DNA of 64,000 nucleotides from Diphasiastrum complanatum (lineage: Eukaryota > Streptophyta > Lycopodiopsida > Lycopodiales > Lycopodiaceae), in NCBI GenBank assembly GCA_029204225.1, contig CM055099.1, forward strand, positions 53,793,470-53,857,469, read 5' to 3'. Position 1 is the first letter of the stretch; every line of letters begins with the position of its first letter. Made by a program: the position numbers and the translations under genes. Below the pieces are notes generated by a model, which was given only the letters and a program-made list of their open reading frames with translations, searched no databases and was not told the DNA's origin. Positions 1-64,000 of the stretch are shown here, piece by piece.

Positions 1-218
1 CTCAGGCCGTCTATCAGAAGGGTACCCTATTGCAAGCACTCATAAAAATCCTTGTATAGTTTAGGAAAAAATTTCCTATGCTCAATAACAAATCTCTCTA
101 TGTCAAACTGAAAATCGAAATAGGAAGAAAAATGGGCCTGTCTGTTGCTAACCTCAGCATCAACAAGGAAAAAACTAAGAGGTTTATAACAAATCGAACT
201 AGTAGAAGAGGAGGCCAT
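1..218 (-). pseudogene. 5' end of unknown gene 'A' (module copy 1), partial
   Basis: The minus-strand frame starts at ATG 216-218 and runs 63 codons to a stop at 27-29; the rest of the gene would lie left of the window. The start resembles gene A at 40,551: both begin Met-Ala followed by Ser-rich residues and Leu-Ser-x-Phe. A shared hydrophobic pattern follows (HFSSYFDFQFDIERF here, YFHSLFGPYLHVF in a shifted frame of the other copy). Position agrees too, since both lie head to head with a histone H3-like gene across about 0.8 kb. The early stop may be decay or may lie beyond an unseen splice donor. I recognise no function. The homology call rests on weak similarity plus conserved layout. Confidence 0.45.
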
Positions 219-1002
219 ATCGATATGACATGCCGGTTAGCAAGGAAAAATATCGGAACCACACGTCAGGTGATCAGTGCAACTATGGAACTCTCTGCTG
301 GGCGCATGGTAGCGATATTGTACGCACAGATTTGGAGCGGGTCGGTTTCCTGGACTCGATATGCGAAACTGAATTCCAGAAACAACACTCATATATATAG
401 TCTAATACAGAGCATCTAAACTATACACGTGTCTCAATAACATGCGGTCAAAATTGTCACACGTGTGGAAACGATGGCAAAATCATTTTGAATGACACGT
501 GTAGACTTCGGATCTTGACACGTGTCCTCACACGGGCATGCCAACTTTATGATCGTACGACCCAGTCGTCTTGTGATGCGTGTGTAGTCTAGATGTAGCC
601 ATGTGTCCTCACACGTGCGTGCCAGCCATATGATCATACGAACTGCTGACGTCCTGACACGTGACAACTCCGTGTGATGACACGTGTGACCACACGTGCG
701 GGGAGGGGAGGTGTCACATCACACATGTGAATATGATGGGACGTTCTACAGGTATAAAAGGACATTTTTGGCTCATATTTCAGTTTCGAATTTCTTCATT
801 CTCTGGCTTTTATTCATTGAGTTCTGCTCCTCGTTAGACGCATATCGCTACCATGCACCCAAGGACCCACATACCAGTACAGCTTCCCCCCTCCCACGCA
901 TCGTGGCGATATGCCATCTCTCATATTGTCATCACGCGTCTCCCCTGTCGGATATCTGCTTTTCGTTCTCGTTGGCACATCATATCGATACCCTAGTTTG
1001 AA
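219..1002. promoter_or_regulatory. Bidirectional promoter of module copy 1, rich in CACGTG sites
   Basis: This interval separates divergent gene A (minus) from the H3-like gene (plus). CACGTG cores cluster at 426-697, about eight of them, mostly as cacacgtg or gacacgtg, with related CACATG sites nearby. A TATA-like ggtataaaagga near 751 faces the H3-like gene about 245 bp before its ATG. A minus-strand TATA-like stretch near 390-402 faces gene A about 175 bp before its ATG. CACGTG is the plant G-box, bound by bZIP and bHLH factors. Promoter function is inferred from position and from recurrence of the layout at 39,706-40,550. Confidence 0.6.
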
Positions 1003-1892
1003 ATGGCTCATACCAAGCAAATAGCACGCCTTACCACATTTGCCCCCCCTCCTCACCCTCCTGTACAAAGGGTAGCGGGCACTGGTAGGAGAGTAGGTCG
1101 GCCCAGAAGACCATGGTTAAGGGATATCAGGAGACTTCAGAGGACAATGAATCTTCTAATTCCCCATGCTCCTTTCTACAGGTCTGTAAGATAAGTAACA
1201 AGGTCACTCTCACATGATGTTTGCTGGAACATAACAGCCCTAGAAGCCCTCCATACTGCCTATGAGGACTTTCAAGTCAAATTCTTTGAGGACTCCACCT
1301 TTGCAAAGTGCACGCAAAGAGAGTTACCCTCATGCCTTAGGACATGCATCTTGTCATGAGGCTGAGGAGTACATACACCCCTAACTACTCAAGTAGTTCC
1401 TCTTCCATTCCCTCCATTTCATCCCACAATAACGAGGATATGAACTCGACTGTAGATAAAATAATATTGGATCTAGATTTAAGTTTAATAATTGATTTTT
1501 ATAAGGATCTTTGTGTAAGATTTCCTGTTGATCCCAAAGATTATTTTTTGGATTCTGAGAGGTATATAATTTTTCATGAGTATGTTGTCAAAGAAATTGA
1601 TAAGCTAGGAGGTCAATTTTCTTTTTGTCTAAGTTCAATTAATTATGTAAATCACATAAATAAAGACTTTTGTGATGCCCTGAAGGAGAAGACCTCAAAT
1701 ATATCAGATCCAGTTGTGGAGGCTGGTTTGATGTATTTTGTAAATAGATGTAAATCCGATGATAGTAAGGACATTGGAGTTGTGTTGTCCGTTTTTGCAC
1801 ACACCCTTCATAGTCCAACTAAGGCGACAAAGTATCTTCTCCATAAAACCTCGGAGACCAAAGTCTTTATTATTCCATACTGCCAAAAGTAA
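1003..1892 (+). pseudogene. Histone H3-like (CENH3-like) pseudogene with long C-terminal extension
   Basis: The N-terminus MAHTKQIARLTT mimics the H3 tail ARTKQTARKST, keeping Lys4 and Arg8 but replacing Lys9. The alpha-N and alpha-1 region reads WLRDIRRLQRTMNLLIP then HAPFYRSVR. After an in-frame TAA (1192-1194) the histone fold continues with ALEALHTAYEDF and FFEDSTFAK. A one-base frameshift near 1308 restores HAKRVTLMP, an internal TAG (1338-1340) stands where H3 has Lys, and DMHLVMRLRS completes the fold. The open frame then continues about 175 codons beyond the normal H3 end, beginning Ser-rich and of unknown fold. A Trp in the loop-1 region and the 'YEDF' sequence recall centromeric H3. 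Two stops and one frameshift make it a pseudogene. A splice-donor-like gtaagt lies at the stop and an acceptor-like ttgcag near 1975. Confidence 0.75.
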
Positions 1893-2007
1893 GTGATTAC
1901 ATAGAATATATTCTAGTAATATTTTTAATAGGTATTGTAATTCCTTTAGTTTAATTGATTATCTCTTGTTTGCAGTAAGCATTGGAGTATGCATAAGAGG
2001 GATTGGT

Positions 2008-2756
2008 TGTCAGAGTACTTGATCTATCAATCTACTTGAGATTAAGATCAATCTAGATCAATTCTAGAGACAAAATCCTAACAAGAACAATCATTAATTG
2101 AAGGTAGGTGTACTTTCTAGTTTCCCACATGTGAAATCCTATCTGAGTACAGACTCCAACCTGAAAATCAAGTACACATTGATAGCACCTCAAAACAATC
2201 AAAACAAATGTAAACAAATGGAGAGAATCACTCAAAATTGCTTCCAAAACCAAGATTGGTGTCTTACATTGATTATGGCCAAATAAGCCTCTATATATAC
2301 ATTTTTGGAGCTGGAGGTACTGATCATGCATCAGATCTCACACGTGTCAGGATGCCTTGTCGCCATCATGCAATTTGACACTTGGATCAAAACTTTTCAT
2401 TTTGGGCATTTTTGGTCTATTTTCCTACTTCATGGAAATCTTCCAGAAGCAAAAACTCGCCTACTTCAGCTATTTCTACACGTGTGAGCTGTCCTCTACA
2501 CATGGGATGTGACACCTATTCAAAATATTTGGCTCATGCAATCATTAGATTGGTGCCATGTGTCATATCTTTAGAAAACTATATTTTTGGCCATTTTAGC
2601 CACTAGAACTTGAATTAGAACATATGTACAACATATCTCATTATGGTACATGAAAATTACACTAGTTTCACATGTGGGAACAAGCTCCACACATGTGTTT
2701 CTATCCTATATACAAGATTTTTGGCCTCTACCAAGCTTATTTTTGCATTTTTCACA
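2008..2756 (-). repeat. LTR-like block, antisense to and downstream of the H3-like pseudogene
   Basis: Read on the minus strand, it starts TGTGAAAAATGC after a purine-rich GATTTTTGAGGAG (polypurine-tract-like) and ends CTGACA. It is similar along its length to 38,232-39,018. Shared features include a cacatgtg/cacgtg pair near the start, a 'gtggctaaaatggccaaaa' segment, a 'tatggccaaat' segment followed by a TATA-like stretch, and 'ttgttaggatt' near the end. The sequence just past the end (ACCAATCCCTCTT) matches CCCAATCACACTT at the other copy, so the flank is conserved too. Which element it belongs to is unclear. No coding potential is seen. Confidence 0.55.
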
Positions 2757-3009
2757 CTCCTCAAAAATCTAGCTTGGTAAATCTAGCATAGATCTATCTA
2801 TAACTCCAAGAGCCAATCTTAATTTTATAAATGGATCTTTAGGCAATGCCTTGGTGGGTATATCAGCAATGCAATCTGATGATGAAACATGAATAAGCTT
2901 GATCGCATGAACCCATGCAATCCCCAAGGAGCGATGGAAATTCTACTATGTTGTAGGCTGAATACTGAAAGAAAAATTGCTCTCTCAAAATTGCATGACA
3001 TGTAGAATG

Positions 3010-3773
<764 letters not shown>

Positions 3774-3785
3774 TGGTATCGGATC
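3774..3785 (+). other. Primer-binding-site-like sequence
   Basis: TGGTATCGGATC directly abuts the CACA end of the LTR. It shares the first seven bases of the initiator tRNA-Met primer site (TGGTATCAGAGC) used by most plant copia elements and differs at the end. From here to about 4,290 I see only an AT-rich leader with no recognisable gene. Confidence 0.5.
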
Positions 3786-4293
3786 TATTGTTGCAAGTTA
3801 TTGAAGGATCAGCCATCTTTAGCAAGCATTTGGAGGAGTTACCAATTCTAGAGTGTGCTATAATGATTTCTACTCAAAAATCAAGAACTTTTCATGTGTA
3901 GAATGATTTTTTGTAAATCAAACTCAATATAGGTTTATAAACTTGAAGTAGGCTGATTTCACACATAACTTACTGGATTTGGGTGACTTTACTTGCATTA
4001 GAAAGGTCTCATTGAAGACTACATGATATTATATCAACTTTATAGCATTGGCATATAGAAAATTGATGATTCAATTTTTTGTACTTTTGTCAAAACCCTA
4101 AATTTGTTTAAATCTCTTGTTTTTGAGGTTTATGGACTTCTCAAGAGTGTGTTTCAATTTTAGGAAGTGTAAAAGCTCATGAGATGTAGGGTGTTCCATT
4201 TGAATGAGTTTAGGTGTTCCATTGTATGTGTTGATTTGCTAAGTTTGGTGCAAGAAAGAGATTTGAGAGGTTCCATATATTTGTGATTGCTTC

Positions 4294-5556
4294 TTGAGTG
4301 CATTTTTTGACATTCAAGAGAGCCTTTGTGCATTTGAAGCTCCGCAGCCCATTCAAGAAGCGGATCATAATGCCTTCATGACCAACCATCAAGGAGCATC
4401 GAACGACAATTCTTGGTTCTTGGATTCTGGTGCCACTAAGCATATGACCAACCTGATTGGCTGTTTCGAGTCCTATACACCCTACAGTATCAACAAATAT
4501 GTTCACCTTGGTGATAATAGCACACAAGCTATTAAAGGTGAAGGTACTGTAAGATTAAGCTTTGCAAATGATCAGTATAAGCTACTTTCTAAAGTCCTAT
4601 ATGTACCCAATTTATCTACGAATCTGTTCTCTGTAAGCAGAATCACAGATCTGGGACATAAAGTGGAATTCAAATGTGATCAGTGCAAAGTAGTTGATAT
4701 GACATGCAAGATCCTAGCACTTAGAAAGAGGCATGGATACTTGTATAGATTAAGTCATTGGTTTTCTGCCTCTAGTCAGGCGCTCAGTACTTCTATAATT
4801 CATGCAAATAAAAGTTTACTTTGGCATTATAGACTTGGTCATTTGAATCATGCTATTGTACAACAAATGTCTAAATATTCTATTGTTCTTGATCTAGACT
4901 ATCCTAGTGATAAAGGCGAGTTACTTGTCTGTCAAGACTGTCTAGTTGGTAAACAGACTAGGAAACCATTTAGAACAAGCCATCAACATACTGCTAGAGG
5001 ATTGTTAGACGTTGTGCATTCAGACATTTGTGGTCCGATAAAGAATCCTTCTCTAAAGGATGCAAAGTACTTTATAACTTTTATTGATGACGCCAGAAGG
5101 ACTATAGTGTACTTTATCAAGAAGAAATCAGAAGCCTTCAATTGCTTCAGAATCTTCAAGGAGCGTGTAGAAAGAGAGACTAGCAGGAATATCAAGACCT
5201 TAAGGTCAGACAATGGTGGAGAGTACCTCTCTACTCAGTTTAACGAGTACTGCCAGAGCCAAGGCATTGAGCAGCAATTCATCACTCCTTGCAGTCCTCA
5301 ATCTAATGGCTTAGCCAAGAGGAAGAACCGTACTCTGGTTGAATCAGCTAATTGTATGCTAGCGCATGCATCGCTGCACAAGAGCTTATGGGCCGAAGCT
5401 ATCTCCACTGTAGCTTACGTCCAAAACCGATGTTCGACAAAGGCCCTCTTAGGCAAAACACCCCATGAGGTGTGGACAGGCTCTAAGAATTTTGTGAAGA
5501 ACCTAAGAGTGTTTGGATGCGTTGCCTATGCGCAGATCCCGATATACTTCATCTGA
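4294..5556 (+). pseudogene. Ty1/copia protease-integrase fragment
   Basis: A continuous 420-codon frame starts inside pol. The aspartic protease motif WFLDSGATKHM lies at about residues 42-52. The GAG-pre-integrase and zinc-binding part follows (WHYRLGHLNH, then LVCQDCLVGKQ). The integrase core shows VHSDICGP and LRSDNGGEY for the two aspartates. At the third catalytic position the usual AERKNRT is AKRKNRT, so the catalytic Glu is Lys and the enzyme should be inactive. The frame breaks at about 5,540, inside the conserved VFGC-x-AYAQIP region, where a deletion removes the integrase C-terminus. RT remains follow at 5,513-6,450. Gag is missing upstream. Confidence 0.9.
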
Positions 5557-6450
5557 TAACACATGCAAGCTGTATGATCCCGATACCCAGCAAATCTTGT
5601 ACAGCTGGGATAAAGTATTTATGAAAGATCACTTCGTCGACATCAAAGGAAAAGATATTGTTCCAGGAGAACCTTCGTCACCTGTCATTGACACGACAAT
5701 CCGAGCTTTTGGCTCAAGCGTGTCCATTGTCAACCCACTATTTGACAATGAATCGGACAAAGATGTTGCTGCTACCTAGCAACAAGTCCCAGGAGTGATT
5801 TATCACTCGACTCCTCCCAGAAGGTCAAGCCGAGTGCGCACACAGCCCACAAGGTATACTCTTGAGTCTATATATTTTTTGATACAGAAACTGACAACAG
5901 TCGAAGAGGCACTCAGCCAACCAAACTCTGATCTTTGGAGAGAAGCTATGGACAGAAAGTATTCCTCTCTAATCAAGAACCAGACGTGGTCACTAGTCGA
6001 AGCTCCTATTGGCTGCAATATCATTGATTAAAAATGGATTTTCAAGATCAAGTACAATGCCAATGGAGCAATTGATCGAAGGAAGGCAAGACTGGTAGCA
6101 CGAGGATTCACTTAGATCCCCAATGTCGACTACAGTGAGACTTTTAGTCCCGTAGTCAAGCATTCATCGATCTGAGCCCGCCTATCATATGCTGTAGTTG
6201 CCACCTTGAGGTGCATCAACTTGATGTGCAAACAGCCTATCTGAATGAGTTATACAAGAAGACATCTACATGATCTAGCCCAAAGGATACGTTCTAGAAG
6301 GTATAAAAAATCATGTTTGTAAACTCCATAAAGCACTCTACGACTTGAAACAGTCTGCCAGAGCTTGGTTTCAGAGGATCAACACATTCCTCATCCAACA
6401 AGGTTTCCAACCAAGCATTGTTGATTGCAATGTCTATTTCAAGTCGGTGC
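5513..6450 (+). pseudogene. Copia linker and reverse-transcriptase remnant
   Basis: Several frames together spell a copia pol linker (PPRRSSRVRTQPTRYTLES) and the start of RT (WREAMDRKYSSLIKNQTWSLV, WIFKIKYNANGAIDRRKARLV). Further on come broken equivalents of the YLNGELYEDIYM segment and CKLHKALYDLKQSARAWFQRI. Stops fall at about 5,777, 6,029, 6,113 and many later points, with frameshifts between. Similarity ends near 6,450, before the YVDD active-site region, so palm catalysis, RNase H and the 3' LTR are absent. The sequence resembles the copia pol at 61,734-62,830, suggesting one family. Confidence 0.85.
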
Positions 6451-6469
6451 AGCATCACTAGGTCTACAA

Positions 6470-6860
6470 CACTTAGAAAACAACTCTGGCATCTTTTTTC
6501 AACACTGTCATATTTTTTGTATTTTTGCGAAAAAGACAACACTGTCTTTTAAATGCCTTAGAAATGTTTTCTGGCCTACTGTCACGTTTTTCGCCTTTTG
6601 AAAGAAAGCAACACTTGCCCTTAGAAAAGTGACACTGACCTTAGAACTAGTTTCTGTTCTACTATCAGCTTTTTTGCCCTTCGGGAAAAAGCGTTACTGT
6701 CACGTTTTTTGCCATTCAAGAAAAAGCGACATTGTCTCCAAATGCCTTACAAAAGTTTTTTGGCCTATTGTCGGGTTTTTGGCCTTTTGGAAAAAAGTGA
6801 CACTGCCCATGAAAAGGCGACACTGCCCTTAAAATCGCGAAAGTGTCTTTTGGCAAAATG
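6470..6860. repeat. Decayed tandem repeat with 'ttttttgcc...gaaaaagcgacactg' units
   Basis: Four or so diverged units repeat the pattern 'tggcctactgtcacgtttt', 'tgccttttg' and 'gaaaaagcgacactg', at about 6,520-6,560, 6,570-6,620, 6,655-6,735 and 6,768-6,830. Each unit has a T-rich half and an A-rich half that could pair as a hairpin. The short reading frames here are by-products. From 6,870 to 7,420 I see no gene. Confidence 0.55.
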
Positions 6861-7423
6861 TGAAGGTCTGCAACGTGAAGGCATTGTGCAACGGACAGAA
6901 GATGGCTAATGCACGGAGGACAATGACAAGAAACTAGAATCACTTCTGATTAAACCTAATGCATTTTTTTTTATTAGATCTTTTGGCTTAATTAGTTCCC
7001 TGGATTGATCACATAAGAAAGGAAGTCATATAGAATAGACAAAACTGTAAGAGTTTGATATTGCAATCAACAGTAGCTAGTCGCATTACTCATGAGAGAG
7101 AACACCTCTCTTTTGCCAACGCGCTGATCTAGGAAACAGACAATGCTCAATAAAACATTGTATATTCAGTTCTAATAATAGAAGCGATTTTCACAATACT
7201 CTATTCTGTAATGTGTATGATCTGCAATTTTGGAATGCATGCTAGTAGTAGATATCTTTCCGTTGTTGTTTTACTCAACATTATCTGTTATGTACAAGTT
7301 TAATTTTACAACAGATCTGCAATAGCGATCTGGCTTGGAAGAGAATTAGACCACAGTTAGTAGCAGTAGCTACTCCTACCAAGTCGGCTCTATCTGGCCT
7401 TCATCCCCGAGAATTTCCATTGG

Positions 7424-7472
7424 TGGTATTAGAGCATTTGACGCTACAAGATATCATCAGTGGTATCAGAGC
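7424..7472 (+). other. Two primer-binding-site-like sequences in direct repeat
   Basis: TGGTATTAGAGC at 7,424 and TGGTATCAGAGC at 7,461 lie 37 bp apart and both are followed by CATT. The second is a perfect plant initiator tRNA-Met primer site. They suggest that an LTR ends just upstream, but I could not delimit it. Nothing recognisable follows up to about 7,960. Confidence 0.5.
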
Positions 7473-7969
7473 ATTCTGGCTTTTCTGAATTTCATTTCAC
7501 ATTGGAGATAGATTGTAAGGATTTTTGCAAGGAAAAGGGGATACACCAAGAGTTCACAATGTTGGAATGAGATTTTTGAAAGAAAACACATTGTTAAACA
7601 TGCAGGCATTGTTCGATTTCTATCCTCACCATCCCTATCTCTCTGCTAATCTAGATCCATGCACTAGTTGTTGTAAATACTTGTATAGTTGCATACTCTA
7701 CAAACACACAAAGGAATAGAATGATACACAATAGATGATACATTCGTTTCCACATCTAATACACTTCCACCAAGCTAAATCTAAAACTCAGTTAATGTGT
7801 GCATGGCTATGGAATCAATCGTGTCGATCCAGTGACTTCAAAGTTGTGAGAAAGTAGGATAGAATTCAATCTATCAAAGTCGGTCTGAATCCAATAGAAA
7901 TAGTTGCATGCACTGAGGATTCTGAGTGCCCGCCTTCGTTGCGCCGCAACATATCATAGAATTCCAACA

Positions 7970-7981
7970 TGGAATCAGAGC
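7970..7981 (+). other. Primer-binding-site-like sequence before a copia gag
   Basis: TGGAATCAGAGC follows a CAACA end typical of an LTR terminus and lies about 150 bp before the gag remnant at 8,124. It differs from the tRNA-iMet primer site at one base. The LTR would occupy some of the interval 7,480-7,969; its start is not identifiable. Confidence 0.5.
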
Positions 7982-8123
7982 AGTAATTCTACTCTCTAAT
8001 TCTTAAAGGCAGACTTAGAGCTTACATTATCAAAATGATTGTATTAATAAAGAGTATACACTTGCTATAATTGTTTCCAGTTATATAATCTACTATCTGC
8101 ATACACTCATCCTGAACTTTTAG

Positions 8124-8760
8124 ATGGATTCGCAATCACAGTCTGCTCTAATGGTAGACAAACTTGATGTTTCGAATGACCACTTATGGAAATTCAAGAT
8201 GAGAGTAGTACATATGGACAAGGAGCTTTCAATTGGAAAATAGTCGCTGAAACCAAACTACTTCCCAAATGTCGATGAGCAAGCCATTTCCAAGTGGAAG
8301 CTCGGGGATGACAAGACTTTCACCTTGATCACCCTTAACATCTTTGACACATAGATTGGCCACATCAGACAAGCCCAATTTTCAAAAGAGGCTTGAACAC
8401 ACTATACGAAGTGAGAGATGTCACTTCAAAGCTCTATCTGAAGATAAAGTTCTTCTCACTCAGAATGTCAGAAGATGATTCTGTTCAGAATCACATTAAT
8501 CAATATAAGAATATGTTGGAAGAGACGGTGGCAATAGGTTTAGTGATCGAAGACTCTGACATTGTAATGACCTTATTGTCCAGTATGCCATCCTCATATG
8601 AAAACTGGGTGATGATGATTTCCACAAACTCAAGAATTATATTGTCCAGAGTAATAATCATGCTGCTGCAGGAGGAGACAAGAAAGAACGGAGCATCCTC
8701 GTTCTCCATCAACAAATCACAAGCATTATTCTCAAAGAAGAATACAAGGAAACATTAGAA
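8124..8760 (+). pseudogene. Copia gag remnant (UBN2-type)
   Basis: ATG 8,124 begins MDSQSQSALMVDKLDVSN with the gag N-terminal pattern 'LWKFKMRVV'. Stops occur at about 8,241 and 8,353, followed by a frameshift. The frame resumes at 8,393 with TLYEVRDVTSKLYLKIKFFSLRM, HINQYKNMLEE and LLSSMPSSYENWV, the characteristic UBN2 gag core, ending at a stop near 8,756. In an intact element it would form the particle shell. Confidence 0.8.
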
Positions 8761-9940
8761 GAAGAGAGTTGTCTAACAAATCAACAACAATCAGAAGCAG
8801 TCACAGAAGGCCCATAATCAACAACCTATTCAAAACAAGAAAAGACTATTCTACAAGTACTACAAGAGGATGAGAACCATGAAATCCAGGATTGTCGAAC
8901 CTTGAAGTTCAACAATGACAAGAAGAAATAGCCAGATCAACAAGCCCATGTAGCAAACACAAAGCAAAAGATCCAAGAAGATGACGGCGACGAGCAGGAA
9001 GCCTTCATGGTGAACCATCACCATGTTGAACAATCGGAGGAATGGTTCCTCGATTCATGACAAGCCATCAAGAATGGTTCATCAAATATTCGGCCTACAA
9101 CACCAAGATATTCATTCACCTTGGAGCCAATAGCTCACATAAAATTGAAGGTGAAGGTACTTTTGGACTAAATTTTTAGAATGGACTGTCAAAACTGATA
9201 CCAAATGTATTGTATGTCTCGAACCGGTGACAAATCTATTATCGTCGGTCAGTCGAATTACAGACTTAGGACATAAGGTAGACTTTCAAGTAGATTTCTG
9301 TCGAATTCTTGATAAAAGCAAGAGGATTTTTGCACTCAGAAAGAGGCAAGGATATCTATATAGGCTTAGTCATTGTAACTTTGTAACTGATTGTGCTTTA
9401 AGCAGTTCGACATCTATCAATAAGGAATCGATTTGGCATTATAGACTTGGTCACCTTAATCATGTATTGATAGGTAACATGTCTAGACATTCTTCAACTC
9501 ATGATTTAGACTATCAAATTGTCAACCCTCCTGTCTACTAGAGTTGTATTATAAGAAAGCAAGCAAGAAGGCCATTTACGTCAAATCAAGAACATATATC
9601 TAAAGATTGGTTAGACATTGTACATACTGATATATGTGATCCAATGCAAATACCATCACTACTTGGTGTTAAATTCTTTATTACTTTTATAGATGACTAA
9701 AAAAACTATCGTATATTTTCTTAAACACAAATCTGAAGTCTTTCAGTGCTTCAAAAAATACAAAGAAAATGCTGAGTTGCAAACATGCAAGAAGATCAAA
9801 GTCTCAAGAGCAACAACGTCGGTGACTACATATCAAATGAGTTCAAAGACTACTTCTTAGCCAAATTTGGCATTGAGCAACAATTTGTTGTTTTCTATTC
9901 TCCACAGTCAAATGGTTTGGCTGGCTACAAGTGGAGGCTT
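8761..9940 (+). pseudogene. Copia zinc knuckle, protease and integrase remnant
   Basis: Broken frames continue the element above. A zinc-knuckle relic near 8,850-8,900 ends in a DCRTLKFNNDKKK-like segment. EEWFLDS, followed immediately by a stop, is the protease start near 9,045. At 9,227-9,541 come SVSRITDLGHKVDF and IWHYRLGHLNHV (pre-integrase). Integrase traces follow: LDIVHTDICDPMQ, FFITFIDD, and a late IEQQFVVFYSPQSNGLA. The element is cut at about 9,940, where a different copia gag begins. Many stops and frameshifts make it non-functional. Confidence 0.8.
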
Positions 9941-9992
9941 TATGTTGGAGAGCAATGATAGGCTTAAATCAATCATCTATTTGACTTGAAAG

Positions 9993-10460
9993 GTGAGGAT
10001 GGAGGCCTTGTTGGAGATGAATGAGTTGATGGAGATTGTTGCAGGTATGGAGGAGAGGCCTCAAGCACCCCAAGATCAAGTGAGGCATGACGAGAGAGCT
10101 AAAATAGCTCTACACATGATAAAGATGAATATTACCAATGAAGTTGGTAAGTTTACATCATCAAAGGAGGCTTCGGAAGCTTTGAAGAAGTTTTATGAAT
10201 CCAAGTCTACATATAGAGCGTTGACTCTAAGAAGAAAGATCCTTCAAATTTTGCAAAAGAAGGAAGAGAGTGTTCATGCTTTTGTGTTGAGAGTTATAGC
10301 ATTTAATGATGAGCTAGCATGCATTGACGAAAGTATTAAGGAAGGAGAATTGTTCAAGTTATTCTTAATGGTTTGTTGGATGATCACGCTAACCTTGTTT
10401 AAAGCTGTGCTATTCAAAAGACTTTTCCAACCATTGTGGATTTGCAAAAGATTTTGGTGA
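9993..10460 (+). pseudogene. Copia gag fragment, second family
   Basis: A 155-codon frame begins inside gag: RMEALLEMNELMEIVAG, DERAKIALHMIKMNI, EALKKFYESKSTYRALTLRRKI, and VLRVIAFNDELACIDESIKE are typical of the copia UBN2 domain. The C-terminal part loses similarity after about residue 125, probably through a frameshift, and no zinc knuckle follows. It differs from the gag at 8,124, so it marks a second copia family, probably the one whose RT remnant follows. Confidence 0.8.
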
Positions 10461-10672
10461 ATGAGGAGTTTAGGCTTCAATCAAGAGGAGATGGATCTAC
10501 ATCAACATCTCAATATGAAAAGGAGGCTACTCAAGAGGGCTGGCTTTATTAGGTTGATACTCATCTTCACTTACTCTACTTCATGTTGGACGGAAAGTTT
10601 GATTTATGATGGTGACATTGTTTTCACTAACCTTTGTGGAAATTTGAGATGAAGCATTGATGAGATCTTGTT
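10461..10672 (+). pseudogene. Copia reverse-transcriptase remnant, left part
   Basis: The segment from about 10,537 matches the minus-strand copia RT relic at 30,850-31,142. Both carry the 'LKRAGFIR' stretch and an active-site relic reading Y-D-G in place of YVDD, followed by IVFTNLCGN. It ends at the GGATC target site of the LTR element starting at 10,678 and resumes at 15,892, so it is the interrupted host sequence. Confidence 0.7.
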
Positions 10673-10677
10673 GGATC

Positions 10678-11153
10678 AGTTGAAATTCTGTTAGGATCTA
10701 GTGCAGTATGCAGATCACATCACACAATCACCATAGCCACTCCTCACAAGCTCTCAAATATGGCACAACAAAAGTTAAGTCTATTATGAAGAAACATTGT
10801 ACATATAGCAAAGCCCCAAACTGCATGGGCTCAACAGGTGTGACTAAACTGGCCTACCACCTGCCAAACTAGAGTTAGGCCCAATATGGCCACATATACT
10901 GACAAACCCAGGACATGCCCCTGAGTATAGCATAATGAACTCAAAATCACTGTACAAGCTAATTTCTTCCTACGTGTGGCTACTCAGCTAACCCAAGTAG
11001 CCAGCTATGGGATTAGTGCCTGATCAATATATCCTAACGGGTCACGTCCCAATCACAACCATATATAGTAAACCAAATAAATTGTACAACAATTACATTA
11101 TCACATTTAGAGCTTACATAAAATGTATATCAGATTAACTCTGATTTCTAACT
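10678..11153 (-). repeat. 3' LTR of the LARD-like element
   Basis: 476 bp, closely matching 15,506-15,886. It holds about 95 bp near the left end (about 10,727-10,826) that the other LTR lacks. In element orientation it begins AGTTAGAAATCAGAG and ends CAGAATTTCAACT. Confidence 0.9.
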
Positions 11154-11164
11154 CTCTCCCTTAA
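11154..11164 (-). other. Polypurine tract of the LARD-like element
   Basis: The minus strand reads TTAAGGGAGAG immediately before the 3' LTR start AGTTAGAAATC. Position and purine content fit the plus-strand primer of an LTR element. Confidence 0.75.
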
Positions 11165-14100
11165 GTTCAAATGTGATAAGAGTGAAAAACAATATATTGC
11201 AACAACTCTGGAGTGTCCAAAAGATGTTATGCATATCCCTGCTACCATGTACTTGACTCATACTCAAGCACACCGACAAACCACTAGGTTTGACTCACAA
11301 AGTATCATGCAACCACAATGCTCATATAGAGAGTCTACCACACTCTCGACCAACTGACTCGTCCCCAATCCGACTTGAACACAAGTGGACCACATGAGCG
11401 ACATGGCTCAAACTGAGGAAATCCCACTACCACCATGAGACTTACATCCTCCATCTAGCTAGGCTGACATCCTATCAGGCACTTACAAGCACAGACCTAT
11501 AAAGTTGACATACATGAGCGACTCAACCCAAGGAAATCTTACTGCCACCATAAGATTGCACCCTCACCAGATAAACAACTAGTAGACAATGACAAGTCAA
11601 TGAGCATAAATGACGACTTTGTTTTAATGTAGCAAATGCTCAACCACATAAAACTCCGATTTAGATCTAGACCCTCATGACAAGGAAACATGCAAGCCCA
11701 CACACACTCATGCAAACCAACACGAGTGATAAAACATCAAATACATGACCAAGGCCTGCCCATAAGGGGTATCCTGTCATACCAACACCTGCGCCACTTG
11801 TAGATCCGCTGCTACACCATTGGTCACCAAATCAGGTCTCCAACCATGGCCCACACCTGTACCAAGATGCTCTCACGTCCAAGCATATCCATCTATCCAA
11901 TAGGTCCTGAAAGCTAATCCTCATTCATTCCCCATGCTCCAAGCACAAGAGTCTACCAAGGACTAAATGAATGAATGTACACAAACCTCACCGTAGGCTA
12001 TACCTGAGTAGCTCGCCTACCTCCCAGAGATACTGACGATGATTTGCATGTCCTACATCCCATGTAGGTTCAACTTTCCATGCTTGATGTTGCCAACTCT
12101 GATTTGACCAGTACATAGGCCTCCTAGCAAGGAGCATTTCTCACCAACACTATATCCATCATAGCGTCCAAGCCAAAGCAAATGCAAACTAGATCCACTA
12201 TCGTGATGAATAACTCACCCAGATCCATAGCATATCAGGTAGGATAGCTCCAAAACCCTGTACCTTGTACCATCTGATCGCCAAGTATCGATTACCCGCT
12301 GATAGCTCTCCAAGAATCTGTCCACCTATAGTGCAACTAGACTCCAACTGGATCTAGCCAAAAACTGCATCTTGCTTACCAAATAATGATGGATAGAAAC
12401 AACATGTGATGCCAACCTGGAGATCATTGTGCATATAACCATGCAGCTCACATGATCACTCGCCAAAGTATCAACTGTCACTCCATGAGCAACCATCTCC
12501 ATCCCTGCTGGCTCACAACCATGGGCATGCTAGATCCACATCACCCCGTAATGCACTCCATGCTCTCAAGATATGTACCACCCCAGGTACACTCCATGCG
12601 ACCTACCTCCAAGTAGGCATGACCCGTCCCTAGGTCATTACATGATGCACCAGCTGAAGAACATCGTCCATACATCAAACGACATATCATACCTAAGCAA
12701 CTGTAGCATCTCCCTGCCACCCCAATGGACTCATCATCCACATCCCATTCTCACCTGATGTCTCCGATCTTGGTCACCATCCTGCTAGACAAGTCGAACT
12801 CCAAAGCATCACCTACTCCATCTGGCTCCTAACATCTACTCGCTCTCCCTGGCTATGTGCCACCCGACACCATGCCAACACAAGCATGTCCCTGAGTTGT
12901 CGCTCATGGGATCTCGAGACTATTGTCTCCCTGATCGTACTGAGGTATATGGCTCTGAGTGACTTCCTCTAGGCTTATCCCTGATCTCACCACTTGAGAA
13001 TCTGCACCATGGACATTCCAACACCTGTGCCAAGCCTAGACTCCTGCAAATATAGCCAAATGCATGAAAGCTATAGGTAGCTTAACTACGCCCGTGATGG
13101 TAAAAAAAAAATACCCCATCGATGCCAATGTCCAAAACTGGTCCCCCTGTTGTGATGCTGTTCTGTACTCCCAAATGAGCACACCATGAAGTCCTTGCCA
13201 TCAGTGTCCCTTGTAGTAGATCGTTAGCAAAACACCCATTATGGTGCTTGCTCTCCGATCACACCCCGTGTGATCTCCATCAACTCTCCAACCTAGAGCT
13301 GGCTCACGCTTTGTCCATTTGCGTTTGCAGTGTTCTGACTCCATCATGAATCCCACCTGTACGTCCTGTCCATGCCAATGACTCAAGTTCAATATGAAAT
13401 AGCTGCCCCCTGATGATCATCCCATGTCATCCTGCAGTGCTATCCCTACCAGATATCCCAATGCCATCGTTGATCAAAAAGATCTGAGCATCTACCCTGT
13501 AGTGCCCACCTGTATTCTCCCAAACTAGCTCCAAGTTGCTTCTGTGAATGGTTCCAAACCACTCCTTGAGAATACACTGAGATGTGAACTCCAAAGCCAC
13601 CATCAAGTCCCTCACATGACTGTGCATGCCAATATCCCTCCAACTGACCCTGTGAGATCTTCCATGGACCAAACCAAATGATCTGCACCCTGTCATCACT
13701 GGAATCTGCATCCCTGATGCAATCCTGATATGGCAAATTGACTTGACTTATCCAAATTGGCAGTTGAAGTGTATCTCCTCGATGACAAACCTGATACACT
13801 GTGCCACAGCTACAATGACTTGATCAAAATTGACTTATCGACTGCAAAACCGCAAAATCATCACACTCACCACTCACCAAGAGTCTCCAAAGTGTGATTA
13901 TTGACCCGTTCTTCATCCTCTGCGTGTCCCACACACAACTCATCCAATGTAAGTCCGCTATCTTGTCCAATGGCTTCCAACTAGCACCACTTTGCACTTC
14001 CATCACCTGTGACCACCAACATGTGTGTACCTCCAAGCTAGCCCATATCTCCCTCCAAACGAGAAATTTCCAAGCTACAGATGCGTGTGTCAATACAACT

Positions 14101-15493
14101 ATCACCTGACTCGACAGCCAAAAATTGTCCCAAATTTGGCCCTATGGTACCCAAATGGCGAATGTAGCCCATCAATAGGTCACTTGCACTCCGCTCGATA
14201 GAATGGTGATGAAAACATCCCAAAATGCATTTCTCCTTGCTCTGTGACATCGCTTTGTCCGCTGGCTCTGAGCAGCCAGTTTCAGGGGTCAATTTGGCCC
14301 AAGGATGGCCAAAAAAGGTGCCCTCTAGCCAAAGATAGGTCCATTTCCAAAATGCCTTGCAAATTTTAACTGTAACTTCAAACTGAAGTTTCTTAATAAA
14401 GTGAAGTCCACTTTGGACTTCGGGTCCCTTCAATGAATTTCACACTGAAAATTTTTAAACAGAGGGAAGGCCACTTTTACCCTTCACCCTTTCAAGGGCC
14501 CTTCCAGCACAAATCCAATGGCCACCACCCATCTGACGGCTCAGATTTCTCCCCAATAAATGTATCAAGGCCGTTCATCTTCATGGATTAAAATCCGATG
14601 GTTGTGGTTGACCTGGCGTGCTCAAGCTCGATCCTCCGTGCACTATGCACTTATAGCCACTATGAGCTCCTTTTGATGGGCGTGCACGAGCTGCCCTGAC
14701 CTCCTCCTCTCTTCTTTGCTCTCTCTCCTCCATAACTATGGCTTATGAGGGTTTTTCGCTACCCCAAAGAACTATTCTAGCGCTTTCTCTAGCACGCGGC
14801 TGCCCACAGCCATTTACCAACTCTCTCTTCTCATCAGGGCGCCCTTCTATGCTACTTCACAGATCCAAAAACAGCAGCCTACGGTGAAAGATCCAGGCTT
14901 TTATGATGTAAAACCCTAGTTTCAAAACTGAGAGAGATTTCTTGGGCTTTTGTGAATCTCACTCTGAGATTCTTCTACAGCTACCTGCCTCATAGAGGTC
15001 GCCCTACCTCAGGTTTTCTAATGCAATTTACAGTTCTCCAATTAATGCGGTATTGACTACAAACAAGCCAATTTTCTCATAAATTCGTCAACACCCCACA
15101 AAACTGCAAATTTTCCAAATTTTCTCCATTTTCAATCCAATCTGACCTTGTAAATTGCTATGGCTCTCAATCACTGCCCTTTGCAAATCCTCTGCAAGCC
15201 CCATTGTGCCAAATGGCTGTCTACACAATGAATCATGAAGCCAACACCGATAATTTCCCCGAAAGCACCGAAACTGCAAGATTTTCTATGAATTCTCCCC
15301 AAAATCCACCTACGACGATCGTTTTGATCTTCCCCGAAGCTCCAATCGAAGGAACTTTGTTGTCTCCTGCCATCCGGACTGTCGATACCTCGTATGGAGT
15401 CCTCTCTCCTGAGATGCTCCGAGTGCTATTTTTTCTGGTGAAGGACGCTATCCCATAGCTCCACCAGATCGTGCATACCTGCAACACCCTGAT

Positions 15494-15505
15494 GCTCTGA
15501 TACCA
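15494..15505 (-). other. Primer-binding site of the LARD-like element (initiator tRNA-Met type)
   Basis: The minus strand reads TGGTATCAGAGC, the standard plant tRNA-iMet primer site, directly adjoining the 5' LTR with no spacer. Confidence 0.9.
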
Positions 15506-15886
15506 ATTTGAAATTCTGTTAGGATCTAGTGCAGTATGCAAATCACATCACACAATTATGGGCTCAATAGGTGTCACTAAACTGGCCTACCACCTGCCAA
15601 ACTAGAGTTAGGCCCTATATGGCCACATATACTGACAAACTCAGGACATGCCCCTGAGTATAGCATAATGAACTCAAAATCATTGTACAGGCTCATTTCT
15701 TCCCACGTGTGGCTACTCGGCTAACCCAAATAGCCTTCTACGGGATCAGTGCCCGATCAATATATCCTAACAAGTCACGTCCCGATCACAACCATATATA
15801 GTGAGCCAAATAAATTGTACAGTAATTACATCATCACATTTAGAGCTTACATAAATTGTATATCAGATTAACTCTGATTTCTAACT
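15506..15886 (-). repeat. 5' LTR of the LARD-like element
   Basis: 381 bp, matching the 3' LTR except for the roughly 95-bp gap and scattered substitutions. At the U5 end it reads ...TTTCAAAT before the primer site, against ...TTTCAACT in the 3' LTR. A TATA-like tatatatgg lies within it in element orientation. Confidence 0.9.
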
Positions 15887-15891
15887 GGATC

Positions 15892-16895
15892 TAGATCATA
15901 TGTTTTGAGAGGGAGTATTTCTAGAGGTTCAGGTCTGAACATATTCATATCGATGTTCAAGAGAAAGGTAAGCAAGTGGAAGTAACTCACTTTGCTTTAC
16001 TCACATGTTTTAGAGAATCTTCTTGTGTAGATGATGCTATGCAAGTAGATATTGGTTCTCATGCTGGAAAATAGACTAATGGATTTGGAAAAGAGGTCTT
16101 AGTCAATGGCTTTGATGGTCAAGTGGAAGATCAAGAGGTTGATCTCAAAGGGCTTCAACAACACAAAAGTGAAAGTGGCAATTTGGAGCTAGTCAAGAGC
16201 ATCAAAGGAGGGTCATTTTGAAAAGATGTTATGGATATGTTTTTGCAGGTGTATAAAGACTCAAGTAAGGTCAAAAGAGCAGCAAGTAGATGTTGTTCAA
16301 GTTTACTTTACTTCTTTTATCTCATGTTTGAGGTATTTCATGTGGATGTGTCTAAATTGTCAAGATATGGTTAAACTAGCTACATTAGTTTGCATCATTT
16401 TGATGTTGAAGTTGTACTAGCATTCTTGGCTAGTTTTGTTGATGGAAATGAAGCTAATGGAGGTTCATTATGTCACTCATTCTTGGCCAAGTCAGTGTTG
16501 ATGATATCTTGTGGCAAGATGGCAATGGAGGCTCATTCATGGAGTTTTATGGTGGAGACATATCAAGAAAGGACAAAGTTGGACAAGCAAGCAAATGGTC
16601 ATTACTCACATTATTGTTTTTGGTTACTGTAATTTTCCAGAGAGTTTAAAGTTTGAACCATGGAGCAATCATTTCATTTACATTCTATTTGGTTCTTCAT
16701 GTTCTAGTCACATCTTGACATGTAAACTTGACGTAAGGAATAGTGAAGCATCCAAAGTGGACACTATCCTCTATATCAGTTGATGAAGCTACCTTAGAAA
16801 ATTAGAAAGGAGGTCTATACTTAGAATGGAGGTCATTCTAAATTTTGATCAAAGTAGTATGGTTAAAACTATGCCAAAACTAGTTGAAGAGGGAG
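15892..16895 (+). pseudogene. Copia remnant, right part of the interrupted host element
   Basis: Sequence from about 15,888 to 16,200 matches the minus-strand remnant at 30,512-30,832. Shared pieces include the 'DVQEKGKQVEVTHFALLTCF' stretch, 'SSCVDDAMQVDIG' and 'FDGQV-DQEV'. That stretch also resembles the linker before RT in the copia at 26,380-26,464. Beyond 16,230 only short frames are seen. The segment ends at a purine-rich gaagagggag (16,886-16,895) immediately before an LTR, which fits a polypurine tract, so it is probably the 3' end of the element that starts with the LTR at 3,010. Confidence 0.6.
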
Positions 16896-17640
<745 letters not shown>

Positions 17641-17739
17641 ATTGCCGCACTCATCCTACTCTTGTATGGGGCATATATTTAGAAGATCTTCTATTTGCTA
17701 CTCTTTCTGCGTTACCTTCTACATGCGAGGTTGAGTCTT

Positions 17740-17820
17740 CACATAGTCTTGAGATAGTGATAGAGTCACATAGTCTTGAGATAGTGATAGAGTCACATAG
17801 TCTTGAGATAGTGATAGAGT
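17740..17820 (+). repeat. 27-bp tandem repeat, three copies
   Basis: cacatagtcttgagatag followed by tgatagagt is repeated three times exactly in period 27. Looser 'gtcacatag' echoes continue to about 17,890. The three 9-codon units are in phase (SLEIVIESH), but no long frame surrounds them. Confidence 0.9.
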
Positions 17821-19470
17821 GACGTAGTCCTATTGTCGTGTCACATAGCCTATTGTCAAGTCACATAGTTCTATTGAGATTGAGTCACACATATCGATAC
17901 ATGTTGAGTCTTCTTGTATAGTGATCGACTTTGTGATCCAGAAGGATACACATAGCAAGTTAGAATCAGCTCTACAAGTTGATGCTAATTGCCTTGCCTT
18001 CTGCTTTGGGTAGCATTTCCAGGTGGCGTTGCTCCAACTTTACAGGTTGATGTTGCTCCAGATCTACAAGGTGTTGAGTGCCTTGCACCTATATGCCTTG
18101 ATTCATAGATACCGTGTTCAATGGTCATTCTTGGTTTCATTGATACTAACACCACATACCTTGGTGGTTTTTCTACTATTTCTCTTGCGCATACTTCAAA
18201 TATCCCTCCTAGTTTGGAGGTTGGTGCAATATCTTTTACATTGGTCTCTATGTCTCATTCTCTTGATTCCGTTATGGCCGATGTTTCTACTAATTTCTCT
18301 GGGGTTCTTCATAGTTCCATGGTTGATGGTTCACTCACTATCGGTAATCAAGTGTATCCTCTTTAGCTTTACTCCATGGATCTCTGCTTGAGGTTTGTGT
18401 TTTGCATCATGATATCTCTATAGTTTCTTACATGATTTATGAGCCTACAGTTCTTACTGTTGTGCATTTTCCATCCTAGGATATTTGCCAGAATCTAGGG
18501 TATTCATTTGATGGGATCTTTCTAGATGAGTATACAGGTATCCTTTAGTCTCCTTGTGTTTCTACATATAGGCTTGATGTAGTCAATGTCGATGGTATAC
18601 ACTTTTGGGCCTTATATGCACTAGAGGCTTTTCATGCTATTGATTCATTTTTACCTCTTGATATTTGTCATTCCTGGTTATAGCTTATATTTTGGATTTC
18701 ATTTTCACCTATGGATATATGGCATTCCTAGTTATTATGTATAGCCTAGCTTTCATTTGGAATTGTTGATTGGTGTAGTTTTTTCCATATTACTAATCGT
18801 CTATGGTTCGAATATCTTGGTTGGTTTCCATGATTATGCATGTGACTCTAGATCTATTCCTTGGATTGTTGCTCATTGTCAGCCTTGGCATTTCTTGATA
18901 GCTTGGGTTATTGCCTTCATCCCAGCTACTTTTTCTTAGGATGATTTTCAAGTTTCATAGCATTTTTGGTTGCTCCATATCCAATTATACTAGTTCGGTA
19001 ATTACTAGCAATTACCTACTACTGATTGTGCTTGTCACATTTTTCATGTTAGTCTACTTTGTTTGTCTCTTTTTACTGGTGAACCTTGTGATCCTTTGTT
19101 TCCTATTGATCCTGAACTTCTTACATTTTTACTTCTTGTTATTTTACAAGTTCAATTCATTTTACATCATCGTCGCAATTACTCTTAAACATCTCACACT
19201 CTTGGATGCCTATGACATTTCAATTGTGCAAGAAAAAAAACACACTTTATAGCTAAACAACTCTAATAAATAAACACTCTAAAAATATGACTTGTATAAA
19301 AGCCACTGAAAAAAAGTCACAATGTCTTTAGTTTTTAACATTCCACTTATCAACTAACTACCCATCAACAAAAAAAAATAACCTTGAAAAAAGTCTTGTT
19401 ATAATATGGTCTATCTTAACATCCTCAGTCTCATCCTACTCATGAATAAATAGTCACCTGATAAAAGCAC
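17821..19470. other. No recognisable gene
   Basis: The frame at 18,023-18,391 is rich in Leu, Trp and Phe, and overlaps a Ser/Thr-rich frame at 18,121-18,366. Neither shows a known motif, and both sit in T-rich sequence where such frames arise easily. The frames at 18,757-18,939 and 18,911-19,252 are likewise unsupported. I assign nothing here. Confidence 0.5.
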
Positions 19471-19473
19471 TTA

Positions 19474-19608
19474 ATGAATGCTAGGTTTTGTAGGGTCGGT
19501 TTTGCCCCCTCCAAGGCTTTAGGCTTTAGGGTTTAGGGTTTAGGGTGAATTGATGAATGCTAGGTTTTGTAGGGTGAATTGATACTCGATTTTCCCCCCC
19601 TCCAAGGC
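19474..19608 (+). repeat. Interstitial telomere-like repeat within a short direct duplication
   Basis: TTTAGGC is followed by three TTTAGGG units at 19,518-19,545, the plant telomere unit. On both sides a segment containing 'gaatgctaggttttgtaggg' and 'ccctccaaggct' is present twice (19,474-19,517 and 19,553-19,608), so the telomeric units lie between two copies of a duplicated segment. From 19,610 to 20,055 I see no gene. Confidence 0.85.
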
Positions 19609-20055
19609 TCAAAGGGACCCGACGGTTCTCAACCGTGGTTGGTTCTTACAAAAGAGCATAACCGCCGGTTCTACACATAAGCAAGTTCTTGAGAAATAGT
19701 GTACCCGCCGGTTAGTGGGGATCTCAGTTGGGCTTCATCCTTCCTCTTGAGATTGATACCATCTTGCTGGGTGACACCTTGCTTACTCGTCGCTCTGATC
19801 TCACCTTTTGGAATGTTTGTAGGTTAGCGATTTCATGAAAAATATGGACTGCCTAGAAACTGTAGGTTTTTGAGGGCTTAGCCCCATTTGTTAAGGTTTC
19901 TGTATGTTTTGGTTTTGCACACTAGTTACTCTCTTATGAAACTGCCTCACTACGTAGAGTGCTATGTTGTATAGTTTGCCTTTTTGGGGAATGTACTGAA
20001 TGGGCATAGAGTATCTTTATGGCCTACAAAAAAAACAAAAATATTTTAAGATGGG

Positions 20056-24290
<4,235 letters not shown>

Positions 24291-24937
24291 TGTGAAAATT
24301 GTCAACATTTCCTTGTCTAGTTTTAGGCCAAAATTGCTAAAAATGGCACATAGTTTAGGATCTGACTTTTCACACGTGTGAAACAGGTCTAGATATTTTT
24401 AGTAAGTGTATTTTTTCAGTATGAAGAAGTGTCAAACTTCAAGACCTTCGAAATGAGTCCATTTTCATGTATTTTGGACATATATGCCAATTTTACCTAT
24501 ATAGGGCATATTTTAGGTAAGGAGGGTCTAGAGAGAGGAGAGAGAGTCATCTCTCTCAGCTATATATAGCAGGTAGGCCGTGGAGAAACAGGTTGGAGCA
24601 GATCCATTGTATTCATTTGCTTAATGAGAGATTTTTCTATTGGGTTCTCCTTCCATTGTTGGCATTGTGTAGTGATTGAGTTCAAGCTTTGTGTGTATGA
24701 TCTTAGGTGCTTTCCAAAAGTGGTAGGCTGATGTATTATGGACTGTATAATGCTATTTTGGGCCGCACTTGATGTTTATGGAAGTTTCCATTTGTGATAA
24801 ATGCTTTTTGATCAAGTTCTTTGCATTCTAGGTAGCATAGAATGTGTTGCCAATTCCTAGCTTATGTAGTTTGGAGTGCAAGCATTCAAGCCAATGATCT
24901 TGGAGTTTAGATCCACTTAGGATCTGTATTTTTCACA
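24291..24937 (+). repeat. LTR-like block upstream of a copia fragment
   Basis: Begins TGTGAAAATTGTC after an A/G-rich stretch and ends TTTTTCACA (TG...CA). It contains a cacacgtgtg palindrome near 24,373 and a TATA-like gctatatatagc about 270 bp later. It recalls the LTR-like blocks at 2,008 and 38,232 in its start (TGTGAAAA / TGTTAAAA) and its CACGTG site, but is not clearly collinear with them. No standard primer site follows, so assignment to the copia pol at 25,323 is tentative. Confidence 0.45.
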
Positions 24938-25322
24938 GAAAGTACAAAGTGGGAGATCGTGGGTGGCTGTTGTCATTGTCAATTCTGTTAGCAGAGTTGC
25001 ATGGTGTGAGCGTGAAAGGGCTGTGACGTCAGCTTTTGTTGAGATGAACGTTGGTGAAGATTTTGCCTTTTCATCACCTGTAAGAATTTACTTGTATTTC
25101 TACAGACATTCGCATTTTATTCGTTTGTCTTATCATGTAAATATGCAGACTGTGCGACAACGTGAGTAGAAATGCAACATGAATGGAGGCAGATTAAAAT
25201 GGGATTTAGGAGATTAGAGGAGATAAATCCAACACCCCCCCTTAATCTGGATCCGTGAACGCCTTGATCTTCAGACTAAGTAATGAAGAAGGCATGGTAA
25301 ACTTTTCAAACTGGATGCATGT

Positions 25323-26144
25323 GTGATCTCTAAGAATGAAGGATGTATGGCTAGGGAACAATTGACAAACAAAGAAGTTTGGAATAAGAGGTTGGGCCAT
25401 CCCAACTTCAAATCTTTGGAGGTAATGGCAAAGAAAGAGCATGTTCTTGGTCTCCCTACAAGTCTTGTTGCAAATAATACATTTTGTGAACATTGTGCCT
25501 TGTCCAAATCTCATAGACTTGCTTATACTAGATCTAAAGAAGCTTTTCAACTTGTGCATTCGGATCTTCATTCTTTTAGTACAACTAGCAATGGGGGGGG
25601 TAAAAATATATGCGACTGGGGTGACTTTAGTAGGTATACTTGGGTCTATCTTCTTAAAACCAAGAATGAAGTGTTTGCTACATTTGTCAAGTTTAAGAAT
25701 GAAGTGGAAAATCAATTCAATACAAAGATCAAATGCTTGAGATCAGATAATGGAGGGGAATACACTTCAAATAAGCTCAAAGATTTTTGCATAGCATATG
25801 GGATTAAGAGGGAGTACTCTAGTCCTAGGACTCCACAACAAAATGGAGTGGCAGAAAGGAAGAATAGAACCCTTTGTGAATGTGCCAAGGCAATGAGACT
25901 ACATGCTAATCTTGCTAAGTCCTATTGGGGGGAAGCTTTAGCATGTGCTAACTATCTTTGTAACAGGAGGACAAGTGCTTCTTTGAATGGTAAGACTCCC
26001 TTTGAGGTCCTCTATGGTAGGAGGCCGAGTGTCAAGCATTGTAGGATCTTTGGTTGTACTTGTTTTGTCAACATCACTCTTGATGATAGAACTAAAAAGA
26101 TCCTTCATCAAAGAAGGGTGTGTTTGTTAGCTATAGTGAAGTAA
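25323..26144 (+). pseudogene. Ty1/copia integrase fragment with intact catalytic triad
   Basis: An open frame of about 270 codons begins inside pol; the frame opens at GTG, with no ATG. WNKRLGHPNFKSLEVMAKKE and FCEHCALSKSHRL form the zinc-binding pre-integrase part. The core shows LVHSDLHSF, DFSRYTWVYLLKTKNEV, LRSDNGGEYTS and NGVAERKNRTL, so Asp, Asp and Glu are all kept. FEVLYGRRPSVKHCRIFGC completes the domain. The frame fails at about 26,107, and the following part continues in another frame at 26,120. Protease is missing upstream. Confidence 0.92.
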
Positions 26145-26584
26145 GAAAGGCTTACAAAGTGTACATTCCTTCTACAAATAAAGTTGTCATAAATAGGGAT
26201 GTCATCTTTCATGAAGAGAATGTTTCCAATGTTGTCAATGTTGATGATGATGTTGATGTGCCTACTAATCATCATGATGTGCAAGATGTCTTGGATGAAG
26301 GTGGAGATGCCACTCCAAAGAAACCTTCAAGGAGGACTCAAAGGCAAAGGACTAAGCCATCAAGGCTAACCTATGATGAAAAAGGAAAACAAGAGGTGGA
26401 GAACTCTAACTTTGCTTTTCTTACCTCTTTTGATGAACCAACTTGTGTAGGTGAAGCAATTTAAAATGAGGAATAGATCCAAGCCATGGATCATGAGCAT
26501 CAAGCACTCATCAAGAACAACACTTGGAGGTTGGTGGAACTTCCAAAAGGCAAGAAGGCAATTGGTTGTAAGTGGATCTTCAGC
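26120..26584 (+). pseudogene. Copia pol linker and truncated RT start
   Basis: The frame 26,120-26,464 continues the integrase after a frameshift: YSEVRKAYKVYIPSTNKVV and NRDVIFHEENV are the usual integrase tail. It is followed by an acidic linker and a basic RRTQRQRTKPSRL. After a stop near 26,464, AMDHEHQALIKNNTWRLVELP and AIGCKWIF begin RT. Similarity ends abruptly at about 26,584, where leader sequence of a gypsy-type element follows, so this is a junction between two elements. Confidence 0.85.
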
Positions 26585-27401
26585 AGATTTCTAGAAACAT
26601 CTAAAAAACCATCAAAAAACACAAAAAAATCACCAAAACCCTAAAAATATAGAAAACCGAACTTTCACCCGATTCACTGTGCATAGGTGTGATTCAAATA
26701 TATTTACTGCCAGGTCGGAGAAGAATAATATAAAAAATAGAAGTTTTTCTCAGAGAATCAGTTGTCATATTGTCAAATTTTGCCAAAAGTCTCTTTTTTG
26801 CAAAAATACCAGTATTATTCTTGATTCTTCACAAGAACCTTCACCGAGTTTCCTAATCATTCTATTTATAGTAAAATACTATTTCTCAGTTTGGTGAACA
26901 TTCATCCTATCAAGATCATAGAAAATCGTGACTTTTACCCTCGTCAAACTACATAAACTGTGTTTTTGTGTGCCAGAAACCTTCGTCGGTTTTATCCTAG
27001 TTTTATCTGTGTCAGATTTTGAGTCTGAGATTTTGGTGAAGGTTATTTCCATAGAAATTATCAGAAAGGCCTAATCAGAGAGTTTTATCTAAAAATAGCA
27101 CTGCTCAACCTTCGTCGAGTCAATCTTTGCCTAGGGAACCTTCGCCAGTTCTATTTTTAGGTTTTGATTTTCTAGATCAAGTCTATGTCAAAATTTGGAT
27201 CAAATCTGATACAGTCTGATTTTTATTCTGAGAATTTTTTCATTATTGAGAAGTATCGATTGGTTGAATCTTGAAATCTTTTTCACGATATAGGAATCTG
27301 ATTCTTTTCAAGTGGAATAGATCTAGCAGATCTGATATGAGATAGTTTTGATTGAAAATCTAGATCCAATCTCATTGTCTGCTTGATTTAAATCTGTAAA
27401 G
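26585..27401 (+). other. Leader of a gypsy-type element with repeated AACCTTCRYCR motif
   Basis: No coding frame is supported. A short motif, close to GAACCTTCGTCGAGTTT, recurs at about 26,660 (variant), 26,829, 26,978, 27,108 and 27,137. The stretch leads straight into the gag ATG at 27,402 and is probably the 5' untranslated leader. I could not find an LTR or primer site in it. Confidence 0.5.
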
Positions 27402-28500
27402 ATGGCTGCCCCTGGAGGCGCTCCTAGAGGTTCTACTCAGGAAGTCAATCCAATCATTGTTAGAAGAGCACCCCGGTTGGATCTACCCAAATACAATGGA
27501 TTAACAGATCCAGTTAGATTTCTTCAAATCTATTCTAAATTTTGTGAAGTCTATGGCAAAATTTTTTCCCAAGATAAACTTAAGCTTTTTTCTATGGCCT
27601 TAACAGGCGCAACACAAGATTGGTACTATAATTAAGATGAAATTGAGTGTACAGATTGGGAGACTGTTAAACGAGCCCTTATCACACGATTCAAACCTCA
27701 AAAGTTTATGGAAGACCCTTTCCTTCTTGTAAGTAAAATTAAAATGCAAAAGCGAGAAATGATTCGAGATTACATTGAATGGGTAAAACACCTCAGATCT
27801 AAGTGCGAACTTGAGCTGATTAACGAAAATGCCATGATTATGTGATTTTGGTTAGGTTCACCTAAAAGGATCAGACATGAGCTGAAACGCCATAATGAGT
27901 ATGCAATGTTACAGAATGCTATGGATGATGCAATTTGGGAGGAGGATGAAGATTCATATGATGAGCCGAATATCAGTATGTTGCCTTATACAGCAGGGCA
28001 GACCACTACGACATCCACCACTGTTGCATCAACAAATGTCAATGCTACTGCAGAAATGATGCCCAATGACTTTGAGAAACTGGGGAAGAACCAGCAGAAA
28101 CAGATGGAAAAGTTGCAGTCGCAATTTGATGAGAAGATCAAAGCATTGGAAGATTTCCATGAATATTGCAAAGACTTTTCCTAGGAAAAATGTCTGGTGT
28201 TCTATTTGTACCAGAAATCACGCAGTGAATGAGTGTCCTCAATTGAAAAAACGAATGGAAATCAGTATATGCCATTTGTGTAATTCGCCTGATCATGAGA
28301 CTACTTTTTGCAACTTCAATCCTCAATTAATTCAGCAATGGTATGCCCATATGGGATATCGAGAACCATAGTATGGAGGAAATCCAGCAGCTAGACCTCG
28401 ACAATCTGCTCTTGGATACCCGGAACGTCCAGTTCTCCAATGACTCAATGATAGACCAATACAAATCCACCATCAAGTGTTTAGGCCTACAACCATTAAT
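27402..28500 (+). pseudogene. Ty3/gypsy-type gag with two zinc knuckles, broken
   Basis: ATG 27,402 starts MAAPGGAPRGSTQEVNPI. A capsid-like region follows (FLQIYSKFCEVYGK, LKLFSMALTGATQDWYYN, VKRALITRFKPQKFMEDP, FWLGSPKRIRHELKRH). After an acidic linker and a coiled-coil-like stretch rich in Gln, Lys and Glu come CSICTRNHAVNEC (CX2CX3HX4C) and CHLCNSPDHETTFC (CX2CX4HX4C). These would bind element RNA in the particle. Stops at about 27,633 and 27,843 and a frameshift near 28,180 disable it. Protease and the rest of pol are absent; coding traces fade by 28,500. Confidence 0.85.
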
Positions 28501-28519
28501 TATGACCATGTACGTATAA

Positions 28520-28617
28520 GGGCCCCAATTCTCTTATAGTCACAATTAAGTTATGGGTTGTTAGTCTACTCGTCCCTAGTGTGGATGCGCTACCCGAGAC
28601 CAGTCATGGGCATGACA
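28520..28617 (-). repeat. Start of a gypsy 3' LTR, truncated
   Basis: The minus strand begins TGTCATGCCCATGACTGG just after a purine tract and runs toward 28,520, where it meets the end of the plus-strand gag fragment. The LTR is therefore cut by the junction and its full length is unknown. Confidence 0.55.
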
Positions 28618-28631
28618 TTCTTCCCCCCTTA
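28618..28631 (-). other. Polypurine tract
   Basis: The minus strand reads AATAAGGGGGGAAGAA immediately before TGTCATGCCC, downstream of the gypsy pol C-terminus. This is the expected position and composition. Confidence 0.75.
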
Positions 28632-28796
28632 TTCAAGTTTTGTCATCAAAACTTAAAATTGGGAAAGTTCTTCCTTAAGCTTTCTTCCTATTCCCAGGAA
28701 TCATCATCGTCTGTACATCCCTTCCATCAAACTAGATGCTCGGTAACTATTCGGTTTCTCAATTGTTTAGTTCTTGTATCCAAGATCTTTTCGGGT

Positions 28797-29190
28797 TCAA
28801 GACTCTTCTTCACGTAGACTCTTCTTGAGACGACTAACGTGAAATATGGGATGTACTTGTGATCCTTCCGGGAGTTCCAATTGGTAAGCCACTCCGATCT
28901 TTTTCAAGATCTTAAACGATTCTCTATATCTAGGGGACAAATTATAATGCTTGCCGGTACGCATTACACTTGAATCCTTTGGGATTCTCAAATATACCGA
29001 GTCTCCCACGTCAAAGTCTCTTGGTGATCTTTTCAGATTTGCATAATGTCGATCCCTATCCTGGGCACTCTTGACATTCTCATGTGTAATCCGTAGCATT
29101 TCCTGCATATCATGTAGGAAATCCGCTACTTTTTGAAACTTGACCGTCCAAGTCTTAACCGCAATGGGTGACCTAAGCTCAAATACATAA
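28797..29190 (-). pseudogene. Ty3/gypsy pol C-terminal fragment
   Basis: An open frame 29,108-28,797 (103 codons), preceded in frame by a decayed upstream part to about 29,190. It shows the integrase C-terminal pattern: DFLHDMQEMLRITHENVKSAQDR, then DFDVGDSVYLRIPKDSS, KHYNLSPRYRESFKILKKIG, AYQLELPEGSQVHPIFHVSRLKK. In known gypsy elements this module ends pol just before the 3' LTR, and here a polypurine tract lies about 165 bp further on. No catalytic core remains upstream. Confidence 0.9.
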
Positions 29191-30511
29191 GCATAAATGG
29201 GCTATAACTTGCAGCCAAATGCTTATTATATCTGCATCTCCATCAAGGATAACATCCTCTCTGAGGAGATTGTTAAAATATAAATACAAATCTTAACTGA
29301 TCTTCTGATCACGCAAGTAATCCTTCTTTTAAATGATCAAGTATAACTAGAATCTGAGCTATGATTCATCAACCATAATTCATCGGATTCTTGTCCTATA
29401 CTCAATAAAAGAACATGATAACCTACCTATGATTAAAAGAACTTTTAAGCTCAGAGCCATCTCTAGTTTAGCAAATACAGCCAACCAAAAGCGACTAGTG
29501 AACTTCGAATCACGAATGTCATTTTGGTAATCCGTAAAGCCAAAACAGATACTTTATAATTACTTGGTCTTTACCCAAATAAACATAGTTGATTTGGTAA
29601 GATGGCCAGTCATTAGCAAAATTCCACTATCTTGTTTATTCATTCGAAGTAATCTACCATGAACACGGTCCTCTCCTATGGATTAGGTATATCCTAGAAT
29701 CTGAGTTATGATTCACCAATCTCAACTTTCCAGATTCCGGAGACCATAGCATATTATAAGAGTACATCACAATTCTTAAAAGACACATGAGTTGTTCTTG
29801 AAAGTCCTTTCCATATGGAAAGTTCCAGACTTTTCCAACTCACACATGGTGTCAATAAAAGGATTGTAATCACAAGAATACCCTCGCTTTAAATATGGCA
29901 CAAATCGTCATTCCAAAGTTAGGGTCCCAATCTAGAATACGTCTTGATTTTCCACTTTAGTTCTAATCTAGGATAACTTCAGATTTTCCTGAACCTCATT
30001 ACATGAAGTTCTAACTTTTGGCAAACAACAACTATCCAACTCTCCTGAGCTTTCCGGGATAGCATTCCATTTTTTTCGGACGAGAAAAGATAAGTCCCAA
30101 AAGTTCTTGTGTATTCTATGCGCACTCATCAGTAAATGAATCCAAAATGACTCATAAATGTTGTGACTTATAAGCAATACATTTCATCAATAATATCCAT
30201 AAGTAAAATTACTATTGATGATTTTTCATAACTAACTCAGAAGTAACGTTTCTAACTGAGTTAGCTATAACGGATTTAAAAATATTTAAATGTCTTGGTG
30301 TGGTACCAAAACACCACATTTAATCTGATTCTAAATCAATCCCAGGTTAATAAACAATTTTCAATGAGAAATTACTATAACCCAGCGAGAAATTGTTTCA
30401 AACACAATCATCAATATGCCTATGTACCAACAACTAGTTTATGCATGCAAATAAACTTCGTTCACAGAATACTTGGTAGATCCACATGATTAAAAGTTTG
30501 TACAAAAGGTT
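29191..30511. other. No recognisable gene
   Basis: AT-rich sequence with only short frames and no motif I can support. There are echoes such as 'gaatctgagctatgattcatcaa' (about 29,351) and 'gaatctgagttatgattcacca' (about 29,697), which look like a decayed duplication. Confidence 0.5.
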
Positions 30512-31142
30512 TTAATGATACCACAAAGATTCACTATGTAGCATAATGCCACTTTCCCTTTTGTGTTGTTGAAGTGCTTTGAGACCAACCTCTTGATCAT
30601 CCACTTGACCATCAAAGCCAATGAATAAGACCTCTTTTCCAGATCCATTAGTTGCCTTTATAGCATGAGAACCAATATCCACTTGCATAGCATCATCTAC
30701 ACAAGAAGATTCTCCAAAACATGTGAGTAAAGCAAAGTGTGTCACTTCCACTTGCTTACCTTTCTCTTGAACATCAAAGATATCAAAGATATGCATATCT
30801 TCAGACCTTAATTTATGGAAATACTGCCTCAAACATATGATCTAGATCTAACAGGATCTCATCCATGCTTGATCTCGAATTTCCACAAAGGTTAGTGAAA
30901 ACAATGCCACCATCATAAAGCAAAAGATAGATTCCAAACTTTCCATCCAACATGAAGTAGAGTAGGTGAATATGAGTATCAAATCTAATAAATCCAGCTC
31001 TCTTGAGTCCATAACAAACCTCAATAAGCTCACCAATGAGATATCCCTTGCCTTGAAAAAATTGCATCTCGATTTGCTCCATGTAGTCTTCTCCAACCAA
31101 CCTTTTGTCATCTTGATCATGAGTGAACAAATTTGCAATCAT
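30512..31142 (-). pseudogene. Copia reverse-transcriptase remnant (second family), uninterrupted copy
   Basis: Two minus-strand frames (31,142-30,813 and 30,832-30,512). The first keeps the shape of copia RT: an EDYMEQIEMQFFQGKGYL stretch (compare EDIYMEQPEGF), then CYGLKRAGFIRF, and IYLLLYDGGIVFTN where the active site YVDD has become Y-D-G-G. The second frame (EKGKQVEVTHFALLTCF) resembles a copia pol linker. The same sequence is split by the LARD-like element at 10,678-15,886, so this copy documents the empty site. Confidence 0.75.
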
Positions 31143-32100
31143 AGAATCTTTTGAGCTGATGAAGAGATGTGAGATTCATGCCTTGGATCTTCCCAAGAAC
31201 CAATCTAAGAAGTAGAAACCTCAAAAACAATAGAAATTATGAAAAAAATGTTTAGTAACTTCAACAGAAGGATGATTGTTGTACTCTCTTTTTTCAAACA
31301 AGAACTTATATTCAATGATTTAGGTAATGACTCATAAAATAATGATTCTCCCTCACTATCATTCACAATGACATCATTCAAAGTACCTCTTACTTTGAAC
31401 ACTTCACACACTTATCTTCTTCTTGACTTGTGACTATCTCCCTCACCAAGTCTCATAATAGAACCATTTGATCTACCCTCCTTATGAAGAAATGTGACAC
31501 CACTTGCTGCAAAAATGACTTTCTTGGATGCATCACAAGAAAATGCAGAAGAACCATCTCCTTCATGCATGCACTTAGGAACATCTTTTGATCAAAGATC
31601 TTGATTTTGATAATCACCATCATTGAACTCTAGTTTATCATGACCATCAAATGGTTCAACTGCTTTATCTGCAGAGCCATCTTTAGTGACTGGTTCATGT
31701 TGTTCTTCGTTTTACTGATCGTTGTTGAGATCTTCAAAGTCATGGTCAAGTTCAGAAATGTCGTTGTAGTCTTGATACTGATCATCATTAGCAAAATCAT
31801 CATTCTGGTTTTGATATTGATTGGCATCAGCTTGATCCCAATATTCTTCCACATCATCGTCATAACTGTCATCACAAGGAAGAGCCTTCACCACCTCCAT
31901 TGATGAACAACACTTGTTCTGTTTCCTTTTATTTGAATATCTATGCAACATACACAATCAATTCAAATATAACACTCTATTACACCATTATTGCAAGCAA
32001 TATGTTATGTGCTTGTGAATACATTATTTAGAGATTAAAGAATTTAGCGTTGATAGAGTCAAAACATAAGATCTTATATTAATAATATGCTATAATGCAC
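31143..32100 (-). other. Acidic short frame, otherwise no recognisable gene
   Basis: The minus-strand frame 31,957-31,712 is rich in Asp, Asn, Gln and Tyr after a basic start, with repeating acidic patches. I do not recognise it, and it could be the tail of a decayed retroelement gene. Nothing else in the interval is supported. Confidence 0.35.
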
Positions 32101-32106
32101 ACATGC

Positions 32107-32625
<519 letters not shown>

Positions 32626-32689
32626 TCTCAAAAATTCATACTCTATCTTGACATTTCTAACTTCACATTATTATCTTTACTATTCAAAC

Positions 32690-33400
32690 AATCTTGTACA
32701 TAGCAATATTTGTGGTCCAACGCCAAATCCATCCTTAGGAGATGCAATTTATTTTATCACTATAGATGATTTATTAACAAAACATGCAACACAAGGAGAA
32801 TCACTCGATGGTTACTTCTGTTGTTGGAGTTTAATTTTCGGCTAGATGGTCTAGAGTCATGTTCATTATGCACAAATCAAAAACCTTTAAATGCTTCAAA
32901 AGATTCAAGGCCATGGCTGAGACACAAACGTCTACACAAGTGAATGCTCTCCAAACTGATGGTGGCGGCGAATATCTCTCTAACGAGATGTTAGATCACC
33001 TGGTTGAACATGGCATTCAAAGATAGTTCATAGCTTCCTATTCTATTCAACAGAATGGAATTGTAGAAAGGAAGAATCAAACACTTCTCAACTCAGCCAG
33101 ATCCATGCTACATCAAGCGCACTTGCCTGCAAAGTTTTGGGCAGAAGTTACTGCCCCAGCTTGTTATGTACAGAACAGATCAAACACTAAAGCTTGTTAC
33201 GTACAAAACAGATCAAGCACAAGCCTAGTGTCAACCATTAAAAAATCTTTGGTTGTGGATGTTTTTTTTACATTCCTAAATAGCTTAGGAAGAAGCTGGA
33301 TCATAGGACAAATAAATGTATTTTCATTGGCTATCTTGATGAACATAAAGCTTACAAAGTTTATGATCTATCTCTAGGGATGTAATCTTCCAAGACCATA
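32690..33400 (+). pseudogene. Copia integrase remnant
   Basis: Broken frames read LVHSNICGPTPNPSLGDAIYFIT, then LQTDGGGEYLSNEMLDHLVEHG, NGIVERKNQTLLNSARSML, AKFWAEVTAPACYVQNRS, and an integrase tail (CIFIGYLDEHKAYKVYDLS) to about 33,400. The second Asp and the Glu are present, while the first Asp of HSD is Asn. A short tandem duplication of the 'CYVQNRS-TKA' segment occurs at about 33,163-33,225. An insertion near 32,780 and several stops disable it. It meets an oppositely oriented RT fragment at about 33,405. Confidence 0.85.
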
Positions 33401-33412
33401 CATACTATGATT

Positions 33413-34480
33413 TTAAACATCGGTCTCAACACAAGAAGGTTTAGTCAATACAATACTTGGATCCATTGGTGTATCAATTGGTTTGCAATCAGACATATGA
33501 AATTTTTCTAAAATGCCTTTTAGATATGTCTGTTGGCTAAGATAGATCTTCTTCTGAAGTCTATTTCTAGTAATGTGAATTTCTAGCAAAGAATGGACAT
33601 CGACTAGATCACTCTTAGTAGTGTGTAGTAGGAAAGTGTCATTAGACATAAAAAATGCATCATCTACGTAAAGAGCTATGTGGATTGAATGGACACCTAT
33701 GTGCTTGGAATAAACATTACAGTCGGTTGAATTGCTTGCAAAACCCAATTGAATGAGATAAGAGTTGATTCTATCGAACCATGCTCTTGCGCTTGCTCCA
33801 GACCATAGATTGCCTTGTGCAGCTTGCACACTTTGTGTTGTTGGCCCTTGACTTCGAATCCTTCCGGTTGAAGGTATATAGCTGCATTTTGAGGTCTTCC
33901 ATGGTTGTTAATGCAATCAGAGTCCCGATTGACTACATTTTGACAAAAAGATTAAAAATATCTTGATAATCCACTCCTTGGACTTGAGTGAATCCTTTAG
34001 CCACCAGTCGTGCTTTCCATTTTACAATGGAACCATCAGAGTTGATCTTCTTCTTGAAGATCCACTTGTTGTTGATAACTCTCTTGTGAGTGGGGAAGTC
34101 AGGCAGTGTCCAGGTTCGATTCATCAAAAGTAAGTTGTATTTGCTTTCCATAGCTTCTTGTCACTTCACAGCATCCTTAAAGTTAATTGCTTCGGCTAGA
34201 GTCTCTGGTTCTTCTGATGAAGTCCAGAATGATTGAGGTGTATACCTCTCAGGAATTGTCCGAGTCCTTGAGGATCTGCGAACATTTGGTTGACCAAAAT
34301 GCGATGGTGCTTCTTCTTGAATTTGTCCAGATCTGCTCGAGCTAGCTTGCTCTGGTCCGGCGACAGGTACTATCGACTGCTCGGCTTTTGTAGCTATAGC
34401 TGCAGGTTATGTAGAAGAAACATTATCATTGGAAGATTCCATGCTACGTAAAATAGGATGAAATGACATAATATCGTTTA
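33413..34480 (-). pseudogene. Copia linker and reverse-transcriptase fragment with YVDD
   Basis: On the minus strand, from about 34,450: a linker (VRRSSRTRTIPERYTPQSF), then the frame 34,151-33,933 with RTWTLPDFPTHKRVI, NNKWIFKKKINSDGSIVKWKARL and VAKGFTQVQGVDY. After a frameshift, 33,829-33,413 gives SARAWFDRINSYLIQLGF, IALYVDDAFFMSND with the RT active site intact, and the thumb-side LLEIHITRNRLQKKIYLSQQ. It lies opposite to the integrase remnant that ends at 33,400, so an inversion or two separate insertions met here. RNase H is missing. Confidence 0.9.
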
Positions 34481-35545
34481 TCGATGGTATAGTGAAGTAC
34501 TCGACTTAGCAAAGTACTCTTATCATTCACTAATCGGATCTTTGATGTATGCCATGCTATGTACTAAACCAAATTTAGCATACACTATTAGCACGTTAAG
34601 TCAATTAGCACATAGAAATCTAGTATCATTTCATTCGGGAGAAAATGTTCTTAGGGCAAGTGATTCTTCAGTAAACTTGCACAGGGTACTAATCATTGGA
34701 AAAAAATATTGAGGAATCTAAAAATAGCGTGTGCGAGTTTTAGTTCTAGTTCTTAGTAGGTGTGCGAGTTTGATTTGACTAGAAATGGCAAAATTGGTGT
34801 TGATTGCTCAAAATTCATACTTTTTTCACTAGTAGGAACTCGCACAAGGGGTGAGTAAAAAGCGTGTTCAAAAAATGAAGCAAAAAAGGTAACAAATCAG
34901 AAAACACTTCTAAAATAGTCTTAGCACCATATCCTGAAGAAACAAAATGTTTCTATTGCCAAAGCTTTGCTAGCTTTCAATCCTGAACTTTTGACAAAAG
35001 ACGCCACGACACGACACAACATATTATTCTGTATGATTGTATGATCTCAAATGAATATTTGTTTGCTACTATTCGTGTATGATTCACTTGTTTATTCAAT
35101 TTCGCACATTGGTTTGCTTTTATTGAATGCTATATTAATCTGTTAACATAGATCAGCAATGTCTGTCTACACCCTGAAGGATTGTAGGAATGATATAGCC
35201 GGCAGTGACCAACAATCATATCTGAATTTTTGACGAACTGGTTTCATTCGCAAATATTTTTGCTTCGCTTCGTGTTTCATTTCGTTTCGCGATTTCTATG
35301 CTTCCAGCATGAATCAATATCAGAGCTCGGTTAAGTTTTGCCTCACTTTGTTTTGTTTTCGTCTAGATTTTGTCTTGTTTCATTTTGTTGTGTTACAGAG
35401 CCTGATTGATCGAACACGAATTATTCTCAAACAGAAATAATCTGAGTTTCGCGAAAGTTTTGCAAATCGTTCGAGAGACCCCCATCAGTTTGTCACTAGA
35501 GTTATAACTGGAATTTGCATTTTTTGAGTGCAAATTTTGCAACTG
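34481..35545. other. Probable LTR-bearing interval, limits not resolved
   Basis: No coding frame is supported. Because a primer site starts at 35,546, an LTR should end about here; its start is not evident without a second copy. A 'gtgtgcgagttt' segment occurs twice near 34,728 and 34,760. Confidence 0.4.
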
Positions 35546-35557
35546 TGGTATTAGAGC
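35546..35557 (+). other. Primer-binding site before copia gag
   Basis: TGGTATTAGAGC, one base from the initiator tRNA-Met site, lies 113 bp upstream of the gag ATG at 35,659. Confidence 0.75.
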
Positions 35558-35658
35558 CACCTTTTCAAAGTCTGACATAGCTGAAAAAGCTATCAGATCT
35601 AGGAGGCTAAGCATTAAAAAAACAACCATTAAGAAGTGAGAACACAAATTTAGGAGCA

Positions 35659-36500
35659 ATGGCTTCAATAAGCAGCATACAATCCAAGATTAGTACAGTC
35701 CTGGATTTACCAGGATCTAACTTCCTGGCATGGAAGGTTAAGACCTTGCTGATACTAAAGGGAGAAGGATTATTCTCTTGGGTAGATGGCACCGAGGAGA
35801 TGCCTACAACAACAGGCAAGGAGCTACGCGAATGGAGGGAGAAGAATGACAAGGCAGTAGCTTTGTTATTATCATCCATCAAGGATAGCCTGACACTTGA
35901 CCTGGCTACACTCTCTAAAGCAAAAGGGATGTGGGATACTCTACTCACAAGATTTCAGACGAAATCACGCAGTCAGATAATGATGCTTGAAGATCTACTT
36001 ACAAACCTACAGTGGGACGACAAAGACCTCACTTCCTTTATTAGGAAGATGAAGGATCTAGTCCTTTCACTACACAATTCTGGAGCCGAAAATGCAGTGT
36101 CAATAGAAAAGCAACTCACTTATCTGTTGAGAGCCTTACCAAGATCCTTCCAGACAAGTAGAACACTACTATCAAATGATCCTACAATGACACTCGAGAA
36201 GGCAATTGTCGAGATTCGAGAACAAGTCGAGGCTTGAGAGCACCTTGATCACAAGGATGCTTCTGACCAAGCCCTCTACAGCAACAAGGAGAAGACAAAG
36301 AAACAATTCAAGCCTAAGAGAGAGTCAGATCGAAAGCATGATCATGATCAACAAGCAGAAGGAACCAGCAAAGGCAAATGGAAGAACACATGAAGGTCGA
36401 AACAACAAAGTGGAGACAAGAAGACTTGCATGAGATGCAAACACGAAGGACATACTGTCATTAACTCTCATCTACTTTACATGCACTTCTCCTTCATTTA
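35659..36500 (+). pseudogene. Ty1/copia gag, nearly intact, truncated at the zinc knuckle
   Basis: ATG 35,659 opens 192 codons: LDLPGSNFLAWKVKTLLILK, LREWREKNDKAVALLLSSIK, KAKGMWDTLLTRFQTKS, LEDLLTNLQWDDKDLTSFI and LRALPRSFQTSRTLLS are a typical copia gag. After a TGA at 36,235 the same frame continues with a basic region and CMRCKHEGHT, the first half of a CCHC knuckle. The last Cys is lost and similarity ends near 36,470, where unrelated T/C-rich sequence begins. Gag is among the best-preserved pieces here, suggesting a fairly young truncated copy. Confidence 0.9.
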
Positions 36501-37069
36501 CTTCTCCCCTCCTCGCTTTTTAATATCCCTTGTCTCTTTTTTTCACAAAACAAACACAAAACACAAAACACCAAACAACTACCTCTAAAAGCTCCAAATC
36601 TTTCCAACGGGCGAGTCCCCTTCTTCTCTCTCATCTCCAGGATCACTTATCTCATCTTCAGATAGGGTTTTAGTCTCTACTATATTAGGGTGAGGCCAAG
36701 GCTTTCTAAGCCCTTTCATCTTAGGAGTCAGCAAAATACTCAAAGATGGTCGTATTTCTTCATCCAACTACTTCCATGGTAGTGACCCTATGATGACTAA
36801 TCTCAGGTAGTATTTCATCTACCGGATAATACTCAACTGCTGTTGTTTACGCAACTCATGGTCTATCTTAACTCATTGTTCTATGGCAAATCTCATATTG
36901 TACCATATATGCATCTTGTGAAGTTTAAGTTTCGTCTAAGATCTTAAGGTAGCCAGCGTATTGGGTATGTGTATGGTATCTCAACAAGACGTAGTAACTT
37001 CTCTCATCTCATCAATAAGATATAGGGTGGGTATCTTAGAAATGAAATCAATCAACTCAATAGGACAAT
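36501..37069. other. No recognisable gene
   Basis: The minus-strand frame 36,767-36,585 contains an acidic SEDEISDPGDEREEGD stretch but nothing I recognise. The remainder is AT-rich without support for any feature. Confidence 0.4.
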
Positions 37070-37515
37070 TCCTTTTTGGTGTGTAGTTGATGGTTTAAAC
37101 AACAGAATCATTCCTAACACATGAAATTTGTGGACCATTGGTATTGTTACTTCCATCTATCTTCAAGGCAATTGTTTCTCTACTAACTATAATAGAGTCC
37201 TCAGAGGACATTTCCTAACTTGGATGTGAGGTGTTGCACTCCAGCTTTAACACAACACGCTTAGAGGCTGCTAGGCTTGTCGACTGGTTTAGTGGAAGGA
37301 CAATAAGCACATAACAACACAAAGTTTTTCTTCTAGTCTTGGAGCCTATTTAAGAGCTAATAGGAGTTATTGATTTGCATTTTTCAATCTATCTCAGCTC
37401 ATTGGTACAATGAAGAAAGACCTTTCCCAATGGATAATTCCTCAAAATGGTCTATCTTCAAGTAGTACGGTGTTTCTAGACAATCCAAATCACTTCTCAC
37501 AACAATAGATAATGA
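37070..37515. repeat. Dispersed repeat R, copy 1
   Basis: About 450 bp matching the reverse complement of 45,811-46,275. Recognisable shared pieces include 'gaatcattcctaac' / 'ggaatgattctattg', 'cattggtattgt-acttccatctatcttcaaggc', 'acttggatgtgaggtgttgcactcca' and 'gatagaccatttggatgaattatccattggg' (reverse strand). No coding capacity is evident and its class is unknown. Confidence 0.7.
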
Positions 37516-37559
37516 TATCATCTAGTTGAGTATGGTATCTCTCTTGAGAACATAATTGA

Positions 37560-38230
37560 TGTTCTTAGTGATATGAAATTGATTTTAGATCAAAAGGTTA
37601 TTTCATCAAATGTATGTTCTTGAATCTTGCAAGAGCAAGAGTGAGTTGTCCACTCATAGTATGAAAAATTGTCTTTTTTCATGTATTGAGGCAAATTGTA
37701 AACTCTTTATGAGAGAAAGTGAATCATCCTCTAAGGAAAGTTATCTCCATAATGAAGTATCTAGCCTCATTAGATCTGAGATTAGCATGGTAACCAAGCA
37801 TGATGATATGATACAAACTCTTTGTTATTATAGCATGCATAGTCTTGCCAATGTTGATGAGCCTAATCCTCGAGATCTTGGTAACATGATGTTGGATCTT
37901 TGTGATCGTCATGAGTCAAGAAGGACTCTTTATTTTCTCATGGAGTTGCAGCTATTTTCAAGGAGGAGGAGCTTTTGGATCAACCATATGCTTCAAGGCT
38001 GGAACAAATCAATGAAAGAGGTGCTAGGATGGTGCAAGGCTCTCAAGTTCATCAAAAAAGTCAACATCAAAGAGGCATTATCATGGATATGGTGATTTCG
38101 GATCGACATCAAGCTCATTGGCTGATCTTCACACCTTTGAACCAGCAAGGATCCATATTTGAAGACCAATTCAGCCCATGGAGTCAATCTCAATATCATC
38201 ATATTTTTATCAAGTTAGTTTTGAGGAGGA
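37560..38230 (+). other. Unassigned open frames ending at a purine-rich tract
   Basis: Frame 37,610-38,095 (161 codons) has a coding-like look, with Ser/Glu-rich helices (ESESSSKESYLHNEVSSLI), and an overlapping frame carries EQINERGARMVQGSQVHQK. A preceding frame (LENIIDVLSDMKLILDQKV) also looks coding, so one frameshifted gene is possible. I do not recognise it. It ends at gaggaggag directly before the LTR-like block at 38,232, so it may be the 3' end of a retroelement. Confidence 0.35.
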
Positions 38231-38231
38231 G

Positions 38232-39018
38232 TGTTAAAATTGGCAAAAGCTAACTTGATCAAATCTTGTAAATACCATTATGAGTAGTACATATCATCAT
38301 TAGACATGTGTGGAGCCTATTCCCACGTGTGAAATAAATGCATTTATCATTTAGACGAGTCATATAGGTTGTACATATAATTTCATTTGAGATCTAGTGG
38401 CTAAAATGGCCAAAATCTAGTTTTCTAGCTATATGCCACTTGGCATCATTTTATTGGTAGGAAAAGCTATTTCACATGGATAGGACTGATCTCACACGTG
38501 CCAAGGACTGCTCACATGTGTGAAAACATCAGTAGCAGGTGAGATCGAACTTGTAGTAGATATTTGTGCAAGTTCCTATAAATTCGGAAAATTGCCTAAA
38601 ATCAAGGGAGGTGGCTATAAGTTAGAAAACTTGGTCCATGCACCATATTGATGATTATTGGTGGATCCTTTGATGAGTAGGCACTCTCACACGTGCCAAA
38701 TTAGCTGAGTAAGCATCAGCTCTTGTGTATATATGGTGGCTCATTTGGCCATAATTGACAAGAAAGCTAAATCTTGGTTTTGGTGCATTTCTTGAGTAAT
38801 CTCTCCATTTGTCTTGTGATTTTATGCTTCTAATGGTTTCTAAGCTTAGTGTACTTCATTATTTGCTGGTAGTTCGTACTCTGACAGGTCTTCACACGTG
38901 TGAAACCAACAAGTACAAGTTTTGATCATATTTGATTGTTCTTGTTAGATTTGTTGATGTAGATTTGATCTAGTGCTATCTAATCTTGTGTAGATTGGTA
39001 GATCAATCTAATCTAACA
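38232..39018 (+). repeat. LTR-like block antisense to the H3-like gene
   Basis: Begins TGTTAAAATTGG after gaggaggag and ends ATCTAATCTAACA. It is similar along its length to 2,008-2,756 (opposite orientation). It contains several CACGTG or CACATG sites (38,324-38,331, 38,497, 38,516, 38,690, 38,895) and a TATA-like gtatatatgg near 38,726. The sequence just after it (CCCAATCACACTTG) matches the flank of the other copy. In both loci it lies just 3' of an H3-like gene and points toward it. It could be a 5' LTR of an element that contains the histone module, or a solo LTR duplicated with it. Confidence 0.6.
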
Positions 39019-39075
39019 CCCAATCACACTTGTGGATCTGATTTGGATCCATTCTTGGTCCTTTTTGCTGTACTT

Positions 39076-39705
39076 TCATAGTGTAGTATCTACAAGAATT
39101 ACAGGGGTATCCAAAATAGATGTAGCTATATTTACAACATTATCAAGAGCAGCATTATCTACAATTGGTTCTAGATTAGGCTTCGTAGATTCTGTGGTGT
39201 CTACCCTCCTTATTTTCTTCGGAGCTCTCTTGAGGGCTTTCTGCTTCCTAGCACGCTTGGTAGGAAGATCAGTCCTATCTAGAGGAACAGGTCTGGGAGA
39301 AGCAGACTGAGATACATGTAACTTGCAAAATCTTTTTCTCATTCTCATCAGTAACTGAAAGTCCTTGGGCATTATGGTGACTCTCTTGGAATGAATTGCA
39401 AGCAAAAATGAATTTTCAAAAAAAAGGCTCATATAGTCTTCAACAGCTTCTTGAAGGCACTGAAGAGCAGTGGGTGTGAATCTAACGAGTTGTCCGAGAT
39501 CATTTCTAGTTATGTTTCGGACGTCACAGTAGAATGGAGCTCTGGGAATCAATAGAGTGGTTGATCTCTGATACTTACGTATTTCAGAGAGCCACTTGCT
39601 GCGGTTGCACGTTCTAGGTCTAGCGGGAGGTGTAATGGCAACCGCAGGAGCTGAGGATGAGCCAGTAGAGAAGAAATCTCTCATTGTCTGCTTTCTTCCA
39701 TCCAT
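39076..39705 (-). CDS. Intact CENH3-like histone H3 variant with C-terminal extension
   Basis: A single-exon frame of 209 codons from ATG 39,703-39,705. Residues 1-37 are a short tail beginning MDGRKQTMRDFF, related to ARTKQTARK only around KQT, with no H3 Lys9/Lys27 context. Residues 38-55 (WLSEIRKYQRSTTLLIP) form alpha-N. Residues 56-122 are the histone fold: APFYCDVR, a loop-1 stretch one residue longer than canonical H3, ALQCLQEAVEDYMSLFF, and HSKRVTIMPKDFQLLMRMR. The longer loop and 'EDY' recall centromeric H3. Residues 124-209 are an extension with a basic cluster (KRARKQKALKRAPKKIRR, about 150-167). Normal H3 or CENH3 stops near the end of the fold. It is divergent from gene A across a shared promoter. 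Nuclear, nucleosomal function is inferred; no stop or frameshift is present. Confidence 0.88.
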   Translation of the reverse strand: MDGRKQTMRDFFSTGSSSAPAVAITPPARPRTCNRSKWLSEIRKYQRSTTLLIPRAPFYCDVRNITRNDLGQLVRFTPTALQCLQEAVEDYMSLFFENSFLLAIHSKRVTIMPKDFQLLMRMRKRFCKLHVSQSASPRPVPLDRTDLPTKRARKQKALKRAPKKIRRVDTTESTKPNLEPIVDNAALDNVVNIATSILDTPVILVDTTL

Positions 39706-40550
39706 GGAAGTGTACTAGGGGATATCGCACTTGTGTGTGATGACTAGGATGAGCAGGGAAGGATTATGAAGCCCTCGCAGAAAATCGATATGTACGGAAA
39801 GAATGTACTGTATACGAGCCGAATATTAGAGAGATAGATTAGTATAGAAGAGAGGCGCACAAGTCCGATATGAGGAGACATGTAGGCAGATGTATCGGAC
39901 CTGTGCGCATGGAAGGTAGTAGGCAGAATATCGATTGTGAAGGAGGCGCACAAGTGCGATATGCGGAGCGAAAAAAAAAGTGAAAAAAATTCATCGGAGT
40001 TTGTGATTTTATATCGCGGTTTGCACGTGCGAAAGGACATCATGTCGCACGTGTGGAATTTGTAAGGTCAAATGCGAGAGCGACATGTGTTAGGTTGTCA
40101 GTTTATACGTGTGGGATTTGTACGGGCAAATGCGAGAGCGACACGTGTTGTTGAACAAACGAATGAACATAAGACACGTGTACTGGTGTCATTTCACACG
40201 TGTCCAAGTGTCACCTCACACGTGTCCAGGTGTCACCTCACACATGCCAGTGCCTGCAGTCCAATCAGAAGTAGACACGTGTCCATTGACTGTTGACCAC
40301 ACGTGTGAAAATTTAGTATAAAAGGCACGAAACCCGATTAATTTTTCACTTTTTTCCTTCTCGAAATTTACAGCATATCGCTCTTGTGCACATGCATTGT
40401 TGTCCATTTTTTGCAACAATACCTACTTGCACACAAGTGCGATATTTAGTAGGTACCTACCGTACATATCCCTCTTGTGCGCGATCTTTAGAGTTAGTTT
40501 TGTTTTGTTTGTACTCCCTCACACACAAGTGCGATATCTACGTTAGTTCC
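39706..40550. promoter_or_regulatory. Bidirectional promoter of module copy 2, with two repeated motif classes
   Basis: CACGTG-type sites cluster in the centre (about 40,023, 40,046, 40,106 as ACGTG, 40,141, 40,175, 40,196, 40,218, 40,275, 40,300). Toward gene A a TATA-like tagtataaaaggc lies near 40,313, about 235 bp before the ATG; toward the histone gene the minus strand has gatataaaatc near 40,003-40,013. Outside the CACGTG core, a second motif close to GCACAAGTGCGATAT recurs in both transcribed leaders: 39,721, 39,855, 39,892, 39,946 on the histone side and 40,374, 40,429, 40,466, 40,521 on the A side, in both orientations. The layout parallels 219-1,002 and 54,347-54,790. Regulation is inferred only. 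Confidence 0.65.
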
Positions 40551-42054
40551 ATGGCCTTTTCCTTAGGATCTTCACAAGATTCAGGCCTGAGTTCATTTTT
40601 TTACTGAATTTGGGATTACTGAAAATCTAGACTACTTCCACAGCCTATTCAGGCCATATTCACATGTTTTCAAGACTACACAACCAAATTTTGACGTATT
40701 TTATGAACATTATGTTAGATTCAGAGATATACTTAGTAAGTCTGTTATCTCCATAGGTCCACTCTAGTACATGCATTATAATGATCTTGTTCATTTCTTC
40801 CCAGCTTTCAGACATAGACTAGATAGAATGTTCACCAAATTGTTTGATCTTTTCAAAAGCAGTTCAATCTGTCCTTATTGCAACAAGAAATGTCGATTGA
40901 TTGAATATCAGAGTGGTTTTGTACTTTTCCTATTAGTTCGGATCCCAGATGATGAGGAAGTTTCTGTTGCTGACCCTCCTATGGCATCATTCTCCGTTTA
41001 GTCAGCTATTAAGGATATTAGTCACTTCCTTATCGACACCCCTAATAAGAAAAGTGACTTTATTGATGTAAGTACTGATGTTCTCCGGATTCTTGTATTT
41101 GTTGATAAATCGATCCCTATAGAGGAGTCTAAATGTCTTTTTAATTTGCCTGTATATTATATAAATGACAATGTATATTTTACCAGAACTGATTTATGTA
41201 AATTTTTTGACTATCGTGAAGATGAGGTTCTATGTTTATTATCCGACACAATTTCCAAATTCTCCGAATTTGTGGATTTTTAAAATAGATGACCTTATTT
41301 CTGGAATTGATTTTGATGATGAGGAGGGACTTATGACCGGTGAAGAATGCCTGACTAAGACTTTATCAAATATTGTTGAGGATGGGTGAGGCAGACCCTC
41401 CGATGAAGAATTCACGACATTTCAATCCCAGATGGGCTTCCCTCGTCCATCATTAATGCATTTAACTGATGATTCCACTTCAGTACGTGGTCATTATATT
41501 GATCATCCTGATCTGGTTGCTGCTAATGATGAAGAATGTGTAAGTGTTTAAACTTCCTTGCATTAGAATGTTTTTAACCACTGAATGTGTTTTTGATAAC
41601 ATATTTCTTATTGCAGGATGCTCTCATAATTGATGATTTTGTTGTAGGACGAGGTGGTTCTAGACAACATGCATCATCGTTCCAGAGGGATAGTGGACTT
41701 GGCCACTATCTTAGGCATTTCCTGAAGAATGAGATCTGTATTGCTCATTCCAAGCTGAGTCCAGTTGGGGAGGGTCTTATAATGGCAGTTAAATCTTTAT
41801 CATTTTACCTAGGAGGACATAAATTTGTTAAGACAAATAAGATCATTTTCGTCAAAAGATCTTATGTTTTGAACATTCTAGATTTTACTAATGGGAATGT
41901 TCCTTTAAGGAGCTCCCATTATTCATTGTATTCCACTTATATTTAACTTAGTGGAAATAAGGATAATGCACATATATTAGATGTATACTCTAGCAGAGAA
42001 TTTTTTCATGACAATACTGCCATAGAATCCAACACACAAGCTGATGATGAATAG
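40551..42054 (+). pseudogene. Unknown gene 'A', two exons, left-arm copy
   Basis: ATG 40,551 lies in a leader with repeated motifs. Exon 1 runs to 41,539 (ending ...gaagaatgt before gtaagt) and exon 2 from 41,617 (after ttgcag) to TAG 42,052-42,054. The join keeps the frame. Exon 1 encodes a Ser-rich start, a helical region, CPYCNKKC (a CxxC-x3-C zinc-ribbon-like group at about 40,873) and an acidic part. Exon 2 encodes VGRGGSRQHASSFQRDSGLG, HSKLSPVGEGLIMAVKSL and a basic NKIIFVKRSYVLNI. Comparison with the inverted copy shows a deletion in exon 1, indels and several stops here (40,767, 40,999, 41,281 and within exon 2 near 41,944), so this copy is probably dead. Function is unknown. Confidence 0.7.
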
Positions 42055-42189
42055 TGGACACCTTGTATTTTGTTATAATACAATCAATACATTTACATTG
42101 AGTATTTCTCCTCTCTTGTTCAATGAATTTGCAAGCAATTCTGAACATGTCATGATTTGATGACAACGATGATCTTCTACTCAGCAATC

Positions 42190-44785
42190 ATCTAATTTTC
42201 TCTTCTTGTATGAACTTCCATGCTTTTCTAAACTTGTTGTATTGTGTGGACTTTGTTATATGTCGAATCTAAACTCTGCGGTAGAACCACTAAAACAATT
42301 GACAAATGTAGTTTCGTTTTTCATTGGTTCCTCCATGTTGTGTATTTCGATGAAATACTGCTCGTGCTTGCCAATGTGACTTCTCCATCCCTTGTGATGA
42401 CCATACACTGAAGCTTCCATATGTGTTTGCAAAAAATGTTGTATGATCTCTTGGTATGTGCTGCATATGTCAAAATCATAATGTTAGTCTTATGTTTGGA
42501 TCTAAATATATATGAAAAATTGAAAGCATCTTGAAGAATTTATACTAACCATGTAATGAGTGATGTGATCTTCTCCCCATGCTTTTGATACTGCATTAAC
42601 AAACTCGACACAAGTCCTTTGGACAGCTTTCTTATCAATATCAGAAAATTTATCTTTTCTTAAAATAACAATCATACTATCAAGCTTCTTCCATACATCA
42701 ACTTTTAGTACTCTGGTTTTGCCGTCTTTCTCGAAGTCCTGAGTGGCAGCAATAATATCTGTCCAGACTGAGTGTTGAATATTAGAAGCCTTACCAATAT
42801 GATTTGATAGGAAACGACGTGTTTTTGCTCCTCCTATGCTTGGCTTAGTTGGCATGTTGCCATTCTTTCTTGATAGCTTTTCATCTTTTTAAATTTTGAC
42901 ATGTCCCTTATGAAGTCCTGCTTTTGATAAAACATCTTCTAATCGAGAGATAGCTTCATTTGCTAATGATGATGGCTTAATATTCCAAGAAAAAACTATA
43001 TGAAGATAAATGATCTTTTCTATTAATCTAACTTCTGAATGAAGAGTGCAAACATGCACATTTTTCAAGAGGATAGGCAGCACTGGCCTCCAGTTTGGAT
43101 CATTCCTAATAACATTTTTTGCATTTTCATGCAGTACAGACAAGGGTGTTTTGATGTACCACCATGAGAGACATTAAACAGACATTTCAATGTTTTCAAA
43201 TCACCTACTAAGTGCCATTCAACATTGAAATCTCCAACTCCTGGAACATTGAGAAGTCCTCCATCAATATGGTCCTTGATGATCCTAGGATAAGATGTCC
43301 TTGAAAATATCCATGATAATATATCATGATCCTCCTTCAGCACCTGTCCAAAGAATTAATCAGACTTAGTTTACAGTGAATTAATACTATTCAATGAATG
43401 CAATATAATAATGAGGCCATTTACCTGAAACGCTGCCAACCACCATATATCATTTTTTGACTGGACACTGAATCTAAAATCTTCTTGGTCCTCTGTTTGT
43501 GATAGAGCACCATTCATGAGAGTTATACTAACTCTCTCCATCTTCTGCCCTTTTATAATTTCTAACTCATCTAACTTAAGTACTATGATAATTTTGCCAT
43601 TGACCTTTTCATAGGTTATATCATAGAATGTGATGATGCATCTTAGCAAGTAATTTAGATCAACAAATAAGTTGTTTGATGAATTATAGAATATCGATCT
43701 TCCATCAGTTTCATACACCTCCTCAATATGAAATGGAGTTCCAGTGATCTTATGCATACCTATGTTTAATGTATCCCTCTCTTTCTTCAAGTGATATGTC
43801 CTAGGGATTGGGACTTTTCTAATTTGAACTTCCTTAAAAGCTTCTCTAATTAGTTTAAATATTGCTGCTCCTGCTAATACCTGCAAAATCACAAGCACCC
43901 TGAACTATAGTCTTATCCAAAAAAATTTGAATGTCCACCATCAAAGACTCTGTTATTTTACACTTTACATTTGAGCTCCTATTGTTCATCATGATATGCT
44001 CAGTGCATTTGCCTGTCAATATTGTGCCCAATGACATTCCTAGTGAAGCATTGTCTTTAATATTGCAAGGAGCTACTAATGCAGATCTGCGAAAAAAACA
44101 GATAGTTAACAGAATATCACCATAGCTGAAATTAAATCCAAATGTCATTAAAAAAAATCAGAATATGCTTACTTGAATGCACAGATCCTTAACCTCCTTT
44201 TGAAAGCGTTTGAATATCCTTTTAACTTTGTCGCTTTTGCTTCTTACTTTCAACCTTCTTCTTTGTAAATTCCACATCCTTCAATAATTGTAAGTTTTCA
44301 ATACAAATAGATTGTAAGATTGATTGCATTTGCTCTAGTTTTGATTTGATATTGATTGTTATCTTCTGTAATGATTCATTATTTTTTTTAAGTTGTTCAT
44401 TTTTTTCTAATGTCTTTTGGAGAAGACAATCTCTATTCTCACAATAAGAGGATATCCGAATTAACTCACCTTCTAAAAAGTGAACTTTATTCATATAAAG
44501 TTGTTTTCCATGGTTATGCAATCTTTCACAATATCCTAGTAATCCACTATGCCCATTGCATATCCATGTAACTATATGAGTTATTGAGGAGAATGTGGGA
44601 TGTGTCAAAGTGCTTGGATCTTGTGGATATAATGTTCCATCTATCCACAAATCCAAGTTTTTTTTTCCTTCTGCCCTGTAACGAGAATGATCCTCAACAG
44701 ATATTTGAATTCCTTTGCCTCCTCTTCTCTGCAAAGGTGCCAAATCAATAGGGATATCCACATGTAGATGATACAATGTCATCAT
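42190..44785 (-). pseudogene. Multi-exon putative DDE transposase gene 'B/C', left-arm copy
   Basis: On the minus strand, exon 1 starts near ATG 44,783-44,785 after a poly-T tract and encodes a globular part (LDLWIDGTLYPQDPSTLTHP) and a coiled coil (EQLKKNNESLQK...). Exon 2 starts at 44,086 (SALVAPCNIKDNASLGMSLG). Exon 3 (about 43,880-43,425) carries IIVLKLDELEIIKGQ, the candidate first Asp at 43,569-43,571. The next exon from 43,343 has HLVGDLKTLKC, the second Asp at 43,200-43,202, then HPCLYC. The last exon (from about 42,461) has VWSSQGMEKSHW, the Glu at 42,383-42,385. A roughly 250-residue insertion separates Asp 2 and Glu. Stops (for example near 42,890) and frameshifts disable it. I cannot assign a superfamily. 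Confidence 0.6.
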
Positions 44786-45045
44786 AAAAAAAAAAAAAAG
44801 GGTAATAAGTTGCATCAAAGTACTATGACCAGATTCTATGAAGCAAAACAAAATACTCATCTTTGATTATATTATATACTTTGTACGATCAATCCAATCT
44901 CCATGCTTGGATGCTTGATCCAAATTTGGAAATGCTGCTCATTTTTTCATTCCAATAAGTAGTTGGCGCTCATATTTCCATTCCAAGGTGATGATGGTGT
45001 TCATAAGTGGCACCCATATTTTCATTCTGATAGAAGGAATGCATA

Positions 45046-46466
45046 TGTAAACACTTTGCAGTTTTTCCTGATTCGAATTTGGGGATGGCGATCATATTCT
45101 AGATCCAGTGAAAATATTGCCCTTTTTGTAACCAATGGAGGGAATATTTTTGAATTTAGTCAAGTTATACTGTGAACTGTTTACAGTTCTTAACTATGTG
45201 ACTATAGACACTGTGGTTAGATCATTGGGAGTTGGGGAGGCCTCAAGAGTGGTGGGGGCAAGCAAATAAACAATATTGTTTTTTTTTATTTTGATATTTT
45301 TCTATATCCTACATGGCATTCCTTAAAGGGTCTTTTTGATATTGAGAACTCCTCTTATGTCATTTGGTGACGTTTGTCAAGTGATCCGAGAGGGAATCAT
45401 GAGCCATTACTTCTATTCTTCCGAGATATACGCTTATCTATATCTTGGTGACATCTTGATCAAATTATAGCATTGTGGAGATTGTAGCTACTTTGACGTC
45501 CATGAGTGCATTGTAGATAGGCTTTGTGCCTTAATGATGCTTTATCCACCCGCTATGTAGAAGTGACACAACCTTCGTTAGAAAATCTATTACGATCGCC
45601 TGGTTTGGCCCATAATACAAATGCTTGAAATGGTTTAGAGAAGGAGAATTTTAATGAGTGTGAGTGATGAGTAGCTGATGATCTCCATAGATAAATGAGA
45701 CTGAAATATGATTGAGAGTGAATGTATAACCCTTCATAAGCTATGTCCCTAGAGGATTGGAATGTCATGGATTGCTTGAAAGAAGGTTATTGTCCCTGTT
45801 AGAAATGAGATCATTATCTGTTGTTGTGAGAAGTGCTTTGGATTGACTAGAAACATCGTACTGCTTGAAGATAGACCATTTGGATGAATTATCCATTGGG
45901 GGAGATCTTTCTTCGTTGTACTGATGAACTGAGATGGATGAAGAGATGTGAATCAGCTACTCTTATTAGCTCTAAAATAGGCTCCAAGACTAGAAGAAAA
46001 ACTTTGTGTTGTTAGGGGCTTATTGTCTTTCCACTAAACTAGTCCACAAGCCTAGAAGCCTTTGAGCATGCTGTGTTAAAGATGGAGTGCAACACCTCAC
46101 ATCCAAGTTAGGAAATGTCCTATGAGAGCTCTATTACAGCTAGTAGAGAGATAGTTGCCTTGAAGATAGATGGAAGTGACAATACCAATGGTCTACAAAT
46201 TTCATGTGTCTGAGATTGCAAGTGATGAGAATGATTCTATTGTTTAGATTGTCAGCCGCACACCTAGCAAATTTGATGAAAGAATATTGGTTGAAAGGTA
46301 GTTATCATACCATTGAAATGTCTTGAGAATTTGCTAGTTGGATGAGTATGTTGCTTAGGTTGTCTGCCACATGCTTGATATCTTTTGACTTGTGTCACAT
46401 GTTGCTTTGAAATACAATCCTAATAATGAAGGTTCAGGTGGTTAGCATCACACAATGATGTGTGCT
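45046..46466. mobile_element. 1.4-kb insertion between blocks C and D (left arm only), with repeat R copy 2
   Basis: In the inverted partner, block C' adjoins block D' directly (about 58,866). Here the two are separated by 1.4 kb, which must be inserted or have been deleted from the partner. It contains repeat R (45,811-46,275), matching 37,070-37,515 in reverse. At 45,321-45,358 it has a segment like the terminal repeat of the small element at 57,289-57,667. No gene is recognised and the ends are not resolved. Confidence 0.6.
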
Positions 46467-48270
46467 AATCCCTCAAATAGAGTGCCAAGAGCATTATGGG
46501 AGCTGATGATTGAGTATCACATGATAAGTCATTACTAAGTGGAACTGATAAAGAGAATCATATATGTGTTATTGATCTAGACTAATTATGGTTGGCATCC
46601 TAAGGGCCCAACAATCCTCATAGGGACTAGCTGAGAACTAGATAAGGACCCTATGTCTATGATTGATTGACGTCTTCAGCTGCCTAGGGGTACTCTTGTG
46701 TGGGTACCTATCCAGGCAAGGCTATCCAACAAACCCTGATGACAAGGTTAAGAATGAGCATCATGAATTAGTAGAGATGGTCAAACAACATATGGGAGAT
46801 ATGCATGCAACATTGCTAGCTTTGACTCTAGATGTGAGACAACTTAGAAATCAACAAGAGTTGATCAACCAGCACCGTGCACATGAGTCCATACCATTGT
46901 GTCGGTTCATGCCACTAATGATTGTAGGAATACAATATATGGATACTACAATAGGGTAGGCCATCTAGAAACAACTTGTCGAATTCAGAAGAGAGATGAA
47001 AAGCATAGGGGAAAACTGGTCCAAAGAGTTTCAAAGCGATAAACACCCTCACAAATCAACCTACTAGAGCATAGAATAGAAGAGTAGAGATAAGACAACT
47101 TGAAAGCTACTAGACAAAGCCATACAGATAGATAGAGATTCAACACTCATCACTCGAACTTGAAGTTGGACTTGCACTCAAAATATACCAGTAATGATTA
47201 TCACATAGGAAGAGCCATGGATGAGGGCCTGCTATATGAGTATTTTGGATACATAGGTGTAGAAACTATGTACCCAACACTCATGGGCCATGAATTCGGA
47301 ATGCCAGATCATCTCCAGAGTGAAGAGTTTTTGACTATCCCCTTGAGCCATAACATATCTAATCCCTTCCTTGATGAGATAGACAAATCCACGAATGTGA
47401 CTAGTGAGTCGTTGACAAATGGATGGAGCGAACTACCTTTTGACCAGCTAAGTGCATCACTTGATATTGACTGAGTGTCCATAGACATCCAAGAGAAGCA
47501 CATAGTATTCATTGAGAGTCCAAAGTCTATGGTGCCATTATTGAATGAATCTTCAGAGACTTTCTTATCTAGCAATTCAAATCAAGTTATAGAGACAAAT
47601 ACAGAGTTGGAGGAATTTCTATTTGATCTATACCTACATATAGATCTTTCATTACAAACGCCTTATTTGCCAGACCATGATTCAACACTTGTGATAGAAA
47701 GAAGTACACAAGATATACCGCTTGAGGATACTCCATCAGAAATAGAAGTGGATGATTCTACGGGACCTATAAAATCCTCATTGCAAATACTTGGTCCATC
47801 ATTTAAGTCAAATTCCATTGAGGACCTAGTAGAATCCTTGTCAAATTTTCTACTAGCCATAGCACTCTTGTTGAGTAAATTTGAGCCACTTGATAGTGAG
47901 CTAGATTCCATCATAGAAAGAGTGATCCCTTTTTATTCTAGTCTGAATGACATTAGGCCAGAAGTATTGATACAAGAATCTTCAAAACAATGTATGGATG
48001 AGAATTTGCAATCCAATTTCGAGGAATTTATGATAGAAGAGGAGTCCAAAATGGGTCTTGAGCAATTTATTGAAAGCATTGATTGTTTACAATCTGAGAA
48101 TGAAATTGTGATATTCAATGATGAGACCGTGGTGGATGAAAAACTTGAAGAGATGGTATCTGATATGAAAAACATAGCTCTAAAAGAAGATGACAATTTC
48201 TTTCGAAATGATCCAGTGATACAAACCCCTATTCTTGGAACTACTACGCTTAGGGTGAGAAGAATCATTG
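46467..48270 (+). pseudogene. Block D, N-terminal part: coiled-coil and acidic frames upstream of gag
   Basis: Frames 46,663-46,959, 47,160-47,474 and 47,475-48,290 are conserved in the inverted copy. The first has a helical heptad-like stretch (HELVEMVKQHMGDMHATLLA, LRNQQELINQH) of the kind found N-terminal in some gypsy gag proteins. The others are acidic and Ser-rich without a known domain; a TGA at 47,472-47,474 separates them and is also present in the other copy. A single decayed polyprotein is possible. Confidence 0.55.
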
Positions 48271-48279
48271 AGCCAATAG

Positions 48280-49443
48280 TTGTTCCCTGATGACACTGAG
48301 GCAATACCAAAAATACAAGGATCATTACCCCTATTTCATGGCACAGGTAATGAGGCTGTACACAATCACATTGATGATTTTGAGATGCTTATGTCTATCC
48401 ATAGAGTTTTTAACCCTGCACATAGACTAATGTTGTTTGCTACTACCTTGGTAGGAACAGCCAGGAGATGATACAACAATCTCCCTAAGGCCTCTATCAC
48501 TACACTTGAAGAGTTCTATCAGAAATTTTTGAAAGAATTCAGAGTCAATTACAATGTAGATAGTATGATGTTTGCACTATCTACAATACAACAAGATTCT
48601 ACCTAAGATGTACGTTAGTACACTAGACGGCTGAGAGAGTTAGTGCGCCAGCTAAACCAAGGCCTTTCAATGGAATTGCCCTCAAAGCTAGTACTTGACT
48701 GTTTTCTAAGAGGATTGCGAAGTGAGGTATAGTTGGGTGTACGTCAATCTGGAGTTTTTACTTTTGAGGAGGCTGTGACTAGTGCCAACAATATAGAACA
48801 AGCTTATATCGATACATATGGGACTAGAAATACTACAAGGACAATAGAGACCTCAATTCCTCATAGAAGTCAACATACATTTAGAGATTATCGAGAATCA
48901 GGTACACGAGTGTCAGATTTCGCACAACGACCATGTAGGGTACCTGATATTACTTTGGCCAAAGAAGGGCTAGTACGATGCAAAAATGTCTCTAGTTTGA
49001 AGACTCCACCAGTTGATACTCCTACTTTTGTAGGAGGTAGTACACCTCCATGTCCAAAAAGCTTTTGTAGATATTATAGGAAGTGTGACCATTCAAAGAA
49101 TGAGTGTTTGTCACAGAAGAATGATTTGAATACCGAAAATCAAATATAGGTGCCGATTAGCCATGATATCAATAATGGAAAAGTACTTGAGTCCAGACAA
49201 AATTTGAGTCAATCCCAAATAGATCGTAGCATGATCTCTCAAGGTGATATGATTAGAATGAAAGGTGAGAAACCCCCGTTAAACTTGGCAGAAACACTCA
49301 TAGAGGAGAAATGGCTGAGGGTAGCGCAAAATAGGATACGGACAGAAACCTCTAATGAAGAGTGTGAGGGAGCAAGTAAGCGGCTGGTAGACTTCAAGGA
49401 CACTGAACCACAAAAACAGATCATCCTTGATGACTATCGTTGA
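48280..49443 (+). pseudogene. Block D gag: Ty3/gypsy-like capsid with degenerate zinc knuckle
   Basis: Starting near 48,283 the frame reads IQGSLPLFHGTGNEAVHNHI, MLFATTLVGTARR, then after stops EEFYQKFLKEFRVNYNVDS and LSTIQQDST, the retrotransposon gag (PF03732-type) pattern. Continuing frames give RRLRELVRQLNQGLSMELP and EEAVTSANNIEQAYI. The knuckle FCRYYRKCDHSKNEC has the spacing of CX2CX4HX4C, but the second Cys is Tyr, in both copies. Stops at about 48,469, 48,603, 48,615 and 48,731 disable it. No protease, RT or integrase follows. Confidence 0.8.
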
Positions 49444-49795
49444 AATAGAAGAACCTATACCCCTAATCGGAGGTCATATAGATGAAGAGACCAAGGGGGT
49501 GCTATTTGAAGCATTCAAATGGGATGAGAGAATGGTGAATTATGATGTTGACTCTGATACTGATGAGGAAGGATCTGAGTGCATGGAGGTTACTGAATTA
49601 CAATATTATCCTAGAATGAGAAACATGGCTTTTCAGATGAGTATTGAGGACGATACAGATGATATTGTATCTCCTATTTTGGATACAACCTTAGAGGAAG
49701 ATGATGAGCCCTATGGTATAGAAGAAATGTTCAACATGACCAACGAGATTTTTCTACCTCCACTTTTGAGTTTAGATGATCAAGACAACCATTAA
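49427..49795 (+). CDS. Acidic 122-codon frame, identical protein in both inverted copies
   Basis: The translated frame (acidic, beginning MMTIVEIEEPIPL) is identical at the protein level to 55,539-55,171 on the other strand. It follows gag and may be the C-terminal part of the same decayed polyprotein, because it lacks its own promoter and its function is unrecognised. Identity more likely reflects a recent duplication than selection. Block D then continues non-coding to about 50,170, with an A-rich run at about 50,089-50,102. Confidence 0.45.
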   Translation: MMTIVEIEEPIPLIGGHIDEETKGVLFEAFKWDERMVNYDVDSDTDEEGSECMEVTELQYYPRMRNMAFQMSIEDDTDDIVSPILDTTLEEDDEPYGIEEMFNMTNEIFLPPLLSLDDQDNH

Positions 49796-50400
49796 GATCC
49801 ATATCAACAACTAGTATTGGGATGGGATCCACACCTTTTGTCCACCTATGAAATTTCTTGCATATTTGAAAGAGATAAGAGGAAAGAAAAATGCATATCT
49901 ATTAGGGCTGAAACGCATGGTGAATATCCAGACAATAAGATTGATGTTGGATGATTTATAAGCTTATGAAAATCCACCCTTGTCCTTAAGGGCTGAGGGT
50001 TAGTAGAGTAGTTTTTAGTTGGTTTTTTGTTGATTGTTTGGTTATGGTTGTAGATTTTATGGTTCAGTGAGCTGACATTTCTTTATTTGAAAAAAAAAAA
50101 AACCTTCAGTATAGTCAATATGCATGTGCAATCTATTGTAGTACAGTTACTAGATATCCTTGATGATGAGATGAACCTCTCATACACAAATATCACATGT
50201 ATCATTTTAGACAATGTTTTGAACATTTGCTGCAAGCTTGAATGATTGCATCCATGCCATGCCTTATGCACTTTGTGGAAAGAAAAATGGGCATTGATCT
50301 TATTCTGAATTGAGGGGCATGAGTGCATGATAGAGCATGGTGTGGGCCAAAGAGGAAAAATGGAGACACTAAAAACATTACAAGTGGGGTAGACGAGTGA

Positions 50401-50442
50401 TATATATACCTATATATATGTATGTGTGTGTGTGTGTGTGTA
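50401..50442 (+). repeat. (TA)/(TG) microsatellite
   Basis: Tatata-rich sequence passes into a (TG)9-type run. It lies in the spacer between the inverted arms. From 50,170 to 50,500 there is no other feature. Confidence 0.9.
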
Positions 50443-50501
50443 TGAAATCCACTGAGGTAGTAGCCTCATCATTAATACAACAAAACGAGAGCTCAGTGAG
50501 G

Positions 50502-51530
50502 ATGTCTTCACCATCATCCCAGTACAAGCCACTTTCCAACACAGAGAGAGTCCAAGAAGTAGAGGAAGAGGTATAGGAAGAAACAGAGATTGTTGCTAAG
50601 TAGGACCAAATGCAGGAGGATATACAACAAGAGCCATCACAAGAAGATCAAGAGCTTCCTAACATTCAAAAGAAAGATGACAATGACATCGAGCCACCAG
50701 TCTTGGACAAAGAGCTTTACACGAAGACCTTCGGGACGCTGTTAGCAGACATTCAAGCCTCAATCCAGCATTTTGTGAATCTAGAAAAAGTTTCACGAAA
50801 GCTGAGAAGTAAATATGATGCTACAAGGGCAAACCTTATCCAGAGGGATGAGGAGCTACAAGTAATCAGATTAGAATTGCACAAGAAGACCAAGGAGCTT
50901 GAGGAAGCTCAAGCTGAATTGATCAAGAAGGACACATCCCTAGAGGAAGCCCAAGACAGGTTTGACGCCACTCTAGAGGCATTGGAGACAATGCAGGACC
51001 AAAGTAACCAGTTTGAGAATGAAAACTCAAACAACAACTCTAGAACCTTCAGACATTACTCCAAGAAGAGCGACATGCTCGTGTAGCCTAGAATAGCACC
51101 AAAAAGGAGCTTCAAGATAAATTGAAGGACACCGAGACAAACCAGAAGCAGCTGAAGGAATATGTTCTCCAACTGCAAAGTTCGATAGAAATGATAAAGG
51201 AGGGGAACCAAATCTACAAGAAGTAGAGGTTGAGGAAGCCATCCTCTGGCGAATCAATGTTGAGGTGACTCTGGGAGCTTGTATATCTCACGGGCGATAT
51301 AGAATTGACCTTGTAGCATGGAAAGAAATCCAAGAAAGAATAATTCAGACCTTCTAGCTGCAGTATCTATAGCCCCAAATGGCAGAATACGAAAAGCTAA
51401 AGGACGAATTGGAAGAGGCAATGCTCAATGCAAACCAGATTTAGGTTTCAGAAGAAGAACCAGTCCAGCAGCAACAAGACCATGCAACGCAGATGGACAC
51501 AATCAGTATAGACTGAAGCTGAATAGTATT
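50502..51530 (+). pseudogene. Coiled-coil protein pseudogene in the spacer between inverted arms
   Basis: ATG 50,502 opens MSSPSSQYKPLSNTERVQEV, with in-frame stops near 50,568 and 50,600. The frame continues to 51,086 with long heptad-type helices (LRSKYDATRANLIQRDEEL, HKKTKELEEAQAELIKKD, LEEAQDRFDATLEALETMQ). A frameshift near 51,050 leads to a further coiled-coil stretch (TKKELQDKLKDTETNQKQLK) with more stops. Gag-associated coiled-coil proteins of plant retroelements and structural host proteins could both look like this. No specific family is recognised. Confidence 0.5.
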
Positions 51531-51540
51531 AATACATTGT

Positions 51541-52760
51541 AAACTAAGTATGATTAATTCTTTGGATAGGTGCTGAAAGTGGATCATGATATATTATCAT
51601 GGATATTCTCAAGGACATCTTATCCTAGGATCATCAAGGACCATATGGATGGAGGATTTCTCAATGTTCCAGGAGTTGGAGACTTCAATGTTGAATGACA
51701 CTTAGTAGGTGATTTGAAAACATTGAAATGTATGTATAATGTCTCTCACGGTGCTACATCAAAACACCCTTGTTTGTATCGCATGAGAATGGCAAAAGAT
51801 GTAACTAGGAGTACATGAATTACTAGAGAATATGTAGATCCAAACTGGAAGCCTGTGCTGCCTATCCCCTTAAAAAATGTGCATGTTTGCGCTCTTCATG
51901 CAGAAGTTAGATTAATAGAAAAGATCATTTATCTTCATATAGTTTTTGCTTGGAATACTAAGCCAACATCATTAGCAAAGGAAGCTATCTCTCGATTAGA
52001 AGATGTTTTATCAAAAGCAGAACTCCATAAAGGACATGTCAAAATTCAAAAAGGTGAAAAGCTTTCAGGAAAGAATGGGAACATGCCAACTAAGCCAAGC
52101 ATAGGAGGAGCAAAATCACGTTGTTTTCTATCAAATCATACTGGTAAGGCTTCTAATATTCAACCCTCAGTCTGGACAGATATTATTGTTGCCACTCAGG
52201 ACTTCGAGAAAGACGGCAAAACCAGAGTACTAAAAGTTGATGTATGGAAAAATCTTGATAGTATGATTGCTATTTTAAGAAAAGAAAAATGCTCTGATAT
52301 TGATAAGAAAGCTATCCAAAGGACTTGTGTTGAATTTGTTAATGCAATATCAAAAGCATGGGGAGAAGATCACATCACTCATTACATGGTTAGTATAAAA
52401 TTTTCAAAATGCTTTCAAATTTTCATATATATTTAGATTTAAACATAAGACTAACATTATGATTTTGACATATGCAGCACATACTAAGAAATCATATAGC
52501 ATTTTTTGCAAATACATATGAAAGCTTGAGTGTATGGTCATCACAAGGGATGGAGAAGTCACACTGGCAAGCAGGAGCAACATTTCATCGAAATACACAA
52601 CATGGAGGAACCAATGAAAAACAAAACTACATTTGTCAATTGTATTAGTGGTTCTACCGCAGAGTTCAGATTCGACATATAACAAAGTCCACACAATACA
52701 ACAAGTTTAGAAAAGCATGCAAGCTCATACAGGAAGAGAAAATTAGATGATTGCTATGGT
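51541..52760 (+). pseudogene. Gene B/C, 3' exons, right-arm copy (B')
   Basis: Similarity to the left arm starts in the intron before exon 51,570 (acceptor tttggatag). The exon runs to 52,388 with HLVGDLKTLKC (second Asp, 51,711-51,713), then HPCLY with the next Cys changed to Arg. Intron 52,389-52,477 follows (gttagt...tgcag), then a last exon with VWSSQGMEKSHW (Glu, 52,553-52,555) and QHGGTNEKQNYICQLY. Stops near 51,698 and 51,818 disable it. The exon with the first Asp is missing, and exons 1-2 lie 7 kb away at 59,134-60,006. The mid-part from 51,855 is a longer open frame than in the left copy. Confidence 0.65.
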
Positions 52761-52838
52761 AGATTCTATGGTAGTATCAGATCTTGTATCAGATTCTATG
52801 TAGTATTGATTGTATTATAACAAAATACAAAGTGTCCA

Positions 52839-54346
52839 CTATTCATCATCAGCTTGTGTGTCGGATTCTATGGCAGTATTGTCATGAAAAAATTCTCTGC
52901 TAGAGTATACATCTAATATATGTGCATTATCCTTATTTCCACTAAGCTCAATATAAGTGGAATACAATGAATAATGGGAGCTCCTTAAAGGAACATTCCC
53001 ATCAGTAAAGCCTAAAATGTTCAAAACATAAGATCTTTTGACGAAAATGATCTTATTTGTCTTAACAAATTTATGTCCTCCTAGGTAAAATGATAAAGAT
53101 TTAACTGCCATTATAAGACCCTCCCCAACTGGACTCAGCTTGGAATGAGCAATACAGATCTCATTCTTCAGGAAATGCCTAAGATAGTGGCCAAGTCCAC
53201 TATCCCTCTGGAACGAGGATGCATGTTGTCTGGAACCACCTCGTCCTACAACAAAATCATCAATTATGAGAGCATCCTGCAATAAGAAATATGTTAGCAA
53301 AAACACATTCAGTGGTTAAAAACATTCTAATGCAAGGAAGTTTAAACACTTACACATTCTTCATCATCAGCAGCAACCAGATCAGGATGATCAATATAAT
53401 GACCACGTACTGAAGTGGAATCATCAGTTAAATGCATTAATGATGGACGAGGGAAGCCCATCTGGGATTGAAATGTCGTGAATTCTTCATCGGAGGGTCT
53501 GCCTCACCCATCCTCAACAATATTTGATAAAGTCTTAGTCAGGCATTCTTCACCGGTCATAAGTCCCTCCTCATCATCAAAATCAATTCCAGAAATAAGG
53601 TCATCTGTCTCAAAATCTACAAAGTCGGAGAATTGTGTCGGATAATAAGCATAGAACCTCGTCCTCATGATAGTCAAAAAATTTACATAAATCAGCAGTA
53701 GTAAAATATACATCGTCATTAATATAATATACAGGCAAATTGAAAAGACATTTTGAATCCTCCATAGATTTGGATTCATCATCAGATGTATTTTGGCCAA
53801 TGAAAGAATCTCGGAGAACATCAATATTTAAATCAATGAAGTCACTTTCTTTATCAGGAGTGTCGATAAGAAAGTGACTGATATCCTTAATGACTGACTG
53901 AACAGAGGAGGGTGCAAAAGGAGGGTCAGCAACATGAAACTCATCATCATTGGGGATCTGAACTAAAAGAAAAAGTACGAAACCACTCTGATATTAAACC
54001 AATCGACATTTCTTGTTGCAATACGGACACATAGAATTACTTTTGAAAAGATCAGACAATTTGGTGAACAGTCTATCCAGTCTATATCTAAAAGCTGGGA
54101 AGAAATGAACAAGAGCAGTATAATGCATGTACTGGAGTTGACCTATGGAGAAAACAGGCTTGCTAAGTATATCTTTTAATCTAACATAATGTTCATAAAA
54201 TACGTCAGAATTTGGTTGTGCAGTCCTGAAAACATGTAGATATGGCCCGAATAGGCTGTGGAAGTAGTCCAGATTTCAGTAATCCCAAATTCACTCAGAA
54301 ATGAACTCAAGCCTGATTCTTGTGAGGATGATGAGGAAGAGGCCAC
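52839..54346 (-). pseudogene. Unknown gene 'A', two exons, right-arm copy (A')
   Basis: On the minus strand, exon 1 starts at 54,346 where the ATG of the left copy is GTG, and ends at 53,354. Intron 53,353-53,277 carries gtaagt and ttgcag like its partner. Exon 2 runs 53,276-52,839 and is open, continuing past the point where the left copy stops (near 41,944) to a shared end ...QADDE. Exon 1 keeps an acidic segment (DDESKSMEDSK) lost from the left copy, and CPYCNKKC (about 54,015). Start loss, a one-base frameshift near 54,285, a stop after the CxxC region and a frameshift near 53,620 disable it. Confidence 0.7.
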
Positions 54347-54790
54347 ACTTGTGTGCGTGGGAGAACTGAACCAAAACTAGCAATCAAAATGGCGCAGAAG
54401 ATGGATATGTACGACAGACAGATTCAGAATATTGCACTTGTGCACGAGTAGGTATACTTGCAAGCAAACGGACAGAAATGAGTGCGCACAAAAGCGATAT
54501 GTCGTGAATTTCGAGAACGCAAAAGGTAAAAAATTATTCGATTTTCGTGCCATTTATACTAAATTTTTGCACGTGTGGTCAACGGACTTATGACACGTGT
54601 CTACTTTCAATTCGAGAACAGGCGCAGGCACATGTGAGATGACACCTGCACACATGTGAAATGACACCTAGACACATGTCACATGTTCATTCGAGTGCTT
54701 ATAAACATGTGTCGCTCTCGCATTTGTCCGTACAACTCCCACACGTGTGACAGGACGTTCTTTCGCACGTGCGAACCCCGATATAAAATT
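54347..54790. promoter_or_regulatory. Promoter of gene A', truncated bidirectional region
   Basis: Matches the A side and core of 39,990-40,550. CACGTG-type sites lie at 54,571, 54,593, 54,743 and 54,767, and several others have become CACATG or ACATGT. TATA-like sequences occur on both sides (minus-strand tagtataaatggc near 54,555; plus-strand gatataaaatt near 54,779). Motif-two relics lie at 54,431 and 54,482. The histone gene that should follow is replaced by block D'. Confidence 0.55.
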
Positions 54791-55170
54791 ACAAATTTCA
54801 TCATCGAGGGTATCTAGTAACTGTACTGCATTAGATTGCACATGCATATTGACTATACTGAAGGTTTTTTTTTTTTTTTAAATAAAGAACTGTCAGCTCA
54901 CTAAACCATAAAACCTACAACCATAACCAAACAATCAACAAAAAACCAACTAAAAACTTCTCTACTAACCCTCACCCCTTAAGGACAAGGGTGGATTCAT
55001 AAGCTTATAAATCATCCAACATCAATCTTATTGTTTGGATATTCGCCATGCGTTTCAACCCTAATAGATATGCAAGTTTCTTTCCTCTTATCTCTTTCAA
55101 ATATGCAAGAAATTTCATAGGTGGACAAAAGGTGTGGATCCCATCCCAATACTAGTTGTTGATATGGATT

Positions 55171-58100
55171 TTAATGGTTGTCTTGATCATCTAAACTCAA
55201 AAGTGGAGGTAGAAAAATCTCATTGGTCATGTTGAACATTTCTTCTATACCATAGGGCTCATCATCTTCCTCTAAGGTTGTATCCAAAATAGGAGATACA
55301 ATATCATCTGTATCATCCTCAATACTCATTTGAAAAGCCATGTTTCTCATTCTAGGATAATATTGTAATTCAGTAACCTCCATGCACTCAGATCCTTCCT
55401 CATCAGTATCAGAGTCAACATCATAATTCACCATTCTCTCATCCCATTTGAATGCTTCAAATAGCACCCCCTTGGTCTCTTCATCTATATGACCTCCGAT
55501 TAGGGGTATAGGTTCTTCTATTTCAACGATAGTCATCAAGGATGATCTGTTTTTGTGGTTCAGTGTCCTTGAAGTCTACCAGCCGCTTACTTGCTCCCTC
55601 ACACTCTTCATTAGAGGTTTCTGTCCGTATCCTATTTTGGGCTACCCTCAGTCATTTCTCCTCTATGAGTGTTTCTGCCAAGTTTATCGGGGGTTTCTCA
55701 CCTTTCATTCTAATGATATCACTTTGAGAGATCATGCTACAATCTATTTGGGATTGACTCAAATTTTGTCTGGACTCAAGTACTTTTCCATTATTAATAT
55801 CATGGCTTATCGGCACCTATATTTGATTTTCGGTATTCAAATCATTCTTCTGTGACAAACACTCATTCTTTGAATGGTCACACTTCCTATAATATCTACA
55901 AAAGCTTTTTGGATATGGAGGTGTACTGCCTCCTACAAAAGTAGGAGTATCAACTGGTGGAGTCTTCAAGCTAGAGACATTTTTGCATCGTACTAGCCCT
56001 TCTTTGGCCAAAGTAATATCAGGTACCCTACATGGTTGTGGTGCAGAATCTGACACTCGTGTACCTGATACTCGATAATCTCTAAACGTATGTTGACTTC
56101 TATGAGAAATTGAGGTCTCTATTGTCCTTGTAGTATTTCTAGTCTCATATGTATTGATATAAGCTTGTTCTATATTGTTGGCACTAGTCACAACCTCCTT
56201 AAAAGTAAAAACTCCAGATTGACGTACAACCAACTATACCTCACTTCGCAATCCTCTTAGAAAACAATCAAGTACTAGCTTTGAGGGCAATTCCATTGAA
56301 AGGCTTAGGTTTAGCTGGCGCAGTAACTCTCTCAGTCGTCTAGTGTACTAATGTACATCTTCAGTAGAATCTTGTTGTATTGTAGATAGTGCAAACATCA
56401 TACTATCTACATTGTAATTGACTCTGAATTGTTTCAAAAATTCCTGATAGAACTCTTCAAGTGTAGTGCTAGAGGCCTTAGGGAGATTGTTGTACCATCT
56501 TCTGGCTGTTCCTACCAAGGTAGTAGCAAACAACATTAGTCTATGTGCAGGGTTATAAACTCTATTGATAGACATAAGTATCTCAAAATCATCAATGTGA
56601 TTGTGTACAGCCTCATTACCTGTGCCATGAAATAGGGGTAATGATCCTTGTATTTTTGGTAGTGCCTCAGTGTCATCAAGGAACAACTATTCGCTCAATG
56701 ATTCTTCTCAGCCTAAGCATAGTAGGTCCAAGAATAGGGGTTTGTATCACTGGATCATTTAAGAAGAGATTGTCATCTTCTTTTAGAACTATGCTTTTCA
56801 TATCAGATACCATCTCTTCAAGTTTTTCATCCACCACGGTCTCATCATTGAATATCACAATTTCATTCTCAGATCGTAAACAATCAATGCTTTCAATCAA
56901 CTGCTCAAGACCCAGTTTGGACTCCTCTTCTATCATAAATTCCTCGAAATTGGATTGCAAATTCTCATCCATACATTGTTTTGAAGATTCTTGTATCGAT
57001 ACTTCTGGCCTAATGTCATTCAGACTAGAATAAACAGGGATCACTCTTTCTATGATGGAATCTAGCTCACTATCAAGTGGCTCAAATTTACTCAACAAGA
57101 GTGTTATGGCTAGTAGAAAATTTGACAAGGATCCTACTAGGTCCTCAATGGAATTTGACTTAAATGATGGACCAAGTATTTGCAATGAGGATTTTATAGG
57201 TCCCGTAGAATCATCCACTTCTATTTCTGATGGAGTATCTTCAAGCGATATATCTTGTGTACTTCTTTCTATCACAAGTGTTGATTCCATTAGGGGAGAT
57301 TTGAGCTCCAAAAAGACCCTTTAAGAATGCGTGCAAGATATCTTTTATATTATTAAAATATTGTAGCACTAATACTTTTGACTTGCCATAACTTTTTAGT
57401 CAAAGCTCAGAAGTTATGTTATCTAACATATCATTGGAAAGCCCTTGTTGAGCGCTTTCCAATGCACCAAACTCCGCTAAATTCGGACTTACCAATAAAA
57501 AGTTATGCCATTTTTAGTGTGGAATCAAAATGTGGACTCAAAAAAGTTATGTTACATAGATTTCAAAATTGAGTGTTTTGATTGGTCCATGTGTAAGAAA
57601 AATTTGAGAAAAAAATATAAAAAGAATCTTCACAAAGGGTCTTTTTTGGATTTAGAACTCCTCTAATGATGGTCTGGCAAATAAGACGTTTGTAATGAAA
57701 GATCTATAGCTAGGTACAGATCAAATAGAAATTCCTTCAACTCTGTATTTGTCTCTATAACTTGATTTGAATTGCTAGATAAGAAAGTTTGGGAAAATTC
57801 ATTCAATAATGGCACCATAGACTCTGGACTCTCAATGAATACTATGTGCTTCTCTTGGATGTCTATGGACACTCAGTCAATATCAAGTGATGCACTTAGC
57901 TGGTCAAAAGGTAGTTCGCTCCATCCATTTGTCAACGACTCACTAGTCACACTCGTGGATTCGTCTATCTCGTCAAGGAAGGGATTAGATATGTTATGGC
58001 TCAAGGGGATAGTAAAAAACTCTTCACTCTGGAGATGATCTAGCATTCTGAATTCATGGCCCATGAGTGTTGGGTACATAGTTTCTACACCTATGTATCC

Positions 58101-58639
58101 AAAATACTCGTATAGCAAGTCCTCATCCATGGCTCTTCCTATGTGATAATCATTAGTGGTATATTTCGAGTGCAAGTCCAACTTCAAGTTCGAGTGATGA
58201 GTGTTGAATCTCTATCTATCTGTACGGCTTTGTCTAGTAGCTTTCAAGTTGTCTTATCTCTACTCTTCTATTCTGTGCTCTAGTAGGCTGATTTGTGAGG
58301 GTGTTTATCGCTTTGAAACTCTTTGGACCAGTTTTCCCCTATGCTTTTTGTCTCTCTTCTGAATTCGACAAGTTGTTTCTAGATGGCCTACCCTATTGTA
58401 GTATCCACATATTGTATACCTACAATCATTAGTGGCATGAACCGACACAATGGTATGGACTCATGTGCATGGTGCTGATTGATCAACTCTTGTTGATTTC
58501 TAAGTTGTCTCACATCTAGAGTCAAAGCTAGCAGTGTTGCATGCATATCTCCCATATGTTGTTTGACCATCTCTACTAATTCATGACGCTCATTCTTAAC
58601 CTTGTCATTAGGGTTCGTTGGATAGCCTTGCCTACCCAC
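55171..58639 (-). pseudogene. Block D', gag-containing, right-arm copy
   Basis: An inverted copy of 46,467-50,170, extending in total from about 54,790 to 58,866. It contains the 122-codon acidic frame (55,539-55,171), the FCRYYRKCDHSKNEC degenerate knuckle (within 56,233-55,817), the capsid core (56,686-56,348, including TARRWYNNLPKAS where the left copy has a stop), the acidic frames (57,311-56,676, 57,872-57,663, 58,187-57,873) and the coiled coil (58,639-58,388). A 379-bp small element splits the acidic frame at 57,289-57,667. Very few protein differences separate D from D', so the duplication is recent. Confidence 0.8.
57289..57667. mobile_element. Small terminal-inverted-repeat element (MITE-like)
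   Basis: 379 bp absent from the equivalent site in the left arm (near 47,688). Its ends form an inverted repeat of about 35 bp: attaggggagatttgag at 57,289 and the complement of actcctctaat at the right end, with 'aaaaagaccctt' inside both. No coding frame is present. The target duplication is unclear because the flanks differ slightly from the empty site. One-ended relatives lie at 45,321-45,358. Confidence 0.75.
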
Positions 58640-58865
58640 GCAAGAGTACCCCTAGCTAGCTGAAGAAGTCAATCAATCGTAGACATAGGGTCCTTATCTG
58701 GTTCTCAACTAGTCCCTATGAGGATTGTTGGGGCCTTAGGATGCCAAACATAATTAGTCTAGATCAATAACACATATATGATTCTCTTTATCATTCCACT
58801 TAGTAATGACTTATCATGTGATACTCAATCATCAGCTCCAATAATGCCCTTGGCACTCTATCTGT

Positions 58866-60006
58866 GGGATCAGCATATGCATTCCTTCCACGAGAATGGA
58901 AATATGGGTGCCAATTATGAACACCATCATCACCTTGGAATGGAAATATGAGCACCAACTACTTATTGGAATGAAAAAATGAGCAGCATTTCCAAATTTG
59001 GATCAAGCATGCAAGCATGGAGATTGGATTGATCGTACAAAGTATATAATATAATCAAAGATGAGTATTTTGTTTTGCTTCATAGAATCTGGTCATAGTA
59101 CTTTGATGCAACTGATCACTCTTTTTTTTTTTTATGATGACATTGTATCATCTACATGTGGATATCCCTGCTGATTTGGCACCTTTGAAGAGAGGAGAAA
59201 GCAAAGGAATTCAAATATCTGCTGAGGATCGTTCTCGTTACAGGGCAGAAGGAAAAAAAAAAAACTTGGATTTGTGGATAGATGGAACATTATATCCACA
59301 AGATCCAAGCACTTTGACACATCCCACATTCTCCTCAATAACTCATTTAGATACATGGATATGCAATGGGCATAGTGGATTACTAGGATATTGTGAAAGA
59401 TTGCATAACCATGGAAAACAACTTTATATGAATAAAGTTCACTTTTTAGAAGGTGAGTTAATTCGAATATCCTCTTATTGTCTAAATAGAGATTGTCATT
59501 TCCAAAAGACATTAGAAGAAAATGAACAACTTAAAAAAAATAATGAATCATCACAAAAGATAACAATCAATATCAAATCAGAACTAGAGCAAATGCAATC
59601 AATCTTACAATCTATTCATATTGAAAACTTACAATTATTGAAGGATGTGGAATTGGCAAAGAAGGCTGAAAGTAAGAAGTGAAAGCAAAAAGTTACAAGG
59701 ATATTCAAATGCTTTCAAAAGGAGGTTATCGAAATAGAAGGATCCATGCATTCAAGTAAGCATATTCTGATTTTTGTAAATTTTTCAATGACATTTGGAT
59801 TTAATTTCAGCTATGGTGATATTCTGTTAACTATCTGCTTTTTTTGCAGATCTGCATTAGTAGCTCCTCGGAATATTAAAGACAATGCTTCACTAGGAAT
59901 GTCATTGGGCACGATATTGATAGGCAAATGCACTGAGCATATCATGATGAACAATAGGAGTTCAAATGTAAAGTGTAAAATAACAGAGTCTTTGATGGTG
60001 GACATA
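58866..60006 (+). pseudogene. Gene B/C, 5' exons, right-arm copy (C')
   Basis: Exon 1 opens at ATG 59,134 right after a poly-T tract and runs as an open frame to 59,682 with LDLWIDGTLYPQDPSTLTHP and the coiled coil EQLKKNNESSQK; similarity continues to a donor near 59,757. Exon 2 begins about 59,850 after tttttgcag (SALVAPRNIKDNASLGMSLG) and similarity to the left arm stops at about 60,006. The upstream part, 58,866-59,133, matches 44,800-45,045, holds a twice-repeated 'ggaaatatg-g-gcca' segment, and is the likely promoter side. The exon with the first catalytic Asp does not follow. Confidence 0.65.
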
Positions 60007-60430
60007 TGATTAGGTTTGTATATTCTTTTAAACACTTGTAAAAATATGTGTTATTTATAAATGTGCTATTTCAATATTTCAATGTGCTAAACAACCTAGT
60101 GTTATATCAATTTTGCAGGTGGATTTCCTCAAAAAAAAAAAAAGTAAAAAATAATGAATTGGATTCCATGAAAATCCAAATGATTGGAATGGTATGTTTG
60201 TTAGAAAGAGTTTTCCATCTTCCTTTTTGGATATACAAGTTCATCTTCTAGTGCATTTGGTTGAAGAAATATCAATTGCAAGACCTGTGCACACAAGATG
60301 GATGTTTTACCTTGAGTGTTTTATGTGAGACAAAAGGCAAAGCTAGAAGGTAGCATTGCAAAAAGTTGGCTTGTACAAGACCATTCCATCTCAATTGTCA
60401 CTCTTTTATTGGTACACATGTCATCATTAA

Positions 60431-60480
60431 CACTAATTATAATTAGTGAAGAGGCCCTTTTTGAGTCCAAAAAGGGCCCT
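60431..60480. repeat. Perfect palindrome and adjoining hairpin
   Basis: CACTAATTATAATTAGTG at 60,431-60,448 is a perfect 18-bp palindrome. Directly after it gccctttttgagtccaaaa and agggc form a stem of about nine pairs. The aaaaaggg/cccttttt core recalls the ends of the small element at 57,289. From 60,007 to 60,430 I see no gene. Confidence 0.75.
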
Positions 60481-60824
60481 AATGAATTGAGCAGGAATGG
60501 TCCATATGACATGGCAAATTGAATGGTGTAGATTAAATCAAGTGTGGACCCACAAAGTACACCTTTAGCATTAACCCTACATTAACCCTACATGGATACA
60601 CTTGAAAGTATCTAGTAGCCAACAATAGCTACACACAGTACCTAGCAGCAAACAATAACTATACAAATAGTACCTACTATCATATAGACTACTTCTAAGG
60701 GCTTGTATACCTATTTCATAAACTATATAGATAGAAATGTAGTTTGAAGTAAACGTGTGAATTTTGGTCAAACAGCCTAAATTTTCAGCCTACTATATTT
60801 TAAAGTGACTTCTTTTTTGCTCCA

Positions 60825-61126
60825 AAATCATGGTAAGGCATAGAAATGAGGCCTTCTCAAAGATGAAAATCAAACCTAAAAATAAAAGGAAAAACAAGTT
60901 CCCATGTCAAAAGGGCCGCAGGTTACGCCTTACCATGATTATGAAAAAAAAATGTAAAATTTGGCTCTGAAATGTTTTTTTGGGCCTTCTTGAAGTGAAA
61001 CGGCCAAAAATCACAATTTCGGACGAAAAAAATGAAAAATTGGCCTCCGAGGACATTCTTTTTCTTTATTTTTAGGTGTGATTTTCATCTTTGAGAAGGC
61101 ATGATTTCTATGCCTTACCATGATTT
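60825..61126. mobile_element. Foldback MITE-like element with ~60-bp inverted ends
   Basis: About 302 bp. The left end (aaatcatggtaaggcatag, then gccttctcaaagatgaaaatc, then cctaaaaataaa) is mirrored at 61,066-61,126. A third copy of the 'gccttaccatgatta' end lies inside at 60,922-60,936. No coding frame is present. The target duplication is not evident. Confidence 0.75.
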
Positions 61127-61186
61127 CAGAGAAAAAAAGAAATTACTTTCAAATGGCCTTTAAAAGAGGTCAATCAAATGGACTAA

Positions 61187-62830
61187 ATGACCAAATCATT
61201 CTGGCAACATGCTGTTTCAATAGTGACCTACGTGCAAAATCAATGTATAATTGAAGGCCTCCTTGATAGTAAAACTCCTTATGGAGTTTGGACAAGATTC
61301 AAACCTTCAATAAAACATTTGAAAGTATTCAGATGCACTACTTATGCTCATGTTCCATCGGACACCAAAGAGAAATTATATGATCATTCATTCAAAAGTA
61401 CTATTTTTGTTGGCTATTGTACTTTTGATGCAATCTACAATTTCTTCCCTCGACAACTGACTCCTCTCTAAAGACAAGTATATTTCTTCCTATAGTCACC
61501 TAGTGCAGTTAGATCCAGAAGAAGAATAGCAGCCGACTCAGCCAACACAAAGTCTGATTTTGCGGCCAGTAACTTCAACCAGAAGATCAACAAGAATTCG
61601 AACTCAACCTATCCAATACACTGATGAGTTCGCTCACTATTCTATTCAGGAGCCAACCATAGTTGAGGAAGCTCTGTCATAGGCCGATTCAGATCTCTGG
61701 AAAGAAGCAATGGATAAATAGTGCATTTCACTTTTGAAACACAACACATGGATTATCACCAAGCTGCCAGTAGATATGAAAGTAATCGACTACAAATGGA
61801 GCTTTAAGATCAGATGTAATGCAAATGGCAGCATCAACAGAAGGAAAGCTCGACTTGTGGCAAGGGGATTCTCACAAATTTCCAATATCGACTACTTCGA
61901 AACCTTCAGCCCAGAGTCCCAGTTGTCAAGCACACCTCTATTCAACTACTAATAATGTATGTTGTTGCAGCAAATCTTGAGCACCCAATGGATGTACAAA
62001 TAGCATTCCTCAATGGAGTTATCGAGGAGGACATCTACATGATCCAGCCAGAAGGCTATATCCTCAATGGTCGAGAAGACCAGATATGCAAACTCCATAA
62101 AGCTTTGTGCAATCCGAAACAATCATCCAAAGCATGGTTTCATCGAATCAACACGTTCTTGATCGATCACGAATTCCAACCTAGCTTTGCAGACTATAAT
62201 GTATATCTCAAAGCTGTTAATCAATTATTTGTCATCATCACACTCTACATGGATGATACATTGTGGTTTGGCACAATATTGCTCTACAAAGGATACTAAG
62301 AGGATGTTATCCCAAAACTTTGAGATGACAGACTTGGGAGAAACACATTATTGTCTCAGGATTCAAATCAACATGGACAGAAGCATAAAGGCTTTTCTAC
62401 ATTACTCAACAGAGGTACTTTTACAGTTATATGATGAAATTCAATTTCATCAACTGCAAGCATGTATATAATCTCATGGATCCAAGTCTTAAGTTATCCA
62501 AGGAGCAATGCCCTCAGACCAATCAGGAGAAGGCAAAAATATATGGGTATCCATTTCAATCTATTATCGGATCCCTGATGTATGCAATGATCTCGACCAG
62601 GCTAGATCTTGCATACACCATTAGTTCCTTGAGTACATGACCAATCTTGGCATGATCCAATAGAAAGCTCTTCTCAGAGTAATCAGATATGTATGAGCCA
62701 CTACTGACCTATGCATCTACTATGGTGATGGAAATCCATATGATATCCATACTCTTCATGGGTATATAGATGCAAATTGGGCAGTCGATGTCGACACTAG
62801 AAAATTGACTTCTTGATATGTCTTCATGTT
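61187..62830 (+). pseudogene. Ty1/copia integrase tail, reverse transcriptase and RNase H, broken
   Basis: 61,187-61,471 encodes an integrase C-terminus (SIKHLKVFRCTTYAHVPSDT). After a linker, 61,734-61,952 has NTWIITKLPVDMKVIDYKW and RRKARLVARGFSQISNIDY. 61,955-62,299 gives AFLNGVIEEDIYMIQPEGYI, CKLHKALCNPKQSSKAWFHRI and LYMDDTLWF (YMDD active site). Later frames give QNFEMTDLGETHYCLRIQI, PFQSIIGSLMYAMISTRLDL and an RNase H stretch (DANWAVDVDTRKLTS) near 62,770. Frameshifts near 61,950, 62,290 and 62,440 and stops in the linker disable it. It resembles the pol at 4,294-6,450. Confidence 0.9.
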
Positions 62831-64000
62831 AACAATGGTCCAATATCTTGGAACAGTTAAAAACAAACCTCCATCACAATATCATCTACACAAAATTGCT
62901 TCCACAAAGCTAAATCTAAAACCCAATTTCTCTGGTCCCGTGCAAATAGGGAAATGGAGATTTTTGCAAAAAAAAAATCTTTGCAAACTTCTAATCATCC
63001 TTGTGCATGTTGTATGGTCTTGATTTGCCAGCTCTCACTGCATCTCAGATTTTTGATTTGCGGTGGCTCATCATGCTTCCCATGTGGCCCACCATCCATT
63101 TTCAAACAAACTGCATATTATCAAAGGGGACTGAAAACTCTCTTTACAGCCGGTCAACGACATAATTCTTATCGTCATCGCTTTGTTTGTGCCAGTCCTT
63201 GAAATTTCTATGTTGAAGACCACATGTGTGTGTTGCCACATGCGAGTGATGACCCAACCACCGTGGTCATCCTCTACTATGTGCTTCTCCACATCTATGT
63301 CATAGGATGGCAAGATGTCAGCTGATGGAGAGAGGTGGAAAAGGGAGTGTCAAGAGGAGTGGGAGAGTTGACTACAACAAGAGAAATTTGGAGAGGAGTT
63401 TGAAGGCGATCGCGAGAAGAGTATGGAGGGCTATGAAGAGGAGAAGGTTGGGGAGGAGTTTGAGCGGGAGTGTAACCAACAAGGGTCTGAATGGGAGAAA
63501 AAATGGGTGGAGTGGCCTAGCAAGAGGGATCGCGGTGCCATGGAGAACCCATAGGGGGCATGGGTATCGAAGAAGGAAAAATGTGAGGAGAGAGTGTGGG
63601 GGTGTCGGGATAATTAGGTGTGACAGCTGCAGGAGCCATAGTATCATGCACCATCTGCATTGCTTCCTGAGTTGGAGCTTCTTGAAGTAAGGAATCCCTA
63701 TGACGAGGCTTGCTAGAGAGATGTGCTCGACTTGAGGCCGCATGAAGCACGACATCATCAACGTCACTACCACAACAAGAGACGCAACTGAGGCGACTCC
63801 TCCTACAATCTCTCCTTTTCCAGCCAGAATGTTAGGAAGAGACACTGGCATTAGAGTGAACGGGGGAGAGACTCCTGCCGGATAGACTCTCATGAAAGGG
63901 GGGAACATCTCGGTTGAACTACATGGTTTAGAGCCAAATACAATTCAATTACATAATAGTCAAGGTTCAAGATTACATAAAAACTAGCTACATCGAAAGA
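62831..64000. other. Copia tail and unassigned sequence
   Basis: 'ccacaaagctaaatctaaaacccaa' near 62,900 also occurs, diverged, at 7,765-7,795, as expected for a shared copia 3' region. From 63,300 to 63,908 three overlapping frames exist. A minus-strand frame near 63,750-63,517 is Pro/Ser-rich (PAAVTPNYPDTPTLSPHI), and its neighbour 63,908-63,372 is hydrophobic. None shows a known domain and I cannot choose between them. Confidence 0.4.

Follow-up and report, generated by a model that had tools for sequence, protein, structure and literature searches.

A histone H3-like gene in a probable terminal-inverted-repeat DNA transposon of the clubmoss Diphasiastrum complanatum

Does a mobile element of a clubmoss encode a nucleosome component of its own, and what might the element gain from it? 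We address this question at one locus of Diphasiastrum complanatum, within a window (the whole stretch of DNA analysed) of 64,000 nucleotides. On the minus strand, an open reading frame at 39076-39705 matches the Pfam Histone model (E 1.3e-24); its closest PDB match is canonical H3 (E 3e-20), and the element protein combines an H3 histone fold with an N-terminal tail. An earlier note on this DNA had proposed a mobile element with its own CENH3-like histone, a reading that is partly supported: the H3-like gene does lie on an element and forms a divergent pair with a second gene, gene A, across the genome, but the label "centromere-type" is not established. The locus is very probably a broken, 3'-truncated copy of a ~9 kb cut-and-paste DNA transposon with terminal inverted repeats (TIRs), of CMCT/RAG1-fold type, with genes for a DDE transposase (X) and an H3-like histone, the latter paired divergently with gene A, and with a gene B. 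This degree of confidence applies to the identity of the element, not to its mechanism.

Architecture of the element

The element is seen whole in a copy named E7 (locus L057, contig C1), where two inverted ends enclose 9,016 bp that include an H3 copy. The order is TIR, transposase X, gene A (reversed), H3, gene B, TIR. In H3 orientation, X spans ~560-3420 and contains two stops, gene A is reversed at 3363-4929, the H3 Met lies at 5703 and opens an uninterrupted frame of 337 aa, and the gene B frame is reversed at 7679-8161. E7 is itself inserted in a copia integrase. The window copy comprises the first 6.3 kb of the element (45359 to 39081, minus strand) at 87.8% to E7 1-6327; the rest is missing, and homology stops at H3 residue 208. 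The features of the window are listed by coordinates, strand, content and basis:

1003..1892, plus: family IIb H3-like pseudogene with stops and a frameshift; core 48-50% identical to family I
39076..39081, minus: junction at which the 3' part of the element (E7 6328-9016) is missing; comparison with E7 and other loci
39076..39705, minus: H3-like histone gene, truncated copy (209 of ~337 aa); open reading frame, Pfam and PDB matches, comparison with other copies
39706..40550, no strand: divergent promoter shared by gene A and H3; nine CACAAGTGCGATAT-like sites (at most 3 mismatches) and, next to both start codons, a perfect inverted pair of 20 bp
40551..41548, plus: gene A exon 1, in three frame-shifted pieces in the window copy; 74-82% to E7 gene A
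41617..42051, plus: gene A exon 2; 97% to the second window copy
42248..42463, minus: final part of transposase X, including H(4)H and the third acid (QGME); 89% to E7 piece X4
42550..43355, minus: part of transposase X that holds the second Asp (GDLKTLK) and C(2)C, with a frameshift in this copy; 80-91% to E7 piece X3 in two frames, and relatives
43422..44130, minus: middle part of transposase X, including the first catalytic Asp (KLDE); 85-91% to E7 piece X2, and relatives
44348..44659, minus: transposase X, N-terminal part; 93% to E7 piece Xn
45325..45359, minus: left terminal inverted repeat, 35 bp; 97% to E7 right arm
51522..54748, plus: inverted second copy of the element, incomplete, with the 3' part of X and gene A; 87.8% to E7 1996-5297
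58874..60005, plus: third partial copy (X 5' part); 93% to E7 309-1448

The earlier note had given the histone a C-terminal extension of 86 residues and a loop 1 one residue longer than in canonical H3. The longer loop is borne out by alignment. The extension is real insofar as H3 similarity ends near residue 123 and ~86 residues follow, but 209 aa is a local length: at 28 other loci (a count that omits the window copy and its 99.5% duplicate), homology with the window copy stops at window 39081-39085, and in the majority the coding sequence, intact or broken, runs on to ~337 aa. Since most of these loci and E7 reach ~337 aa, we rejected 209 aa as the true length of the family. The duplicate (L010, G000:C8:53574436-53575062) lies 258 kb away, is 99.5% identical to the window locus and shares the truncation. 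Recombination may have supplied the truncated copy with a 3' flank of family II type. Window segments 38304-39037 and 1989-2696 are 65% similar, each downstream of an H3 copy of a different family.

Gene A lies on the plus strand, head to head with the H3-like gene as had been noted, and 845 bp of promoter separate the two starts. Exact CACAAGTGCGATAT copies occur nowhere else in the window, and seven CACAAGTGCGATAT-like sites surround the corresponding stretch of E7. A Pfam search with the E7 gene A exon returned nothing over the cut-off and no known domain, the fold prediction for gene A was uninformative (pLDDT 37), and a Pfam search with gene B gave no match. A second relative of gene A exon 2 (L045:112-582; 42% identity) lies near a family I copy and perhaps comes from another family.

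A sharp edge at window 45359 divides the element from unrelated flank. The left boundary CATTAGAGGAGTTCTC.. is common to loci L046, L047 and L048, with one change at window 45359, and is absent in L045 and L049. Genome searches found 972 + 1,019 matches to a 22-mer of this boundary (at most 2 mismatches; reversed control 0) and 502 exact matches to a 40-mer of the left end (control 0). The TIRs are 35 bp long and end in CATTAG..CTAATG. They bound transposase and cargo together, as in a TIR DNA transposon, an arrangement established for family I. Among the end pairs first checked, 6 of 7 had AAGGA after one TIR and GTAAA after the other; the seventh consisted of two like ends with inverted flanks. 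Across 8 end pairs, the flanks had no base in common in 6, shared 1 bp in one and 3 bp in one, and in two pairs the flanks, once joined, give a continuous reading frame when compared with copia relatives.

Other repeats occupy the neighborhood. The right end of another subfamily, with the TIR variant CATTAGAGGAGTTCTAAATCC, lies at window 57548-57668 (78% to the right end of E7); to the left of the window lies a miniature element of 378 bp with like ends (L089:3567-3944); and window segments 46463-50172 and 54795-58875 are inverted copies of each other (95-97%) that contain a Ty3-type gag.

Transposase X belongs to a DDE group in which C(2)C and H(3-4)H precede the last E. In the relative P0123, the motif residues are D411, D508, C528/C531, H761/H766 and E785; P0120, P0123, E7 and the window copy extend through H(4)H and the third acid, and the other relatives end before that region. 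The predicted model of P0123 (mean pLDDT 70) has a RAG1-type fold with a TM-score of 0.50 by target length, a result for this relative and not for X itself. A profile (A1) searched against PDB sequences did not retrieve RAG1, so the likeness to RAG1 is one of fold. The window pieces of X and four relatives gave no transposase model in Pfam. Stops in many copies and the two stops in X of the complete copy make activity putative.

Linkage, copy number and selection

A protein search of the 1.74-Gb host genome with the 209-aa frame yielded 7,508 first-look candidates. Scoring covered 150 of them; the others count as unconfirmed copies. All scored matches reached E<=3.1e-95 at 75-100% identity, giving at least 150 family I copies, and these lie on every large contig (C1-C24) and on many small ones. 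A database of 5.8 billion proteins held no close relative: its matches were H3s and H3 variants with at most 58% identity over 38-58% of the query. At one place, C1:64.97-66.68 Mb, 28 element-end matches, among those listed, are packed into 1.7 Mb; of the 24 C1 sites listed for the exact left end, 2 fall within it, and one end pair has near-identical inverted flanks. This cluster looks like local amplification of a unit with a right end, and its position is perhaps near a centromere.

Histone and transposase genes are linked. Between the scored sets of 150 H3 and 150 X matches, 14 pairs lay within 10 kb, against 0.26 expected by chance. All 14 were on the same strand, and X lay 3.2-4.1 kb upstream in 12; in the remaining two it lay 1.1 kb upstream and 6 kb downstream. 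A set of 134 non-canonical H3 matches formed 13 pairs with X, 12 of them on the same strand (one on opposite strands) and 9 with X 2-5 kb upstream, several having other spacings. Among 100 left ends listed, those less than 9 kb away stood upstream and on the same strand for 7 of 7 H3 matches and 10 of 10 X matches.

The nucleosome core of the family I histone is under strong purifying selection. In 31 copies, from which near-identical duplicates had been dropped and in which residue numbering runs two ahead of Met, median dN/dS was 0.17 for the histone core, 0.47 for the N-tail, 0.63 for the linker and 0.61 for the C-terminal part, the last value including frameshifted copies. In seven element-aligned copies, core dN/dS was 0.14 in frame versus 0.97 and 1.60 in the wrong frames, with 0.65 for the linker and 0.29 for the C-terminal part (10 pairs). 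The copies were chosen by protein similarity to the window, which perhaps lowers dN; core and linker of the same copies nevertheless differ about fourfold. Values for element-aligned copies of the other genes were 0.37-0.42 (gene A) and 0.43-0.63 (X). Silent divergence is uneven within the same copies (E7, L045-L049 and the window copy): ~0.09-0.12 in X versus 0.51 in the H3 core, a 4-5x difference. Within the element, divergence peaks in the A/H3 promoter. We infer that old A/H3 modules have been exchanged between younger elements.

Related families and the role of the histone

A genome search with a moss CENH3 revealed further families, at least 5 related ones in all: I (window 39076-39705), II (MARTKQTARPKS..), IIb, III (MARTKQTARDPRV..), IV and V. 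The host CENH3 could not be singled out among the element copies in this search. The earlier note had seen the histone–gene A pair recur at window positions 1-1,892. A divergent module is indeed present there, with ~785 bp between gene A relative and H3 start, but it belongs to the different, broken family IIb; its gene A relative starts at 218, runs left out of the window and has 27-35% identity. Gene A relatives adjoin both IIb and II H3s, and a gene B stands beside family III (34% over 111 aa). Family III carries a long proline-rich insert between the tail and a CENH3-like core (L080+L090, L074, L085, L086); at L080+L090 (4549-5787) the insert has ~300 residues and the gene one stop. At one family III locus there is an in-frame fusion with an X-like N-terminal part (blastp 8e-8 to P0137, against 38 proteins). 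X was not detected within 9 kb of the IIb copy or in the 5 kb upstream of one family III H3. Four family III/V genes are already annotated as host proteins (O6H91_05G054700, 13G100400, 07G108800 and 11G030400).

In an unrooted tree of 27 rows, all 14 element H3s fall on one side of a branch (89/85). Plant CENH3s, two of whose three rows were entered by hand, lie between element H3s and canonical H3s; CENH3 is not monophyletic and branches are long. The pattern is compatible with one capture of H3 and does not prove it. The longer loop 1 occurs in families I and IV, and II, III and V lack it. Most aligned rows of families I-V retain the segment [IV]H.KRVT[IL].P[KQ]D; L022, L088 and P0161 are among the few that differ by a single change.

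Tails were compared in five families (I, II, IIb, III and IV). The N-terminus is MARTKQTAR-like in II, III (one locus) and IV, MAHTKQIAR in IIb and MDRRKQTRR in I; in family I, the K4-equivalent residue is Lys in 29 of the 30 copies with a letter there. The ARK[ST] context of K9 and K27 occurs in 0 of 31 family I copies and is missing from the tails read in II (three loci), III (one), IV (one) and IIb (window); the three family II loci keep a Lys one place on (PKS). Host H3 has ARK[ST] twice in each of eight loci.

We propose, tentatively, that the histone counters silencing. The element would make its own H3, able to enter nucleosomes with host H4; this H3 would present a K4-type N-terminus without the ARKS site for K9/K27 silencing marks, and element chromatin could thereby stay open for transposase expression or access. 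Gene A, with the promoter motif array, may regulate the element H3 or help deposit it. Entry into nucleosomes is suggested by the core segment kept across families I-V, and resistance to silencing by the missing K9/K27 sites. Against this, ARKS may have been lost as a tail under weak constraint decayed (its dN/dS is 0.47), and family II retains its displaced Lys. Drawn from sequence, the proposal strikes us as quite possible, if short of probable. A broader claim, of a superfamily of RAG1-fold transposons that has kept its own nucleosomal H3 over long evolution, with the K4 signal preserved, K9/K27 marks made impossible, a self-encoded chromatin shield and insertion without target-site duplication (TSD), we consider possible, though less likely than not.

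Other roles have to be weighed. The histone could mimic CENH3, loading at centromeres or steering insertion there, and several features point that way: an LLIP.APF segment and the longer loop 1 in family I, the resemblance of the family III core to plant CENH3, the position of element H3s on the CENH3 side of canonical H3 in the unrooted tree, and the crowding of 28 listed element ends at C1:64.97-66.68 Mb. Yet the scored copies are spread over each of C1-C24, the C1 cluster is nearly missing from the exact left ends listed and includes a pair with inverted flanks as in local amplification, and the longer loop is missing in families II, III and V; mimicry seems unlikely. We judge similarly improbable that the histone is a transposition cofactor, one that gives the transpososome its shape or, in the manner of RAG2, links the RAG1-like transposase to chromatin. 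RAG2 reads H3K4me3, and the RAG1-like fold of the X relative, the K4 region kept in the five families read and the X–A–H3 order in most pairs would suit such a cofactor; purifying selection, however, is strongest on the nucleosome core and not on linker or tail, and no counterpart of RAG2 came to notice.

The histone might instead do nothing for the element, as a captured passenger or a segmental duplicate of a host histone. Host-gene capture by DNA transposons does occur, and L010 duplicates the window locus, but three observations make this very improbable: core dN/dS is 0.14-0.17, against values near or above 1 in the wrong frames; at least 5 families have related H3s; and family I has at least 150 copies. 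The earlier note had named only two copies with equal flanks as a result that would count against its own mobile-element reading. With every scored match as close as described, and with copies linked to transposase and terminal repeats, that situation does not hold, and segmental duplication was rejected on copy number and on transposase and end linkage. Finally, Ty3 gag and copia pieces lie close by, and the H3 could belong to nested retrotransposons of these types or to an endogenous virus. We rejected this origin, which has next to no likelihood: E7 is complete from TIR to TIR inside a copia integrase, and the viral contigs scanned held no relative. Anti-silencing remains the mechanism that we favor.

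Comparison with known systems

If true, a transposon that encodes a nucleosome component itself would be a new way for selfish DNA to handle chromatin: with its own histone, the element might package its DNA or shield it. The clubmoss element enables a direct test of histone variants as anti-silencing factors, its many H3 families with differing tails and cores amount to a natural mutagenesis of H3, and X is, by fold, a plant-side relative of RAG1-type transposases. The family also matters for annotation, as H3 genes of families III and V are currently entered as host proteins. Within the full-text literature covered, which takes in few subscription journals and preprints, no transposon-encoded core histone appeared among the matches listed.

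Among the nearest systems, the CMCT clade comprises EnSpm/CACTA, Mirage, Chapaev, Transib, Plavaka, ESTA and Lanisha, and its members make 2-5 bp TSDs (PMC12730594). Like them, the clubmoss element has a DDE transposase with C(2)C and H(3-4)H, a RAG1-type fold (in the X relative) and CA..TG ends (PMC12730594); unlike them, it inserts mostly without a TSD, so that the clade's 2-5 bp duplication is not the pattern of the 8 end pairs, matches no Pfam transposase model, and carries H3 and genes A and B. It does not qualify as EnSpm/CACTA: its ends read CAT and not CAC, a 3-bp match, the TSD length of that group, occurs in 1 of 8 pairs, and the Pfam model is missing. Lanisha, described from a moss, enters this comparison by its place in CMCT and not by its transposase sequence. 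Its similarity to EnSpm has been pointed out (PMC12730594).

The element resembles RAGL and Transib transposons in transposase fold, again that of the X relative. The spacing from the last H of H(4)H to the third acid, 19-20 residues, agrees with the RAG1 numbering. RAGL and Transib make 5-bp TSDs (PMC7204232, PMC4411706); in contrast, the clubmoss element shows none in 8 end pairs, gave no sequence-level match to RAG1 in the profile search against PDB sequences, and bears an H3 gene. With plant CENH3 its histone shares a CENH3-like core signature, and a centromeric role is putative. Viral histones exist (PMC9145170) and are likewise encoded by a selfish element, but here the carrier is a DNA transposon of the host genome and not a virus. 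Closest in kind are transposons with captured chromatin genes, among them TET/JBP dioxygenases in fungi and SET methyltransferases in HarbingerS (PMC12730594), and the plant Vandal elements, which carry silencing regulators (PMC5735166). Like these, the clubmoss element is a DNA transposon with a gene that acts on chromatin or silencing; unlike them, its cargo is a core histone itself.
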